The notes beneath the pieces are model-generated. The model ran no database searches, was not told where the DNA came from, and was given only the letters and a program-made list of their open reading frames with translations. Source: Streptomyces sp. NBC_01353 (lineage in GTDB: Bacteria; Actinomycetota; Actinomycetes; Streptomycetales; Streptomycetaceae). Taken from it: a stretch of 64,000 nt of DNA. Position numbers and translations under genes: made by a program. Position 1 is the stretch's first letter, and each line of letters starts with the position of its first letter. Positions 1-64,000 of this stretch are shown one piece after another. The stretch is from positions 3,906,001 to 3,970,000 of the forward strand of contig NZ_CP108352.1 in the NCBI RefSeq assembly GCF_036237275.1, in the 5' to 3' direction.

Positions 1-2096
1 CGCACGGGGGCGCCCGTGTCGGTCAGGGCGTCGCCGCCGGTCGGCACGCCGCCGGTCAGGAGGCCGCCGCCGGCGCGCGCCGCACCGGTCGAGGTGGGGG
101 CCGTGGGGGGCTGCCATTCCTCGAGGCGGTCCTCCAGCTCCGCGGTGGTGATGCCGTCGAGCAGCCGCTCGACGGGTAGTTCGGCGCCGGTCGACCGATG
201 CAGGGCCGCGGCCAGCCGGACCGCGCGCAGCGAGTCCAGGCCGAGGGCGATGAGCGGCATCGTTCGGTCGAGTTCCGCCGCCGGCGTGCCGATCACGACG
301 GCGACGGCCTCGGCGACGACGGACGGGGCGGCGGCGGAGCCGGCGGTATCGGCGGATGCTTCGGAGGTGGCCGTGGGCCGCGGCGCGGCGACCCGCTTGA
401 GCCCGTCGGAGGCCCACAGGTCGCGGCAGGTGGAGCGGCGGATCTTGCCGCTCGTGGTGCGGGGAATGGTGCCCAGGCGCACGAGCGCGATGTCGCGCGG
501 CGCCAGGCCGTGCTCGGCGGCCAGGGCCTCGCGTACGGCGGCCAGGACGCCGGGTGCGTCGTCGGGGGTGAACCCGCGGGCCACCTCGTGGACGAGGACG
601 ACCTGTTCCTCGCCTCCGTCGTCGACGGAGAAGGCGGCGGAGCGGGTCGGCTGGAGCAGCGGGTGGGCGCGCTCGGCGGTCTGCTCGACGTCCTGCGGAT
701 AGTGGTTCCGGCCGCGCACCACCATCAGGTCCTTGATGCGGCCGGTGATGAACAGCTCGCCCTCGGACGTGAAGGCCAGGTCTCCGGTGCGCAGGAACGT
801 GCGCTCCGGGTGGGCGTCGAGCGTGGCCTCGAAGGTGCGGGCGGTCTCCTCCGTACGCTCCCAGTACCCGGCGGCGACGGACGGGCCGCTGATCCAGACC
901 TCGCCCACCTCGCCCTCGGCGCAGGGGTGGCCGTCGGCGACGACGAGGACCAGGTCCTCGCCCTGAGGGGTGCCGCAGCCGGTCAGCGAGAGACGGGGGC
1001 GGGCGTTGTCGCCCGCGGGTTCGGCGCTGCCGCGTTCGAGGGCGGCGCGGTCGAGGTCGAGGACACGGGGGGCTTCCCCGCGGGTCGGGCCGCCGGTGGC
1101 GAACAGCGTCGTCTCCGCCAGGCCGTAGCAGGGGTGGAAGGCGCGCGGGGAGAATCCGGAGACCTCGAACGCGGCGGCGAACTGCGCCATGGTGGAGGGG
1201 CGGACGGGCTCGGCGCCCATCATCGCGTGGCGCCAGCTGGACAGGTCGAGCGCGGCCCGGTCCTCCTCGCCGATCCGCCGGACGCATTCGAGGTAGGCGA
1301 AGTCGGGGGCGGCGGAGACGGTGCCCCGGGTGCGGCTGATCGCGTCCAGCCAGAGCAGGGGCCTGCGCAGGAACGTCATCGGGGCCATCAGGACGCTGGG
1401 GAAGCCGGCGTACAGCGGCTGCAGGATGCCGCCGATCAGCCCCATGTCGTGGTACGGCGGGAGCCAGCTCACGCCCCGGCTGTCGGGGCCGGAGTCGACG
1501 GCCTGCCCGATGGTGGCCGAGTTGTGCACCAGGTTGTCGTGCCGGACCATCACGCCCTTGGGGCGGCCCGTCGAACCGGAGGTGTACTGGAGGAACGCGA
1601 GCGAGTCCGGCCGGGGCCCCCGCCCGTCCCACGTCTCGGCGAGCTCCGCGGGCAGCTCGTCCGTGATCAGCCAGCCGGGGAACGCGGTGGCGGACAGCTC
1701 CGGGTACTGCGCGTCGAGGGCGGTCGCGGTGGCCCGGTCGCTGAGCGCGAGCACCGCTCCGGCGTCGGTGGCGGCGGCCAGCACCATCGGTACGCCGTGC
1801 CGGCCCGCCGGCAGGTGGACGGGGACGGCGACCACGCCCGCGTACAGGCAGCCGAGGAATCCCACCACGTAGTCCACGCCCGGCGGGTACAGCAGCACCG
1901 CCCGCTCGCCGGCGAGTCCGCGCGCACCGAGCGCGGCGGCCACCGTCCTGGCCCTGCGGTCGATGTCCGCGTAGCTCAGGACGAGTTCGCCGGTGTCGGC
2001 GAGGAACTCGAAGGCCGTGCGGTCCGGTGTGCCGTCCGCGCGATCGCGCAGGATGTCGACGAAGGTCCCGCCGCGGGGACGGAGCGCTGAGTGCAC
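1..2096 (-). CDS. Fatty acyl-AMP ligase with C-terminal carrier domain (partial, runs off left edge)
   Basis: This enzyme would activate a carboxylic acid, usually fatty or aryl, as the acyl-adenylate and load it onto its own carrier domain to start an assembly line. Visible motifs are YTSGSTGRPKGVMV (adenylation A3), LPPYHDMGLIGG (typical of the FAAL/FadD32 branch), YGLAETTLF, TGDLAF, and GKIRRS with the catalytic Lys region. A carrier domain follows with LGLDSLRAVRL, where the Ser takes phosphopantetheine. The frame is still open at base 1 after a Pro/Gly linker, so another domain, perhaps condensation, probably follows. The GTG start at 2096 is chosen because AGGAG lies about 8 bases upstream. 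It is the last visible gene of the leftward operon. The acyl substrate cannot be read from the sequence. Confidence 0.9.
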   Translation of the reverse strand, partial: MHSALRPRGGTFVDILRDRADGTPDRTAFEFLADTGELVLSYADIDRRARTVAAALGARGLAGERAVLLYPPGVDYVVGFLGCLYAGVVAVPVHLPAGRHGVPMVLAAATDAGAVLALSDRATATALDAQYPELSATAFPGWLITDELPAELAETWDGRGPRPDSLAFLQYTSGSTGRPKGVMVRHDNLVHNSATIGQAVDSGPDSRGVSWLPPYHDMGLIGGILQPLYAGFPSVLMAPMTFLRRPLLWLDAISRTRGTVSAAPDFAYLECVRRIGEEDRAALDLSSWRHAMMGAEPVRPSTMAQFAAAFEVSGFSPRAFHPCYGLAETTLFATGGPTRGEAPRVLDLDRAALERGSAEPAGDNARPRLSLTGCGTPQGEDLVLVVADGHPCAEGEVGEVWISGPSVAAGYWERTEETARTFEATLDAHPERTFLRTGDLAFTSEGELFITGRIKDLMVVRGRNHYPQDVEQTAERAHPLLQPTRSAAFSVDDGGEEQVVLVHEVARGFTPDDAPGVLAAVREALAAEHGLAPRDIALVRLGTIPRTTSGKIRRSTCRDLWASDGLKRVAAPRPTATSEASADTAGSAAAPSVVAEAVAVVIGTPAAELDRTMPLIALGLDSLRAVRLAAALHRSTGAELPVERLLDGITTAELEDRLEEWQPPTAPTSTGAARAGGGLLTGGVPTGGDALTDTGAPV

Positions 2097-2174
2097 GGGG
2101 GTGCTCCTGGGGGTAGCTGCGGCCGTACGCCGTGACAGCGGGCCGGTCGGGGAAAGGGGCTGGTCAGGCCGGGT

Positions 2175-2876
2175 TCACAGCAGGGCCGGGGCGGCACAGG
2201 CCGCCACGAACGTGCTGAACAGGTGGTCCTCGTGGGCGACTTCGGGATGCCACTGCACGCCCAGGACGAACCGCTTGGCCGGGTCCTCGACCACCTCGGC
2301 GAGGCCGTCGTCGCTGAGTCCGGTGACCCGCAGGGAACCGGGGTCGGCGACGCCCTGGTGGTGGTGGGAGTTGACGACGGCCTCGGCGCCGTAGACGGAG
2401 GCGGCCAGGGAGCCCTCGGTGAAGCGCACCGGATGCTCGCCGAACACACCGGGCTCCGGGAGGTGCCCGGTGTGACCGAGCACGTCGGGCAGGTGCTGGT
2501 GGAGCGTGCCGCCGTAGAGGAGCGTCAGCAGCTGCAGGCCGCGGCAGATGCCGAGGACCGGCAGGTCGCGCTCCAGCGCGCCGCGCAGCAGGAGCAGCTC
2601 GCCGGCGTCCCGGCCGAGGGCCGGCGGGTCGGTACGCGGGTGGCGGGGCTGTCCGTAGCGCTCGGGGTCGATGTCGGCGCCGCCGGGCAGCATCAGCCCG
2701 TCGAGCCGGTCGAGGACCGCGTCGTCGAGGTCGTCGGGGGGCAGGACGACGGCCCGGCCGCCGTTGGCCGCGATCCCCCGCACATAGCTCTGCTGGATCA
2801 TCGTCGCCTGGGTGTCCCAGATGTCCCACCGGGCGCGGTCCTGGTAGGCGGCGATGCCGATGACGGGACGGCTCAT
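2175..2876 (-). CDS. PuuD-like class I glutamine amidotransferase / gamma-glutamyl hydrolase (peptidase C26)
   Basis: A 233-residue class I amidotransferase-fold hydrolase of the PuuD type, which cleaves gamma-glutamyl amides such as gamma-glutamyl-GABA. The nucleophile Cys111 sits in VLGICRGLQ and the His/Glu pair is in VQWHPEV near the C-terminus. LPGGADIDPERYG is characteristic of the PuuD branch. The ATG at 2876 overlaps the stop of the preceding PLP-enzyme gene (ATGA), so translation is probably coupled. A longer in-frame ORF to 2954 is rejected because its extra residues are low-complexity and lie inside that gene. A gamma-glutamyl ligase of the glutamine-synthetase fold sits at the other end of the cluster (28535-29902). 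The two may add and remove a gamma-glutamyl protecting group, but this is inferred from context. Confidence 0.88.
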   Translation of the reverse strand: MSRPVIGIAAYQDRARWDIWDTQATMIQQSYVRGIAANGGRAVVLPPDDLDDAVLDRLDGLMLPGGADIDPERYGQPRHPRTDPPALGRDAGELLLLRGALERDLPVLGICRGLQLLTLLYGGTLHQHLPDVLGHTGHLPEPGVFGEHPVRFTEGSLAASVYGAEAVVNSHHHQGVADPGSLRVTGLSDDGLAEVVEDPAKRFVLGVQWHPEVAHEDHLFSTFVAACAAPALL

Positions 2877-4234
2877 CGCGTACCGCCTCCGACTCCGGCG
2901 GGGACCGGGGCGGGCAGGGCGTCCGGCGAGACCGTGCGCAGCGACGAGGCGCACAGCGCCAGCGCGTCCTGGAGCAGCGGGGAGTCACCGGCGAGCGGAG
3001 CGCCGTACGGGGTGCGGGTGCGCAGGGCGGCGACGCGGCGGGCGAGCTCGTCCGCCGGAGCCGTGTCGCGCACGGCGGCCACGAAGACGTCGGCCAGTTC
3101 GGTGAAGTCCTCGCCGGAAAGGCCCTGGTAGGTGGCCTCGTTGAGGCCGATGCGGACGCCCTGGCCGGTGAAGCCCGGCAGGCCGGCCATGAAGTTGACG
3201 CGCAGTCCGGCGGCGAAGAGCCGGTCGCTGGCCACCTTCGCGGGGACGCCGTCCGCCTCGGGGTCGAGCCACAGCTGGTGTCCCGCGGAGTAGCCTCGGT
3301 CGGCGGCCATCACCGTGAGTCCGCGCTCGGTGAGCAGCTGCCCGAAGCGCCGGGTGTGGGCGACGACGGCGCGGGCGTAGTCGGCGCCGCCGAAGTCACG
3401 GAACTCGAGCAGGGAGATGCCGAGGCTGATCGTCGCCGCGAAGTGATGGTTGCTGATCATGAAGTCCTGGGTCTCGCGGATGCGCCGCTCGACCTCCTTG
3501 TTCCGCGTCAGCAGAACGGCCTTCTGCGGGCCGGGGAACGTCTTGTGGGTGGAACCGCCGAAACTGTCCGCGCCCTCGTCGAGCGGGTTGCGGAACACTC
3601 CGGCGAGCACCAGGCCCAGCCAGTGGCTGGCGTCGACGTGCACCAGCGTCTCGGGGCTCACCCGGCGGACCGTGGCCACCAGGCTCGCGACGTCCAGGGG
3701 GAAGAGGCAGTGCGACTGGTCGACGTAGAGCAGCGTCGGGCGGACCCGGCCGAGGAGCTCGGCGGCGTGGTCCAGGTCCAGCGCGTGGGGGTCGTCGCCG
3801 GTCAGGAACTCGACGCGCAGACCGAGCCGTTCGGCGACCTGCGGGGTCGCGTAGTGGCCGCCGAGGTCCGGGCTGATGGTGACGACGGTGGAGCCGGGCT
3901 CGCCACCGAGGGTGGCCAGCGCCAGGGTCATGGCGTTGAGGCCGCTGAGCGGGCGGACGGTGACGTAGTCGGCGCGGCCGAGCTCCTCCAGGAGCGGGAC
4001 GGTGAGGCCCATCTCCAGGTCGCGCAGGTGCTGGGCGCCGCGGAAGTGCCAGCCGTCCGGGTTGTCGCTCTCGTTGAAGAAGTAGCGGTGGTACGCGTCG
4101 AGCATCATCGGCAGCTTCGCTATGCCGGACATGGCCGTCTCGGAGGGGACCATGCTGAGGGTGCGGTTCGCGTGCTCCTCGTTGCGCACGAGCAGCCGCA
4201 TGACGTCGCCGAGGGTCGGGCTCTCGTACGGCAT
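2873..4234 (-). CDS. SHMT-fold PLP-dependent enzyme (serine hydroxymethyltransferase-like)
   Basis: A 453-residue fold-type I PLP enzyme resembling serine hydroxymethyltransferase. The PLP lysine is Lys231 in GGSTHKTFPGP (canonical GlyA has TTTTHKTLRGP), and VDASHWLGLVLAG at about 200-212 matches the SHMT Asp/His region. The N-terminus has NRTLSMVPSET, close to the GlyA substrate-binding segment. Differences from housekeeping GlyA in the Lys motif, together with the cluster setting, suggest a specialised C-C bond-forming or beta-replacement reaction on glycine, serine or a similar amino acid. It starts at an ATG with GGAAAGGAC upstream and lies 23 bases after hypF, with a 4-base overlap to the amidotransferase gene. 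The true substrate is unknown. Next to HypE/HypF, a role in capturing a one-carbon or cyano group is an attractive inference. Confidence 0.85.
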   Translation of the reverse strand: MPYESPTLGDVMRLLVRNEEHANRTLSMVPSETAMSGIAKLPMMLDAYHRYFFNESDNPDGWHFRGAQHLRDLEMGLTVPLLEELGRADYVTVRPLSGLNAMTLALATLGGEPGSTVVTISPDLGGHYATPQVAERLGLRVEFLTGDDPHALDLDHAAELLGRVRPTLLYVDQSHCLFPLDVASLVATVRRVSPETLVHVDASHWLGLVLAGVFRNPLDEGADSFGGSTHKTFPGPQKAVLLTRNKEVERRIRETQDFMISNHHFAATISLGISLLEFRDFGGADYARAVVAHTRRFGQLLTERGLTVMAADRGYSAGHQLWLDPEADGVPAKVASDRLFAAGLRVNFMAGLPGFTGQGVRIGLNEATYQGLSGEDFTELADVFVAAVRDTAPADELARRVAALRTRTPYGAPLAGDSPLLQDALALCASSLRTVSPDALPAPVPAGVGGGTR

Positions 4235-4257
4235 GGTCTTGTCCTTTCCATCGGTGG

Positions 4258-6636
4258 TCACGGGTGGGTGGTCCTCTCGTGCAGGCGGGCGCCGGCGACC
4301 ATCACCTGGCCGAGCGCGATGCCGCCGTCGTTGGTCGGGACCTGCTGGTGGACGTACGCCTCGAATCCCGCCCTGCGCAGCTCGACCAGGCAGTTGACGA
4401 GCAGGAACTCGTTGAGGAACACGCCGCCCGAGAGCACGACCTGGGTGGTGCCGAGCGTCCGGCGGATCTCCTCGCACCGCTCGGTCACCATGGCGACCAC
4501 GGAGGAGTGGAACCGGCGGCTGACGACCTCCGCAGCGGTACCGCGCGCGAGGTCCGCCGCGATCTCGCGGACGACCGGGCGCGGGTCGATCTCGACCACG
4601 CCGTCCCGTTCGCCGCGGCCGAAGGCGTACGGCTCGGCCAGGATGAGGTCCCGGCCCAGCAGGCCTTCCAGCTCGATCGGGCCCTGCGCCTCGTACTCGG
4701 CGTGGGAGCAGATGCCGACCAGCGCGGCGACACCGTCGAAGAGGCGCCCCATGCTGGAGGCGAGCGGAGCGTTGATCGAGCGCCGCACCATCGTGGTGTA
4801 GACGTGCCGGGCCTGCTCGTCCAGGGCGTGCAGGGCGGGGAAGGCCGCGTGGGCGGCGTCCGGGTCGTCGAAGGCATCGAGGGCGAGGGCGAAGCCGGTA
4901 CGGATCGGCTCCTGGACCGCCTTGTCGCCGCCGAGCAGCGGGATCGGCCGCAGATGGGCGGCGCGGTCCACCGCGGCGAACGAACCGTGCAGGAACTCGC
5001 CGCCCCAGATGGTGCCGTCCTCGCCGTAGCCGGTGCCGTCGAAGACGACCCCGAGGGTGGCGCCGTCGAGCCGGTTCTCCGCCATGCAGGAGGCCATGTG
5101 GGCGTGGTGGTGCTGGACCGGGAACACCTCGCGCGACGCCTCGTCGTCGGCGAGGACGCGGGAGCGGAAGGAGGGGTGCATGTCGACCGCGACGACGCCC
5201 GGCTCCAGCTCGTACAGCTCGGCCAGGTGGGCGGCGGTGTGCCGGTGCGAGGCGAAGGTCTCGTCGTTCTTCAGATCGCCGATGTGCTGGCTGACGTAGA
5301 CCTCCTGGCCGGAGCCGAGCGCCACGGTGGTCTTCAGCTCGGCGCCGTACGCGAGGATCTGCGGCAGGTCGCCGGCGACGGGGACGGGGTACGGGGCGTA
5401 GCCGCGGGCCCGCCGGACGAAGCTGACGAGCGGCTCGGCGAGCTCGGGGTGGACCGAGCGGCGGACGACGGAGTCGTCGACCCGGATGTGGATGTCCCGG
5501 TCGTGGTGCAGGACCAGGTCGGCCACCTCGAAGAGGTCGCGCAGCGCCTCGTCGTTGCGATAGGCGATGGGGCTGCCGGAGATGTTGCCGCTCGTCATCA
5601 CCAGGACGTCGAGTCCGGGCCGTTCGAGCAGCAGATGGTGCAGCGGTGCGGACGGCAGCATCACGCCGAGGTTGGGGTTGCGCGGCGCGATCGACTCCGG
5701 CAGGCCGAGTCCGGCGGCCTTGCGCAGCAGGACGACGGGGCGGGCAGGGGAGCCGAGCAGCTCGCCGTCGCCCTCGTCGAGCTCCACGAAGCGGGCGGCG
5801 GAGGCGATGTCCTCCACCATCAGCGCGAAGGGCTTGGAGTCGCGGCGCTTGCGCCGACGCAGCAGGGCGACGGCTTCCGCGTTGCGGGCGTCCGCGACCA
5901 GGTGGAAGCCGCCGACGCTCTTGACGGCCACGATCCGGCCGGCGGCCAGGGCCGCCGTCGTCGCGGTCAGCGCCTCGTCGTCCCGGGCGATCTCGCCCTC
6001 GGGCGAGGCCAGCGTCAGCCGGGGCCCGCAGTCGGGGCAGGCGTTCGGCTGGGCGTGGTAGCGCCGGTCTGCGGGGTCCTCGTACTCCGACCGGCACCGC
6101 TCGCACATCCGGAAGACCGCCATGGTGGTCTGTTCCCGGTCGTACGGCAGGCGCCGGATCAGCGAGTAACGGGGCCCGCAGTGCGTGCAGTTGGTGAAGG
6201 GGTAGCGGTGCCGGCGGTCCGCCGGGTCCCGCACCTCCGCCAGGCACGCGTCGCACACGTGCGAGTCGGGCGCCACGATGGTGCCGGCCCGGCCGTCGCG
6301 TACGCTCTCGCGGATCTCGAACCCGCTGTACGCGTCGGCCGGTGCCAGGTCGTCGCGGCTCTCGATCCGCACCTCGTTGACCCGCGCCAGCGGCGGGGCC
6401 TGGGTGCTCAGCGCCTCCTGGAAGGCGCCGAGCACGTCGGACGGTCCGCACACCAGAGTCTGCACACCGTGGTTGTCGTTGAGCACCCAGCCGGTCAGTC
6501 CGAGTCGGTGGGCGAGGGTGTGGACGAAGGGCCGGTAGCCCACGCCCTGCACCACGCCGTTGACCCGGATCAGCCACTGGCTCGGACGGGAGTCGTGGAC
6601 GCTCTCCACGGACCCGGTGTCGGTGATCTGCTGCAC
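4258..6636 (-). CDS. hypF: HypF, carbamoyl phosphate-dependent carbamoyltransferase
   Basis: A full-length (792 aa) HypF. HypF uses carbamoyl phosphate and ATP to make carbamoyl-adenylate and carbamoylates the C-terminal cysteine of HypE. Domains in order: acylphosphatase (VNGVVQGVGYRPFVHTL at about 25-41), four CxxC zinc ligand pairs (C128/131, C150/153, C178/181, C200/203), a YrdC-like domain, then a Kae1-like domain with the metal motif VQHHHAHMAS. All these elements look intact, which separates it from TobZ-type O-carbamoyltransferases that lack the acylphosphatase and zinc-finger parts. The GTG start has GGAG 8 bases upstream and lies 13 bases after hypE. No hydrogenase structural gene and no hypA, hypB, hypC or hypD is present in the window. 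Confidence 0.95.
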   Translation of the reverse strand: MQQITDTGSVESVHDSRPSQWLIRVNGVVQGVGYRPFVHTLAHRLGLTGWVLNDNHGVQTLVCGPSDVLGAFQEALSTQAPPLARVNEVRIESRDDLAPADAYSGFEIRESVRDGRAGTIVAPDSHVCDACLAEVRDPADRRHRYPFTNCTHCGPRYSLIRRLPYDREQTTMAVFRMCERCRSEYEDPADRRYHAQPNACPDCGPRLTLASPEGEIARDDEALTATTAALAAGRIVAVKSVGGFHLVADARNAEAVALLRRRKRRDSKPFALMVEDIASAARFVELDEGDGELLGSPARPVVLLRKAAGLGLPESIAPRNPNLGVMLPSAPLHHLLLERPGLDVLVMTSGNISGSPIAYRNDEALRDLFEVADLVLHHDRDIHIRVDDSVVRRSVHPELAEPLVSFVRRARGYAPYPVPVAGDLPQILAYGAELKTTVALGSGQEVYVSQHIGDLKNDETFASHRHTAAHLAELYELEPGVVAVDMHPSFRSRVLADDEASREVFPVQHHHAHMASCMAENRLDGATLGVVFDGTGYGEDGTIWGGEFLHGSFAAVDRAAHLRPIPLLGGDKAVQEPIRTGFALALDAFDDPDAAHAAFPALHALDEQARHVYTTMVRRSINAPLASSMGRLFDGVAALVGICSHAEYEAQGPIELEGLLGRDLILAEPYAFGRGERDGVVEIDPRPVVREIAADLARGTAAEVVSRRFHSSVVAMVTERCEEIRRTLGTTQVVLSGGVFLNEFLLVNCLVELRRAGFEAYVHQQVPTNDGGIALGQVMVAGARLHERTTHP

Positions 6637-6649
6637 TGGACCGCTCCGC

Positions 6650-7675
6650 TCAGCAGAGACGCGGGAGTTCCGCGCCCTGCAGTTCCTCGATCGTCTGGAC
6701 CTTGCCGTCGGCGCCGGTCATCTCGACCGCGGCCTCGGCCCGGTCGGTGATCTCGCCGATGACCACGGCGTGCTTGCCGTACGGGTGCGCGTGCAGGGCG
6801 GCCAGGACCTCGTCCACCGCCTCGGGGGCGACGAAGAGGGCGAGGCAGCCCTCGTTGGCGGCGTTGATCGGGTTGATGCCGAGCATGTCCGAGGCCATGC
6901 GGGTGGCGAACTCGATCGGCAGGTCCTCCTCCCGCACCGAGACGACCCGGCCGACGGCCGAGGAGTACTCGTGCAGGACGGCGTTGAGGCCGCCGCGCGT
7001 GACGTCGCGCATGGAGTGCACCGCACCGCGCTCGATCAGCTCGTCGAGGCCCGCGATCATCCCGTTCAGCGGCGCGCAGTCGCTGAGGACGTTGGTCTCG
7101 AAGCCGAGGCCCTCGCGGACGGACAGCAGGTGGACGGTGTGGTTGCCGATCGGACCGCTCAGGATGATCCGGTCGCCGGGGCGGACCGAGGTCATGCGCA
7201 GCGGCTCACGGTGGAAGACGCCGACGCCGGTGGTGTTGAGGAAGATCTGGTCCGCCTCACCCACGCCGACGACCTTGGTGTCACCGGCGACGATCTTGAC
7301 GCCGGCCTCCTTGGCGGTGTCCCGGATCGACTCCAGGACGCGGTGCAGGGTGGAGATCGGCAGACCGGTCTCCAGGATCATCGCCAACGTCAGGTACTCG
7401 GGCTTCGCGCCGACCACGGCAAGGTCGTTGACCGTTCCGCAGACCGCGATCTTCCCGATGTCGCCGTTTCCGAAAAGCGGCGGGTCGACGACGAAGGAAT
7501 CGGTGGTCAGTGCGATGTTGCCGGCCGGGACCGGCAGCATCGCGCTGTCTTCCATTTCTCCTGTGTAGACGTCCCCCAGCACACCCACCACGAAATCGAC
7601 CAGCTCCCGACTGAGTCGGGCCCCGGTGCCGTGGTCAAGGACGATCTTCTGATCCAGCAAGGACTTCGTGCTCAT
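6650..7675 (-). CDS. hypE: HypE, carbamoyl dehydratase (enzyme-thiocyanate forming)
   Basis: A 341-residue PurM/SelD-fold protein matching HypE over its whole length. HypE accepts a carbamoyl group on its C-terminal cysteine from HypF and dehydrates it with ATP to enzyme-bound thiocyanate, the cyanide donor for [NiFe] hydrogenase. Visible motifs are TTDSFVVDPPLFGNGDIGK and GTVNDLAVVGA (ATP binding), IVAGDTKVV, MRDVTRGGL, and the C-terminus LPRLC, where Cys341 is the carbamoyl/cyano carrier (PRIC in hydrogenase HypE). The tail cysteine is retained, so carbamoyl-to-cyano chemistry is probably still used. The ATG start has only a weak upstream purine stretch. It sits between the cysteine hydrolase gene and hypF in a biosynthetic operon, not a hydrogenase operon. 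Confidence 0.95.
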   Translation of the reverse strand: MSTKSLLDQKIVLDHGTGARLSRELVDFVVGVLGDVYTGEMEDSAMLPVPAGNIALTTDSFVVDPPLFGNGDIGKIAVCGTVNDLAVVGAKPEYLTLAMILETGLPISTLHRVLESIRDTAKEAGVKIVAGDTKVVGVGEADQIFLNTTGVGVFHREPLRMTSVRPGDRIILSGPIGNHTVHLLSVREGLGFETNVLSDCAPLNGMIAGLDELIERGAVHSMRDVTRGGLNAVLHEYSSAVGRVVSVREEDLPIEFATRMASDMLGINPINAANEGCLALFVAPEAVDEVLAALHAHPYGKHAVVIGEITDRAEAAVEMTGADGKVQTIEELQGAELPRLC

Positions 7676-7760
7676 TGCAGCGAGCCGTCTCTTTCGGCTG
7701 TAGGTGGATGGCGCGACGGAGGAGGACCCTGCCGTCTGCCGGTTCTTCAGGAATTCCGGG

Positions 7761-8345
7761 TCACGGGGTCTGGACGACCTTGCGGGGCAGCGCGCCCTCG
7801 CTGTCGATCACGCGCAGGATCTCGTCGGAGTCGACGACCGTCGCGCAGTAGCCGGCCAGCCAGTCCAGGGCGCGGACCTTGTCGGCCTCCTTGGCGGAGA
7901 CGACACAGTCGCTGGGGACGTAGACGTTGTAGCCGCGGAAGAAGGCGTCGGCGGCGGTCGTCTGGACGCAGATCTGGCCCTGCATGCCCGTCACCAGGAC
8001 GGTGTCGACACCGAGCGCCTGCAGGCGCTCGTGCAGGTCGGTCTCGTAGAAGCCGCTGTCCTTGTTCTTCTCGACGAGGATGTCGGTGTCCTCCAGGAAG
8101 ACCGGGAGGATCTCCGCGCCCTTGCTGCCCTTCTGCGAGGGGACGATGCCGTTGTGGAGCTCCACGTTCGGGTCGTCGGGCAGGTTGATCAGCTGCAGGT
8201 GGACGACGTGGTGACCACGCTTGCGCATCTCGTGGAGGAAGCCGGAGAAGGCCGGGGTGGCCTCGGTGACGGCGTCGATGCGCTCCTGGTTCTTGTGGAC
8301 CATGTCGTACTGGAGGTCGTTGGTGAGAACAGCGATCTTGCTCAT
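7761..8345 (-). CDS. Isochorismatase-like cysteine hydrolase
   Basis: A 194-residue member of the isochorismatase/nicotinamidase cysteine-hydrolase family. The catalytic triad is visible: Asp10 in LTNDLQYD, Lys95 in the EKNKDSGF segment, and Cys126 in GMQGQICVQTT. Members hydrolyse amides (nicotinamide, carbamoyl compounds), ureides or isochorismate, and the substrate cannot be assigned from sequence. The ATG at 8345 is preceded by GAGGAGA at 6 bases, better than the in-frame start at 8408. It is separated from hypE by 85 bases and from the free condensation gene by 132 bases, all in the same direction. No 2,3-dihydroxybenzoate genes are nearby, so a siderophore-type isochorismatase role is unlikely. 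An amidase step in the pathway fits better. Confidence 0.85.
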   Translation of the reverse strand: MSKIAVLTNDLQYDMVHKNQERIDAVTEATPAFSGFLHEMRKRGHHVVHLQLINLPDDPNVELHNGIVPSQKGSKGAEILPVFLEDTDILVEKNKDSGFYETDLHERLQALGVDTVLVTGMQGQICVQTTAADAFFRGYNVYVPSDCVVSAKEADKVRALDWLAGYCATVVDSDEILRVIDSEGALPRKVVQTP

Positions 8346-8477
8346 TCGTATCTCCTCGAAAAGCGAGCGTGGATTCCTCGCGGAGCTTCTCCGCGAGGCG
8401 CATTCCATGGGCCGAAGAATCTCCCGGAAACCAGGTCCGTAAGTAGTCGGGGAAACCCCCGACCCCCGGCCCCGACA

Positions 8478-9878
8478 TCACCCGAAGACGCGGTGCTCCG
8501 GGGTGTGTGCCATTTCGGCCAGAAGGCCGTGGTATTCCCTCATCAGTTCCTCGATGCGGCCGGCGGTGAACTGCTCGGTGCGGTAGAGGACGATGCAGTG
8601 GGCGCGCTCGGCGTCGTGGCGCAGCCGGATGTTGAGGGGGCGCAGCACGTGCTGCCGTTCGGGGATCAGCGGCTCCATCCGCAGGTCCCCGAGCGTGTCC
8701 GGGGTGTCGAACTCCTCCTCTGCGGTGAACTGCACGTGGAACAGCCGGGCCAGCAGCCCCGGGTCCGGCAGGTGCGGCTCCAGCAGGTGCGGCGGCAGGT
8801 CGTGGCGTGCGAAGTCGGCGGCCGTGCCGGCCTTGATCTGCTCCAGGAGCTCGCCGAGCGTCGGGTCGGCGGACAGATCGGTGCGGACGATCACGTCGTT
8901 GGAGAAGTCCGCGACGAGATCGCGTACGTCGCTGGTGTCGCGGAACGAGATCGGTGCCCGTACGCAGATGTCGCGCTGGCCCGAGCGGCGGGCGAGCAGC
9001 GCCGTGAAGGCGGTGAGGCCCACCGTGTACAGCGTGGTGGCGCGCTCGGTCGCGAGCCGGCGGATCGCCGCGTACAGCTCGTCGGGCATCGGTACGTCGA
9101 CGCCGGCGCCCCGCTGGGAGGGGACCGGGGGCAACTCCAGGTCGTCGGGGAGCACGGCCGGTTCGGCTCCCGCGAGCCGCTCCGTCCAGTAGGCGATCAG
9201 CTCGACGCCGCGCGGCCCGTCGAGCCGCTCGCGGTGCCAGGCGGCGAAGTCGGCGAACTGTACGCGCAGCGGCTCCAGAGGCGCGGGTACGCCTGCCTGG
9301 GCGGCGGTGTAGTGGGCGCCGAGGTCGCGCACGACGACCTCCACCGTCCGGGCGTCACCGATGATGTGATGCACCATCAGGAAGACGATGTGGTCGTCGT
9401 CGGCGAGCCGGAGCAGCTTCAGCCGGGCGAGCGGCCCGTGCTCCAGGTCGAAGGGCCGGTCGCCCTCCTCCCACACGAACGCCGCGAAGTCCTCCGGGGC
9501 GGCCGTCTCGATCACCTCGACCGGCAGCCGCAGGGTCGGGGCGACCACCTGGGTCAGCACCCCGGCCTCCACCCGCAGCGAGCTGCGCAGGGTCTCGTGC
9601 CGGGCCACGACCGCGTTCCAGGCCTCCTCGAGGAGCGGGACGTCCAGCACGCCGTACAGCCGTACGGCGGCCAGGATCGCCGGCGCGGGTCCCGCGCTGT
9701 CCGCGAGCCCCTCCCACATGCCCTCCTGGGTGACCGCGGCCCGGAACCTCAACTCCCCCGCCGGCCGCGGAAGCACCCGTATGCCGTCGGCGGCGGCCCC
9801 CCGTCGGCGACGCATCAGCGCCGCCTCCAGGCGGGCGCGGGCCGCCTGATCCGTCCTGTCCAGCTGTGCTCGCGTCAT
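8478..9878 (-). CDS. Stand-alone NRPS condensation domain protein
   Basis: A 466-residue protein made of one condensation domain, preceded by a short Arg/Ala-rich helix that may dock to a partner. The active-site motif is HHIIGD (HHxxxD) in FLMVHHIIGDART. VARHETLRS, PFDLEHGPLARLKLL, VQFADFAAWHRERL and FSNDVIVRTDLS are further conserved C-domain segments. It would join an acyl or aminoacyl carrier-bound donor to an acceptor amine, acting in trans. It is the first gene of the leftward operon that ends with the acyl-AMP ligase, so N-acylation of an amino acid or amine by the acyl starter is a reasonable guess. The promoter should lie in the divergent spacer upstream. Confidence 0.9.
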   Translation of the reverse strand: MTRAQLDRTDQAARARLEAALMRRRRGAAADGIRVLPRPAGELRFRAAVTQEGMWEGLADSAGPAPAILAAVRLYGVLDVPLLEEAWNAVVARHETLRSSLRVEAGVLTQVVAPTLRLPVEVIETAAPEDFAAFVWEEGDRPFDLEHGPLARLKLLRLADDDHIVFLMVHHIIGDARTVEVVVRDLGAHYTAAQAGVPAPLEPLRVQFADFAAWHRERLDGPRGVELIAYWTERLAGAEPAVLPDDLELPPVPSQRGAGVDVPMPDELYAAIRRLATERATTLYTVGLTAFTALLARRSGQRDICVRAPISFRDTSDVRDLVADFSNDVIVRTDLSADPTLGELLEQIKAGTAADFARHDLPPHLLEPHLPDPGLLARLFHVQFTAEEEFDTPDTLGDLRMEPLIPERQHVLRPLNIRLRHDAERAHCIVLYRTEQFTAGRIEELMREYHGLLAEMAHTPEHRVFG

Positions 9879-10166
9879 GCACCGATGGGACCAACCCGGC
9901 GGTGTCCCGGGCAGTCAGGAGGATCCCCGACGACCGCGGGCTCGAGCGCCGCCGCCGTAGCGTTCACGTGCAGCCCATTGCAATGAAGAGCAGGGATCCA
10001 TTGCGTTAGCTTTCAAGACGTTGCAACGATTTCCTTGCTCTGACCTGCAATGATGACAGCCATGCGCAACGTATCTGTTGCCGAAGTTGTGAACGCAACG
10101 TAGCTTTTCCCTCATCGGAAACAGCGAGCGGACGGAAACGCCCGCCGCAGAAGAAGGAGAAGCATC
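9879..10166. promoter_or_regulatory. Divergent spacer with clustered GCAAC/GTTGC palindromes
   Basis: This 288-base spacer separates the leftward C-domain operon from the rightward DUF4097-ABC exporter genes and is more AT-rich than its surroundings. It holds repeated dyads: CATTGCAATG at 9976-9985, CGTTGCAACG at 10019-10028, and GCAAC-N6-GTTGC at 10066-10081, plus single CGCAACGTAG and TTGCGTTAG copies. Such a cluster is typical of operator sites for one dimeric repressor or activator. No regulator gene lies in the visible cluster, so the protein that reads these sites is unknown. AAGGAG for the DUF4097 gene lies at the right end. Confidence 0.5.
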
Positions 10167-10829
10167 ATGCAGAAGTTCGACACCCCCGCCCCGGTCTCCA
10201 CCGTCCTCGACATCCCCGCCGGACGCGTCCAGATCATCGCCGCCGACCGCACCGACACCACCGTCGAGGTCCGGCCCACCAACGCCTCGAAGAGCCGCGA
10301 CGTGAAGGCGGCGGAGCAGACCACGGTCGAGTACACCGACGGAGCCCTGCGGATCGCCGTCCCGGCGAAGAACCAGTACCTCGGCCCCTCCGGATCCATC
10401 GAGGTCACCGTGCAGCTGCCCGCCGGCTCCCACATCGACGCGAAGGCGGCGAGCACCCAGTTCCGGGCCGTCGGCCGCCTCGGCGACATCGCCTTCGACG
10501 GCGCCTACCACCACATCAAGATCGACGAGGCCGCGAGCGTCCGCCTCACCGCGACCGACGGCGACGTCGAGGTCGGCCGCCTCGGCGGACCCGCGGAGAT
10601 CACCGCCATGAGGGGCGACATCCGGATCGCCGAGGCCATCCGCGGCAAGGTCGTCCTGACCACCCAGCAGGGCGACATCTCGGTCGGCGCCGCCGCCGGG
10701 GTCTCCGCCTCCCTGGACGCCGGCACCTCCTACGGCCGCATCAGCAACAACCTCAAGAACGACGGCACCACCGAACTCGCCATCCACGCGACCACCACCC
10801 AGGGCGACATCGCCGCCCGCAGCCTGTGA
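10167..10829 (+). CDS. DUF4097-family beta-strand repeat protein
   Basis: A 220-residue protein of the DUF4097 family, a right-handed beta-structure made of short strand repeats such as DGDVEVGRLGG, RGDIRIAEAI and QGDISVGAAAG. It has no signal peptide or membrane span and is probably cytoplasmic or associated with the neighbouring transporter. From memory, genes of this family often sit directly upstream of daunorubicin-resistance-type ABC exporters in actinobacteria, as here: the ABC ATPase starts 41 bases downstream. AAGGAG lies about 8 bases before the ATG. No biochemical function is established to my knowledge, and an accessory role in exporter expression or sensing is only a guess from position. 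Confidence 0.85.
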   Translation: MQKFDTPAPVSTVLDIPAGRVQIIAADRTDTTVEVRPTNASKSRDVKAAEQTTVEYTDGALRIAVPAKNQYLGPSGSIEVTVQLPAGSHIDAKAASTQFRAVGRLGDIAFDGAYHHIKIDEAASVRLTATDGDVEVGRLGGPAEITAMRGDIRIAEAIRGKVVLTTQQGDISVGAAAGVSASLDAGTSYGRISNNLKNDGTTELAIHATTTQGDIAARSL

Positions 10830-10870
10830 CCCGCAGCCCCGACCCCGCAACAACGACAAGGAGCAGCACC

Positions 10871-11881
10871 ATGACGAACCCGGCCATCGCGGCGAACGGG
10901 CTGCGCAAGTCCTACGGCGACAAGGTCGTGCTCGACGGCATCGACCTGGCCGTCCCTGAAGGAACCGTCTTCTCCCTGCTCGGCCCGAACGGCGCCGGCA
11001 AGACCACCGCCGTCAAGATCCTCTCCACCCTCATCACCGCCGACGCCGCCTCCGGCGAGATCCGCGTCGGCGGCCACGACCTCGCCGCCGAACCGCAGGC
11101 GGTGCGGGCGGCGATCGGCGTCACCGGGCAGTTCTCCGCCGTCGACGGCCTGATCACCGGCGAGGAGAACATGCTCCTCATGGCGGACCTGCACTGCCTG
11201 TCCAAGCGGGAGAGGCGGCGGGTCACCGCCGAACTGCTGGAGCGCTTCGACCTGGTGGAGGCCGCGAAGAAGCCCGCGGCCAGCTACTCCGGCGGTATGA
11301 AGCGCCGCCTCGACATCGCCATGACGCTGGTCGGCAACCCGCGGATCATCTTCCTCGACGAACCCACCACCGGCCTCGACCCGCGCAGCCGCCACAACAT
11401 GTGGCAGATCATCCGCGAGCTCGTCACCGGCGGCGTCACCGTCTTCCTCACCACCCAGTACCTCGAGGAGGCCGACGAACTCGCCGACCGCATCGCGGTG
11501 CTGAACGACGGGAAGATCGCCGCCGAAGGCACCGCCGAGGAACTCAAGCGGCTCGTCCCCGGCGGACACGTCCGACTCCGCTTCACCGACCCGTCCACCT
11601 ACCAGGCGGCCGCCTCCACCCTGCGCGAGGTCACCCTCCCCCAAGCTCTCGACTTCGCTCGAGCAGGGGGTACCCCCACCGACGAGACGCTGACACTGCA
11701 GATCCCCAGCGACGGCAGCCAGCGCGACCTGCGCTCCATCCTCGACCGCCTCGACACGGCCGGCATCGAGGCCGACGAACTGACCGTGCACACCCCCGAC
11801 CTCGACGACGTGTTCTTCGCCCTGACCGGCCCGGCCACCATCCCCAGCCAGCCCAACCAGCCCAAGGAGAACGTCCGATGA
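10871..11881 (+). CDS. DrrA-like ABC exporter ATP-binding protein
   Basis: A 336-residue ABC ATPase of the daunorubicin-resistance (DrrA) type that would power export with the permease encoded next to it. Walker A is GPNGAGKTT, the signature is YSGGMKRRLDIA, and Walker B is IIFLDEPTTGLDP. The ATG at 10871 has AGGAG 7 bases upstream. The stop overlaps the permease start (ATGA). About 15 residues near position 255-270 (LPQALDFARAGGTP) come from an in-frame insertion of a palindromic repeat in the C-terminal region, outside the nucleotide-binding motifs. Export of the cluster product or self-resistance is the likely role. Confidence 0.93.
   Translation: MTNPAIAANGLRKSYGDKVVLDGIDLAVPEGTVFSLLGPNGAGKTTAVKILSTLITADAASGEIRVGGHDLAAEPQAVRAAIGVTGQFSAVDGLITGEENMLLMADLHCLSKRERRRVTAELLERFDLVEAAKKPAASYSGGMKRRLDIAMTLVGNPRIIFLDEPTTGLDPRSRHNMWQIIRELVTGGVTVFLTTQYLEEADELADRIAVLNDGKIAAEGTAEELKRLVPGGHVRLRFTDPSTYQAAASTLREVTLPQALDFARAGGTPTDETLTLQIPSDGSQRDLRSILDRLDTAGIEADELTVHTPDLDDVFFALTGPATIPSQPNQPKENVR
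11634..11678. repeat. Palindromic repeat (CCTCCCCCAAGCTCTCGA type) inserted in frame
   Basis: This 45-base element carries inverted CCCTCCCCC and GGGGGTACCCCC arms around AAGCTCTCGACTTCGCTCGA. A nearly identical copy lies in the spacer at 59414-59459. Its length is exactly 15 codons, so the ABC ATPase reading frame is preserved. Confidence 0.85.
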
Positions 11882-12663
11882 GCTCCCTGTCCCTCGCCGT
11901 GCGCAACTCCTCCACGATGCTCCGCCGCAACCTCCTGCACGCCCGGCGCTACCCGTCGCTGACCCTGAACCTGCTGCTCACCCCGGTCATGCTGCTGCTG
12001 CTCTTCGTCTACATCTTCGGCGACGTGATGAGCGCCGGCATGGGAGGCGCCGACCGCTCCGCCTACATCGCCTACGTCGTCCCGGGCATCCTGCTGATGA
12101 CCATCGGATCCACCGTCATCGGCGCCGCGGTGTCCGTCGCCACCGACATGTCCGAGGGCATCATCGCCCGCTTCCGCACCATGGCCATCCACCGCGGCTC
12201 CGTGCTCATCGGGCACGTCATCGGCAGCGTCCTGCAGTCGGTCGCCAGCGTGGTCCTCGTCGGCGCCGTCGCCGTCGCCATCGGCTTCCGCTCCACCGAC
12301 GCCACCCTCCTGGAGTGGCTGGCCGCCTTCGGCCTCCTCGCGCTCTTCGCCCTGGCCCTCACCTGGATCGCGGTCGGGATGGGCATGGCCAGCCCGAACG
12401 CCGAGGCCGCCAGCAACAGCGCGATGCCACTGATCCTCCTGCCGCTCATCTCCAGCGCGTTCACCCCGATCAACGCGATGCCGGGCTGGTTCCAGCCCAT
12501 CGCCGAGTACCAGCCCTTCACCCCGGCCATCGAGACCCTGCGCGGTCTGCTCCTCGGCACCGAGATCGGCCACAACGGCTGGCTCGCCCTCGCCTGGTGC
12601 CTGGTCCTCGCGGCACTCGGCTACCGCTGGTCGACCGCCTCGTTCAAGAACGACCCGAAGTAA
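11878..12663 (+). CDS. DrrB-like ABC-2 type exporter permease
   Basis: A 261-residue ABC-2 permease with about six membrane spans. Hydrophobic segments include LTLNLLLTPVMLLLLFVYIF near residue 30-50 and LEWLAAFGLLALFALALTW near the middle. The conserved FTPINAMPGWFQPIAEYQPF loop is typical of DrrB proteins. The ATG overlaps the ATPase stop by 4 bases, so the two are translationally coupled. With the ATPase it would form a plasma-membrane exporter, probably for the cluster product. The cluster also has an MFS-peptidase fusion, so there are two candidate export routes. The 147 bases between this gene and the convergent NRPS gene show only a small CCGCCC/GGGCGG palindrome and no convincing terminator. 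Confidence 0.92.
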   Translation: MSSLSLAVRNSSTMLRRNLLHARRYPSLTLNLLLTPVMLLLLFVYIFGDVMSAGMGGADRSAYIAYVVPGILLMTIGSTVIGAAVSVATDMSEGIIARFRTMAIHRGSVLIGHVIGSVLQSVASVVLVGAVAVAIGFRSTDATLLEWLAAFGLLALFALALTWIAVGMGMASPNAEAASNSAMPLILLPLISSAFTPINAMPGWFQPIAEYQPFTPAIETLRGLLLGTEIGHNGWLALAWCLVLAALGYRWSTASFKNDPK

Positions 12664-12810
12664 CCGGCATGAACACGCGGGCCGTCCCCGCAACCCGAAC
12701 CGCCCCAGGGCGGCGCACCCCGACACCACGTCGGAGTACGCCGCCCCGTCGGCGTTCCCGGCCGGCTCGTCGCCGACGACGGTTCCGTCGATCCCCGAGG
12801 CCGCTGTCCC

Positions 12811-15462
12811 TCACTCGCCTGCGGCGAACCTGGCCAGTCCGGCAGGCGTACGGAGGCGGTACACCTCTCGCACACCGACGACGAGGTCGCGGTCCTTCAG
12901 CAGCCGTACGATCCGCAGCGCGAGAAGCGAGTTGCCGCCGAGCTCGAAGAAGTCGTCGTCCGGCCCCACTCCGGCGTGGAACAGCTCCCGCCAGACCCCG
13001 AGCACCCCGTCCAGCGCCGGGTCGCCTGCGGCCGCGGGCGCGGGCGCCGTGGGAGCCGCGACCGGGCCTGCCTCCGGGGTCCTGTACGGCGCGGTGTCGG
13101 GCGCCGGGAGACGGGCCGTGTCCACCTTGCCGTTGACGGTCAGCGGCAGCGCGTCCACCCGGGTCAGGGTCGTCGGCATCATGTACTCCGGCAGCACACG
13201 CGCGGCGTGCCGCCGCACCTCCGCCGTGTCCGCGCCGTCGAGGACCGTGTACGCGTCCAGACGGACCTCCCCGGCCTCGTCCCGGCCCAGGACCACGGCC
13301 GCCGCGACGACGGCCTCGTGGGCGAGCAGGACGTTCCTGATCTCGCCCAGTTCGATGCGGTAGCCCCGTACCTTCACCTGGTCGTCGAGACGGCCCAGGT
13401 GTTCGAGACGGCCGTCCGGGAGGAGCGCGCCGAGGTCGCCGCTGAGGTAGAGACCGCCGGTGCCGTCGGGGTCGGCGACGAAACGGCGGGCGGTGAGCTC
13501 GGGCTGGTTCAGGTATTCCAGAGCCACCCCGTCGCCGGCCACCGCGATCTCCCCGGGCGAGCCCGGAGGCAGCAGCCTGCCCCGGCCGTCCAGGACCCGC
13601 ACGGACCAGCCCGGGATCGCCCGGCCCACGGAGCGCGAGCCGGTCAGCGCCTCGGCGCGGGTGACGGTCTGCGCGGTGACGTGCACGGTCGTCTCGGTGA
13701 TGCCGAACATGTTGACCACCCGGCACGTCGACTCCGGGTGCGCGTCGAACCAGGGGGTCAGCGACCGGGCGTCCAGCGGCTCCCCACCGAAGATCACCAG
13801 CCGGACGTCCAGCGGGCCCCGCCCCGGCGCGCGCTCCAGTTCGAGGAGGCGGGCGAAGGCCGACGGCGTCTGGTTGAGGACGGTCACCCGCTCCTTGGCG
13901 AGCAGCTCACGGAAGTCCTCGGGAGAACGACAGGTCCAGTACGGGACGACCACGAGCCGCCCGCCGGTGAGCAGACACCCCCAGATCTCCCAGACCGAGA
14001 AGTCGAAGGCCGCCGAGTGGAACCAGGACCAGACGTCGTCCGGCCCGAGGCCGAAGTCGGGACCGGTGGCGCTCACCAGGTCGGACACGTTGCGGTGCGG
14101 GACGACCACGCCCTTGGGCCGGCCCGTGGAACCCGAGGTGTAGATCACGTAGGCGGGGTCGTCGGGCCCGGTGCCGGAGGCCGGCGGCTCCTCGGGCGCG
14201 CCCTCGGCCAGCTCCTCCAGTCGGGCCAGGGGAACGGCGATGCCCGCCGCGAACGGCGTCGTCTCCGTCTCCGCGATGCCGACCAGGACGACCTTCAGGC
14301 CCGCGTCCTCCGCGGTGTAGGCGAGGCGTTCGGCCGGACTGGTGGGGTCCATGGGTACGTAGACGGCGCCGGCGGTCAGGACGGCGAGCAGGACGACGAC
14401 CAGATCCGCGCCGCGGTCCAGGCAGACCCCGACCCGGTCGCGCGGGGCGACCCCGAGGCTCCGCAGGGCGTGGGCAAGGCGGCCTGCCCTGCGGGCGAGC
14501 TGACGGTAGGTCACCGTGGTGTCGCCGTCGACCAGGGCGACGGCGTCGGGGCCGGCGGCGGCACGGGCCAGCACCTGCTCGTGCACGGTTCCCGCGCGGC
14601 GGCCGGTGGTACGCGGGGTGGCGCCCAGGTCGAGGATGCGGCGCCGTTCGCCGGCGTCGACGACGTCCACGTCGGCGAGCCTGCGGTCCTGGTTGCCGGT
14701 GGTCAACTCCGCCACGGCGGTGATGAATTGGCGCACAAGAATCTCCGCCCGCCAGTCGGGGACGTCCTGCGGCCGGTACCAGGCGGTGACGGAGCGCGGG
14801 GTGGCGTGCACGGTCAGGACGTGCCGGGGGTCGAGCGGGGGCAGGTGGTGCGGGTACGGGTCCACGCGCACGGCGAAGCGGACGCCGTCGGCGTCGGGTC
14901 GCCGTTCACCCGCCCGCGCGCGGTACTCCGCGACCGTACGGTCCTCGTCGGCCTCGACGGGCAGGGCTGCGGTGTACGCCTCCCCCTCCTCCGTGCGGAC
15001 ATCGAGGACCGGCCGCTGCGCGGCGCACGTCCGGGCCAGGACCAGCCCGAACGCGGCGATCAGGTCGGCGGGCGGGACGTCCGGGATCTCGACCGGAAGC
15101 ATGGCGAGGGCTCCGTCGAGGGGCGCGGGGGCGGGGACCGGTGCGGGCTCGGCCGACCCGTCCCCGACCAGCGCGGCGGCGACCTCGCCGAGGGGCCGGT
15201 CGCCGGCCAGCACGAGCTCGCGCACGCCGTCCGTGTACTCCAGCACCACGGCCCGCACGTCGGCCCCGCCGAGTGGCGCGTGCAGCTCGGCGGCGCGCCG
15301 CCGCTCGGCGAGGGGTCCGTCCGACGGCCCGTCGACGGGCTCCGTCCACAGCCGCACCCCGTCCACACGTCCATCGACGACGGCGCCACCGGGCACCCGG
15401 TAGACGGCTCCATGAGGGGACATCCCGCGCCCGACGGCGCCTCCGGCACGCTCCGATGACAC
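12811..15462 (-). CDS. NRPS module: half condensation domain - adenylation - PCP
   Basis: An 883-residue NRPS protein. Residues up to about 300 resemble only the second lobe of a condensation domain (ADLIAAFGLVLAR), and I see no proper HHxxxDG. The adenylation domain follows, with YTSGSTGRPKGV, FDFSVWEIWG, NMFGITETTVH, YLSGDLGA and NGKVD. The PCP has FFELGGNSLLALR. There is no epimerase or thioesterase. By eye, the ten specificity residues read D-F-W-S-I-G-M-V-H-K, one change from the threonine code DFWNIGMVHK, so Thr or a Thr-like residue is predicted. The GTG at 15462 is chosen for AGGAG 5 bases upstream. The frame stays open further upstream through a GC repeat, but that extension is low-complexity. 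Confidence 0.88.
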   Translation of the reverse strand: MSSERAGGAVGRGMSPHGAVYRVPGGAVVDGRVDGVRLWTEPVDGPSDGPLAERRRAAELHAPLGGADVRAVVLEYTDGVRELVLAGDRPLGEVAAALVGDGSAEPAPVPAPAPLDGALAMLPVEIPDVPPADLIAAFGLVLARTCAAQRPVLDVRTEEGEAYTAALPVEADEDRTVAEYRARAGERRPDADGVRFAVRVDPYPHHLPPLDPRHVLTVHATPRSVTAWYRPQDVPDWRAEILVRQFITAVAELTTGNQDRRLADVDVVDAGERRRILDLGATPRTTGRRAGTVHEQVLARAAAGPDAVALVDGDTTVTYRQLARRAGRLAHALRSLGVAPRDRVGVCLDRGADLVVVLLAVLTAGAVYVPMDPTSPAERLAYTAEDAGLKVVLVGIAETETTPFAAGIAVPLARLEELAEGAPEEPPASGTGPDDPAYVIYTSGSTGRPKGVVVPHRNVSDLVSATGPDFGLGPDDVWSWFHSAAFDFSVWEIWGCLLTGGRLVVVPYWTCRSPEDFRELLAKERVTVLNQTPSAFARLLELERAPGRGPLDVRLVIFGGEPLDARSLTPWFDAHPESTCRVVNMFGITETTVHVTAQTVTRAEALTGSRSVGRAIPGWSVRVLDGRGRLLPPGSPGEIAVAGDGVALEYLNQPELTARRFVADPDGTGGLYLSGDLGALLPDGRLEHLGRLDDQVKVRGYRIELGEIRNVLLAHEAVVAAAVVLGRDEAGEVRLDAYTVLDGADTAEVRRHAARVLPEYMMPTTLTRVDALPLTVNGKVDTARLPAPDTAPYRTPEAGPVAAPTAPAPAAAGDPALDGVLGVWRELFHAGVGPDDDFFELGGNSLLALRIVRLLKDRDLVVGVREVYRLRTPAGLARFAAGE

Positions 15463-15503
15463 GTCAACTCCTGAAGATCCTGGAAGAAAGGGGGAAAGGC
15501 AGA

Positions 15504-15818
15504 TCTGGCCGGGCGGCGGACACCAGGGCCGGGGCCCGGAGGCCCGGGGGGTCAAAGCCCGGGGCCCGGGGACCCGGGTGCCAAGGCCCAGGGCGGGGGC
15601 CGGGGCCCGGGGGACCAAAGCCCGGGGCCCGGAGGCCCGGGGGGTCAAAGGGGGGCCCGAGGGCCAATGCCCAGGGCCCGGTGGCCCGGGTGCCAAGGCC
15701 CAGGGCGGGGGCCAGGGCCGGGCCCACGGGGACCAAAGCCCAGGGCCCGGAGGCCCGGGGGGCCAAGGCCCAGGGCCCGGGGGGGCCAAGGCCCCGAGGG
15801 CCAAGGCCCCGGCCGACG
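15504..15818. repeat. GC-only tandem repeat array between SDR and NRPS genes
   Basis: This roughly 315-base stretch is built almost entirely from G and C runs such as GGGCCCGGAGGCCCGGGGGG and CAAAGCCCGGGGCCCGG. A larger unit beginning at 15541 recurs at about 15633 and 15751 with changes, so it is a degenerate higher-order repeat with a period near 90-118 bases. It occupies almost all of the 360-base gap between the SDR stop (15825-15823) and the NRPS start (15462), inside one leftward transcription unit. Several frames are open across it and would encode Gly/Pro-rich repeats, but I see no start site that supports translation. Confidence 0.85.
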
Positions 15819-15822
15819 GTGC

Positions 15823-16653
15823 TCAGCGGATGCTGTAGCCGCCGTCGACCGTGACCACGCTTCCGGTTGCCGACCGGGACTCGTCCGTCGCGAGCCAGAC
15901 CACCGCTCCGGCCACGTCCTCGGCCTCCACAAGGGCGTTCGTCGGTTGTTGGGTGATGAACGCCTCCTCGTGCTCGGCCGGGTCGAGGCCGATGCTGCGG
16001 CCGATCTCCGCCAGCATCCGGCCCTCGCCGTGGCCGGTGTCGCGCACCGAGCCGGGGCAGACCGCGTTGACCCGTACCCGGTACGGCGCGTAGTCCAGCG
16101 CCGCGGCCCGGGTCAGGCCGATCAGACCGTGCTTGGAGGCGACGTACCCGGCGAAGTTGCGGTAGCCGACAAGACCCGCGGTGGAGGCGATGTTGACGAT
16201 GGAGCCGGCCCGTCGCCGGGTCATCCCCGGGCCGACCGCCTTGATCAGGCGCCAGGGCGCGTTGAGGTTGGTGTCCATCATCACGGACCAGTCGCTCTCG
16301 CCGACCTCGTGCACGATGCGCCCCGAAGGACCGGCGATCCCCGCGTTGTTGACGAGGACGTCCACCTTCCCGAAGCGGGCCTCGGCCTCGGCGACGACCC
16401 GTTCCGCCTCCTCCTCGCGGCGCACGTCCGCGCGTACGGTCAGGACCGCGGCCCCCCGCTCGCGGCACAGCCGCGCCGTGTGCTCCAGCTGGGCGGCCGA
16501 CGCCATCGGGTACGGCACCTCGGCCACCTCGGCCGCGATGTCGACGAGGACGAGCGCGGCCTGCTCCTCGGCCAGCGCGAGCGCGCACGCCCGCCCGATG
16601 CCGCGCCCCGCGCCGGTGACGACGGCGCACTTGCCGGTCAGCCGGCCGGTCAC
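15823..16653 (-). CDS. Mycofactocin-type short-chain dehydrogenase/reductase
   Basis: A 276-residue SDR. The Rossmann motif is VTGAGRGIGRA, the catalytic Ser lies in NIASTAG, and Tyr/Lys in YVASK. It has the insertion after beta-2 that marks mycofactocin-dependent SDRs (AEVPYPMASAAQLEHTARL). In that family NAD is tightly bound and electrons are passed to the peptide cofactor mycofactocin. The GTG start overlaps the thioesterase stop (GTGA). It would oxidise a hydroxyl or reduce a carbonyl in the pathway; the substrate is not evident. If the mycofactocin link holds, the host should carry mft genes elsewhere. None are in the window. Confidence 0.88.
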   Translation of the reverse strand: MTGRLTGKCAVVTGAGRGIGRACALALAEEQAALVLVDIAAEVAEVPYPMASAAQLEHTARLCRERGAAVLTVRADVRREEEAERVVAEAEARFGKVDVLVNNAGIAGPSGRIVHEVGESDWSVMMDTNLNAPWRLIKAVGPGMTRRRAGSIVNIASTAGLVGYRNFAGYVASKHGLIGLTRAAALDYAPYRVRVNAVCPGSVRDTGHGEGRMLAEIGRSIGLDPAEHEEAFITQQPTNALVEAEDVAGAVVWLATDESRSATGSVVTVDGGYSIR

Positions 16654-17369
16654 GAGGCCGCTCCGTCGGCGGTGGCCGCCGCCACGAGGTCGAGCAGCGC
16701 GGCCCACCCGTCGACCAGGTACATGTGCCCGCCGTCGATCTCCGTCTGGTCGAAGCCGGCCGAGGTGATCTCCCGCCATTCGGCGAGCTCGGTCGCCGAC
16801 ACCAGGTCGTCGGAGCGACCGCGTACGGCGAGGACCGGGACGTCGAGCGGACCGGCGGCGGTGTGGACGTAGTTCTCGTGCATCGCCACATCGGTCCGCA
16901 GCGTGGGCAGGATCAGCTCCCGTAGCTCCGGCTCGTCGAGGGCGGGGTGCTTGTAGCCCGCGATCTCGGCGACACCGGCCACGAAGTCGTCGTCGGGCAG
17001 CCCGGTGACCCGCCCGGCCCGTGGGGTCCCGGGCCGGTTGGAGCCGCTCACCACGAGGGTCGCCGCGGTGTCGGGCGCCTTCTCGGAGAGCCTGCGGACG
17101 GTCTCGTACGCGAGGAGCGCGCCGTAGCTGTGGCCGAAGACGGCCACGCGCTCGGCGCCGTCGATCTCGGCCAGCAGCTCGGGCACGATGCGCGCCATGA
17201 GGGTGTCCAGGTCGGTGCACTCCTCCTCCGCGAGTCGGCGCTCGCGGCCGGGGAGCTGCACGGGAACGACCCGCAGGTCGTCGCGGTGGCCGAGCCAGGG
17301 GTGGAAGAAGCTGGCGCCCGCCCCGGCAGGGGGGAAGCACAGCACGGGAACGGGTACGGGCGTGGACAT
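16650..17369 (-). CDS. Type II thioesterase
   Basis: A 239-residue alpha/beta-hydrolase of the type II thioesterase family, which removes mis-loaded or stalled groups from carrier proteins. The nucleophile is Ser81 in FGHSYGALLAYE, the Asp is in VRGRSDDLV and the His in IDGGHMYL. FPPAGAGASFFHPW at the N-terminus is characteristic. No NRPS protein here has an integrated thioesterase, so this enzyme could also release the product, but editing is the safer call. GGAG lies just before the ATG. It is flanked by the C-PCP gene (27-base gap) and the SDR gene (overlap) in the same operon. Confidence 0.92.
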   Translation of the reverse strand: MSTPVPVPVLCFPPAGAGASFFHPWLGHRDDLRVVPVQLPGRERRLAEEECTDLDTLMARIVPELLAEIDGAERVAVFGHSYGALLAYETVRRLSEKAPDTAATLVVSGSNRPGTPRAGRVTGLPDDDFVAGVAEIAGYKHPALDEPELRELILPTLRTDVAMHENYVHTAAGPLDVPVLAVRGRSDDLVSATELAEWREITSAGFDQTEIDGGHMYLVDGWAALLDLVAAATADGAAS

Positions 17370-17396
17370 GTCTCTCCAGGGTTCGGTTCAGGCGGT

Positions 17397-19085
17397 TCAG
17401 ACGGCGGCCGGGCCGGTACCGGCGTCGGCCTCGTCGGCCTGTTCCGCCGCCAGCTCCTCGAGCAGCCGCCAGGCGACCTCCTCGACGGTGAAGTTCGCGT
17501 ACAGGTCGCGGACCGCGAGCCCGATGCCGAACTCCTCGCGCAGCCGGGCCGTCAGCCGGACCGCGGCCAGCGACTGACCGCCGAGGTCGAAGAAGTTGTC
17601 GTGCACCCCGACGCGTTCCCGGCCGAGGAGCTCCGCCCAGATCAGGGCCACCTCCTCCTCCAGGGATGTGCGCGGCGCCACGTAGGCGGCCGGTCCTCCG
17701 ACGGCCTGCGGCGACACGACGGCCGGGGCCGGGGACGAGGCCTCCGGAGCGGACCGTGCCGGCTCCGTGGGGCCCTTCAGGCCCGGGACCTGCGACAGGG
17801 GCAGCGGCGAGAGGTCGGCCAGCCACTCCCACGCCGCCAGCAGGTCCTCGCCCAGCGCCGCCACCGTGGCCGCGTCGAACAGCCCGCTGTCGTACTCCAG
17901 CACGCCGTGCAGCACCTCGGAGCCGGGCCGCAGGTCGAGGACGAGCGGGGCCTTGGCCGTGCCGATCCCCACCGGGATCTGTTCCCACTCCAGGCCCGCC
18001 GGGCTCCAGTTCTCCTCGCGAGGGGACTGCAGCACCATCATCACCCGGCCGTCGGCGGTCCGTTCGCGCTCCGCGCCCGGCCCGCCGATCAGGTTCGCCG
18101 CCTGCTCGTAGGGCAGTTCCTCGTGGTCGTACGCGCCGAGGCAGGTCTCCCGCACGCGGGCGAGCACCGTGCGTGCGTCCGGGTCGCCGGACAGGTCGGC
18201 CCGCAGCAGCAGAGGATTGACGAAGTACCCGATGATCTCTTCGAGTTCGGGGCGGGAGCGGCCGGAGACCGGGGAGAGGACCGTCATGTCCTCCTGCCCG
18301 CACCACCGGCCGAGCAGGACGTCGAAGCCGGCGAGCAGGACCATGAACAGGGTGGCGTCGCCGTCACGGGCGGCCGCCTCCAGCCGGGCCCGCAGCGACG
18401 CCGGCACCGTGAACTCGTGCAGGCCACCGGCCGAGGGGCCGCGTTCCGCACCGTCCGCCGGCCGGGGAAGGGCGAGGGGGGTCGCGCCCGCCAGCCGCCC
18501 GGACCAGTAGTCGGTCAGCCGGTCGAGCCGCGCGCCGCTCAGCAGGTCACGCTGCCAGACAGCGAAGTCGGCGTACTGAATCGGTAGTTCGGGAAGCTCC
18601 AGCGGCTCCCCCGACGCCTCGGCGGCGTAGTGCAGCAGCAGCTCGCGCAGCAGGATCGCCGTGGACTCGCCGTCGGTGATGATGTGGTGCATCACCAGCA
18701 CGACGACATGGTGGTCCGCCGCGAGCCGCAGCAGCCGCAGACGCACCAGCGGGCCCGCCGCCAGGTCGAACGGCGTCTCGATCTCGCGCTGGACGAGCGC
18801 GTCCACCTCCTCCGCGGTCACGTCGACCACCGGCACGGTCAGCGGCGGGACCGGGCCGATCACCTGGACCGGCACACCCGCGTCGAGCCGGAAGACCGTC
18901 CGCAGCGTCTCGTGGCGCGCGGCCACCGCGTTGAGCGCCGCCGTCAGGGCCGGTACGTCGAGTGCGCCGCGCAGCCGGACACCCGCGACCACGTGGTAGG
19001 CCGAGCGGCCGGGGTCGATCTGGTGCTGCAGCCAGAGGCTCTGCTGGGCGAACGACGTGGTGATCGCCAGCGACTGCTCAGCCAT
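17397..19085 (-). CDS. NRPS condensation-PCP didomain protein
   Basis: A 562-residue protein with an N-terminal condensation domain and a C-terminal carrier domain but no adenylation domain. The C-domain active site is VMHHIITDGES (HHxxxDG). Further motifs are ARHETLRTVFRLDAG, IQYADFAVWQRDLL and VSGRSRPELEEIIGYFVNPL. After an Ala/Pro-rich linker, the PCP has FFDLGGQSLAAVRL. Its carrier must be loaded in trans by another adenylation enzyme or receive a chain from a partner. The ATG at 19085 has AGGAGG 10 bases upstream. It is the first gene of the second leftward operon, divergent from the GNAT gene across 150 bases. Together with the free C domain it makes this a dissociated, non-colinear system. 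Confidence 0.92.
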   Translation of the reverse strand: MAEQSLAITTSFAQQSLWLQHQIDPGRSAYHVVAGVRLRGALDVPALTAALNAVAARHETLRTVFRLDAGVPVQVIGPVPPLTVPVVDVTAEEVDALVQREIETPFDLAAGPLVRLRLLRLAADHHVVVLVMHHIITDGESTAILLRELLLHYAAEASGEPLELPELPIQYADFAVWQRDLLSGARLDRLTDYWSGRLAGATPLALPRPADGAERGPSAGGLHEFTVPASLRARLEAAARDGDATLFMVLLAGFDVLLGRWCGQEDMTVLSPVSGRSRPELEEIIGYFVNPLLLRADLSGDPDARTVLARVRETCLGAYDHEELPYEQAANLIGGPGAERERTADGRVMMVLQSPREENWSPAGLEWEQIPVGIGTAKAPLVLDLRPGSEVLHGVLEYDSGLFDAATVAALGEDLLAAWEWLADLSPLPLSQVPGLKGPTEPARSAPEASSPAPAVVSPQAVGGPAAYVAPRTSLEEEVALIWAELLGRERVGVHDNFFDLGGQSLAAVRLTARLREEFGIGLAVRDLYANFTVEEVAWRLLEELAAEQADEADAGTGPAAV

Positions 19086-19235
19086 CGGGAGTGGACCTCC
19101 TGGGTCGGACGGGGACCGGTCCACCGCATCCTGTGCGCTCCCGTGCCCGCGCCGGGAGTCGGGAAGACCCCTGACTGACCAGGCGCTCCGCGCGATGCCA
19201 GAGTTGCTGCCTCCATACGTCACGGAGGCCCCCAC

Positions 19236-20180
19236 ATGCAGTACCGCCCGATGAACGAGAGCGATCTGGACGCCGTCCTCGCCTGGGACGTCAAGGAGCC
19301 CGTCTCCTGGATCGACGCCGACCGCTACCGCGAGGAGACCGCGGCCCGGCAGTGCCGCCCGGAGTGGACGTGGATCGCGGAGGAGGACGGCCGGATCCTC
19401 GCACGGGCCCTGTGGTGGGGCCGCTCGGACAGCGAGCGTCCGATCACCCTGGACTGCCTGACCGTCCACGAGTCGGTCGCCGATCCGGCCGCCGTCGCCG
19501 CCGAGCTGCTCGGGGCCGCGCACGCGGTCTTCGCCGAGCAGGGGGCCGCCACCCCGCCCGCGTACAACATCATGCTTCCGCAGGACGAGGGCGACGAGGC
19601 CGGCCGCACCGCGGCCGCCGCCTGGCGCGAGGATGCGGCCCGGCGCGCGGGGCTGAGCGAGCGGATCCAGCGGCTGCGGTTCGAGTGGGCGCCGGAGGCC
19701 GGTGTCCCCGGGCCCTCGGACCGGCTCGTGTTCACCGCCGAGCCCGACGACGAGGCGTTCGTCGAGGTGTTCCGTCAGGTCGCGCGCGGCAGCCTGGACA
19801 GCGAGACCATCGCCAACGTCGCGTCCATGGGCGAGGAGGGCGCCGCCCGCGACGACCTCGAGTTCTACACGGGCTGCCCCGGCAAGCGGGAGTGGTGGCG
19901 GCTCGCGCACACCCCGGACGGGCAGCTCGCCGGCTTCGCGATCCCCTCCCGTACCCCGTACGGGCCGAACGTCGGCTACCTCGGGGTCGTCCCCGAGCTG
20001 CGCGGCCGACGCTACATCGACGACGTCCTCGCCGAGATCACCCGCTTCCACGCGGGTGAGGGCGCCGAGCGGATCACCGCCACCACGGACTCCACCAACG
20101 TCCCGATGGCGAACGCCTTCCGTCGTGGCGGATACCGCGTCAGCGAGATCCGCGTGATCCTCGCGGCGCCCGCCGCCTGA
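19236..20180 (+). CDS. Tandem GNAT-family acetyltransferase-like protein
   Basis: A 314-residue protein with two GNAT-like halves. The C-terminal half has the acetyl-CoA region YLGVVPELRGRRYIDDVLAE and the ending NVPMANAFRRGGYRVSE. The N-terminal half is degenerate. Proteins of this shape acetylate amines in metabolism or resistance. Here it could acetylate the product for self-protection, act as a tailoring enzyme, or be a bystander. The ATG is preceded by GGAGG at about 7 bases. It is the first gene of the rightward block leading to the oxygenase and NRPS genes. Confidence 0.8.
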   Translation: MQYRPMNESDLDAVLAWDVKEPVSWIDADRYREETAARQCRPEWTWIAEEDGRILARALWWGRSDSERPITLDCLTVHESVADPAAVAAELLGAAHAVFAEQGAATPPAYNIMLPQDEGDEAGRTAAAAWREDAARRAGLSERIQRLRFEWAPEAGVPGPSDRLVFTAEPDDEAFVEVFRQVARGSLDSETIANVASMGEEGAARDDLEFYTGCPGKREWWRLAHTPDGQLAGFAIPSRTPYGPNVGYLGVVPELRGRRYIDDVLAEITRFHAGEGAERITATTDSTNVPMANAFRRGGYRVSEIRVILAAPAA

Positions 20181-20301
20181 CCCGCCCGGACGGCGCTGTC
20201 AGGGGTTCCCCCGACTGCTGCGGATCGGTGGGCGCGGCCAGGATCGGAAGCGTGGAGGTACGGACGGACCGTGCTCCCGATCCAGTGAGAGGCAGCCCAC
20301 C

Positions 20302-21042
20302 GTGTCCGACGCGTTCGCCCCGACCACGCTTGCCGCCGCCGAGTCCCGCGCGGCGGACGACCTGTCCGCCCAGGGATACCACCTGCTGTCCGCGGCCCCG
20401 CAGTCCGAGCTCGTCGGCGCCGGCGCCGAGGACTGGGCCCGCTTCGCCCGCCACTGGGACGACCTCACCGTCGACCGCTACATGCGCGACAACGGCACCT
20501 ACCGCTACCGCCGTTACGGTCACTTCCACCTCGACGCCGCGGCAGGGACGCTGACCGCTCAGCCGCACGCCCCCTACGCGCAGGACCTCACCGTCAACCC
20601 GCTCAACGGCGGCCAGCAGCGCCACTTCGACCCGCTCACCGAGGAGTTCCTCGCCGATCCGCTGACCCGGGCGACGGTGCTCACCCTGGGCCGGATCTTC
20701 TCCGCCGCCGAGGGCGTCTCGGCGTGGGACGTGAAGCTGCACCCGTTCCGCATCGTGACCAGTCCCGGCCAGGTCGGCAAGCCCGCCCCGCAGGGCAGGC
20801 ACCGCGACGGCTCGACGTACGTCACGTCGCTGCTGGTCAACCGGCACAACGTCGTCGGCGGCGAGTCCTCCCTGTACAGCGAGGACGGTGCGCAGCTGCT
20901 CGCCGTGACCCTGGCCGAGCCGGGCGACCAGCTCCTGGTGGACGACCGCCGCGTCCTGCACGACGTCACCGCTCTGCAGCCGGCGGATCCCACGGCGCCC
21001 GCCCACCGCGACGTGCTGATCGTCGACTTCGACCTGCTCTGA
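20302..21042 (+). CDS. Fe(II)/2-oxoglutarate dioxygenase, IDO/BsmA-like family
   Basis: A 246-residue member of the 2OG-Fe dioxygenase family that includes L-isoleucine dioxygenase. Several members of that family hydroxylate free aliphatic amino acids using Fe(II), oxygen and 2-oxoglutarate. The metal facial triad looks complete: His167 and Asp169 in GRHRDGSTYV, and His220 in RVLHDVTAL. An Arg for 2-oxoglutarate binding is near the C-terminus in AHRDVLIVDF. The start is GTG with GAGAGG upstream. It stands 88 bases before the C-A-PCP NRPS gene in the same direction, so a hydroxylated amino acid as NRPS substrate is a reasonable prediction. The substrate itself is unknown. Confidence 0.85.
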   Translation: MSDAFAPTTLAAAESRAADDLSAQGYHLLSAAPQSELVGAGAEDWARFARHWDDLTVDRYMRDNGTYRYRRYGHFHLDAAAGTLTAQPHAPYAQDLTVNPLNGGQQRHFDPLTEEFLADPLTRATVLTLGRIFSAAEGVSAWDVKLHPFRIVTSPGQVGKPAPQGRHRDGSTYVTSLLVNRHNVVGGESSLYSEDGAQLLAVTLAEPGDQLLVDDRRVLHDVTALQPADPTAPAHRDVLIVDFDLL

Positions 21043-21130
21043 GCCGCGCCGAAAGCTCCACCGCCCCGCCACCCCAGGCGATCCCGCCGCCCGCCGCCGC
21101 CGACCTTGACGCCCCAGGAGTGACCGACCG

Positions 21131-24535
<3,405 letters not shown>

Positions 24536-24656
24536 CCCGCCTGCCCGCTCCCCGGCCCGAACGCCCGGACCGTACACCCGCGACCGACGGCGGCCGGCCC
24601 CACGCGGCGACCGGCCGCCACCCGCACGGGAACCGATCCGTACCGGCCCCACCCAC

Positions 24657-24681
24657 CCCGACCCGACCCGACCCGACCCGA
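24657..24681. repeat. (CCCGA)5 tandem repeat upstream of the MFS-M28 gene
   Basis: Five uninterrupted CCCGA units end two bases before the AGAAAGG ribosome binding site of the MFS-peptidase gene. Their position in the 5' leader means that changes in copy number could alter expression, but nothing visible proves this. Confidence 0.9.
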
Positions 24682-24696
24682 CAGAAAGGCCAGACC

Positions 24697-27600
24697 GTGG
24701 CGACGCAGACCATGGCGCCGGCGGCCGCGAGCCGCGGCGGATTCGCCGGCGGCTTCCGCCGCCTGTGGAGCGCCACCACGCTCTCCGGGCTCGGCGACGG
24801 CATCCGGATCACCGCGTTCGCGGTCTTCGCCGCCGCGCTGACCGAGGACCCGTTCCTGGTGGCGCTGGTGACGGTGGCCTCGCGGCTGCCGTGGCTGTTC
24901 GTGGGGCCCTTCGCCGGGACGCTCGCCGACTCCGTCGACCGGTGGCGGGCGCTGTGGCTCTGCGACCTCGCGCGAGCCTCGGTCATCGGGCTGTTCGCCC
25001 TGCTGGCGCTCACCGGAGGCGTGGGCATCACGGTGCTCGCCGTCACCGCGTTCGTCCTCAGCTCCATCGAGACCCTCGCGGAGAACCTGTCCCAGGCGGT
25101 CGTGCCCGATGTGGCGGGCAGCGCCTCGCTGGACTCGGCCAACAGCCGCCTGATGGGCGGGCAGTTCGTCACCACCGAGTTCCTCGGAGCGCCCCTCGGA
25201 GCGTTTCTGTTCTCCACCTCGCACGCGCTGCCCTTCGCCCTGGACACGATCTCCTTCGGGCTCTCGGCGCTGCTGATCCTCTCGATCCGCCGGTCGGGCG
25301 CGGCGGGCACGGCGGCCGCGAAGGACACGGCGGCCGCGCCGGCCGAGCGGATGACGTTCCGCAGGCTGCGGGAGCAGACCGCCGAGGGCATCCGCTGGCT
25401 GCGCGGCCACCGCACCCTGCGCACCGTCTGCGTACTGATCGGGACGCTGAACTTCTCGATCCTGGCCGTACTCTCCATCGCCGTCCTGTACGCCCTGGAG
25501 ACCCTGGGCATCGGCGAGAACGCGTACGGGCTGCTCATGGTCCTCGTCGCGGTGGGCGGACTCGTCGGCCTGCTCGTCGCGCCGCTCGTGGTGAAGCGGA
25601 TCGGCCGTGGCCGCACCCTCCAACTGGCGTTCGCGCTCTGTCCGCCGGCCTTTCTGGTCCCCGGCCTGACGAACGACCCGTTCCTCGCCGCGGGCACGCT
25701 GAGCCTGGTCGGCGCCGCCATCTCACTGGCGAACGTCGTCACCATCTCGCTGCGTCAGGTCCTGGTCCCCACCGAGCTGTTCGGCCGCGTCAACGGCGCC
25801 TACCGGCTCGTCGTCAACGGCGTGTCCCCCGTCGGCGGCCTGGTCGGCGGCGTGGTCGCGGACCACTTCGGGCTGCGGGCTCCGTTCCTGATGTCGGCGG
25901 TCCTGATGACCGCCGTGACGGTGACGGCGCTGGTGATGCTGCCGCCGAGGAGCCTGGACATCGAGCCGCATCAGGACAAGGTCGACGACAAGAACGACGA
26001 CAACGACGACACGCAGAACGGCGAGACGCACGACGGCGAGACCGCACCCGCCGAGGCCCCCACGACCGAAGGCCCGGCGACGGACCCGGCGCAGGACCGG
26101 GCCGCGCCCGCCGCGCAGAACGTGCCCGCGACCCCCACGAAGGCGTCCCGTGTCGCGGCGCGCCCCCGCCGCCGCGCGCAGGCCCTGGTGGTCGCGCTCG
26201 CCGCCACCGCCGCCGCCGTCAGCGCCTGGACCACCGTCGCCGGACCCGCCCCGCTCCCCGCCGACGCCCCCGCGAGCGCCTTCTCGGCCGAGCGCGCCCA
26301 CGCGAAGCTCGCCTCGCTCTCCGACCATCCCCACCCCCTCGGCACCGCCGAGCACGACAAGGTCCGCGACCGGATCGTCGCCGAACTCCGCTCCCTCGGG
26401 CTCACCCCCCGTGTCGACGGCGCGGTCAGCACCGACACCGGCTCGGGGGCCGCGCTCTCCGCCCACGTCCAGAACATCAGCGCCACCCTGCCGGGCACCG
26501 ACCCGACCGGCCGCGTGCTCCTGGTCGCGCACTACGACTCCGTCGAGATCGGCCCCGGCGCCTCCGACGACGGCCTCGGCGTCTCCTCCCTCCTGGAGTC
26601 CGCCCGCGCGCTGACCTCCGGCCCCGCCCCGCGCAACGACATCACCTTCCTCTTCACGGACGGCGAGGAGCCGGGCCTGATGGGTGCCCGTGCGTTCACC
26701 GCGGCCGGCATCACCGACCCCGACCGCACCGTGGTCATCAACCTGGAGGCGCGCGGCACGTCCGGGCGCGTGGTGATGTTCGAGACCGGCGCGCACAACA
26801 GCGCCCTGATCCCGACGCTGGCCGAGGAGCCTCCGGTCGCCACCTCGTTCTCGTACGAGATCTACCGCCTGCTGGCGCAGGACACCGACCTCTCCGAGCT
26901 TCGCCGTACCGGCCTGACCGGCCTCAACTTCGCGGTGCTCGGCGGCTCCGCGAAGTACCACACCCCGCAGGACAACCTGGCGAACATCGACCGCTCCAGC
27001 CTCCAGGACATGGGCTCCACCGCCTTGTCCTCGGCCCGCGCACTCGCCGCGAGCGACCTCGGACAGGTCGCCGGGCACGCCGACGCCACCTACTTCAGCC
27101 TCTTCGGCCTGCTGCTGCACTACCCGGCCGCACTGGTCCTGCCGCTCGCCGGGGCGGCCGTGCTCGGCCTCGCGGCCGCCCTGTGGTTCGCCCGCCGACG
27201 CGGGGCGATCCGGCTGCGGGCCGTCGCGGCGGTGGTCGGCGGCCTGCCGCTGCCGCTGCTCGGCGCCGCCGCCACCGGCTGGCTCGGCTGGGAGCTGCTC
27301 ACCCTGCTCCGCCCGGACTACCGGGGCCTCATGCTGGGCGACCCGTACCGGCCGGAGCTCCCCGCCCTCGGCCTGACCCTCGTGGCCGTGGCGCTGACCT
27401 GGGCGTGGACCGCGTTCCTGCGCCGCGTCCGGCGGCACCGTGCCGGCCGCCCGGCCCGTACCGCCCGTACCGCCCTCGAGCTGGCCGCCGGAGTCACCGC
27501 CCTCTTCACGCTCCTCGCCGTGGTCACCGCGCTGGTCTTCCCCGGCGCCTCGTACCTCTTCGCCTGGCCCGCGCTGGCCGGTGCGGCCGGTCTCGTCATC

Positions 27601-28494
27601 GCGGCCCTGCTGCCCGGCCGTTCACCGTGGCGCGGCGCCTGCGCGGCGCTCGCCGCGATCCCCGCCGCCGCGCTGCTCACCCCGATCGTGCTCATGCTCT
27701 TCACCACCGTGGGCCTGGTGTACGCCTCGGTGCCGCTGGCCGTCGTCGTCCTCGTGGCCGCCCCCGTCGTCGTACCGGCCACCCCGGTGCTGCCGGGCCG
27801 GCGCGTCCTGGCCGGCTTCTGCGCGGCGGCGCTCCTCGGTGGCGCCCTGCTCGGCGCCGGAGTGGTCACCGACCGGACCGATGCGCGCCACCCCGCCCAG
27901 GTCAGCCTGATGTACGCGGTGGACGCCGACGCCGGCACGGCCCAATGGCTCAGCGACGGCGGGAACCCCGACCCGTGGGTCGCCCGGTACGTGACCTCCG
28001 ACGCGACCGGTCTCGTGCGCCGCTTCCCGCCCCTGACCGAACCCGACACCTGGCGGGTCGGCCCGGCGCCGGCGGCTGCCGTGCCGCTGCCGACCCTGAA
28101 GGTCCGCGAGGACCGGCGGGGGGTCGACGGGGTCCGCACCCTCACCCTGCACCTCGGCGCGCAGGGCGGCGCGCCCACCCAGCTGATGCTGTACGCCGAC
28201 ACCGACCGGGCGGAGGTCGTCGGCGCCCGGCACGGCGCGACGGACCTTCCGGGCGGTCGCAACCGCAGCCCCGAGGCCGGAGCGTGGGGATGGGGCTTCA
28301 TCATGGCCGCGCCCGGCACGCAGGGCACCGACATCACCCTGCGCGTACGGGGTGAAGGGCCGCTGCCCCTGCGGGTCGTGGCCCAGACCCCGACCCTGCC
28401 CGCCGACGCCCTGCGCGTCCCGCGCCCCGCGACCGTGACCTGGTCCGGCGAGGCGTCCGGGATCACCCTCGCCACCCGCGCCTACACCCTCTGA
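24697..28494 (+). CDS. MFS exporter fused to a membrane-anchored M28 metallopeptidase
   Basis: A 1265-residue fusion. Residues 1-420 form an MFS transporter of about 12 spans (LADSVDRWRALW, VPTELFGRVNGAYR). An acidic Asp/Asn linker follows (about 425-490), then a membrane anchor near 505-525 and an M28 zinc peptidase (about 540-790). The di-zinc ligands and catalytic Glu all appear present: His612 in VAHYDSV, Asp624 in GASDDGLG, Glu657/658 in DGEEPGL, Glu684 in NLEARG and His755 in KYHTPQDN. About seven more spans and a beta-rich C-terminal domain end the protein. M28 enzymes remove N-terminal residues or act as amidases, so this could trim a product during or after export, as in prodrug-type resistance. 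The catalytic domain should face outward. The start is GTG with AGAAAGG upstream. Confidence 0.9.
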   Translation: MATQTMAPAAASRGGFAGGFRRLWSATTLSGLGDGIRITAFAVFAAALTEDPFLVALVTVASRLPWLFVGPFAGTLADSVDRWRALWLCDLARASVIGLFALLALTGGVGITVLAVTAFVLSSIETLAENLSQAVVPDVAGSASLDSANSRLMGGQFVTTEFLGAPLGAFLFSTSHALPFALDTISFGLSALLILSIRRSGAAGTAAAKDTAAAPAERMTFRRLREQTAEGIRWLRGHRTLRTVCVLIGTLNFSILAVLSIAVLYALETLGIGENAYGLLMVLVAVGGLVGLLVAPLVVKRIGRGRTLQLAFALCPPAFLVPGLTNDPFLAAGTLSLVGAAISLANVVTISLRQVLVPTELFGRVNGAYRLVVNGVSPVGGLVGGVVADHFGLRAPFLMSAVLMTAVTVTALVMLPPRSLDIEPHQDKVDDKNDDNDDTQNGETHDGETAPAEAPTTEGPATDPAQDRAAPAAQNVPATPTKASRVAARPRRRAQALVVALAATAAAVSAWTTVAGPAPLPADAPASAFSAERAHAKLASLSDHPHPLGTAEHDKVRDRIVAELRSLGLTPRVDGAVSTDTGSGAALSAHVQNISATLPGTDPTGRVLLVAHYDSVEIGPGASDDGLGVSSLLESARALTSGPAPRNDITFLFTDGEEPGLMGARAFTAAGITDPDRTVVINLEARGTSGRVVMFETGAHNSALIPTLAEEPPVATSFSYEIYRLLAQDTDLSELRRTGLTGLNFAVLGGSAKYHTPQDNLANIDRSSLQDMGSTALSSARALAASDLGQVAGHADATYFSLFGLLLHYPAALVLPLAGAAVLGLAAALWFARRRGAIRLRAVAAVVGGLPLPLLGAAATGWLGWELLTLLRPDYRGLMLGDPYRPELPALGLTLVAVALTWAWTAFLRRVRRHRAGRPARTARTALELAAGVTALFTLLAVVTALVFPGASYLFAWPALAGAAGLVIAALLPGRSPWRGACAALAAIPAAALLTPIVLMLFTTVGLVYASVPLAVVVLVAAPVVVPATPVLPGRRVLAGFCAAALLGGALLGAGVVTDRTDARHPAQVSLMYAVDADAGTAQWLSDGGNPDPWVARYVTSDATGLVRRFPPLTEPDTWRVGPAPAAAVPLPTLKVREDRRGVDGVRTLTLHLGAQGGAPTQLMLYADTDRAEVVGARHGATDLPGGRNRSPEAGAWGWGFIMAAPGTQGTDITLRVRGEGPLPLRVVAQTPTLPADALRVPRPATVTWSGEASGITLATRAYTL

Positions 28495-28534
28495 GCCCGC
28501 CGCAGACCGCAACCGCAGAACCGTGGAGTAGATC

Positions 28535-29902
28535 ATGACGAAGCGCACAGGGATGCTCGGCCTCGACGAGCTCCGCGAGCGCGTGGCGGCCGAGGAGATC
28601 GACACGGTCGTCCTCGCCTTCACCGACATGCAGGGCCGCCTCCAGGGCAAGCGGCTGTCCGCCGAGTACTTCCTCGACGAGGTCGCCGAGGGGCATACGG
28701 AGGGCTGCAACTACCTGCTGGCCGTGGACGTCGAGATGAACCCCGCCGACGGCTACGCCATGTCCTCCTGGGACCGCGGCTACGGGGACTTCGTCCTCGT
28801 ACCCGACCTCTCGACACTGCGGCTGCTGCCCTGGCACGAGGGCTCCGCCCTGGTCCTCGCCGACCTCCGGTGGGAGGGCGGCGACCCGGTCGCCGCCTCG
28901 CCCCGTCAGATCCTGCGCGCCCAGACCGACCGGCTGGCCGCCCGCGGCTGGCAGGCGATGGTGGGCACGGAGCTCGAGTTCGTCGTGTACGAGGACACCT
29001 ACGAAGAGGCGTGGCGGAAGAACTACCGCGACCTGACGCCCGCCAACCAGTACAACGTGGACTACTCGGTCCTCGGCACCTCCCGGGTCGAACCGCTGCT
29101 GCGCCGCATCCGCACGTCGATGACGGCGGCGGGCATGTACGTGGAGTCCGCGAAGGGCGAGTGCAACCTCGGCCAGCACGAGATCGTCTTCCGCTACGCC
29201 ACGGCCCTGACGAGCTGCGACAACCACGCCGTCTACAAGACGGGCGCGAAGGAGATCGCCGCACAGTCGGGCCGCAGCCTCACGTTCATGGCCAAGCCCA
29301 ACGAGCGCGAGGGCAACTCCTGCCACATCCACATCTCCGTGCGCGCCGAGGACGGCACCCCGGTCCTGGCCGGCGACGGCCCCGGGGGCCTCTCCCCGCT
29401 GGGCGAGCACTTCCTGGCCGGCCAGCTGGCCGCCCTGCGGGAGCTCACGCTCTTCTACGCGCCGAACATCAACTCGTACAAGCGCTTCGTCCCCGGCAGC
29501 TTCGCCCCCACGACCGTCAAGTGGGGTGTGGACAACCGGACCTGCGCGCTGCGCCTCGTCGGCCACGGCCCCTCGCTGCGGGTCGAGAACCGGCTCCCCG
29601 GCGGCGACGTCAACCCCTACCTCGCGGTGGCCGCCCTCATCGCCGCCGGCCTGGACGGCATCGACCGCGCCCTGCCCCTGGAGCCCGTCCACGAAGGCAA
29701 CGCCTACACCGCCGTGGACGCGCCGCACGCCCCCCGCGACCTGAGGGAGGCGCTGGAGCTGTGGGAGAACAGCGCGCTGGCCACCCGGGTCTTCGGCCCG
29801 GACGTCGTGGCCCACTACGCCAACCACGCCCGGCAGGAACTGGCGGCCTACGACCGGGCGGTCACCGACTGGGAACTGCGCCGCGGCTTCGAACGCCTCT
29901 GA
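28535..29902 (+). CDS. Glutamine synthetase-like gamma-glutamyl-amine ligase
   Basis: A 455-residue type I glutamine synthetase fold protein of the GlnA3/GlnA4/PuuA branch, which joins the gamma-carboxyl of glutamate to amines (polyamines, ethanolamine) using ATP. Visible motifs are GTELEFVVYED, NYNVDYS-like NQYNVDYSVLG, SAKGECNLGQHE, NSCHIHISVR, NSYKRFVPGSFAPTTVKWGV and NRLPGGDVNPYLAVAA. It lacks the adenylylation-site tail of housekeeping GlnA. It lies 40 bases after the MFS-M28 gene and before an SDR gene, all in the same direction. With the PuuD-like hydrolase at 2175-2876 it could protect an amine intermediate as a gamma-glutamyl amide. A general amine-catabolism role is the alternative. 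Confidence 0.88.
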   Translation: MTKRTGMLGLDELRERVAAEEIDTVVLAFTDMQGRLQGKRLSAEYFLDEVAEGHTEGCNYLLAVDVEMNPADGYAMSSWDRGYGDFVLVPDLSTLRLLPWHEGSALVLADLRWEGGDPVAASPRQILRAQTDRLAARGWQAMVGTELEFVVYEDTYEEAWRKNYRDLTPANQYNVDYSVLGTSRVEPLLRRIRTSMTAAGMYVESAKGECNLGQHEIVFRYATALTSCDNHAVYKTGAKEIAAQSGRSLTFMAKPNEREGNSCHIHISVRAEDGTPVLAGDGPGGLSPLGEHFLAGQLAALRELTLFYAPNINSYKRFVPGSFAPTTVKWGVDNRTCALRLVGHGPSLRVENRLPGGDVNPYLAVAALIAAGLDGIDRALPLEPVHEGNAYTAVDAPHAPRDLREALELWENSALATRVFGPDVVAHYANHARQELAAYDRAVTDWELRRGFERL

Positions 29903-29942
29903 CCCTCACCCGTACGCACACGAAGGAACGGACACCACCACC

Positions 29943-30716
29943 ATGAACATGAACCTCCGGCTTCAGGACCGGGTCGCCGTCGTGACCGGAGCGGGCAGCG
30001 GCATCGGCCTCGCCACCGTGCGCCGGATGGCCGCCGAGGGCGCGAAGATCGTCGTCGCCGACGTCGACCCCACCGCCGGACAGGCCGCGGCCGACGAGAC
30101 CGGCGGCCTGTTCGTCAGGACGGATGTCACGGACGAGGCCGACGTGCGGCGCATGTACGAGGAGGCGTTCCGGGCGTACGGCCGCATCGACATCGCCTTC
30201 AACAACGCGGGCATCTCGCCGCCGGACGACGACTCGATCCTCACCACCGGCCTCGACGCCTGGCGCCGGGTCCAGGAGACCAACCTCACGTCGGTCTTCC
30301 TGTGCTGCAAGTACGTGATCCCCTACATGCAGCGCCAGGGCAAGGGCTCCATCATCAACACGGCCTCGTTCGTGGCCCGCATGGGCGCGGCGACCTCGCA
30401 GATCTCGTACACCGCGTCCAAGGGCGGCGTCCTCGCGATGACGCGGGAGCTGGGCGTCCAGTTCGCCCGCGAGGGAATCCGTGTGAACGCCCTCTGCCCG
30501 GGACCGGTCAACACGCCGCTGCTGCGGGAACTGTTCGCCAAGGACCCGGAACGCGCCGCCCGCCGTCTGGTCCACATCCCCACGGGCCGGTTCGCCGAGC
30601 CGGAGGAGATCGCCGCCGCGGCCGCCTTCCTGGCCAGCGACGACTCGTCGTTCGTCACGGCCTCGGACTTCCTGGTCGACGGCGGCATCGCGGGGGCGTA
30701 CGTCACCCCGGAGTGA
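29943..30716 (+). CDS. Classical SDR oxidoreductase (FabG-like)
   Basis: A 257-residue classical SDR. Motifs are VTGAGSGIGLA (NAD(P) binding), FNNAGISPP, the catalytic Ser region INTASFVARMG, SYTASKGG (Tyr/Lys) and CPGPVNTPL. The Asp after beta-2 (VVADVDP) favours NAD over NADP. It starts at ATG 29943, 40 bases after the glutamine-synthetase-like gene. SDRs next to GlnA4-type ligases are common in Streptomyces amine metabolism, so this pair may be either a cluster tailoring pair or a captured catabolic pair. It is the last gene before the core region and marks the likely right boundary of the biosynthetic cluster. Confidence 0.87.
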   Translation: MNMNLRLQDRVAVVTGAGSGIGLATVRRMAAEGAKIVVADVDPTAGQAAADETGGLFVRTDVTDEADVRRMYEEAFRAYGRIDIAFNNAGISPPDDDSILTTGLDAWRRVQETNLTSVFLCCKYVIPYMQRQGKGSIINTASFVARMGAATSQISYTASKGGVLAMTRELGVQFAREGIRVNALCPGPVNTPLLRELFAKDPERAARRLVHIPTGRFAEPEEIAAAAAFLASDDSSFVTASDFLVDGGIAGAYVTPE

Positions 30717-30723
30717 TCCGGCG

Positions 30724-30813
30724 CTACTGGCCGACCACGGAGGCCACGGCGATCATCGCGAACATCAGGACAAGCACACCGGCCATGATCCGGTTACGGG
30801 TTTTGGGATCCAC
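30724..30813 (-). CDS. 29-residue single-span membrane microprotein
   Basis: A small ORF too short for ordinary gene calling: GTG start, N-terminal MDPKTRNRIM followed by one hydrophobic segment (AGVLVLMFAMIAVASVV) and a GQ end. The basic N-terminus and single span suggest a membrane miniprotein with a cytoplasmic N-terminus. It begins 9 bases after the thpR stop in the same direction, with GAAGG immediately before the GTG, so spacing is poor and coupling to thpR is likely if it is translated. It faces the cluster's last SDR gene across only 7 bases. Function unknown. Confidence 0.55.
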   Translation of the reverse strand: MDPKTRNRIMAGVLVLMFAMIAVASVVGQ

Positions 30814-30822
30814 CCTTCGAGG

Positions 30823-31392
30823 TTAACCCGCCCCGCCCAGCGGCCATACGCCGACCGTCTCGTACCGCGGCTGCTCCCCCGGCACGCCACCGCCGGGGAG
30901 GTTGCTGCGGACGAGCGCCAGCTCGGGGACCTGCCAGCGGGTGCCCTCGAATCCGGCCATCGTGTCGACGAACGGCCCCAGGTCGACGTCGGCGCGCGAG
31001 CGCGCGATCGTCAGGTGTGCCTGGTAGCGGCGGTGCTCGTCCATCGGCACGCCGGCGCGGCGGGCGGCCGCGTCGGCGCGCTCGGCGAGCAGGCGCATCT
31101 CGTCGAGGTCCCCGGCGGCCCCGGTCCACAGCACCGCCCGGCCGAAGTGTCCGCCGCCGTGCAGGCGCAGGGCGAACGGCCGGGTGCGGTGGGCGGCGCG
31201 GGCGAGCCTCTCGTGGAGTTCGGGGAGCAGCTCGTCGTCGACCTCGCCCATGAAGGCGAGCGTGAAGTGCCAGCCGGGCCGCGTGGTCCAGCGCAGACGC
31301 TCGGCGTCGGGCAGGTGAGCCAGGCGGTCCACGACCTGGGCGAGTTCGGTCAGCTGCTCCGGGGGCGGCAGTACGGCAGCGAAAAGCCTCAT
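30823..31392 (-). CDS. thpR: RNA 2',3'-cyclic phosphodiesterase (2'-5' RNA ligase family)
   Basis: A 189-residue 2H phosphoesterase. The two HxT motifs are present: WHFTLAFMG at about 41-49 and YQAHLTIARSR at about 144-154. The family opens 2',3'-cyclic phosphate ends on RNA and can reversibly ligate tRNA halves. The start codon is ATG. The upstream spacer to the divergent GNAT gene is only 33 bases and offers CACACT 6 bases before the ATG, so the transcript is probably leaderless. It belongs to the core gene set that flanks the cluster. Confidence 0.9.
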   Translation of the reverse strand: MRLFAAVLPPPEQLTELAQVVDRLAHLPDAERLRWTTRPGWHFTLAFMGEVDDELLPELHERLARAAHRTRPFALRLHGGGHFGRAVLWTGAAGDLDEMRLLAERADAAARRAGVPMDEHRRYQAHLTIARSRADVDLGPFVDTMAGFEGTRWQVPELALVRSNLPGGGVPGEQPRYETVGVWPLGGAG

Positions 31393-31412
31393 GCGCAGAG
31401 TGTGTCAGCGGC

Positions 31413-31418
31413 TACCGT
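31413..31418 (+). promoter_or_regulatory. Leaderless promoter -10 (TACCGT) for GNAT gene
   Basis: TACCGT ends 7 bases before the ATG at 31426, and no ribosome binding site fits in the gap. This spacing puts the transcription start at or near the A of ATG. Confidence 0.55.
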
Positions 31419-31425
31419 CGACCGG

Positions 31426-31932
31426 ATGGAGATCACGATCAGGAAAGGCGGGGCGGACGACGTCCCCGCGATACTCGCGCTGCTCGACAGTGCCGTCGTC
31501 TGGCTCAACAGCCAGGGGATCACCGACCAGTGGGGCACCGAGCCGTGGTCGACCCGCGCGAAGGCGGTGAGCCTGGTCGAGAAGATCGTGTCCGAGGGCA
31601 CGCCGTGGATCGCCGAGATCGACGGCGTCCCGGCGGGAACGGTCACGCTGACGCCGCACCCGGCGTCGTACGTGGCGCCGGCGGACGAGCCGGAGGTCTA
31701 CGTCCACATCCTGGCGACGGACGCGCGCTTCCACGGCCGGGGCGTGGGCGCGGCGCTGCTCGCCCACGCGGCGGAGGAGACCCGCCGCCAGGGCCTCTCG
31801 CTGCTGCGGGTCGACTGCTTCGCGGGCAGCGAGGGCCGCCTGGTGTCGTACTACGAACGCCAGGGCTTCACGAGAACGACCCCGTTCACGGTGGGCGACT
31901 GGCCGGGCCAGGTCCTGGAACGCCGTATCTGA
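31426..31932 (+). CDS. GNAT-family N-acetyltransferase
   Basis: A 168-residue acetyltransferase with the acetyl-CoA binding motif FHGRGVGAALLAHA and the C-terminal YYERQGFTRTTPF. GNAT enzymes transfer acetyl from acetyl-CoA to amines; the acceptor here is unknown. The ATG at 31426 is chosen because a -10 box lies 7 bases upstream and the protein then begins at its first beta strand (MEITIRKGG). A longer ORF from 31015 overlaps thpR and is rejected. The gene is convergent with the MFS gene, with a strong GC hairpin between them. Confidence 0.87.
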   Translation: MEITIRKGGADDVPAILALLDSAVVWLNSQGITDQWGTEPWSTRAKAVSLVEKIVSEGTPWIAEIDGVPAGTVTLTPHPASYVAPADEPEVYVHILATDARFHGRGVGAALLAHAAEETRRQGLSLLRVDCFAGSEGRLVSYYERQGFTRTTPFTVGDWPGQVLERRI

Positions 31933-31949
31933 CGCCACCGGGGATGCGG

Positions 31950-31994
31950 GGCCCCTCCCGGGGCGTTGCCAGGCGCGCCGGGAGGGAGGGGGCC
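31950..31994. terminator. GC-rich hairpin between convergent genes
   Basis: GGCCCCTCCCGG (31950-31961) can pair with CCGGGAGGGAGGGGGCC (31978-31994) across a 16-base loop, with a small bulge. It lies between the stops of the GNAT and MFS genes, so it could terminate both. There is no U-tract, as is usual in Streptomyces. Confidence 0.55.
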
Positions 31995-32027
31995 GTCACG
32001 CGGAGCGGGCCCGCGCCCCCGGGACGG

Positions 32028-33365
32028 CTACGCCGCCGTCGCCAGCCGGTCTCGTTCCACGAACCGCACCTGCGGATGCCCGTGGTGCCAGCCGAACGCC
32101 ATCTTCAGACCGCCCACCCGCGCAAGCACCAGGCCCACCACGCCCGCCGCCGCGAGCGAGACCAGGCCGCCCGTCGCGAAGCCCACCCTGGGCCCGTACG
32201 TGTCGGTGATCCAGCCCAGCAGCGGCGCGCCGATCGGCGTGCCGCCGGCGAAGACCATCATGTAGAGGCTCATGACCCGCCCCCGCATGACCGGATCCGT
32301 CGCCAGCTGGACCGCCGAGTTCGCGGTGATGTTGACCGTGAGGCCGAACATGCCGATCGGGACGAGCAGCAGCGCGAAGAGCCAGAAGGACGGCGAGACC
32401 GCCGCCGCGATCTCCAGCAGGCCGAAGACCACCGCCGCGACGACCACCATCCGCAGCCGCGTGCTCCCCCGGCGCGCCGCGAAGAGCGCACCCGCGAGCG
32501 AGCCGGCCGCGATGAGCGTGTTGAGGAAGCCGTACGTCCCCGCGCCCACGTGGAAGATGTCGTCGGCGAAGGCCGTGAGCCAGATCGGGAAGTTGAACCC
32601 GAACGTGCCGACGAAGCCCACGAGGACGATCGGCCAGATCAGGTCCGGCCGGCCCGCCACGTACCGCAGGCCCTCCCGTAGCTGCCCCTTGCCCCGCGGC
32701 GCGCGCTCCACCTTGTGGAACTCGGCGGGGCGCATCAGCAGCAGCCCGGCCAGCGGGGCGAGGAAGGACAGGCCGTTGAGCAGGAACGACCAGCCGCTGC
32801 CGACGGTGGCGATCAGCAGGCCGGCGACCGCCGGGCCGACGAGCCGGGCGGACTGGAAGTTCGCGGAGTTCAGCGAGACGGCGTTGCGCAGCTGGTCGGG
32901 GCCGACCATCTCGGAGACGAAGGACTGCCGGGCCGGGTTGTCGACGACGGTGACCATGCCGAGCAGGAAGGCGATCAGGTAGACGTGCCAGACCTGGACG
33001 TGGCCGGAGAGCGTCAGGACGGCGAGCGCGAGCCCGCAGAGGCCGAGCGCGGCCTGGCTGATCAGGAGGATGAGCCGCTTCGGGTAGCGGTCGGCGAGGA
33101 CACCGCCGTAGAGACCGAAGAGCAGCATCGGGAGGAACTGCAGCGCCGTGGTGATACCGACGGCGGCGGCGGATCCGGTGAGGCTCAGGACCAGCCAGTC
33201 CTGAGTGATACGGGCCATCCAGGTGCCGGTGTTGGAGACGATGGCACCGGTGAAGAACAGCCGGTAGTTCCGGATCCTGAGCGAGGAGAACGTGCCGCCT
33301 CGCCCGGGGGTGTGGGTGTCGGGTTTATGGACGGGTGCGGAGTCTGCTCCGGGTCCCGTACTCAA
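32028..33365 (-). CDS. MFS transporter
   Basis: A 445-residue major facilitator of the drug/small-molecule exporter (EntS-like) type with about 12 spans. Motif A is GVLADRYPKRLIL, FLLGMVTVVDNPARQSF is typical of this group, and MRGRVMSLYMMVFAGGTPIG is the second-half equivalent. The start is TTG at 33365 with AGGAGG 9 bases upstream. A MarR regulator gene lies 27 bases upstream in the same direction, so the regulator and exporter form an operon that is probably induced by a substrate of the pump. The substrate is unknown. Confidence 0.9.
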   Translation of the reverse strand: MSTGPGADSAPVHKPDTHTPGRGGTFSSLRIRNYRLFFTGAIVSNTGTWMARITQDWLVLSLTGSAAAVGITTALQFLPMLLFGLYGGVLADRYPKRLILLISQAALGLCGLALAVLTLSGHVQVWHVYLIAFLLGMVTVVDNPARQSFVSEMVGPDQLRNAVSLNSANFQSARLVGPAVAGLLIATVGSGWSFLLNGLSFLAPLAGLLLMRPAEFHKVERAPRGKGQLREGLRYVAGRPDLIWPIVLVGFVGTFGFNFPIWLTAFADDIFHVGAGTYGFLNTLIAAGSLAGALFAARRGSTRLRMVVVAAVVFGLLEIAAAVSPSFWLFALLLVPIGMFGLTVNITANSAVQLATDPVMRGRVMSLYMMVFAGGTPIGAPLLGWITDTYGPRVGFATGGLVSLAAAGVVGLVLARVGGLKMAFGWHHGHPQVRFVERDRLATAA

Positions 33366-33392
33366 AGTGCGTCGCCTCCTCGGCGTAGGGGT

Positions 33393-33836
33393 CTAGAGGT
33401 GGGCGAGCTTCTCCAGGACGGGGGCGGCCGCGCGCAGCTTGGCCCATTCGTCCTCGTCCAGACCCTCGGCGAGGGACGCCAGCCAGGCGTTCCGCTTGCG
33501 GCGGGACTCCTCGAGCATGGCCTCGGCCCGCTCGGTCTGGCTGACGACCTTCTGTCGGCGGTCGTCGGGGTGAGGCTCCAGCCGGACCAGTCCCTTGGCT
33601 TCGAGCAGCGCGACGATGCGGGTCATCGACGGCGGCTGGACGTGCTCCTTGCGGGCCAGCTCACCGGGGGTGGCGGAGCCGCAGAGCTTGAGGGTGCCGA
33701 GCACCGACATCTCGGTCGGGCTCAGCGACTCGTCGACTCGCTGGTGCTTGAGGCGTCGGCTCAGTCGCATGACGGCGGAGCGCAGCTCGTTCACGGCTGC
33801 GACGTCGTCGGCGGTGCCGTGGGACAGGTCAGGCAT
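33393..33836 (-). CDS. MarR-family transcriptional regulator
   Basis: A winged-helix regulator of 147 residues from the second ATG (151 from the first at 33848). Key features are LSPTEMSVLGTLKLCG and ELARKEHVQPPSMTRIVALLEAKG-like recognition helix residues, followed by the wing PHPDDRRQKVV. I choose 33836 because TATGCT lies 7 bases upstream, as expected for a leaderless transcript, and the ATG at 33848 falls inside that box. It is cotranscribed with the MFS gene and probably represses both. An AT-rich stretch with TTAG/CTAA ends (about 33842-33868) is a possible operator. Confidence 0.9.
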   Translation of the reverse strand: MPDLSHGTADDVAAVNELRSAVMRLSRRLKHQRVDESLSPTEMSVLGTLKLCGSATPGELARKEHVQPPSMTRIVALLEAKGLVRLEPHPDDRRQKVVSQTERAEAMLEESRRKRNAWLASLAEGLDEDEWAKLRAAAPVLEKLAHL

Positions 33837-33843
33837 GTTCGTT

Positions 33844-33849
33844 AGCATA
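33844..33849 (-). promoter_or_regulatory. Leaderless promoter -10 (TATGCT) for MarR gene
   Basis: On the minus strand TATGCT ends 7 bases before the ATG at 33836. The surrounding 33842-33868 stretch is unusually AT-rich and carries TTAG and CTAA at its ends, a possible site for MarR autoregulation. Confidence 0.45.
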
Positions 33850-33968
33850 ACTCATTACCCAATCTAAATACCACCTGGAATGCCCGTGACCGAATCTGTC
33901 ACCCAAACGAGTGAGATGGATCCGGAAAGTGACGCACGGAGCCCGTTCCTGCCGCGACCCTGACGGGC

Positions 33969-34169
33969 ATGGGATCGACCGTGCTCAGCCTGCGCATCGA
34001 CGGTGAGCTGCTCGACCGTCTCAAGGGACACGCCGCCAAACGCGGAATGAGCGTCCAGGACTACGTGGTCCGGACGCTCATCCGCGCTGACTTCGACGAA
34101 CGGTTCCAGACCGCCGTCGACGAGACGGAGAAGTTCTACGGGCTCAAGCCCACGAACGCTCCGTCATGA
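33969..34169 (+). CDS. Ribbon-helix-helix (CopG/Arc-like) protein
   Basis: A 66-residue protein beginning with a beta strand (STVLSLRIDGELLDRL) followed by two helices (KGHAAKRGMSVQDYVVRTLIR), the ribbon-helix-helix DNA-binding fold. Such proteins are often antitoxins or autoregulators. No toxin gene adjoins it: upstream is the divergent MarR gene, and downstream the convergent purine permease ends 9 bases away. It is therefore probably a solitary regulator. A -10-like GACCCT lies 7 bases before the ATG, which suggests a leaderless transcript. Confidence 0.8.
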   Translation: MGSTVLSLRIDGELLDRLKGHAAKRGMSVQDYVVRTLIRADFDERFQTAVDETEKFYGLKPTNAPS

Positions 34170-34178
34170 CCGTGTGGG

Positions 34179-35663
34179 TCACGTGAGGCCGAGGGCCGGC
34201 ATCGCGTAGTAGAAGACGAACACCGCCGACACGACGTACATGGCCACCGGGACCTCGCGGCCCCGGCCCGTCGCGAGTCGCAGCACGCTGAACGCGATGA
34301 AGCCGATGCCGATGCCGTTCGTGATCGAGTACGTGAACGGCATCATCACCATCGCCAGGAACGCCGGCACCGCGATGGTGAAGTCGCTCCAGTCGATCTC
34401 CTTGATCGAACCGGCCAGGATCAGGAAGCCGACCGCGAGCAGCGCGGGCGTCGCCGCCTGGGACGGGACCATCGTGGCGAGCGGCGTCAGGAACAGCGCC
34501 ACCGAGAACAGGCCGCCAGTGACCACCGAGGCAAGGCCGGTACGGGCTCCCTCGCCGACGCCCGCCGTGGACTCCACGAAACAGGTGGTGGCCGAGGAGG
34601 AGGTGGCACCGCCGGACGCGACGGCCAGACCGTCCACGAGCAGCACCTTGTTGATGCCAGGGAAGTTGCCGTCCTTGTCGATCAGCTTCGCCTCGTCGCC
34701 GACGCCGAGGATCGTGCCCATCGCGTCGAAGAAGCAGGACAGCAGCACGGTGAAGACGAAGAGGACGCCGGTCAGCATCCCGACCTTCTCGAAGCCGCCG
34801 AACAGGCTCACCTCGCCGACCAGACCGAAGTCGGGCGAGGCCACCGGGTTCCCGGGCCAGGTCGGGGTGGTCAGACCCCAGGACGGGATGGTGGCGACGG
34901 CGTTGATCACCATCGCGACGACCGTCATCACGACGATGGAGATCAGGATGGCGCCCGGCACCTTGCGGATGATCAGCGCAAGGGTGAGCAGCGTGCCGAG
35001 GATGAAGACCAGGACCGGCCAGCCGGTGAGGTGACCGTCGCCGCCGAGCTGGAGCGGGACGGTGGTGTGCGCGGCGTCGGGGATACGGGAGACGAAGCCC
35101 GAGTCGACGAGGCCGATGAGCATGATGAAGAGACCGATACCGATCGCGATGCCCTTGCGCAGGCCGACCGGGACGGCGTTCATCACGCGCTCGCGCAGGC
35201 CCGTCGCCACCAGCAGCATCACGACCAGACCGGCGAGGACGACCATGCCCATGGCGTCCGGCCAGGACATCTTCGGCGCGAGCTGGAGGGCGACGACGGT
35301 GTTGACGCCGAGGCCGGCCGCGAGGGCGATCGGGACGTTGCCGATGACACCCATGAGGAGCGTCGAGAAGGCCGCGGTGAGTACGGTCGCGGTGACCAGC
35401 TGGCCGCCGTCGAGCTGGTGCCCGTACATGTCCTTGGCGCTGCCGAGGATGATCGGGTTCAGCACGATGATGTAGGCCATCGCGAAGAAGGTGGCGAAGC
35501 CGCCGCGGACCTCGCGGGCGACGGTGGAGCCGCGCTCGGAGATCTTGAAGAAGCGGTCGAGTCCGGAGGCGGGTCGCTGCGGCGACTCGGGCTCGGGGGA
35601 TATGGCCGTGGGGGTACCGCCCGCGCCGCCTGCGGCTGCGGGGGAGGGGGCCGTGGTGCTCAT
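34179..35663 (-). CDS. NCS2 purine permease (AzgA-like)
   Basis: A 494-residue permease of the AzgA branch of the NCS2 family, importing hypoxanthine, guanine or adenine with protons. Characteristic segments are REVRGGFATFFAMAYIIVLNP, GNVPIALAAGLGVNT, LSCFFDAMGTILGVG and SSSATTCFVESTAGVGEGARTG. The protein has 13-14 spans. The ATG at 35663 is selected because GAGGAA lies 9 bases upstream and the residues before it look non-coding. Regulation could involve the inverted repeat at 35706-35752. I looked for a purine riboswitch in the leader and did not recognise one. Confidence 0.92.
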   Translation of the reverse strand: MSTTAPSPAAAGGAGGTPTAISPEPESPQRPASGLDRFFKISERGSTVAREVRGGFATFFAMAYIIVLNPIILGSAKDMYGHQLDGGQLVTATVLTAAFSTLLMGVIGNVPIALAAGLGVNTVVALQLAPKMSWPDAMGMVVLAGLVVMLLVATGLRERVMNAVPVGLRKGIAIGIGLFIMLIGLVDSGFVSRIPDAAHTTVPLQLGGDGHLTGWPVLVFILGTLLTLALIIRKVPGAILISIVVMTVVAMVINAVATIPSWGLTTPTWPGNPVASPDFGLVGEVSLFGGFEKVGMLTGVLFVFTVLLSCFFDAMGTILGVGDEAKLIDKDGNFPGINKVLLVDGLAVASGGATSSSATTCFVESTAGVGEGARTGLASVVTGGLFSVALFLTPLATMVPSQAATPALLAVGFLILAGSIKEIDWSDFTIAVPAFLAMVMMPFTYSITNGIGIGFIAFSVLRLATGRGREVPVAMYVVSAVFVFYYAMPALGLT

Positions 35664-35705
35664 GGGGTGGTTCCTCTTCGGGTACGTTCGTGACGCTCGT
35701 TGGCG

Positions 35706-35752
35706 GTTCATACGAGGGAAACCCGCCAGAGGCAAACCGTTTCAGTATGAAC
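35706..35752. promoter_or_regulatory. Inverted repeat GTTCATAC / GTATGAAC upstream of purine permease
   Basis: GTTCATAC at 35706-35713 and GTATGAAC at 35745-35752 are perfect 8-base inverted repeats, 31 bases apart, in the leader or promoter of the purine permease gene. This segment is much richer in A/T than its surroundings. It may be a pair of operator half-sites or a stem-loop. The DUF2530 gene is transcribed away from the other side. Confidence 0.4.
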
Positions 35753-35804
35753 ACATGAACGAGCGAGCGTCTATCTCCGCGCGTAGACCCCTTTTCCCGC
35801 CGCC

Positions 35805-35810
35805 TAGACT
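35805..35810 (+). promoter_or_regulatory. Leaderless promoter -10 (TAGACT) for DUF2530 gene
   Basis: TAGACT ends 6 bases before the ATG at 35817, with no ribosome binding site between. Confidence 0.6.
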
Positions 35811-35816
35811 GACCGC

Positions 35817-36086
35817 ATGGCGAAGTGGACCCCCAAGCACGAGGCACCCGAGCCCCTGGAGGGGCCCGTCGTCGCCACCATCACCGGCGGCACGATCCTC
35901 TGGTTCGTACTCTTCCTCGTCCAGGTCCCCTTCTACGGCTGGTTCGACGACCGGGACCTGACCTGGTGGGTGTGGACCTGTCTGGCCGGCGCCGGCCTCG
36001 GGCTCATCGGCATCTGGTACGTACGCAAGCGCGACGCCGCGATCAAGCGGCACAAAGCCGAGCGGAACGCCTCGCCCACTCCCTGA
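35817..36086 (+). CDS. DUF2530-family small membrane protein
   Basis: An 89-residue protein with two membrane spans: one in the segment from ATITGGTILWFVLFLVQVPF and one from WVWTCLAGAGLGLIGIWYV, ending in a basic tail (RKRDAAIKRHKAER). It matches the actinobacterial DUF2530 group in size and arrangement. Function is unknown. It starts at the ATG directly behind a TAGACT box and is divergent from the purine permease gene, a neighbourhood that I recall as conserved in Streptomyces. Confidence 0.8.
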   Translation: MAKWTPKHEAPEPLEGPVVATITGGTILWFVLFLVQVPFYGWFDDRDLTWWVWTCLAGAGLGLIGIWYVRKRDAAIKRHKAERNASPTP

Positions 36087-36183
36087 TCCCACTCCTTGAT
36101 CCCCGTAGTACCGCGGAACGATTTCCGTCCTCCCGCGGTCTGATGTTCACCCTTCTCGGCGGGTGAACGGTCGGTTCCGGTCG

Positions 36184-36189
36184 TACCGT
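36184..36189 (+). promoter_or_regulatory. Leaderless promoter -10 (TACCGT) for P-type ATPase gene
   Basis: TACCGT ends 7 bases before the ATG at 36197, and no purine-rich ribosome binding site is present. Confidence 0.6.
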
Positions 36190-36196
36190 CGAAAAC

Positions 36197-38602
<2,406 letters not shown>

Positions 38603-38626
38603 GCGGGTGACCGTGCCCGTGCGGCG

Positions 38627-40006
38627 TTACATGACGAGCACCACGTCCCGGCAGGAGTACGACGCCGTCGTGGAGTAGACCTCCACGGTCCACCGCCCCG
38701 GCTCTGCCCGTGCTTCGGCGCGGAAGGTCCCGTCGCCGCACGGCCGCATCTCCTCGTCCCCGACGCACCTGCCGTCCTCCGCGAGGCGCCGTACCCGCAG
38801 CCGCATCGCGTCGTCGGCATCGGTCGCCCATATCTCGAACGGCTCGCCGGCCACGGCCACGTCCGGCAGATCCACCCCGACGGTGTGCTCGCTGCTCAAC
38901 GCCTCGGCGAGCGGCTCGTCGTCGCAGATGTGCTTCAGCTGCTTGAAGGCCGCGTCCGCGTTGATGAGGTCCGCGTGCCTTCTGTCCAGCCATATCGGCC
39001 GGCCCGTGGACCCCCACTCGGGCGGCACCTGCGCGATGTGCGCCACCGTTCCGTCGCCGAGGGTCGGCCGGTACCGGTCCTGGGGGGCGCTGGACTGCGA
39101 CCAGTCGGGGTGAAACGTGGGCCTGCCCGCCGGGGAGAAGGAGACCGCCTGATCGGTCCGGTGCCGGTCGCCCCCGAAGGCGAACAGCCCATAGCGTTCG
39201 CGGCCGTACGCGGCGTCGTTCTTCCGCATGGCCTTGCCGATGTCGTTGAAGAGCTTGGCGGAGTCCTCGATCATCCACCGGTCGAGCCCCTCGACCGGCT
39301 TGTCCGCGCTCAGCTGGATCCGGCCCCACTGCGGGTCGAGGACCATCCGGTACGTGGGGAGCAGCTGGCCGAGCGAGGGATAGGTCGAACAGATCTCGTG
39401 GAGCCACTCGTTGAGGAACCCCGGCACCCACCGCGCCTGACCCGTCAGGAACCTCAGCGCCTTCACGCTCCCGGAGAAGGGCGTGCCCAGCGTGACGACC
39501 GACCGGGTCCGCTGCCATCCACCGATGACCTCGGTGTAGTACCGCACCACCAGTCCGCCCATGGAACGGCACAGGAACACCACCTTGGCGTCCCTCGCCC
39601 GGGGGAACCGCTTCGGATCGGCCGTCTCCTGCCATCGCGACAGCCGCTCGTCGACGAATCGGGCCAGCTTCTCGGCCGAGTTGCGGTTGCTCAGCCGCCA
39701 GTCGTAGCGGAACACCGCGATCCGCTCCGGTGCGATGCCCAGCCGCTCGGCGAGGTTCCCGTGCCCCGTGTCGGAGACCAGACCCGGCAACAGCCGCGCG
39801 CCCTGGATCACCCTGCCGACCTCCAAGGCGTGCGGCGGCTCCGGGTCCCCGTCACCGATGCCCTTCTGCAGCTTGAGGACCTTGCCCGCCCTTCCCCCGA
39901 GGGCGCCGCCGAGCGCCTGCGGGGTCAGATCCCAGACGTCGAGACCGTCCCGGGTCAGAGCCGTGCCCATGATGCCCGGGACCACCACGACAAGATCGTC
40001 TTTCAC
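38627..40006 (-). CDS. LCAT-like alpha/beta hydrolase (lipase/acyltransferase fold)
   Basis: A 459-residue alpha/beta hydrolase of the lecithin:cholesterol acyltransferase type. The N-terminus has VVVVPGIMGTAL (oxyanion region). The nucleophile elbow is FLCRSMGGLVVRYY, and LGDGTVAHIAQVP probably contributes the catalytic Asp and nearby residues. No signal peptide is visible, so it is cytoplasmic. The C-terminal 100 residues form a beta-rich accessory domain. The GTG start has GGGAG 8 bases upstream. It starts 16 bases after the caspase-STAND gene in the same direction, so the two are probably one operon. In that setting a phospholipase-like effector that attacks the cell's own membrane is a plausible but unproved role. 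Confidence 0.82.
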   Translation of the reverse strand: MKDDLVVVVPGIMGTALTRDGLDVWDLTPQALGGALGGRAGKVLKLQKGIGDGDPEPPHALEVGRVIQGARLLPGLVSDTGHGNLAERLGIAPERIAVFRYDWRLSNRNSAEKLARFVDERLSRWQETADPKRFPRARDAKVVFLCRSMGGLVVRYYTEVIGGWQRTRSVVTLGTPFSGSVKALRFLTGQARWVPGFLNEWLHEICSTYPSLGQLLPTYRMVLDPQWGRIQLSADKPVEGLDRWMIEDSAKLFNDIGKAMRKNDAAYGRERYGLFAFGGDRHRTDQAVSFSPAGRPTFHPDWSQSSAPQDRYRPTLGDGTVAHIAQVPPEWGSTGRPIWLDRRHADLINADAAFKQLKHICDDEPLAEALSSEHTVGVDLPDVAVAGEPFEIWATDADDAMRLRVRRLAEDGRCVGDEEMRPCGDGTFRAEARAEPGRWTVEVYSTTASYSCRDVVLVM

Positions 40007-40022
40007 TGAACGCTCCCCCTGT

Positions 40023-43000
40023 TCATCCGTGCGGATCCCACCGTTCGCCGCCCGACGACCCGTGGGCGGGACCGCCCTCGTCGACCTGCCAGGGCAGGAC
40101 CACCTGGTCGCACCGGACGCTCTTCTGCGCGATGCCCTGGACCATGAGCGTGATGCGGCGTCCGTCGTAGGTCCCGTGCACGTTCGTCACGTCGTATCCG
40201 CGGGACTCGATCGGGTCCAGGCTCTCTTCCCGCGTCACGTCCCAGAGCCGCAGCCGGCCGGAGTCCCGGCTCCAGCCGACGAGCAGGGGACGCTCCGGGG
40301 GCCCGGCCAGAGTGAGCCCGCCGAGCGGTCCACCGGGCTGCTCGGGAAGGAGGGTCGGCACATCGATGCCTCCGTTGCACTCGCGGATCTCCACCGTGTA
40401 CTTCGTCGCGTAGGCCACCAGAGGGGCCGTCAGGACCGCGCGCCTGAGCGCGCCGGTGGCGACAGCTGTCGCCCCGTGGCAGGTGACCCGTTCCGGCGGG
40501 GCGTCGGGACGGGCGAGGTTCCAGACCCGCACCGCGTCGCCGCCCCGGAGCGACAGCCAGGACGCGTCGGGCGCCTCCACCACCTCGAGCCTCTGCACGC
40601 TGCCCGCGGCGGTCAACACGAAGCTCCGCCCCTCGCGCCACTCGCCGCGGTCGAAGCCGTCGCGTTCCCACGTGATGACCTCCTGCCGGAGCGGCCACAT
40701 CAGGCGCGTCCTGCCCGTGGCGGTGACCGACAGGTCCAGGGACGGCACCCCTTGGTCGGAGGCGCCCGGCAGCTCCAGCTCCTCGGTGTCCAGGAGCTCC
40801 AGCCGCGGACCGAGCCGCCACAGCAGGACGCGCCGCCGCCCGACCGCCGCGGTCAGCCATCCGTCACCGGCTCTCGTGGCGGCGAGTGCGGTCACCTGCC
40901 ACGTGTGCGGGAGCCGAGGCCCGTCGACGACCCGCCCGGCCCCGGCGTGCAGGCTCAGCAGCACATCACAGCCCTGCGAGCGGGCGAGGAGCATCGTGCC
41001 GTCCGGGCCGGCGGTCACCCGCAGCTGGGGGTTGTCGGCGACGTTGCCGCGTACCGGTACGGCCAGGGCGTCGCCACCATGCGGCTCCCAGACCTGCAGC
41101 CGGGTGTCGTCCGCGACCGCGAGCCGCCCGGTCCCCGAGGGGTCGAAGGCCAGGGAATCGTGATGATGTTCGCAGGGCAGGGGTACGTACTCCCTGCCGG
41201 ACCCGTCCCACACGCGGACGGTGTCCTCCTCCCGTACGGCGGTCAGCAGCCCCTGAGGACCCTGCCCGAGCGCCACGGCACGTCCCGCGCTGCCGGTGCG
41301 GAGACGCAGCTCCGACTCGCCGCCGAAGAGGTCGTCCAGGCGCCAGACGCGGAGCGCGTGACCGTCCAAGGCCGCGATCAAGGCCGGGGATTCGCCGCTC
41401 GGGGCGACGACCGCGACGGCTTTGACCACCGAGGAGCCGTCGTGGAGCGTACGCGCGCGAAGGAGCTTCGGCTGACCGGTCTTCAGCCTCTGCGCCTCCC
41501 ACACCGTCACCGTGGGGCCACCGGTGACCACGGCGACCCGCTCGCCCCACGCGGCCACCGCCACGCAGCTCGTCCCCGGCACGACGTCGTGGTAGGTCAC
41601 CAGCCGCTTCCGGGAGTACTCCGCCGTGCTGTTCCACCGCCACACCCACAAGCGGGACTCGTCGACCGCGGCGAGGAAGACCTCGGCGCCCAGCCGGACC
41701 GAGCCGAGGCCGCTCGGCGCCCCTCCCCAGTACAGCTCCTCGACCGGTGTCCTGCCCCGGCCGTGCCACATACGCACGCACTGGCTGTCGTGCGCGGCGA
41801 TCACCCTGCTCTCGCCGCTGCCGGCCACCGTCACCCCGCGCTGCGCGGGAGGGGAGGCCCACGTGGCCGGCCCGGTGGTTCTGCTCCGGGTCTCCCGCCC
41901 GTCGGCGGTCCACGATCTGATCTCGCCGGCGCCCGAGACGTGGATGAGCCCGTCGCCCTCCGTCTCCCAGTGGACGGCCAGCGCCCCACCCGTCGGAGCG
42001 GGCAGGCTCCGACGCAGCGGAAGCCGCTCCGCGCTGCTCCACACGTCGTCCCAGAACATGAACGAGGGCTTCGGCACGGCCTGGAGGCCCTCGGAGGAGA
42101 ACATCGCCAGGGCGGTGGCGCGCAGCATCGTCCACCGGGACCGGACCTCCGACGACGGATGCCTGCGGAAATGGTCGGCCACGCTCAGGTAGAGCGCACC
42201 CTGCCGGTCGGTCGCCAGCCGTGCGGCGACCAGCGGTTCGAGGATCTCCGGGGCGGCGGCCACGAGGAAGTGGTGGTCGGCCACCAGTTCCTGGAGGGCG
42301 TCGTCCCCGGCGAGGACGGCGTGCGCGGCGAGGTAGTGGGCGACGTAGGGCTCCGCGTCCTGCCAGGTCTCGTGGGCCCCTGGGGTCAGGGCGCGGTGCA
42401 CCGCACGGTGCTGCTGCCTCTGCGCCGCCTCGCCGCCCAGCAGGTGGGCACCGAAGCTGGGGTGATGGAGGTGGTAGACCTCCGCGCCGAACTCGTCGGC
42501 CTTCGTGATCGCCACGCCCGTGGCCGCGCGCATGACCCGTCGCAGGTCTTCTCCGTCGTACTCCCTGCTGTCCGGGCCCCGCACCGCGTTGGTCACGGCG
42601 AGCCACACCCGGGGTTGGGGCAGTCCGACTCCCTGGGCCAGCGCGAGGGCCCGCATGAAGTCACGGATGCGGTCGGGGTCCTGCGGGTCGAGCCGGTCCA
42701 GTTCCTCGGCCAGGAGGGAGTCCAGAACGGCCGTGCTGCGCCGCAGCTCCCGGTCGAGCCGATCCGCGTCGGGCACGGTCGGCAGTTGGGTGAGGCTGCG
42801 CGCCCACAAGGTGGCCACGAGGAACAGCCCGTTGCTCCGGGCCGCGATGTGCCGGGCGACGGCGGCACGCGTCTGCTCCGCTTCCGGCAGACGGTTGTAC
42901 GGGGAGTCCTCCTCCCTCAGAAGCCTCTCGACATGTCCGGCGATGTCCTGCACGACCTCGGGTGTCCGGTCCAGCTCCAGCGGTTCCATGCAGTGCAGGA

Positions 43001-44420
43001 CGTCCAGCAGCCCTTCGACCGGGAGATCGCCCGGGAGGTTGCGCCGCGTGTTCCGCCGGGTGGCGACCACCACGCGCACCCGTGGCTGCGCCGCCAGCCG
43101 ATTGAGCAGCGCCCGGGCGATGGGGAACGAGTGCCCCGCCGCCGCCTCGTCCAGTCCGTCGAACAGCAGCGTGAGGCTGCCCTTGCGCTCCGCGAGCTTC
43201 CTGACCTCCTCCACGTACGTGAGCGGGGACGAGCCGCCGCCGTCCACGGCGAGGCCCATGGGCCGCAGACTCTCCGCGAGCTCGTCGCACAGGCCGGCGA
43301 GCGTCTTGCCCCGGCAGTGGAGAACGGCGTTCACGGACCGCAGTTCGGGCCGGGCCCTCGGACGCCGGTCGGCGGGCAGGGCGGTCACGAAACTCTCGAC
43401 GGTCAACTGCGCCACGTACGCCAGGAGCGTCGACTTGCCCGCTCCGGATGCGCCCGTCACCGCGAACATCCCGGATTCCCGGACCCGTAACCAGTCGACC
43501 AGCTCGCCGAGCACCCGCTCGCGCGAGGCGAAGTCCCGCAGGTGCCAACTGTCGCCCGAGTCCGAGAACACGGGGAGTTCCTCGCTGCGGAACTCCTTCC
43601 CGATCCAGGACTCGTCGTCCTCGGGCCGCAGTGCGGACCTGGCCCGCAGCGACCAGTACGGGTTGAGAAGGAACCCGGGGCTCAGGGGCCGCAGCTCGCG
43701 AGCGATCGGGGTCTGTCCTCGTGTCCGGTCGTTCACGGCGAACATGAGGTGCGGGAAGACGACGATGCCGTCCTCCCGGTGGAAGAGCCGCGTGCCGTCG
43801 GCGAGTACCAGCTCCGGAGTGGACAGCACCTGCTCCAGACACTCGACCCAGTGGCCCTCCATCGCCTCCTGCTCCGAGCCGGCCGTGGCGACGAAGGCGA
43901 ACCCGGCGTCCGCGTGGGAGGACTCCACCCGCTCGCGCGCCCGCTCGACCAGGGCCCCGAGCCCGCGCACCGCCTCTCCCGCGAAACAGGCGTCCAGGAC
44001 GAGCAGGGTGTCCCTGGCGTCCTCCGCGAGCCAGGAGACCAGCTCCTCGGCCGAGACGGCCCGCGCGGGGTCGAACCGGCCGTCCTCGTAACTGTCCTCG
44101 CAGGCAAGGTAGAAGGAGTCGCCCACGACCTCCCCGTGCCCGGTCCAGTAGAGAATCCTCCGGTCCACCGCCTGTCGGCGAAGCCGCGCCACCAGCTCTC
44201 GTATCTGCTCGCGTCCCGCCGACAGCGGCGCCGCCGACCCGCCGTCCGCGCTGGCGACACCCAGCGGCGGAGCCCCGAACCCGAGCCTTCTCGCCTGTTC
44301 GACGAAGAGCGACGCCGTCGTACGCAGGTGGCGGCGTTCCCTGACCCGTCGTAAGTCCCCTCGGTAACGGTCGACGACGACGGTGGCGACCACGCCGTCC
44401 GACCGCTGTGCCCGATCCAC
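40023..44420 (-). CDS. Caspase-like protease - STAND/NACHT NTPase - beta-propeller protein
   Basis: A 1465-residue multidomain protein. Residues about 10-240 form a caspase/metacaspase-like peptidase with the catalytic dyad His95 (YWTGHGEV) and Cys145 (VLDACFAGEA). A STAND-type NTPase follows, with Walker A GASGAGKSTLL (about 322-332) and Walker B LTLLFDGLDEA (Asp421), then helical repeats. The C-terminal half (about 800-1465) is a WD40-like beta-propeller with repeats such as VRVWDGSGRE, LRVWRLDDL and LRLWDVTREE. The layout parallels animal apoptosome and inflammasome proteins and bacterial antiphage STAND systems: the propeller senses, the NTPase oligomerises and the caspase acts. The GTG start has GGAGGGGG upstream, and the Nudix-like gene is divergent across 130 bases. 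Confidence 0.9.
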   Translation of the reverse strand: MDRAQRSDGVVATVVVDRYRGDLRRVRERRHLRTTASLFVEQARRLGFGAPPLGVASADGGSAAPLSAGREQIRELVARLRRQAVDRRILYWTGHGEVVGDSFYLACEDSYEDGRFDPARAVSAEELVSWLAEDARDTLLVLDACFAGEAVRGLGALVERARERVESSHADAGFAFVATAGSEQEAMEGHWVECLEQVLSTPELVLADGTRLFHREDGIVVFPHLMFAVNDRTRGQTPIARELRPLSPGFLLNPYWSLRARSALRPEDDESWIGKEFRSEELPVFSDSGDSWHLRDFASRERVLGELVDWLRVRESGMFAVTGASGAGKSTLLAYVAQLTVESFVTALPADRRPRARPELRSVNAVLHCRGKTLAGLCDELAESLRPMGLAVDGGGSSPLTYVEEVRKLAERKGSLTLLFDGLDEAAAGHSFPIARALLNRLAAQPRVRVVVATRRNTRRNLPGDLPVEGLLDVLHCMEPLELDRTPEVVQDIAGHVERLLREEDSPYNRLPEAEQTRAAVARHIAARSNGLFLVATLWARSLTQLPTVPDADRLDRELRRSTAVLDSLLAEELDRLDPQDPDRIRDFMRALALAQGVGLPQPRVWLAVTNAVRGPDSREYDGEDLRRVMRAATGVAITKADEFGAEVYHLHHPSFGAHLLGGEAAQRQQHRAVHRALTPGAHETWQDAEPYVAHYLAAHAVLAGDDALQELVADHHFLVAAAPEILEPLVAARLATDRQGALYLSVADHFRRHPSSEVRSRWTMLRATALAMFSSEGLQAVPKPSFMFWDDVWSSAERLPLRRSLPAPTGGALAVHWETEGDGLIHVSGAGEIRSWTADGRETRSRTTGPATWASPPAQRGVTVAGSGESRVIAAHDSQCVRMWHGRGRTPVEELYWGGAPSGLGSVRLGAEVFLAAVDESRLWVWRWNSTAEYSRKRLVTYHDVVPGTSCVAVAAWGERVAVVTGGPTVTVWEAQRLKTGQPKLLRARTLHDGSSVVKAVAVVAPSGESPALIAALDGHALRVWRLDDLFGGESELRLRTGSAGRAVALGQGPQGLLTAVREEDTVRVWDGSGREYVPLPCEHHHDSLAFDPSGTGRLAVADDTRLQVWEPHGGDALAVPVRGNVADNPQLRVTAGPDGTMLLARSQGCDVLLSLHAGAGRVVDGPRLPHTWQVTALAATRAGDGWLTAAVGRRRVLLWRLGPRLELLDTEELELPGASDQGVPSLDLSVTATGRTRLMWPLRQEVITWERDGFDRGEWREGRSFVLTAAGSVQRLEVVEAPDASWLSLRGGDAVRVWNLARPDAPPERVTCHGATAVATGALRRAVLTAPLVAYATKYTVEIRECNGGIDVPTLLPEQPGGPLGGLTLAGPPERPLLVGWSRDSGRLRLWDVTREESLDPIESRGYDVTNVHGTYDGRRITLMVQGIAQKSVRCDQVVLPWQVDEGGPAHGSSGGERWDPHG

Positions 44421-44550
44421 TCGAAAGCCCCCTCCAAGAGTTCATCCACACGTCCACGCCCCTGGGCAGATGGATGTGTGGCAACCTGACCTCTCGCCCC
44501 GGGAACAGTGTGCCGCCCGACACAACTCGGTGTCAGCGCAAGGAGTTTGA

Positions 44551-45567
44551 ATGACTGAACGCGACGGAATCACCATCGGCACCTTGGAGACGCCCTGTCA
44601 CATCTTCGAAGGTGACGGCACCCGCCCGATCCACGAGGACAACGTCACGATCATCTACGAGCCGGGGCTCCGCCGCGTGAGCCTCCCCATGGAAGTCCAG
44701 CGGTGGCGCCAGGACATCGAGGCCGAACAGAAGCGCAGGCAGGCGGCGGGCGAGCGCTTCGCCTGGAACAACCCGCGCTTCGCCGTCGAAAGCGTCCTCG
44801 TCTCACGGACCGACGAGGAGGAGGCGCCCCAGGTCCGGATCAGCCTGTGCGACGCGGACTACTACGACTTCCTCGCCACGTCCATCAACCTGGACGAGCC
44901 GCTTCGGCGCGGCGAGCCGGCCACCCTGCGCTCCCAGTACCTCAAGGACTCCGACCCGGTGGGCGCGCCCTCGTTCCTCTCCTGCAGCTTCGGCGTCAAC
45001 GTGGCCGTCGAGACGGGCCGGGACGGGAAGATGGTCTTCGCACGCCGAAGCGTGACGGTGGAGGGCCACAACAAGGAGCGCTGGAACTCCTCCGTCAACG
45101 AGGGGCTCGCCGCGATCCACGACGTCCCCAAGGACGGCAGGCCCATCAGCCTGGCCTCCGTGGCCCACCGCGCGCTGCGGGAGGAGCTCGCCGTCCAGGA
45201 CGAGGACGCGGTCGAGCTGGAACTGCTGGCCTTCGCGCTCGACCTGCGGAACCACCAGTGGGCCGCCTTCTACCGGGCCGTACTCCCCGACCTCAGCTCC
45301 GAGGACCTCGTGTCCCGTCGGAGCAAGGGCGTCGAGGACAAGTGGGAGCACGACCAGTTCCGGTTCGTCCCGGCCGATCCCGACAGCGTGCTCGACTTCA
45401 TCCTGGAGAAGGACAAGGTGTGGACCCCCTGCGGGCCCGCCCTCTTCTACCTGGCCCTCGTCCGCGCGGCCGTCCTCGCCCGCGGCGGCAACCCGTCGGG
45501 TCGACTGGACGTGGAGGCGGCGGAGCGGCGGGCGGTGGAGCGGCTGCGGGGCTCCGCGCAGATGTAG
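44551..45567 (+). CDS. Nudix-like domain protein with degenerate Nudix box
   Basis: A 338-residue protein. Near residues 205-225 it carries AHRALREELAV, which fits the Nudix box end REUxEExGU except that the first Glu is Ala, and an upstream NEGLAAI segment. Nudix hydrolases cleave nucleoside diphosphate-linked compounds. The altered box may mean that it binds rather than cleaves its ligand. The first 180 residues do not resemble a domain I know. AAGGAG lies 6 bases before the ATG. It is divergent from the caspase-STAND gene and convergent with the two-TM protein gene (7-base gap). Assignment to the same conflict module is by proximity. Confidence 0.65.
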   Translation: MTERDGITIGTLETPCHIFEGDGTRPIHEDNVTIIYEPGLRRVSLPMEVQRWRQDIEAEQKRRQAAGERFAWNNPRFAVESVLVSRTDEEEAPQVRISLCDADYYDFLATSINLDEPLRRGEPATLRSQYLKDSDPVGAPSFLSCSFGVNVAVETGRDGKMVFARRSVTVEGHNKERWNSSVNEGLAAIHDVPKDGRPISLASVAHRALREELAVQDEDAVELELLAFALDLRNHQWAAFYRAVLPDLSSEDLVSRRSKGVEDKWEHDQFRFVPADPDSVLDFILEKDKVWTPCGPALFYLALVRAAVLARGGNPSGRLDVEAAERRAVERLRGSAQM

Positions 45568-45574
45568 GGGTCGG

Positions 45575-46006
45575 TCAGAAGATGTTCCGCTCCCGGTGCT
45601 GCTGACGCAGCTTGAGGAACTTGGTGCGCACCTGGTCGGCCGGCGCCCCGCCGTTCGCCTGGATCAACAGATCCGCCAAGGCGTCCCGGGACTCCATGAA
45701 GCCACGCCATTTCTGCTGGGGCTTCAGCCAGGTGTCCACCGCGGTCATCACCGCGACGATCAGCGCAAGGGCCGGAACCCATCGGATCAGCCAACTCCCG
45801 TGGCCACCGCCCAGGTTCGCGTCGGCGGCCACGATGGCGCTGGCGAGAATGAGCAGAATGCGACTCAGGTAGTACGTCAGCCCGTAGTTGAAGGTCGCGA
45901 CGCGCCAACGCCGCATCTCCCGGTCCATCTCCTTGACGAGGGCTTCCGGCAGACGCCCGGCGGACTCCCCGTTCTCCACCGAAGTCTCCACCACGTCCTC
46001 GGCCAT
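45575..46006 (-). CDS. Two-TM SLATT/DUF4231-like membrane protein
   Basis: A 143-residue protein with two membrane spans (about 43-61, LTYYLSRILLILASAIVAA, and about 73-92, LIRWVPALALIVAVMTAV) followed by a helical tail with the WRGFMESRDALADLL pattern. Topology, size and the post-TM Trp/Arg/Glu pattern resemble SLATT domains, predicted pore-forming effectors in nucleotide-activated conflict systems. This is a pattern match made by eye. GGGGGA lies upstream of the ATG. It lies at the right end of the island formed with the Nudix-like, caspase-STAND and LCAT-like genes. Confidence 0.6.
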   Translation of the reverse strand: MAEDVVETSVENGESAGRLPEALVKEMDREMRRWRVATFNYGLTYYLSRILLILASAIVAADANLGGGHGSWLIRWVPALALIVAVMTAVDTWLKPQQKWRGFMESRDALADLLIQANGGAPADQVRTKFLKLRQQHRERNIF

Positions 46007-46091
46007 GCATCCCCCTGTGAACTCGTGTCCTGGATGAACACCCCATTGTTCCAGGGGAGATGCACGCTCCTGATCGACTTCCGCGAAACCG

Positions 46092-46865
46092 CTAGCGCAC
46101 GTCGAGGAAGTCGGCGTTCGAGATGTAGGGCTGCGCCCAGGTCGTGGCCGGGTAGTACCAACGCCAGTAGCCGTCCGCGGAGGCCGTGAGCGAGCTCTTC
46201 AGGTGACCGGTGGAGCTCGTCTTCACGGTCCGCACGGTGGTGTACGCCTTGCACGGGTACGCGCAGTACTGCAGCTGGACCGACTGCCCGGACAGGGCGG
46301 TCCAGGTGTTGGTGTTCCAGTTGGCGGCGGTGAGCCGGCCCGAGACGGTGAGGGCGGCGCCCTTGCGTACCGGCTCGGGGCCGGCGTCCATCGTCACGAC
46401 CGTCTGCCGACGCAGGCCGACGGACGGGTAGTACCCGCTCTGGAAGTCCCCGTCCTTGGCGTCCACCTGGGCGTAGGCCTGCCAGCCGTTGGGGCCCGCC
46501 GACGTGTTGGTGATCTGGTCCGAGCGCGGGTCGAAGGTGAGGGCGCGGGAGCAGGTCTTCACCATGCCCGTGCCGGAGCAGGTGGCTTCGCCATGGGCGT
46601 AGAACTTCAGGTCGTCGCCGAACTGCTGCTGCAGCCCCAGCCATACGTCGGTCAGCGGGGAGTCCTCGCTGACGGTGACGGTGACCGTCACCTTCTTCGC
46701 CGCCGTGCCGAGAACGATGTCCTTGCCGCCGTTGACGACGACGTTGGTGATCCGCAGATTGCCGGTGGCGGCCTGGGCGGTCGGCGCGACGAGGGCGGCG
46801 GCGGCCAGGCCACCGACGGCCAGAGTGGCCGCGAGGCCGGTACGGAAGAGCGCGCGCAGGCGCAT
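46092..46865 (-). CDS. Secreted protein of unknown function
   Basis: A 257-residue protein with a Sec signal peptide: basic MRLRALFRTG, a hydrophobic core and a probable signal peptidase site after PTAQA (about residue 32). The mature part is beta-rich with two Ig-like or bacterial repeat domains (VTVTVTVSEDSPLTDVWLG; KGAALTVSGRLTAANWNTNTW) and four cysteines that may pair. The C-terminal module contains WRWYYPATTWAQPYISNADFLDVR-like residues seen in actinobacterial secreted proteins. I do not recognise a catalytic motif. GGGGGA precedes the ATG. Confidence 0.75.
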   Translation of the reverse strand: MRLRALFRTGLAATLAVGGLAAAALVAPTAQAATGNLRITNVVVNGGKDIVLGTAAKKVTVTVTVSEDSPLTDVWLGLQQQFGDDLKFYAHGEATCSGTGMVKTCSRALTFDPRSDQITNTSAGPNGWQAYAQVDAKDGDFQSGYYPSVGLRRQTVVTMDAGPEPVRKGAALTVSGRLTAANWNTNTWTALSGQSVQLQYCAYPCKAYTTVRTVKTSSTGHLKSSLTASADGYWRWYYPATTWAQPYISNADFLDVR

Positions 46866-46893
46866 GGGGTCCCCCTGGGACTCGTACGAACGA

Positions 46894-46915
46894 GATCCGG
46901 CCCCCCGGCCGGATC
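46894..46915 (-). terminator. Perfect 9-bp hairpin (GATCCGGCC/GGCCGGATC)
   Basis: GATCCGGCC at 46894-46902 and GGCCGGATC at 46907-46915 form a perfect stem with a four-base loop. It lies between the VOC stop and the start of the secreted-protein gene, both leftward, so it could end the VOC/mannosyltransferase transcript or structure the next leader. Confidence 0.5.
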
Positions 46916-46965
46916 ATGAAGGTGCGAGGAGTGTACGGGCTCAGGGGGCGTCGGGACGCGGGTGG

Positions 46966-47346
46966 TCAGAGGGGCTGGAGGCGGGCGCGCAGGAGGCAGA
47001 ACTCGTTGCCTTCCGGGTCGGCCAGGGTGTGCCAGCTCTCGTCGCCCGTCTGGCCGACGTCTACGGGCCTGGCGCCGAGGGCGAGCAGCCGCTCCAGTTC
47101 GGCGTCCTGGTCGCGGTCGGTGGCGTTGACGTCGATGTGCAGTCGGAGCTTCCCGGTCCGCGGGTCGCTGCTGGGGCTGAGGACGAGGGTGGGCAGGCCG
47201 CCGGAGCCGGCGTCGAGCGGCCCGATCTCGATGGATCCGTCGTCCTCCCGGCCGAGTTCGACGTAGCCGAGGACCTCGCTCCAGAACGCGGCGAGCCGTT
47301 CGGCGTCGACGCAGTCGATGACCAGTTCACTGATGCGGCATGCCAT
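46966..47346 (-). CDS. VOC-family (glyoxalase/bleomycin resistance-like) protein
   Basis: A 126-residue protein with paired beta-alpha-beta-beta-beta modules: ISELVIDCVDAERLAAFWSE in the first and the metal-site region WHTLADPEGNEFCLL in the second. VOC proteins bind metal or hydrophobic ligands and act as lyases, dioxygenases or drug-binding proteins; no specific activity can be read. The ATG at 47346 is supported by TACACT 7 bases upstream (leaderless). A long upstream extension of the frame overlaps the mannosyltransferase gene and is rejected. Confidence 0.85.
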   Translation of the reverse strand: MACRISELVIDCVDAERLAAFWSEVLGYVELGREDDGSIEIGPLDAGSGGLPTLVLSPSSDPRTGKLRLHIDVNATDRDQDAELERLLALGARPVDVGQTGDESWHTLADPEGNEFCLLRARLQPL

Positions 47347-47351
47347 GGCCG

Positions 47352-48737
47352 TCAGTGTAGGGGCGTGGACGACTCGAGCGTCGAGCGATCGGTCTGGTCG
47401 GGGTCTCGGGCTGTCGCCGTCCACAGGCGGCGGCAGGAGAGGACGGCTGCCGCGAGCAGGAGGCCGTTGCGGGCGACCATGAGGGTGTTGCCCAGGGCCG
47501 TACCCTGCATGACCTCCAGATAGTGGAGCGGGTACGCGAACGCCGTCACGGCTGTCGCGGCGAGCAGGACCCAGGCCACCGGGCGCTGCGTGGTGAGCCG
47601 GGAGGTGAGGCAGACCGCCGCCAGGCCCAGCAGCCAGACCATGTACTGCGGGCTGATCACCCGGCTGGTGATCGTGAACAGCAGGATCGCGGTGAGGGCC
47701 GCGTCGAACGGTGTCGCCTCCGTCCACCGCGAGGCCCGGCCCCGCCAGAACATCAGCCACCCGAACGCGGCGGCCGTCAGCATCAGCGACAGCTGCGCCA
47801 CGGTCGCCACGTGCTGACCGGTGAACTCCAGCGCGCCGTAGCGGGTTTCGACCCAGATCGGCATCCCCGACGCCCGCATCAGCGACAGCACCGTGCCGCC
47901 CAGCGACTCGATCTGCACACCCCGGGCGCCCTGCTGCTGCAGGAAGTCGAAGCTGTGCCTGAAGGCGACGGCGAGGACGGTCAGCAGCGCCGCGGCGGCC
48001 GCGGCGGCGGACACCCAGGCGTCCCTGGTGGTACGGCCCCGCTCCATGCCCACCAGGGTGAGCAGCGGCCACACCTTGATCAGGGCCCCGAACGCGGCGA
48101 GCGCCCCGCCGAGGCGCGGCCGGCGGCGGCCGGCGAGCAGCGCGAGGACGGCGAGGGCCGTCACCTGGATGTCGAACCGCCCGTGCGGCAGGTTCAGGAG
48201 CATGGGCAGCCCGGCGGTCCACAGCCAGGCGCCGCCGAGCCTGCGGCCGGGGCGGGCCAGGGCCACCGTGACCACGGCGTCGGCGACGAGCGTGAGCACG
48301 AGGAACGCCGCGAAGTAGTCGAGGAAGGGAAGCAGCGACGGGGAGAGGAACAGCAGACCGGCGCCCGGCGGGTACTGCCAGGTGACGTCGCCGACCGGGA
48401 AGGAGCCGTCGGCCAGCTGCTGGTACCACCGCGGGTAGAGGAACTCCACCTCGGACGAGACGTTGCTGACGCCGATGTCGTCCTGGACCAGCAGGTACAC
48501 CATGACGATCCGGGTCAGGGCCCAGACCGTCCCGATCGCCGCGAGCGACCTGCCGGTGGACCAGGTCGCGGCCCAGGCATCGGCGTGCCGGGCCGCCCTG
48601 TCCAGGGCACGCGCCGCCGCACCTCGGCCGTCGGCCAGGTCTTTCTGCTGATGGGGGACGGCCGGGTCGCTGGGGGCCGGGTCCGGGCCCTCCTGGGGAG
48701 GAGCGCCGCCCAGAAGGTCGGCCTTCTGCTGCGTCAT
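47352..48737 (-). CDS. GT87-like polyprenol-phosphate-mannose dependent mannosyltransferase
   Basis: A 461-residue integral membrane protein with about 10-11 spans and the arrangement of DUF2029/GT87 alpha-mannosyltransferases, which use polyprenyl-phosphate-mannose outside the membrane. Characteristic residues are WQYPPGAGLLFL, LPHGRFDIQVTAL and SRVISPQYMVWLLGLAA. A 70-residue Ala/Asp-rich cytoplasmic N-terminus precedes the first span. The ATG at 48737 is preceded by TACATT 8 bases upstream on the coding strand (48746-48751), pointing to a leaderless transcript. A longer ORF from 49025 runs over the promoter and is not used. Confidence 0.82.
   Translation of the reverse strand: MTQQKADLLGGAPPQEGPDPAPSDPAVPHQQKDLADGRGAAARALDRAARHADAWAATWSTGRSLAAIGTVWALTRIVMVYLLVQDDIGVSNVSSEVEFLYPRWYQQLADGSFPVGDVTWQYPPGAGLLFLSPSLLPFLDYFAAFLVLTLVADAVVTVALARPGRRLGGAWLWTAGLPMLLNLPHGRFDIQVTALAVLALLAGRRRPRLGGALAAFGALIKVWPLLTLVGMERGRTTRDAWVSAAAAAAALLTVLAVAFRHSFDFLQQQGARGVQIESLGGTVLSLMRASGMPIWVETRYGALEFTGQHVATVAQLSLMLTAAAFGWLMFWRGRASRWTEATPFDAALTAILLFTITSRVISPQYMVWLLGLAAVCLTSRLTTQRPVAWVLLAATAVTAFAYPLHYLEVMQGTALGNTLMVARNGLLLAAAVLSCRRLWTATARDPDQTDRSTLESSTPLH
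47354..47359 (-). promoter_or_regulatory. Leaderless promoter -10 (TACACT) for VOC gene
   Basis: On the minus strand TACACT ends 7 bases before the ATG at 47346. It overlaps the stop region of the upstream mannosyltransferase gene, so the VOC gene probably has its own start site. Confidence 0.55.
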
Positions 48738-48952
48738 GGATCGGCAATGTAGCCGGATATGACGCCTATCTCCTGGAGCGAACCGCTGGTCCCGGCGTAC
48801 GTCCCCCATAGGGCGGCCCACCGGCCGGGGGGAGCGGGCGGGGCTGGGCGGGCAACCGTTTCGTCGGGCCAGGTGTCCAGCCTTGTGCCTACACGCATCC
48901 TGCGCGTGCCTGACGAGCAGGCGTCGTCCGACGCCTGTGGGAGGGAATCCCG

Positions 48953-49831
48953 ATGAAGCTGCGCCCGGCCGCCACCGTGGCCGCCACCACCGCCGCACTG
49001 TTCCTCGCCGCACCCGCCGCCGCACGAGCGGCGGAGTCCCCGGCGGATCTGCCGTCCTGCACGGACGTCTCGACCGCCTATGGGGACTACGAGCAGAAGT
49101 CGCTCACCGCGAAGGTGGACGTGGTCGCCGCCGCCCTCGTCGCGGGCGCCGGCTGGCAGCCGGTCAAGGGCTCGGTGACCAACATCGGGGCCGAGGACCT
49201 GCCGGGCGTCGTGGTGGGCGGGTACCCCTGGCGCCAGGACGAGTTCCCGGAGTACCAGCTGGGCGATTATGTGAAAGCACAGGTGAAGGCGGCCGACGGT
49301 AGCTGGCGCGACCTGGGGACGGATCGGGCGAACGTCGACAGGATCGCGCTGCTGAAGGCCGGTGAGACCAGGCGCTACGAGCTGCGCGTCCAGGCGGTCG
49401 CCAAGCTGCCCGCCGACCTCACCTGGGCGGAGTTCGCCTTCTCCGGGGAGTTCGCGGACGTCTACCGCTACCCGGACACCGGCAAGGAAGTCGACTGCCG
49501 GGGATCCGCCCACGCCAACGACAACTTCGCGATCAAGCACTCCCCGGACACCGGGCCGACCCCGACCAAGACCCCGACCAAGACCCCGGCTCCGACCTCC
49601 ACCCCGACGCGGACCGCCACTCCGACCGCCGGACCGACGGCGACCCCGGCCGTGACCGCGCCGACGACCGCGACCCCGTCGGCCACACCCTCGGCCACCC
49701 ACGCGCCGAACACCGGCGGCCGGCTCGCCGAGACCGGCTCCTCGGGCACGGCCACGCTCGCCGTCATCGGCGGCGCGGTCGTCGTCCTCGGCGCGGCGGC
49801 GGTGCTCTTCGGCCGCCGCCGCAACCGCTGA
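48953..49831 (+). CDS. Sortase-anchored cell wall surface protein (LAETG)
   Basis: A 292-residue surface protein: signal peptide (MKLRPAATVAATTAALFLAA, cut near ARAAE), a roughly 170-residue beta-rich domain with two Cys, a Thr/Pro-rich stalk (repeats such as TPTKTPTKTPAPTSTPT), the sorting signal RLAETGSSG near residue 258-266, a hydrophobic span and a final RRRNR. LAxTG signals are used by class E sortases in Streptomyces. GGGAGGGAA precedes the ATG. The sortase itself is not in the window, and the ligand or role of the extracellular domain is unknown. Confidence 0.9.
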   Translation: MKLRPAATVAATTAALFLAAPAAARAAESPADLPSCTDVSTAYGDYEQKSLTAKVDVVAAALVAGAGWQPVKGSVTNIGAEDLPGVVVGGYPWRQDEFPEYQLGDYVKAQVKAADGSWRDLGTDRANVDRIALLKAGETRRYELRVQAVAKLPADLTWAEFAFSGEFADVYRYPDTGKEVDCRGSAHANDNFAIKHSPDTGPTPTKTPTKTPAPTSTPTRTATPTAGPTATPAVTAPTTATPSATPSATHAPNTGGRLAETGSSGTATLAVIGGAVVVLGAAAVLFGRRRNR

Positions 49832-49851
49832 CGTCCTGGTCGAACGACGTC

Positions 49852-52800
49852 CTAGTCGAACCACCGGTCCCTGGCCAGCTCCGCCGTCCTCGACGGGTCC
49901 TCCAGCAGGGCCGCGACCTCGAAGCGGCGGGGCCACTGGCCTGCCGCCCAGGCCAGGCCTGCGGCCACGCCCTCCAGGGTGGCCGCGTGGATCGTGCCGT
50001 CGGGCGTGCGGCGCCAGTCGAGCTCGACGCCCGCGGCGCGCAGCTCCTCGTGCTCGATGTACGAGTCCGGGGTCGCCGGCCCGAGGAGGGCGTGCACCGA
50101 GGGCGGTACGTCGTGCTCCTCGCCGGCCGTGGTGACCTCCGCCTCCACGGACTCGCTCAGCCGCCGGACCTGGAACAGCTCCGCCAGATCGGCCGCCCGT
50201 GTCGGGGAGACCGGCAGCAGGGGCAGCCCGCCGGCCAGCGGCAGGAGGTCGGGGGCGTCCGCGATCAGCGCCTCGGAGGCGTCGACCACCAGCAGTTCCC
50301 CGTCCACGACCGCGCGCAGCTCGTCGGGGAGGGTGACCTGCTCGGGGTCCAGGTCGGCGAGCGCCGTGTACAGCGCGTGCAGCTGGGCGCCGGTCACCTC
50401 GCGCTCCGGGGAGGCGAGACGGGCCAGGAGTTCGGCCGCGCCGCCCGGCTCGTCGAGGAGCGCGGTGACCGAGGTGCGGACGCCCAGGGCCCGCAGGACC
50501 TGCTCGTCCTCGAAGCCGGTCGCGTCGACGGAGTCGTACAGGCCCACGAGCAGCGGGTCCGTACCGGCGGCCCGCAGACCGGCCGGGCGGCGGCCGTCGA
50601 GGACCGGGTGGTCGCGGAGCCACCAGGCGGTGTACGACCGTACGGTCTCGGTCGTCCCGTCCGGCATCAGGACCCGTACGGGCTGGGTGAGCGCGTCCCG
50701 CAGCGGCGGCTGCGCCAGCAGGGCGAGCGCCTGCGGCCAGGCCTCGTCGTCGACCAGATCGAGGTCCCGTACGGCGACGATCTCGGTCGCGACCGGCGGC
50801 ACCGGTGCCTCCGGCAGCCGGTCGAGGACGTCCTCGCACCACACGTCGACCGCGTCGAGGAGCCCGGCGTCGTCGGGCTCGGCGAAGTCGCCTTCGCGGG
50901 GCTCCAGTTCGTCCGGGTCGAGGACGAGGTCGGTGGCCCGGACCAGGGCGAAGTTGGCGAGCACCCCGCAGGCGGCGAGCGGTTGCTCGCCCCATCGCTC
51001 GGCCAGTTCGGTGTCGCAGAGCGCCAGGTCGTCCTCGCGCATCACGGTGGCGAAGGCGCTGCCGGGCAGGACCAGTTCACCGGCGGGCGCGAGCTCGCCG
51101 TCCTCGTCGGGCAGCGCAAGGGCGCCGAGCCACGGCTCGTCGCCCGGCTCCAACTCGGCGTCCCGGACGAGCGCGAGGACCGTCTCGGCGAGCTCGTCGG
51201 CGTCCAGGGTGTCCGCGTCCTCGTCCCAGATCTCCCCCGCGTCGAGGGAGCCGGCGACCGCCGCCCTGACCTGAGGGGTCGTCAGCACGGCACGGGGCGT
51301 GGCGGGCAGGGCGCCCAGCTTCTCCAGGAGGGGGTGGGCGGCGTCCGGATGGGCGACCTTGAGGCCGAGCCGGGTCAGGTCGGCGGGGGTGTGGTCCTGG
51401 GGCAGCAGGACGTGCCGGGGGCCGATCGTGGTCCGGATCCGGGCGCCGGGCTGCTCTTCTCGGTCCTCGCGGCCCTCGCGGTCCTCGTCGAGACCTTCAT
51501 CGTACGGACGTTCGACGCGCCCGCCCGCCAGCGGGACCGGCAGGCCCGTGAGCCGGTCCGGGTCCACCCCGGCCAGCGAGTCGTACAGCTGCCACCACCA
51601 CGACGGCGCCCGGTCCACCCCGGCCAGCCGGTCGATCGCCTCCGTCAGCGGCACCCGTCCGATCCCCAGCGTGCGCAGCTCGGGCCGCCGTTCGAGCCCG
51701 GCGGGCAGCAGGGTCGGGAAGACCTCGGCCAGGACGGCGACGGTCTCTGCGCCCGCGCCCTCCACCACCTCCGCCTCCACGGGCCGCAGCGCGGGCACGT
51801 CCTCGGACGGCGCCTCGGGGGCCAGGAAGGCCACCCGCGGCAGGCGCTCCAGGATCGCCGCGCGCAGTGCCCCGTCCAGGACACCCTTGCCGAGCAGGCC
51901 GGGCACCAGGTCGATCGTGGCGACCGTCACCGGCTGCCAGTCCGCGAGGAGTTCGGCGTACGCGTCGGCCGCCCGCTCGACCAGGAAGTCGGTGAGCGGC
52001 CCGGGCGCCGGGTGGCGGCGGGCGGTGTCCAGCGGGAGGGAGGCGATCAGCAGGGCGGGCAGGCCGAGCGGTTCGTCGGTGGGCGTGGGGGCGTGCACGA
52101 CGGGGGCGGTACGGGGGAACAGCGGCGCGCCGTCGCCGTCGACCGGTACGGCCCAGGTCACCGACCAGTACGGGCGCAGCCGTTCCTCGACCGGCCGGCC
52201 CTTGAGGAGCGCGGGGTCGAGGGGGCCGCCGTGGCTGACGGTCCGCCAGCGGTGGGTGCCGGTCGCGGAGTCGGCGATGTGGACGTAACCGTCCTCCTCG
52301 GAGCGGCGGAGCGTCCGTACGCCCTCCGAGGTGTCGACCACGATCTCGGCGAGGCCGGGGAGAGTGAGGAGCAGGGCGTCGTCGATGGAGTCGAGGAGCC
52401 GCTCGGCGAGGTCGACGGCGGCGGAGTCGCGCAGCGGGAGCACGACGACGGTGTCGTAGCCGTCGGGGGCGGTGCCCTCGGCGGGCAGCGGGAGGCGCAG
52501 CAGCGGGACATGGCCGTCGCGGCGGCGCAGTTCGTCCCCGAGGCCGGGGCTGTGCCGGGCGACCTCGGCGGCCAGCTCGCGGGCCTCGGCCAGGGACCAG
52601 CGGACACCGCCGTGGCGGCCCAGGACGGCGGGCTCGTCGGAGACGGCGAGGACGGCGGCGAAGCCGACACCGAAACGGCCGACGGCGGTCGTGTCGTGCT
52701 CGCCCCGCTTCGCGGAGGCGCGCAGCGTGGACAGGGACTCGACGCCGGTGGCGTCCAGCGGGGCGCCGGTATTGGCGGCGGCGAGGACGGCGGGGGCGTC

Positions 52801-53052
52801 GGGGCCGGCGGCATGCAGGGTGAGCCGGAGCCTTCCCGTCACTCCTGCGCGGCGGGCGGCGTCGGCGGCGTTCTGGGCGAGCTCGACGACGAGGCGGTCG
52901 CGGTAGCCGCCGAGGGCGAGGTCCTCCTCGGCGTTGGCGTCCTCCCGGAACCGGGCGGGCCCGGCACCCCAGGCATCGAGCACGCCTCTCCGCAGCCGTG
53001 CGGTACCGAAGGGGTCGGCTCCGTCGGTCGACGTCCTGACGCTGACGCTCAC
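49852..53052 (-). CDS. Sacsin N-terminal ATP-binding-like (GHKL) large protein
   Basis: A 1066-residue protein whose first 250 residues contain a GHKL ATPase fold as in Hsp90 and sacsin: N-box VVELAQNAADAARRAG, then AAANTGAPLDATGVESL and GRFGVGFAAVLAVSD. The remaining 800 residues are acidic and leucine-rich, without a domain I can name. From memory, similar proteins are conserved near DUF3027 in Streptomyces, as here. A chaperone-like role is conceivable but unproved. The start is GTG at 53052 with GGAG 6 bases upstream (GTG 53064 is an alternative). The frame remains open further upstream into a repeat element, which I reject as coding. Confidence 0.8.
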   Translation of the reverse strand: MSVSVRTSTDGADPFGTARLRRGVLDAWGAGPARFREDANAEEDLALGGYRDRLVVELAQNAADAARRAGVTGRLRLTLHAAGPDAPAVLAAANTGAPLDATGVESLSTLRASAKRGEHDTTAVGRFGVGFAAVLAVSDEPAVLGRHGGVRWSLAEARELAAEVARHSPGLGDELRRRDGHVPLLRLPLPAEGTAPDGYDTVVVLPLRDSAAVDLAERLLDSIDDALLLTLPGLAEIVVDTSEGVRTLRRSEEDGYVHIADSATGTHRWRTVSHGGPLDPALLKGRPVEERLRPYWSVTWAVPVDGDGAPLFPRTAPVVHAPTPTDEPLGLPALLIASLPLDTARRHPAPGPLTDFLVERAADAYAELLADWQPVTVATIDLVPGLLGKGVLDGALRAAILERLPRVAFLAPEAPSEDVPALRPVEAEVVEGAGAETVAVLAEVFPTLLPAGLERRPELRTLGIGRVPLTEAIDRLAGVDRAPSWWWQLYDSLAGVDPDRLTGLPVPLAGGRVERPYDEGLDEDREGREDREEQPGARIRTTIGPRHVLLPQDHTPADLTRLGLKVAHPDAAHPLLEKLGALPATPRAVLTTPQVRAAVAGSLDAGEIWDEDADTLDADELAETVLALVRDAELEPGDEPWLGALALPDEDGELAPAGELVLPGSAFATVMREDDLALCDTELAERWGEQPLAACGVLANFALVRATDLVLDPDELEPREGDFAEPDDAGLLDAVDVWCEDVLDRLPEAPVPPVATEIVAVRDLDLVDDEAWPQALALLAQPPLRDALTQPVRVLMPDGTTETVRSYTAWWLRDHPVLDGRRPAGLRAAGTDPLLVGLYDSVDATGFEDEQVLRALGVRTSVTALLDEPGGAAELLARLASPEREVTGAQLHALYTALADLDPEQVTLPDELRAVVDGELLVVDASEALIADAPDLLPLAGGLPLLPVSPTRAADLAELFQVRRLSESVEAEVTTAGEEHDVPPSVHALLGPATPDSYIEHEELRAAGVELDWRRTPDGTIHAATLEGVAAGLAWAAGQWPRRFEVAALLEDPSRTAELARDRWFD

Positions 53053-53268
53053 GTCTGACTCCACTCTGCGGGGCGGGATTGTGCCGGGGCCCGAAGGTAC
53101 CGCGACCTGCGAGTCCGCGGACGCCACGGGGGGTCCGACGCCCGCCATCCCGACTACCCGCGGTGCGCGGGGGCATTCGCAGGGGGCCGGCGCGTGCGCC
53201 CCGGGACCCCGCCCCACCCGTGTGGGCGCCGCCCCGCTCCCCCACCCACCCCCGTGTGGGCAATCGTC

Positions 53269-53302
53269 CCTCCCCCAGACTCCGTCCGGGGGGACCCCCA
53301 GG
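53269..53302. repeat. Small palindromic repeat (CCTCCCCCAGACTCCGTCC type), copy a
   Basis: An inverted repeat CCCTCCCCCAGACTCCGTCC / GGGGGGACCCCCAGG inside the MITE-like element, just after its left terminal repeat. The same sequence recurs at 53481-53512 and in opposite orientation at 56601-56633. Confidence 0.85.
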
Positions 53303-53390
53303 CGGGACGGGTGGGCACACGGGACGGCGCCCTTGCGGGCGCGTCCGCTCCGACCGGCCCCCGCACCACGAGGCACGTCCACGGTCCAAG

Positions 53391-53434
53391 GCCCCGGGGC
53401 CCGGGGCCCGGGGCCCGGGGCCCGGGGCCCGGGC
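53391..53434. repeat. GGGGCCC heptamer tandem array
   Basis: About six uninterrupted copies of the self-complementary unit GGGGCCC lie inside the MITE-like element. The other copy of the element has only a short GGGCCCTGGGG at the same place, so this array has expanded in copy 1. Confidence 0.9.
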
Positions 53435-53480
53435 GCAAGGGGCAGAGGCGCCTGCAAGGGCGCCGTTCCGTTGTGCCCAC

Positions 53481-53512
53481 CCTCCCCCAGACTCCGTCCG
53501 GGGGGACCCCCA
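53481..53512. repeat. Small palindromic repeat, copy b
   Basis: A second CCTCCCCCAGACTCCGTCC / GGGGGGACCCCCAG unit, near the right end of the same MITE-like element and in the same orientation as copy a. Confidence 0.85.
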
Positions 53513-53548
53513 GCCCAGCGGGACGATTGCCCACAACGGAGTGGGGCG

Positions 53549-54469
53549 CTACGAGTGGCCCAGGTCTTCCGACGTGCCGTCCGGTTCCGTCGTCGAGCCC
53601 GAGTCCTTCGCCGGCCGCAACGGGAACTCGTCCGCCCCCATCGAGTCCAGCACCGGCGGCGCCGGCCGCGGCGGCTTCGGCATGACCGCCGCCTCCGAGT
53701 GCCCGCCACAGCCGTACGCGAGCGACACGACCCGCCCGTCCGCCGGCGAGAACTCGTTCGCGCACACACCGAACGCCTGCTTCAGCGACCCCGCCAGCGG
53801 CACCAGGAACGCGCAGGACTCGCACGACGCCGGCGCGGCCTGCGCCATCGGCGTCTTCGCCCCGAACGACTCGTCCCACCGGTCCGCAGCCACATGCAGC
53901 CCGTATCGCGACAGCACCCGCGCCCGCCGCATCCCGAGTTCCTCGGCGACCGAGGCGATCGCGCCCCGGGACGGCGTTCGGGAGACGATCTCGGCGTCCT
54001 CGGCGTCGAGATGGTCCGCCATCTCCTCCGAGACCGCGGAGTTCGGCGGCGGCGTGTCCTCCCCGGTGTACCCCGGCTCGAGCCTCAGGTCGTCCTGCTC
54101 CGTCGGCAGCAGGTCCCCCGGCCCCATGTCACCCGGCCGCAGCCGCTCGCTCCACGGCACCCACTCCGGGGCGAGGAGCGCGTCGGAGCCGGGCAGCAGG
54201 ACGGTCTCGACGAGGGTGACGTTCTTCGCCCGGGAGGCGCGCGTGACCGTCACGGCCCAGCGCCAGCCGCGGTAGCCGGGCTCCTCGCACTCGAAGAAGT
54301 GCGTGACCACCCGGTCACCCTCGGCGACGGCCTCCACGTGCGCCCCGACGATGCCGGGTGCGGCCGCCTCCTGGGCGGCCGCCCGCGCCAGGTCTACCGC
54401 CTCGGCGCACAGGCGGTCGGGGGTACGCGGGGTACGCGCAGTACGGCTTCGCGTCGTCGCAGCACTCAC
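53549..54469 (-). CDS. DUF3027-family protein
   Basis: A 306-residue actinobacterial DUF3027 protein. The N-terminal part has RLCAEAVDLARAAAQEAAAP and GYRGWRWAVTVTRASR. The C-terminal part has a possible zinc site: SCESCAFLV, FGVCANEFSP and YGCGGHSEA. Function is unknown. The frame is open to 54622, but I choose GTG 54469, where the sequence matches the usual family start (SAATTRSRT) and GGAGAG lies upstream, though at a long spacing of about 13 bases. The gene is divergent from the MFS gene at 54828. Confidence 0.8.
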   Translation of the reverse strand: MSAATTRSRTARTPRTPDRLCAEAVDLARAAAQEAAAPGIVGAHVEAVAEGDRVVTHFFECEEPGYRGWRWAVTVTRASRAKNVTLVETVLLPGSDALLAPEWVPWSERLRPGDMGPGDLLPTEQDDLRLEPGYTGEDTPPPNSAVSEEMADHLDAEDAEIVSRTPSRGAIASVAEELGMRRARVLSRYGLHVAADRWDESFGAKTPMAQAAPASCESCAFLVPLAGSLKQAFGVCANEFSPADGRVVSLAYGCGGHSEAAVMPKPPRPAPPVLDSMGADEFPLRPAKDSGSTTEPDGTSEDLGHS

Positions 54470-54827
54470 AGGTCTCGCTTCTCTCCTACGCCGTCTCACG
54501 GGTGCGCCGGGCCGAGGAGCGGGAGCGAAGCTACGGGCGGCGGGCGGAGCGGACCAGAGGGCCGCATCGACGTCCGCACCCGACATGTCTCGCGTGTCTC
54601 GGGCACACCTATCGTCATCCATTCTGCGGGATGCCGAAGAGGCGCGCGGCCGAGAACTTCCGCCGGTGGCGCGCTACGCACGCTACCCCCTCTGCCGCCC
54701 GCCGCCCACCTGCCCGCCCCAAGTGGCCCGTATCGCGGACTCCCCGACCGCGTTCGCGCAGGGTCGAGGAGGGCCGCAGGGCCACGCCAACAGTTCGTCC
54801 GGGGCTGGTGTGGGGCACTATGACGGA
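54470..54827. other. 358-base divergent spacer without a supported gene
   Basis: This stretch separates the divergent DUF3027 and MFS genes. Frames on both strands stay open because of high GC, but none has a start site or a recognisable product. It must hold both promoters. The only site I can name is CACTAT at 54816-54821, 6 bases before the MFS GTG start, consistent with a leaderless transcript. Confidence 0.6.
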
Positions 54828-56195
54828 GTGGCAGCCGCACGGTCGTCCGCACGATCCCACGATCATGCCGGGCCGCTCAGCCGAGCGGGCCGGGCGGTCG
54901 GGCGCGCCCTTCACCTGCCGTTCACCGGTACGGCGAAAGGGATCCGAAAGGCGACGCACGCGCACGGCGCGGGCGAGTCGGGTCTGGGAAAGCTGATCGA
55001 ACTGCACGCCGTGAACGGCGCCGGCGACGTCATGATCACCGTCGCGCTCGCGTCCACGGTCTTCTTCTCCGTACCGACGGACGAGGCGCGCGGCCGGGTC
55101 GCGCTCTACCTGGCGATCACGATGCTCCCGTTCACACTGCTGGCCCCCGTGATCGGCCCGCTCCTGGACCGCATCCCGCACGGCCGCCGCGCCGCGATGG
55201 CCGGGGCGATGTGGACCCGGGCGGTCCTGGCGATCACCATGTCGGCGGCGGTGTCCACGGGCGGCCTGGAGCTGTACCCGGCGGCGCTGGGCGTGCTGGT
55301 GGCGTCGAAGGCGTACGGGGTGGTGCGCAGCGCTGTCGTGCCGCGTCTGCTGCCACCCGGCTTCTCCCTGGTCAAGGCGAACTCCCGGGTCACCCTCGCG
55401 GGCCTGCTGGCCACCGGTATCGCCGCGCCGATCGGGGCGGGGCTGCAGCAGATCGGGCCGGCCTGGCCGCTGTACGGCGCGTGTGCGCTGTTCCTGCTGG
55501 GCGGGTACTGGGCGTTCCGGATGCCGCACAAGGTCGACTCGGCGAAGGGTGAGCGGCGCGCGCACCTGCTGACGCACGGCGAGAAGAAGCCGAGCCTGCG
55601 GACGGTGGGGCCCTCGGTGCTGCACGGGCTGCAGGCGAATGCGGCGCAGCGGATGCTGTCGGGGTTCCTGATCTTCTTCCTGGCGTTCCTGCTGCGCGAG
55701 CATCCGCTGTCGGGGCAGAGCGCGGCGGTGTCGCTGGCGATGGTGGCGGTGGCGGCCGGGGTGGGGAACGCGTGCGGGACGGCGGTGGGCTCGCTCCTGA
55801 AGGAGCGCGGCCATGCGCCGGAAGTGATCATCGCCACGATGATCATGACCGTGTGCGGAGCGGCGGTCCTCGCGGCGGTGTTCTTCAGCGGGGCGATGGT
55901 GGCGGTACTGGGAGCGGTGGCGGGCCTGACGCAGGCGCTGTCGAAGCTGTCCCTGGACGCGCTGATCCAACGGGACGTGCCGGAGGTGGTCCGCACGTCG
56001 GCGTTCGCCCGCTCGGAGACGCTGCTGCAGATGGCGTGGGTGGTGGGCGGCGGGATCGGCATCTCGCTGCCGCTGAGCGGCCAGGTGGGCATGTGGGTGG
56101 CCGCGGCCATCCTGGGCCTGGGCGCGGTCCTGGCCGTGCGCGGCCTCCTGACGGCGGCGCGAACTCCGGACCACAAGAAGGCGGAGGTGACGTGA
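54828..56195 (+). CDS. MFS transporter
   Basis: A 455-residue major facilitator. After a basic N-terminus (RALHLPFTGTAKGIRKATHAH) there are about 11-12 spans. ELHAVNGAGDVMITVAL begins the first, PLLDRIPHGRRAAM is the motif A region, and QALSKLSLDALIQRDVPE is the loop of the second half. The substrate is unknown. Homologues sit beside DUF3027 and futalosine genes in Streptomyces, as I recall, so it is probably core. The GTG start at 54828 is backed by a leaderless -10 (CACTAT). Its stop lies in the first unit of a 65-base tandem duplication. Confidence 0.87.
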   Translation: MAAARSSARSHDHAGPLSRAGRAVGRALHLPFTGTAKGIRKATHAHGAGESGLGKLIELHAVNGAGDVMITVALASTVFFSVPTDEARGRVALYLAITMLPFTLLAPVIGPLLDRIPHGRRAAMAGAMWTRAVLAITMSAAVSTGGLELYPAALGVLVASKAYGVVRSAVVPRLLPPGFSLVKANSRVTLAGLLATGIAAPIGAGLQQIGPAWPLYGACALFLLGGYWAFRMPHKVDSAKGERRAHLLTHGEKKPSLRTVGPSVLHGLQANAAQRMLSGFLIFFLAFLLREHPLSGQSAAVSLAMVAVAAGVGNACGTAVGSLLKERGHAPEVIIATMIMTVCGAAVLAAVFFSGAMVAVLGAVAGLTQALSKLSLDALIQRDVPEVVRTSAFARSETLLQMAWVVGGGIGISLPLSGQVGMWVAAAILGLGAVLAVRGLLTAARTPDHKKAEVT

Positions 56196-56308
56196 CCGCC
56201 CAGGCCGTGCGCCACCGGGACCAGGCGGCCCCGACTCGCCCGGCCTCAGAGGTCACGTGACCGCCCAGGCCGTGCGTTACCGGGACCAGGCGGCCCCGAC
56301 TCGCCCGG
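56184..56308. repeat. 65-base tandem duplication at the MFS gene end
   Basis: A 60-base block starting GAGGTGACGTGACCGCCCAG (56184) is repeated at 56249 as GAGGTCACGTGACCGCCCAG with very few mismatches. The first copy contains the MFS stop codon, so the second is a non-coding copy of the gene's last codons and downstream bases. It is recent, judging by its near identity. Confidence 0.88.
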
Positions 56309-56421
56309 GCGAACGGCGCCACCCCGTCGACCGCGTCCCGTGCCCCCACCCACCCCGTGTGGGCAATCGCCCTGCCCCCCGCCCGCGCGCGGGCGCTCGC
56401 GCCCCGCTACCCCCACCCCGT

Positions 56422-56647
56422 GTGGGCAATCGTCCCGCAGGGCGGGACGGGTGGGCACACGGGACGGCGCCCTTGCGGGCGCGTCCGCTCCGACCGGCCC
56501 CCGCACCACGAGGCACGTGCACGGTCCAGGGCCCTGGGGCTCGGGGCGCAAGGGGCAGAGGCGCCTGCAACGGCGCCGTCCGTTGTGCCCACCCGTCCCG
56601 CCTGGGGGTCCCCCCGGACGGAGTCTGGGGGAGGGACGAATGCCCAC
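56422..56647. mobile_element. MITE-like element, copy 2
   Basis: GTGGGCAATCGTCC at 56422-56435 matches the left terminal repeat of copy 1. GGACGAATGCCCAC at 56634-56647 is the right terminal repeat with one mismatch. The interior shares long blocks with copy 1 (GGGCACACGGGACGGCGCCC, CCGCACCACGAGGCACGT, GGGGCAGAGGCGCCTGCAA). An extra left-end fragment GTGGGCAATCGCCC lies at 56359-56372, as if an older or broken copy stands before it. The whole 558-base spacer between the MFS and DUF2771 genes (56196-56753) is made of this element, that fragment and the tandem duplication. Confidence 0.75.
56601..56633. repeat. Small palindromic repeat, copy c (opposite orientation)
   Basis: CCTGGGGGTCCCCCCGGACG ... 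CTGGGGGAGG is the reverse complement of copies a and b, located near the right end of the second MITE-like element. Confidence 0.85.
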
Positions 56648-56740
56648 AACGGAGTGGGGAGGGCGGGCAGCGCCCGGCAGGCGCGGGCACCGAAAACGCG
56701 GCGCGCCGCACCCCCGCGTGGCGGAGTTCGGCGCGCCCGA

Positions 56741-56746
56741 TAGCCT
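56741..56746 (+). promoter_or_regulatory. Leaderless promoter -10 (TAGCCT) for DUF2771 gene
   Basis: TAGCCT ends 7 bases before the ATG at 56754 and no ribosome binding site is present. Confidence 0.6.
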
Positions 56747-56753
56747 TCGGGCC

Positions 56754-57233
56754 ATGACCGTTGCGTTCTTCACCGGCTCGCGCCGCCGGGCCGCCGTCGC
56801 CCTCGGGGCCGTCTCCGCCGGGCTCCTCGTACTCTCCGCCTGCGACAAGCCGACTCCGCTCGCGACCCTGACGGTCGGGACCGAGTCGATCCACTCCGAG
56901 GCCGCCTGCTACAACGACGGCGACGCCATCAAGGAGTCGCAGATCCAGCAGTGCCTCAACAAGAAGGCCGAGAAGACCATCACGGTCTCCGCGGACGACA
57001 AGATCCGCTTCGGCGTCGACCCCTCGATCGCCGAGAACGGCTGGACGATCTTCCTCGGCGGCCAGAACGCCGAGCCGGAGCCGTACAAGAAGACGTACCG
57101 GACCATCCCGGCCAGCGCCTTCTTCTCCACCCAGACCGGCGAGGCCACCAACTCGACGCAGGTCACCATCGTCGAGAACGACGGCAAGAAGCTGACCGGC
57201 GTCTGGCACTTCGAGCTGAAGAAGGACGCCTGA
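56754..57233 (+). CDS. DUF2771-family lipoprotein
   Basis: A 159-residue lipoprotein: signal peptide with GSRRRAAV and a lipobox LSAC at about residue 27-30 whose Cys would be lipidated and anchored outside the membrane. The mature part is a beta sandwich-like domain with a Cys pair (AACYNDGD, IQQCLNK) and a final HFELKKDA. Function unknown. It directly precedes mqnB (7-base gap), so it may be cotranscribed with the futalosine genes. Start chosen at the leaderless ATG. Confidence 0.85.
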   Translation: MTVAFFTGSRRRAAVALGAVSAGLLVLSACDKPTPLATLTVGTESIHSEAACYNDGDAIKESQIQQCLNKKAEKTITVSADDKIRFGVDPSIAENGWTIFLGGQNAEPEPYKKTYRTIPASAFFSTQTGEATNSTQVTIVENDGKKLTGVWHFELKKDA

Positions 57234-57240
57234 TCCTCCG

Positions 57241-58020
57241 GTGCTCCTCCGGATCCTGATCGTGACGGCCGTGGCGGCGGAGGCGGACTCCGTCGCCCGG
57301 GGCATCACGTTCGGCGGGCCGGGCTCGGGTGAGTTCCCGCTGCCCGGCGGCTTCGTGCTGCGCCGCCACGCGGGTACGGGACCTGAAGGGCGACCCGCTG
57401 TCGTCGACGTGCTCGTCGGCGGCGTCGGCCCCGCCTCGACGGCCGCCGCCACCGCCACGGCCCTCGCGCACGCGGCCGCCGCACACGACCCCGACGCCAC
57501 CCCGCACGCGCCCTACGACCTCGTCGTCTCCGCCGGCATCGCCGGTGGATTTCAGCCGCTCGCGCCCCTCGGCTCCGTCGTCGTCTCCGACGCCATCGTC
57601 TCCGCCGACCTCGGCGCGCAGACTCCCGACGGCTATCTGACCGTCGAGGAGCTCGGCTTCGGGCGGTCCTCGCACGCCGTGGACGCCACCCTCACCCGGC
57701 GGATCTCCGACACGCTCACCCAGAACGGACGACCCCACACCGTCGCGCCCGTGCTCACCGTCTCCACCGTGACCGGCACCGCCGAGCGCGCCGACGAGCT
57801 GGCGCGGCGTCACCCGCGCGCCGCCGCCGAGGCGATGGAGGGGTTCGGCGTGGCCGAGGCCGCCGCCGCCTACGGCGTCCCCGTGGTCGAGATCCGCGCC
57901 GTCTCCAACGCCGTCGGCCCCCGCGACCGCGCCGCCTGGCGCATCGGCGAGGCCCTTGACTCGCTACGGCACACGTTCCAGCTGCTCAGCACCACCGTCT
58001 TCGTGGAGCCCGCCCCATGA
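57241..58020 (+). CDS. mqnB: Futalosine hydrolase
   Basis: A 259-residue nucleosidase of the MTA/SAH nucleosidase fold. Futalosine hydrolase removes adenine or hypoxanthine from (aminodeoxy)futalosine in the alternative menaquinone route. Motifs are SAGIAGGFQPLAPLGSVVV, AMEGFGVAEAA (nucleoside-binding Met-Glu-Gly) and EIRAVSNAVGPRD. The GTG start follows the lipoprotein gene by 7 bases, and the stop overlaps the mqnA start (ATGA). Adjacency to mqnA supports the call. Together they show that this organism makes menaquinone by the futalosine pathway. Confidence 0.93.
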   Translation: MLLRILIVTAVAAEADSVARGITFGGPGSGEFPLPGGFVLRRHAGTGPEGRPAVVDVLVGGVGPASTAAATATALAHAAAAHDPDATPHAPYDLVVSAGIAGGFQPLAPLGSVVVSDAIVSADLGAQTPDGYLTVEELGFGRSSHAVDATLTRRISDTLTQNGRPHTVAPVLTVSTVTGTAERADELARRHPRAAAEAMEGFGVAEAAAAYGVPVVEIRAVSNAVGPRDRAAWRIGEALDSLRHTFQLLSTTVFVEPAP

Positions 58021-58895
58021 CGCCCAAGCTCAAGATCGCGTACTCGCCCTGCCCGAACGACACCTTCGTCTTCGACGCCTGGGCCCACGGCCGCGTCCCC
58101 GGCGCCCCTCGCCTCGACGTGACGTTCGCCGACATCGACCTCACCAACGGCTGGGCCGAGGGCGACGACACCGCGTACGACGTCCTGAAGGTCTCGTACG
58201 CCGTGCTGCCCTGGGTCCTCGACCAGTACGCGCTGCTGCCCTGCGGCGGCGCCCTCGGCCGCGGCTGCGGCCCTCTGGTCCTGACGCGGGAGCCAGGCGT
58301 GGACCTCACGGGGAAGACGGTCGCGGTGCCGAGCGAGCGCTCGACCGCGTACCTCCTCTTCCGGCTCTGGGCCGCCGACGTCGTCCTGGGGGCACCTCCC
58401 AGGCGAAGCTCTGGGGGAGGGGTGGGGAACGTCGTCGTGATGCCGTTCCACGAGATCATGCCCGCCGTGCGCGACGGGAAGGTCGACGCGGGGCTCGTCA
58501 TCCACGAGGCCCGTTTCACGTACCAGAACTACGGCCTCCACGCGCTGGCCGACATGGGCGCGCACTGGGAGGACACCACCGGCCTGCCGATCCCGCTGGG
58601 CGCGATCATCGCCCGGCGCTCACTCGGCCCGGACATGCTGCGGCGCCTCGCCGACGCGGCCCGCGCATCCGTACGGATGGCCTGGGACGACCCGGCCGCC
58701 TCGCGCCCGTACGTACTCGAGCACGCGCAGGAGATGGACCCCAAGGTGGCCGATCAGCACATCGGTCTCTACGTCAACGAGTTCACGGCCGACCTCGGCG
58801 AGGCCGGCTACGCGGCGGTCCGCGGGCTGCTCACGCGCGCCGCGGCCGAGGGGCTCGTACCGCCCCTCGGCCCGGACGCGCTGGCGTTCCCGTAG
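58017..58895 (+). CDS. mqnA: Chorismate dehydratase
   Basis: A 292-residue periplasmic-binding-protein-like enzyme that dehydrates chorismate to 3-enolpyruvylbenzoate, the first step of the futalosine pathway. Motifs are KIAYSPCPNDTFVFDAW, DVLKVSYAVLPWV, VALPSERST-like VAVPSERSTAYLL, VMPFHEIMPAVRDGKVDAGL and IHEARFTYQNYGL. Residues about 124-136 (GAPPRRSSGGG) come from a small palindromic repeat inserted in frame, between the two lobes' conserved blocks. It would look like a surface loop, so activity may be kept. ATGA overlap with mqnB. Confidence 0.93.
   Translation: MTPKLKIAYSPCPNDTFVFDAWAHGRVPGAPRLDVTFADIDLTNGWAEGDDTAYDVLKVSYAVLPWVLDQYALLPCGGALGRGCGPLVLTREPGVDLTGKTVAVPSERSTAYLLFRLWAADVVLGAPPRRSSGGGVGNVVVMPFHEIMPAVRDGKVDAGLVIHEARFTYQNYGLHALADMGAHWEDTTGLPIPLGAIIARRSLGPDMLRRLADAARASVRMAWDDPAASRPYVLEHAQEMDPKVADQHIGLYVNEFTADLGEAGYAAVRGLLTRAAAEGLVPPLGPDALAFP
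58386..58424. repeat. Small palindromic repeat inserted in frame in mqnA
   Basis: CTGGGGGCACCTCCCAGGCG followed by AAGCTCTGGGGGAGGGG: arms CCTCCCA/TGGGGGAGG around GGCGAAGCTC. It belongs to the same general class as the repeats at 11634 and 59414 (GAAGCT core flanked by C-run and G-run arms), with a different arm. Confidence 0.8.
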
Positions 58896-58956
58896 CCCTG
58901 ACGGGCCTGACGGCCTGACGGGTGCTGACCCGACGGGCCGCCTCCGACCGCCCGCC

Positions 58957-59340
58957 TCAGACGTCGAGCTGGTCCGCGACCGCCCGCAGCAGGCCCGCGA
59001 TCTTGGCGCCCTGCGCCTTGTCGGGGTAGCGGCCCCGCTCGAGCATCGGTGTGATGTTCTCCAGGAGCGTCGTCAGATCCTGCACGATGGACGCCAGTTC
59101 GTCGGGCTTACGGCGCTGCGCCGCGGCGACGGAGGGCGTCGGGTCGAGGACCGTCACGGACAGCGCCTGGTCGCCGCGCTGTCCCGCGACCACCCCGAAC
59201 TCCACGCGCTGCCCCGGCTTGAGGGCGTCGACTCCGGCAGGGAGCACCGACGAGTGGACGAACACGTCGCCGCCGTCGTCCCGGGAGAGAAAGCCGAAGC
59301 CCTTCTCACTGTTGAACCATTTGACCTTGCCGGTAGGCAC
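58957..59340 (-). CDS. Cold-shock domain protein
   Basis: A 127-residue protein. Residues 1-68 form a cold-shock (OB-fold) domain with the RNP1-like GKVKWFNSEKGFGFL and RNP2-like DVFVHSSVL motifs for single-stranded nucleic acid binding. The rest is an extra helical region (DELASIVQDLTTLLENI) not found in ordinary CspA. From memory, a longer cold-shock protein next to mqnA is typical of Streptomyces. The GTG at 59340 has AAGGACA 7 bases upstream. A much longer ORF reaching 60024 in the same frame is spurious. Confidence 0.92.
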   Translation of the reverse strand: MPTGKVKWFNSEKGFGFLSRDDGGDVFVHSSVLPAGVDALKPGQRVEFGVVAGQRGDQALSVTVLDPTPSVAAAQRRKPDELASIVQDLTTLLENITPMLERGRYPDKAQGAKIAGLLRAVADQLDV

Positions 59341-59413
59341 GTCTGTCCTTGTCCTCGTACTCGATGGATACGCCGGGAATCCGGCTCTGGATAGCAATAC
59401 AACGGGCGCCCGA

Positions 59414-59459
59414 CCCTCCCCCAAGCTCTCGACTCCGCTCGAGCAGGGGGGACCCCCAG
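59414..59459. repeat. Palindromic repeat (CCTCCCCCAAGCTCTCGA type) in spacer
   Basis: Nearly identical to the copy inside the ABC ATPase gene (GACTCCGCTCGAG here versus GACTTCGCTCGAG there). It lies between the divergent cold-shock and small membrane protein genes and could fold into a strong hairpin in either transcript. Confidence 0.88.
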
Positions 59460-59526
59460 GCGCCAAGGCTAATGGGCTTCGGGCTGGTGACAAGACGTCG
59501 CCGGTTTGTTCCTCCGGCCTGGGAAC

Positions 59527-59532
59527 TACCCT
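59527..59532 (+). promoter_or_regulatory. Leaderless promoter -10 (TACCCT)
   Basis: TACCCT ends 6 bases before the ATG at 59539, with no ribosome binding site. Confidence 0.6.
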
Positions 59533-59538
59533 GGCCGA

Positions 59539-59808
59539 ATGCGTAGTGAAACCCCTTCCGCCACGTCGGACGACTCCGCGCCGGGTGACGGCCTCGTCCG
59601 GGCCGGTGCGATTGTCTTCATCGTCGGCGCGGTGGCCACGCTGGTCACGGTGGCCCCGCTGTTCCTGGGCACCGACCCGTTTCCGCCGATCGCGTACGCG
59701 GTGTGCATGCTGATGGGCGTCGGATTCCTCGTCGCGGGCGCCGGGGTGCTGCGTTCGATCGCGGCGCAGCGTCGCCAGGCGAAGATGGCCGCGGCCGGCG
59801 GCAACTAG
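59539..59808 (+). CDS. Small two-span membrane protein, unknown function
   Basis: An 89-residue protein with an acidic Ser/Thr-rich N-terminus and two hydrophobic segments (VRAGAIVFIVGAVATLVTVA and AYAVCMLMGVGFLVAGAGVL), then a basic tail. No recognised domain. The ATG at 59539 is selected over the longer ORF from 59506 because of the TACCCT box. Its TAG stop overlaps the stop of the convergent HAD gene (shared CTAG), so the two transcripts overlap. Confidence 0.8.
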   Translation: MRSETPSATSDDSAPGDGLVRAGAIVFIVGAVATLVTVAPLFLGTDPFPPIAYAVCMLMGVGFLVAGAGVLRSIAAQRRQAKMAAAGGN

Positions 59809-60425
59809 CCGCAGTACGCCTCCCACCAGGCACGGAACTCTGTCAGGTCGGGCAGGACGACGTCCGCGCCCGCCGCGCGCAGCTCCGCCTCGTCGCACGG
59901 TCCGGTCGCCACGGCCACCGACACGGCGCCCGCGGCCGCGGCGCCGCGTACGTCTCCGGTGTGGTCGCCGACGTACACGCCCGCGGAGTGCTCGCGCAGC
60001 GCCTCCGCCTTGCCCTCGGCCCACAGGCCGCCGATGACGGCGTCGGGGTCGATGCCGAGGTGGGTGAGGTGCAACTTGGCGTGCGGCTCGTTCTTCGCGG
60101 TGACGACGATCGTCCGGCCACCCGCCTCACGAACGGCTTGAATCGCATCCCGCGCGCCGGCCATCGCGAGCGACGCCTCGATCGCGTACGTCGGGTAGAG
60201 CGCGCGGTACTGCGCCACCCGCTCCTCGATCTCCGCCTCCGGGAACCAGTGCGCCAGCTCGTGCTCCAGCGGCGGCCCGAGCCGGGAGACGGCCAGGTCG
60301 GCGTCGATCTCCACGCCGACCTGGGCGGAGAAGGCCTCGTACGTGGCCTTGATGCCGGGGCGGGAGTCGATCAGCGTCATGTCCAGGTCGAAGCCGACGG
60401 TCAGCGGAGGGCGCGAGAGAGTCAT
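59805..60425 (-). CDS. HAD-family hydrolase (phosphoglycolate phosphatase-like)
   Basis: A 206-residue haloacid dehalogenase superfamily phosphatase. Motif I is VGFDLDMTLIDSRPG (nucleophile Asp, acid Asp), motif II is TIVVTAKNEP (Ser replaced by Thr/Ala), Lys is in AKLHLTHLG or EGKAEAL, and motif IV is YVGDHTGDVRGA. The alpha-helical cap resembles Gph-type phosphatases. The physiological substrate is unknown. I choose ATG 60425 because CACAAT lies 7 bases upstream; ATG 60434 is the alternative (209 residues). It is divergent from the iron transporter operon. Confidence 0.87.
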   Translation of the reverse strand: MTLSRPPLTVGFDLDMTLIDSRPGIKATYEAFSAQVGVEIDADLAVSRLGPPLEHELAHWFPEAEIEERVAQYRALYPTYAIEASLAMAGARDAIQAVREAGGRTIVVTAKNEPHAKLHLTHLGIDPDAVIGGLWAEGKAEALREHSAGVYVGDHTGDVRGAAAAGAVSVAVATGPCDEAELRAAGADVVLPDLTEFRAWWEAYCG

Positions 60426-60464
60426 GGGTGACATTGTGCCCGGGTGTTCGAACAGGGCCGCTGC

Positions 60465-60484
60465 TTAGACTGAGCCAAGCCTTA
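60465..60484. promoter_or_regulatory. Possible iron box (IdeR/DmdR-like) before iron ABC transporter
   Basis: TTAGACTGAGCCAAGCCTTA partly matches the DtxR-family iron box TTAGGTTAGSCTAACCTAA, about half the positions by eye. It lies 55 bases upstream of the first permease ATG and overlaps a TAGACT -10-like box, the expected place for iron repression. Confidence 0.45.
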
Positions 60485-60538
60485 CCGAAGTCGCCTCCCC
60501 GAAGTCGACGTCACACCCGCACCTCCCGATGGGCCTCG

Positions 60539-61543
60539 ATGACAGCCGCACTCCCTTCCAGACGCGTCCTCGCCACCGTCGCCGCCGTCATCGCCCTCCT
60601 CGTCGCGATCCTGCTGAGCCTCGCCGTGGGCGCCCGGGCCATCGCCCCGTCCACGGTCTTCGACGCGCTGCTGCACGGCGGGACGAGCGACGACGCCGAG
60701 GTCGTACGGCAGATGCGGGTGCCCAGAACCCTGATCGGGCTGATGGTCGGCGCGGCCCTGGCCCTGGCCGGTACCGCCCTGCAGGGCATCACCCGCAATC
60801 CGATCGCCGACCCCGGCATCCTCGGCATCAGCCAGGGCGCCTCGGTGGGCGTGGTCTTCGCGATCGCCTTCGCCGGGGTGCACACGCTGACGGGGTACGT
60901 GTGGTTCGCCTTCGCGGGCGCGGCCCTCGCCTCGGTCGCGGTCTACGCGATCGCCTCCAGCGGGCGCGGCGGGGCGACGCCGGTGAAGCTGGCGCTCGGC
61001 GGCGCCGCGATCAACGCGCTGCTGCTGTCGGTGACGACCGGGATCCTGACGACCAGGGCGTCGGCGCTGGACGAGTTCAGGTTCTGGCAGATCGGCTCGC
61101 TGGACGGGCGGGACGCCGAGGTCGTCGGGCAGATCTGGCCGTTCCTGCTGGTCGGCGCGGTGCTCGTGGTGTCCGTGGCCCGTGGCCTGGACGCGCTGGC
61201 GCTGGGCGAGGACGTGGCGAAGGGACTCGGTCAGCGGGTCGCGACCGTACGGATCGTGGGCGGTGTCGGGGCGACCGTGCTGACCGGCGCGGGGGTCGCG
61301 GCGGCCGGTCCGATCGCGTTCGTCGGCCTCGCGGTGCCGCACATCGCCCGCGCGATCGTGGGCAGCGACCACCGCTGGGTGCTGCCGATGGCGGCGCTCG
61401 TGGGCCCCGTGATGCTGCTGGTGTCCGATGTGATCGGGCGGGTGCTCTTCCCGCCGGGCGAGGTCCCGGCGGGTGTGATGACGGCGCTCATCGGGGTGCC
61501 GTTCCTGGTGACGCTGGTGCGCCGGAAGGCGGTGCCGGCATGA
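60539..61543 (+). CDS. Iron-siderophore ABC transporter permease (FecCD family)
   Basis: A 334-residue FecCD permease with about ten spans. Hallmarks are VPRTLIGLMVGAALALAGTA, LQGITRNPIADPGILGIS, GASVGVVFAIAF, LDEFRFWQIGSLDGRD and GPIAFVGLAVPHIARAIVG. It imports ferric siderophores together with the next two gene products and a substrate-binding lipoprotein that is not in the window. The ATG at 60539 is chosen because it fits the usual short cytoplasmic N-terminus. Its stop overlaps the next permease start (ATGA). Confidence 0.93.
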   Translation: MTAALPSRRVLATVAAVIALLVAILLSLAVGARAIAPSTVFDALLHGGTSDDAEVVRQMRVPRTLIGLMVGAALALAGTALQGITRNPIADPGILGISQGASVGVVFAIAFAGVHTLTGYVWFAFAGAALASVAVYAIASSGRGGATPVKLALGGAAINALLLSVTTGILTTRASALDEFRFWQIGSLDGRDAEVVGQIWPFLLVGAVLVVSVARGLDALALGEDVAKGLGQRVATVRIVGGVGATVLTGAGVAAAGPIAFVGLAVPHIARAIVGSDHRWVLPMAALVGPVMLLVSDVIGRVLFPPGEVPAGVMTALIGVPFLVTLVRRKAVPA

Positions 61544-62595
61544 CGACGACGTCTGTACGTCCTGCCGGGTACGGGGTCGTACGCGCCGGAGCGGGATCGT
61601 TCCTGCTCCACCGGCGCTCGGCGTTCGTGGCCCTGGGCCTGGTGGCGCTCCTCGCGGCGGTCTGCGTCGCGTACCTCTGCGTCGGCGAGAAGTTCGTGGC
61701 ACCGGCCGAGGTCCTGAAGGTGGTCTTCGGGCAGGATTCCCGGTCCACGTTCGTGGTCGGGGAGCTGCGGATGCCGCGGCTCGCGGTCGGCCTGATGGTC
61801 GGCGCCGCGTTCGGGATCGCGGGCGCCCTCATCCAGACCGTCGCCCGCAACCCGCTCGCCAGTCCCGACATCATCGGCATCAGCCAGGGCGCGGGCGCGC
61901 TGACGGTCGGCGCGATGACCTTCGGCCTCACCTCGTACACCGTCCTGCCGTACCTCTCGATCGTCGGCGGCATCGCGGCCGCCGCGCTCGTGTACGTCTT
62001 CGCCTGGCGCGGTGGGCTGCACGCGACGCGGTTCGTGCTCATCGGGATCGGCTTCGCGATCGCGCTGCGCTCGCTGATCACCCTGTTCATGACCAAGGGC
62101 GACTACCTGGTCGCCCAGCAGGCCCAGATCTGGATGACCGGCTCGCTCAACGGGCGTGGCTGGGACGAGGCCGCGCCGATCCGATGGACGCTGATCGCCC
62201 TGCTGCCGGCGATCCTGTGGGCCGCCCGCGCGCAGCGGACGGTCTCCCTGGACGACGACACGGCGACGGCGCTGGGGGCCTCGCTCGGGCGGGTCCGGCT
62301 GGGGCTCGTGTTCGTCGGCGTCGTGCTCGCGTCGGTGGCCACGGGGGTGGCCGGTCCGGTCGACTTCGTGGCGCTGCTCGCACCGCAGATCGCCCGGCGG
62401 ATGACGCGTACGGCACAGATCCCGCTGCTGTGCTCGGCCCTGATGGGGGCGTTCGTCGTGGTCCTCGCCGACCTGCTGGGCAAGCGGCTCTTCTCGCCGA
62501 CCGAACTGCCGGTGGGTGTCCTGACGGCGGCGGTCGGCGCCCCGTATCTGATCTGGCTCATCGTCCGGAGCCGAAGCGTGGGAGGAAAGTCGTGA
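61540..62595 (+). CDS. Iron-siderophore ABC transporter permease (FecCD family), second subunit
   Basis: A 351-residue FecCD permease pairing with the upstream one. Hallmarks are ELRMPRLAVGLMVGAAFGIA, ARNPLASPDIIGISQGAGA, AQIWMTGSLNGRGWDEA and GPVDFVALLAPQIARRM. About ten spans. Translational coupling on both sides: ATGA with the first permease and GTGA with the ATPase. The heterodimeric permease is typical of enterobactin- or desferrioxamine-type uptake systems in actinobacteria. The siderophore taken up is unknown. Confidence 0.93.
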   Translation: MTTTSVRPAGYGVVRAGAGSFLLHRRSAFVALGLVALLAAVCVAYLCVGEKFVAPAEVLKVVFGQDSRSTFVVGELRMPRLAVGLMVGAAFGIAGALIQTVARNPLASPDIIGISQGAGALTVGAMTFGLTSYTVLPYLSIVGGIAAAALVYVFAWRGGLHATRFVLIGIGFAIALRSLITLFMTKGDYLVAQQAQIWMTGSLNGRGWDEAAPIRWTLIALLPAILWAARAQRTVSLDDDTATALGASLGRVRLGLVFVGVVLASVATGVAGPVDFVALLAPQIARRMTRTAQIPLLCSALMGAFVVVLADLLGKRLFSPTELPVGVLTAAVGAPYLIWLIVRSRSVGGKS

Positions 62596-63398
62596 GTCGG
62601 CTGACCGCGCGCGAGCTGACGCTCGCGTACGAGGACCGTACGGTCGTGAAGGACCTGGACCTCGCCGTCCCGGACGGCAAGGTGACCGTGATCGTCGGCC
62701 CGAACGCGTGCGGGAAGTCGACGACGCTGCGGGCGCTCGGGCGGCTGCTCAAGCCGGCGGGCGGGGCGGTGCTCCTCGACGGGGAGTCGCTCGCGAAGCT
62801 GCCGACGAAGCGGATCGCGCAGTCGATCGGCCTGCTGCCGCAGACCCCCGTCGCACCGGAGGCGATCACGGTCGCCGACCTGGTGTCGCGGGGGCGTCAG
62901 CCGCACCAGGCGTGGTGGAAGCAGTGGTCGGAGGCCGACGAGCAGGCGGTCGTGGAGGCCATGACCTCGACGGACGTCGCCGCTCTGGCCGACCGATCGG
63001 TGGACGAGCTGTCCGGGGGGCAGCGGCAGCGGGTCTGGATCGCGATGGCGCTCGCGCAGGAAACGGATCTGCTGCTGCTCGACGAGCCGACGACGTATCT
63101 GGACATCGCCCACCAGGTCGAGGTCCTGGACCTGGTGCGCCGGCTCAACGTGGCACGGGGCCGGACGGTCGTGCTGGTCCTCCACGACCTGAACCAGGCG
63201 GCGCGGTACGCCGACCACCTGGTCGCCATGAAGGCGGGCCAGGTGGTGGCTGAGGGCGCCCCGACGGACGTGGTGACGGCGGACCTGGTCCGCGACGTCT
63301 TCGGCCTGAAGTCGGTCGTCGTCCCGGACCCGGTGACGGGGTCACCCCTGGTGGTGCCGGGGGCGCCGTGGGGGGCGGTCCCCCAACTGAGGGCGTAA
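62592..63398 (+). CDS. Iron-siderophore ABC transporter ATP-binding protein (FepC-like)
   Basis: A 268-residue ABC ATPase of the FepC/FhuC type. Walker A is GPNACGKSTTL, the signature is LSGGQRQRVWIAMALAQ, Walker B is LLLLDEPTTYLDI and the switch His is in LVLHDLNQAARYA. It drives the two FecCD permeases. GTG start overlaps the permease stop, with GGAGGAAAG in position. It is the last gene of the operon, convergent with the membrane protein gene that follows after 17 bases. Confidence 0.94.
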   Translation: MSRLTARELTLAYEDRTVVKDLDLAVPDGKVTVIVGPNACGKSTTLRALGRLLKPAGGAVLLDGESLAKLPTKRIAQSIGLLPQTPVAPEAITVADLVSRGRQPHQAWWKQWSEADEQAVVEAMTSTDVAALADRSVDELSGGQRQRVWIAMALAQETDLLLLDEPTTYLDIAHQVEVLDLVRRLNVARGRTVVLVLHDLNQAARYADHLVAMKAGQVVAEGAPTDVVTADLVRDVFGLKSVVVPDPVTGSPLVVPGAPWGAVPQLRA

Positions 63399-63415
63399 CA
63401 ATCCCGGCTGCGCCG

Positions 63416-64000
63416 TCAGGCGTGGCGGCGCGACCGCCACAGCAGGAACAGCGCCGACGCGACCGCCGCGCCCTTCAGGCTCCATGGCCACGTCTCCGAG
63501 ATCGCCGCGCCCATCGCCTCGCCGCCCCGCGCGACCGGGGCGCCCCAGCGGCCCTCCACTCGGCCCCAGAGCCAGACCGCGCCTGCCGTGGCCGCCAGGC
63601 CCGGGAGCACGATGACGGCCCACTGGATCTCGGCGCGGGAGAGGCGACGGGAGGCGTAGGCGAGGAGCCAGCCCAGGGCCAGGGGCACCAGGGAGCCGTA
63701 GACGGCCCCGCCGATCAGGAGCAGCGCGGCCAGGAGCAGGAACGGGCTGCCCAGGCGGAAGCGGCGGGCCGGTACGGCCTCTTCGGTACCCCCGTCCGCC
63801 TCCACGGCCGGGCGGCGCAGCACCCGGCGCCAGCCGCGCCTCGGTGCCTCCGGCTCTCCCGGCTCCTCCTCCTCGTCCTCCACCGGCGGCTTCAGCAGCT
63901 CCGGGATCTCCACCCCGCCCCGGAACCCCGGCACCAGGTCGTCCCCCGGCCGCGGCTCCGGTGTGTCGTCGTCCAGGCGCCACCAGTCCGGTTCGGTGTC
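63416..64000 (-). CDS. Membrane protein (partial, start beyond right edge)
   Basis: The frame is open to base 64000, so only the C-terminal 194 residues are visible. They show an acidic Pro-rich cytoplasmic stretch (ELLKPPVEDEEEEPGEPEAP), a basic patch, then about four hydrophobic segments (FLLLAALLLIGGAVYGSLVPL; IQWAVIVLPGLAATAGAVWL) and a final RSRRHA. No domain is recognised. A GTG at 63934 could be an internal start, but the upstream residues (DWWRLDDDTPEP) read like genuine coding sequence. Confidence 0.75.
   Translation of the reverse strand, partial: DTEPDWWRLDDDTPEPRPGDDLVPGFRGGVEIPELLKPPVEDEEEEPGEPEAPRRGWRRVLRRPAVEADGGTEEAVPARRFRLGSPFLLLAALLLIGGAVYGSLVPLALGWLLAYASRRLSRAEIQWAVIVLPGLAATAGAVWLWGRVEGRWGAPVARGGEAMGAAISETWPWSLKGAAVASALFLLWRSRRHA

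Follow-up and report, generated by a model that had tools for sequence, protein, structure and literature searches.

The window, a 64,000-nucleotide stretch of the Streptomyces sp. NBC_01353 genome (NZ_CP108352.1, positions 3,906,001 to 3,970,000), carries near its left end genes for HypF and HypE together with a series of NRPS genes. The features of this region are:

1..2096, minus strand: FAAL-ACP-C-A-T protein, extending ~3.2 kb beyond the window's left edge
2175..2876, minus strand: peptidase C26 / gamma-glutamyl-GABA hydrolase-like protein (PF07722, 200 bits)
2873..4234, minus strand: SHMT- or threonine-transaldolase-like PLP enzyme (best NCBIfam match TIGR04506)
4258..6636, minus strand: HypF, carbamoyltransferase (TIGR00143, 739.6 bits; 792 aa)
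6650..7675, minus strand: HypE paralogue with a PRLC tail (TIGR02124, 415.2 bits; 341 aa)
7761..8345, minus strand: isochorismatase-fold cysteine hydrolase, the cassette's third gene product (PF00857, 111 bits)
8376..8398, minus strand: perfect inverted repeat of 10 bp immediately upstream of the hydrolase gene
8478..9878, minus strand: stand-alone condensation domain (PF00668, 192 bits)
12811..15804, minus strand: NRPS protein with an A domain; true start uncertain
16650..17369, minus strand: thioesterase (PF00975, 111 bits)
17397..20051, minus strand: NRPS protein, its condensation and carrier domains assigned by eye; ORF start uncertain
20302..21042, plus strand: 2OG-Fe dioxygenase-like protein (named after the sister cluster, 72% identical)
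21131..24535, plus strand: C-A-T NRPS with an A-domain code without assignment

The HypE/HypF pair is known from [NiFe]-hydrogenase maturation, one step of which is the conversion of carbamoyl phosphate to HypE-S-CN. The sequence-only reading had placed a full HypF and a full HypE at exactly these coordinates, and both proteins score above the family cut-offs (466.1 bits for TIGR00143 and 251.6 bits for the TIGR02124 equivalog). All four domain kinds of HypF are detected (acylphosphatase, zf-HYPF, YrdC and Kae1-like), with four CxxC motifs at 128, 150, 178 and 200, and the protein shares 43.8% identity with the HypF encoded in the same genome's hyp operon. Cassette and operon HypF proteins have 128 positions in common, including the eight CxxC cysteines and R35/N53, whose functional roles we presume. 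HypE ends in ELPRLC, and its C-terminal cysteine, C341, is kept in 62/64 aligned rows, as are K134 in 64/64 and E275 in 63/64; we take K134 and E275 to be the dehydration residues. C277, adjacent to the catalytic Glu, is present in 57/63 rows and thus not universal. The predicted HypE model (pLDDT 92.5) finds a solved HypE as its best match among solved folds. HypE of the window and of the related cassettes also retains the ATP motif DX4GAXP, named in PMC4506123.

The start of the peptidase C26-like gene overlaps the stop of the SHMT-like gene, the product of which is annotated as a hypothetical protein in the sister cluster. This PLP enzyme resembles the fluorothreonine transaldolase / SHMT family in that its best match is TIGR04506, but at 200.4 bits it falls far under the cut-off of 650 and is not a fluorothreonine transaldolase by this measure. 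The A-domain code of the FAAL-ACP-C-A-T protein is serine-like and that of the NRPS protein at 12811..15804 threonine-like, both read at specificity positions that we assume to be the standard ones. The inverted repeat at 8376..8398 is possibly a leader or terminator hairpin.

A separate hypA–F operon and a hydrogenase are encoded in the same genome, 3 Mb from the window. The only HypD match in the genome lies at 897528–898571 (the window starts at 3906 kb), the only HypB above the cut-off at 901.5 kb and the only hydrogenase large subunit above the cut-off at ~907–908 kb. The second HypE and HypF in this operon, at 0.9 Mb, rule out the window pair as the genome's sole copy. No hydrogenase genes adjoin the window, in agreement with the sequence-only reading, which had noted neither a hydrogenase nor any other hyp gene nearby and had asked whether a separate hyp operon exists. 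A hydrogenase with the remaining hyp genes just left of the window, which that reading had named as a finding against its proposal, is absent, and the proposal was not refuted. Because the genome has its own hypA–F operon and hydrogenase, the window pair is not needed for the hydrogenase.

Related loci (n = 63) come from five phyla and define a cassette of three genes, encoding the isochorismatase-fold cysteine hydrolase, HypE and HypF. The hydrolase gene is present in 60/63 cassette loci versus 0/17 hyp-operon loci, and HypE lies within ~1.1 kb of it in all 21 genomes of a genus survey. The three loci without it are one cut by a contig end (L045), one on a 7.5-kb contig (L051) and one with full flanks (L063). 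The unit has three genes rather than two; the sequence-only reading had not counted the hydrolase. Searches of the 63 loci with no more than 10 kb of flanking DNA (15 of the loci being shorter than 20 kb) gave no match to HypA, HypC or HypD (tblastn, E 1e-6). An all-against-all clustering of ORFs yielded mostly shadow reading frames and was left out of the counts. No match to the cassette of Escherichia sp. E1V33 was found in E. coli genomes by megablast, which misses distant DNA.

The window hydrolase has a PF00857 family score and, by alignment to 3eef, the residues D10, K93 and C126, which we take to form the Asp-Lys-Cys triad of the family. Cys126 is conserved in 59/61 rows, the remaining two being gapped at that position, while the putative triad Asp and Lys are both altered in six Nocardia rows, and two others have E or N in place of the Asp. 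The hydrolase-fold model is predicted with a pLDDT of 86. The closest solved relative by sequence is 3eef itself, an N-carbamoylsarcosine-amidase-related protein. This relationship would fit a cassette that carbamoylates rather than cyanates, with HypE-S-CO-NH2 as donor, the dehydration unused and the hydrolase-fold protein moving or editing carbamoyl groups. A passage in PMC6022934, which describes O-carbamoyltransferases of antibiotic pathways as HypF relatives, points the same way. We nevertheless consider carbamoylation unlikely: the cassettes keep the HypE ATP motif and the putative dehydration Lys/Glu, whose roles we presume, in nearly all rows. Furthermore, HypE is dispensable for an O-carbamoyltransferase, which to our knowledge does not require it.

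In the phylogeny, the cassette HypE proteins form a single clade (64 cassette versus 18 other rows) with support of 100. They differ from hydrogenase HypE at N70, H182 and C277 (the last in the 57/63 rows given above), where the latter has G, A and K, and in the C-terminal tail: PRLC is found in the window HypE, which therefore departs from the PR(I/V)C pattern, and in 61/63 cassette loci, whereas PRIC is found in 18/18 hyp-operon rows. According to a passage in PMC12130793, the PRIC tail is common to all HypE and is necessary for CN delivery to HypCD.

HypD above the cut-off is missing from 28 of 49 cassette genomes and from 8 of 21 near-complete Streptomyces cassette genomes, two sets that overlap. 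Those eight Streptomyces genomes also have no hydrogenase large subunit and only one HypE above the cut-off, with a further HypE-like protein just below it in two of them (218 bits in G536 and 227 bits in G597). Overall, a large subunit above the cut-off is present in 12/21 genomes and in none of the other 9/21. The trio, its conservation, the retained motifs and the genomes without HypD or hydrogenase above the cut-offs are all established at the level of sequence. A dedicated HypE/HypF/hydrolase module is well supported, and so is the earlier idea of a dedicated pair independent of hydrogenase, given the genome's own hypA–F operon and these HypD counts.

We weighed whether the cassette could instead be a back-up or alternative hydrogenase maturation pair. 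Its scores exceed the hydrogenase equivalog cut-offs, and on two Paraburkholderia symbiotic plasmids it adjoins a hydrogenase operon, 15–18 kb away. Transcripts of the P. phymatum STM815 cassette, Bphy_7270-7272, fall in nodules of a nifA mutant together with those of a diaminobutyrate transaminase and a GNAT protein, and the hydrogenase operon falls in the same mutant, according to a passage in PMC8305402. Since cassette and operon are adjacent and are both down in the mutant, an auxiliary hydrogenase role is possible in Paraburkholderia, although the operon carries its own hypE and hypF. As a general explanation, we regard hydrogenase maturation as very improbable: (i) a second pair resides in the hydrogenase operon of the window's own genome and of both Paraburkholderia plasmids; (ii) the eight near-complete genomes above have neither HypD nor a large subunit above the cut-offs; and (iii) the HypE tail is not the PRIC said to be needed for CN delivery to HypCD (PMC12130793, in the same passage).

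The surroundings of the cassette vary. An NRPS cluster, initially taken to be its defining setting, proved to be a minority one and is ruled out as defining partner, with NRPS-type matches in 14/63 loci (flanks up to 10 kb, 15 loci <20 kb). An SHMT/transaldolase-like PLP gene occurs in 10/63 loci and a peptidase C26-like gene in 9/63. A CarB-like paralogue of uneven length adjoins the cassette in four loci: one (G012) passes the family cut-off together with its neighbours (1072 versus 1027 bits), one (G020) is a 1011-aa frame under the cut-off and two (G019, G024) are frames of ~600 aa. CarB as a clean second synthetase is therefore only partly upheld. In enteric loci and on plasmids the setting is small, consisting of a LysR regulator, the trio, a HAD phosphatase and an MFS exporter. 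Such a setting could suit a generator of free cyanide or thiocyanate, acting as poison or signal, in which the hydrolase-fold cysteine strips CN from HypE and HCN leaves. However, the amino-acid, ATP-grasp and NRPS partners beside the cassette in other loci suggest incorporation, and the exporter and phosphatase would fit a larger, phosphorylated intermediate, making release of free cyanide improbable.

We consider it probable, judging from the genes and their conserved residues, that the cassette is a dedicated cyano-group module, forming HypE-S-CN out of carbamoyl phosphate and handing the CN to an organic acceptor. The CarB-like paralogues beside four cassettes and the shared fall of the P. 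phymatum cassette with the diaminobutyrate transaminase and GNAT transcripts also speak for this reading. HypF would move the carbamoyl group from carbamoyl phosphate to the C-terminal cysteine of HypE, Cys341, and HypE would use ATP to dehydrate it to HypE-S-CN. The CN unit would then bypass the iron on HypC–HypD and move to Cys126, the conserved cysteine of the isochorismatase-fold partner, or straight to a small organic acceptor, or both. A pathway-specific enzyme would supply this acceptor; in the window it would be the SHMT/transaldolase-like PLP enzyme, next in the operon, whose product would be taken up by the FAAL-NRPS line. In this scheme we infer S-CN formation by the cassette HypE, delivery by the hydrolase fold, the acceptor and the final group, which may be a nitrile, a cyanamide, a guanidine or another group. 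The sequence-only reading had proposed a nitrile, a cyano-amino acid or a derived group.

The proposed module shares with the HypE/HypF step of [NiFe]-hydrogenase maturation full-length proteins with the same domains, motifs and expected substrates (carbamoyl phosphate and ATP), but differs in that no HypC or HypD was detected in the 63 loci, and in its hydrolase partner (in 60), PRLC tail and separate clade. In the open-access literature, outside which most subscription papers lie, a single passage on an orphan hypE/hypF pair was found (PMC7794033). There, decRiPPter identified the pair in a cluster that also contains an ATP-grasp gene, a candidate RiPP class, and a novel function was suggested. 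The pair likewise stands without other hyp genes in its cluster, and it is probably one of the cassette's ATP-grasp groups; the third gene, the tail, the clade and the spread are not mentioned in that passage. The initial statement that no such pathway had been described was consequently nearly right, this orphan pair being the exception. Nitrile-forming enzymes, as covered in passages of PMC11611611 and PMC13060819, use an oxime route, derivatisation of carboxylic acids, AetD or an asparagine-synthetase-like enzyme. They would have the carbon-nitrogen triple bond in common with the cassette if its product is a nitrile, but the routes in these passages involve no transferable CN unit from carbamoyl phosphate.

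More tentatively, and with somewhat less than even confidence, the cassette may represent a general, partly plasmid-borne bacterial system that turns carbamoyl phosphate into a cyano group bound to protein and hands this group on to organic amines or carbanions, with roles in NRPS, ATP-grasp-peptide and nodule metabolism. Acceptors may include diaminobutyrate in one branch, a beta-hydroxy amino acid in the window and perhaps an amino-sugar phosphate in enterics, and the products may be nitriles, cyanamides, or cyclic guanidines or isoureas formed when a ring closes onto an adjacent amine or hydroxyl.

The separate HypE branch and its constant third partner, which also occur in genomes where neither HypD nor hydrogenase exceeds the cut-offs, suggest that an enzymatic cyano donor was recruited to small-molecule chemistry. 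Annotation would be corrected accordingly, since hypE and hypF matches are no proof of a hydrogenase, and the HypE tail (PRLC versus PRIC) would serve as a one-residue marker separating the two kinds. Genome mining for compounds with unusual C–N groups would also gain a handle in the cassette, and a new enzymatic cyanation would become directly testable. Because the trio recurs in many bacteria, some of them without hydrogenase, it may be a tool of general use for adding a carbon–nitrogen unit to small molecules.

The sequence-only reading had placed a full HypF and HypE pair at 4258–7675; those coordinates are exact, and both proteins score above the cut-offs of curated models.

Genes at and around the HypE/HypF pair
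4258–6636, minus strand: HypF, with all HypF domains (TIGR00143, 739.6 bits against a cut-off of 466.1)
6650–7675, minus strand: HypE (TIGR02124, 415.2 bits against a cut-off of 251.6)
7761–8345, upstream of HypE: isochorismatase-fold cysteine hydrolase
2873–4234, downstream of HypF: SHMT/transaldolase-like PLP enzyme
2175–2876, downstream of HypF: peptidase-C26 relative
From 2096 leftwards, past the window edge by about 3.2 kb, downstream of HypF: FAAL-ACP-C-A-T protein

The window HypF carries four CxxC motifs. Gaps of 85, 13 and 23 bases separate the hydrolase, HypE, HypF and SHMT-like genes in turn, and the start of the C26 gene overlaps the stop of the preceding gene. Just upstream of the hydrolase gene, an inverted repeat (8376–8398) whose 10-bp arms match perfectly around a loop of 3 bases may form a leader or terminator hairpin within the operon.

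The same genome (8.57 Mb) has a single HypD match, at 897.5 kb, accompanied by a second HypE (896.4 kb), HypB (901.5 kb) and a second HypF that is 43.8% identical to the window HypF. HypC and HypA were named by eye in this operon, and the hydrogenase large subunit lies at about 907 kb. The window starts at 3906 kb; its HypE and HypF are not the hydrogenase pair.

A scan with the window HypE as query, each species being represented by a single genome, yielded 91 loci, the best 80 of which were used; since its seeds were short window-HypE peptides, it samples HypE unevenly. Gene content was assigned by tblastn (E 1e-6), with 15 of the 63 cassette loci shorter than 20 kb. In this cassette group (L005–L067), drawn from Actinomycetota, Pseudomonadota, Myxococcota, Chloroflexota and Chlamydiota, HypE is 48–97% identical to the window protein and HypF is always present (63/63), whereas HypE in the 17 loci of the operon group (L068–L084) is 40–47% identical. 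Operon HypA, HypC and HypD found no match in the 63 cassette loci at the same threshold; HypD and HypC each occur in 16 of the 17 operon loci, the exception for both being L079, which lies on a 6-kb contig. The hydrolase-fold gene is present in 60 of the 63 cassette loci (absent from L045, L051 and L063) versus none of the 17 operon loci.

The two kinds of HypE are also distinct in sequence. In a tree of 82 rows, stripped of the final four residues and built by a quick method with long branches flagged, a branch supported at 100 sets the 64 cassette rows apart from the others. The cassette tail is PRLC in 61 of 63 loci (L060 and L066 have broken ends), in 7/7 plasmid cassettes and in all 16 complete tails among the 20 other genus-survey cassettes (four are cut; six of the 16 are new relative to the first set). 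All 18 operon rows end in PRIC, as do the 29 best-scoring survey HypE, the window's own excluded, a sample biased to typical HypE (24 with HypD in a short locus). A 2025 paper describes PRIC as shared by every HypE and as required for handing over to HypCD (PMC12130793), and another gives the tail as PR(I/V)C (PMC4506123). Cassette HypE further has N70 (64/64) where operon HypE has G (18/18), H182 (64/64) in place of A (16) or T (2), and C277 (57/63; N or V in six), two residues from E275, in place of K (18/18). Aligned with the operon rows, cassette HypE keeps K134, E275 and C341, the first two of which we take, from T. kodakarensis HypE, to be the dehydration residues; cassette HypF retains the HypF cysteines and acylphosphatase residues. 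Given these kept residues and the switched tail and sites, we infer that the pair probably still carries out the chemistry as far as HypE-S-CN, with a different recipient. The main rivals to this reading are carbamoyl transfer in place of cyanation and release of free cyanide.

Genome surveys were run without the bias of the HypE scan; in their hydrolase searches, 8 to 11 first-look candidates were scored per genome. In a set of 298 Actinomycetota genomes, each at least 95% complete, HypE exceeded the cut-off in 131. The cassette hydrolase (called at over 300 bits) was found in two of the 298, the genome of the window and G181, and the best match after these scored 112 bits. Within the window's genus, 21 of 393 genomes have the hydrolase, always with HypE within about 1.1 kb. 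HypD is over the cut-off in 13 of these 21 (in G666 as the C-terminal part only) and the hydrogenase large subunit in 12. The eight HypD-less genomes (98–100% complete) yielded no hydrogenase large subunit over the cut-off, and each has one HypE over the cut-off, that of the cassette. Three cassette genomes carry an extra HypE-like protein at 216–227 bits, below the family cut-off of 251.6: G356 and the HypD-less G536 and G597 (218 and 227 bits). In the first set, HypD is over the cut-off in 21 of 49 genomes of unstated completeness (drawn from 50 of the 63 loci). The two sets share members: of the 20 survey loci besides the window's, 12 match a first-set locus without a difference over 160 bases.

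The hydrolase retains its cysteine in 59 of 61 rows, the remaining two being gapped. Six Nocardia rows (L019, L021, L032, L033, L039 and L042) keep it but have Asp10 replaced by G and Lys93 by R, so that both the Asp and the Lys of the usual triad are altered.

The settings of the 63 cassette loci are varied. The SHMT-like gene occurs in ten and C26 in nine; NRPS-type matches occur in 14, namely the ten SHMT-like loci, three Sorangium loci and L065. Two ATP-grasp proteins match in 18 and 19 loci, and a class-III transaminase in 17 (distant from the cassette in L023 and L047); the three transaminases tested (L018, L050, L053) pass TIGR00709, the diaminobutyrate family. Other neighbours are GNAT (12), a haem-oxygenase-like protein (10, weak Pfam match), M20 hydrolase (8), and a CarB-like paralogue of uneven state with SDR, DegT and MFS genes (4). 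An HTH gene, ParB-like by eye, occurs in seven Nocardia loci, and LysR and HAD genes in five enteric or Trinickia loci, four with MFS; one Citrobacter freundii plasmid and one Salmonella plasmid carry LysR-trio-HAD-MFS, the trio being the hydrolase, HypE and HypF genes. Near the Trinickia cassette of L055, a SIS-domain protein and a nitrilase-like protein (by eye) occur at 14071–18276, together with a HAD phosphatase; they hint either at a nitrile or at a sugar phosphate as acceptor. The cassette is also present in a well-studied antibiotic producer, Streptomyces clavuligerus: on pF1D35B (L168), hydrolase, HypE and HypF genes are accompanied by arginase-family, ATP-grasp and DUF3865 genes.

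Paraburkholderia phymatum and P. phenoliruptrix have symbiotic plasmids on which the trio, ectB and a GNAT gene stand beside a hydrogenase operon that contains a hypA, B, F, C, D and E of its own; on both, the operon HypE ends in PRIC and the cassette HypE in PRLC. Downstream of the P. phymatum cassette hypF are degraded class-III transaminase remnants (L169, 16000–16600, by eye), with intact ectB upstream, as if one transaminase took over from another. According to PMC8305402, transcripts fall in P. phymatum nifA-mutant nodules, with log2 values of −7.58 for ectB, −8.06 for GNAT, −6.29 for the hydrolase, −5.17 for the cassette hypE and −7.47 for the cassette hypF, and 2,4-diaminobutanoate is also lower. 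Because hydrogenase genes are likewise lower there, these data alone do not part the cassette from the hydrogenase reading.

A Streptomyces sp. NBC_01361 plasmid retains the gene set of the window cluster: MFS, C-A-T NRPS, 2OG oxygenase, condensation protein, alpha/beta hydrolase, SDR, adenylation protein, hydrolase, HypE, HypF, SHMT-like (annotated 'hypothetical protein'), C26 and FAAL-type NRPS; the threonine-type adenylation protein of the window had its match there on a different NRPS gene. With motifs located in the sequence and codes read at the positions taken to define them, we take the A-domain of the FAAL protein to be serine-like, that of the 12811–15804 protein threonine-like and that left of the window serine-like but unusual; the A domain of the 21131–24535 protein, unassigned by its code, is a candidate for the modified residue. 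For hypE, hypF and isochorismatase together, the open-access literature searched yielded one paper, unrelated to judge by its title. Prior description in the literature searched amounts to a single mention of orphan hypE/hypF genes within a candidate cluster, in the accessible text of PMC7794033; the nitrile-forming routes in the corresponding parts of PMC11611611 and PMC13060819 are other than a HypE/HypF route.

In the mechanism judged most likely, HypF and HypE would convert carbamoyl phosphate to a protein-bound cyano group, which the hydrolase-fold partner may relay or control via its cysteine. The acceptor would be supplied by a pathway-specific enzyme, with nitrile, cyanamide, cyclic guanidine or isourea as candidate end groups.
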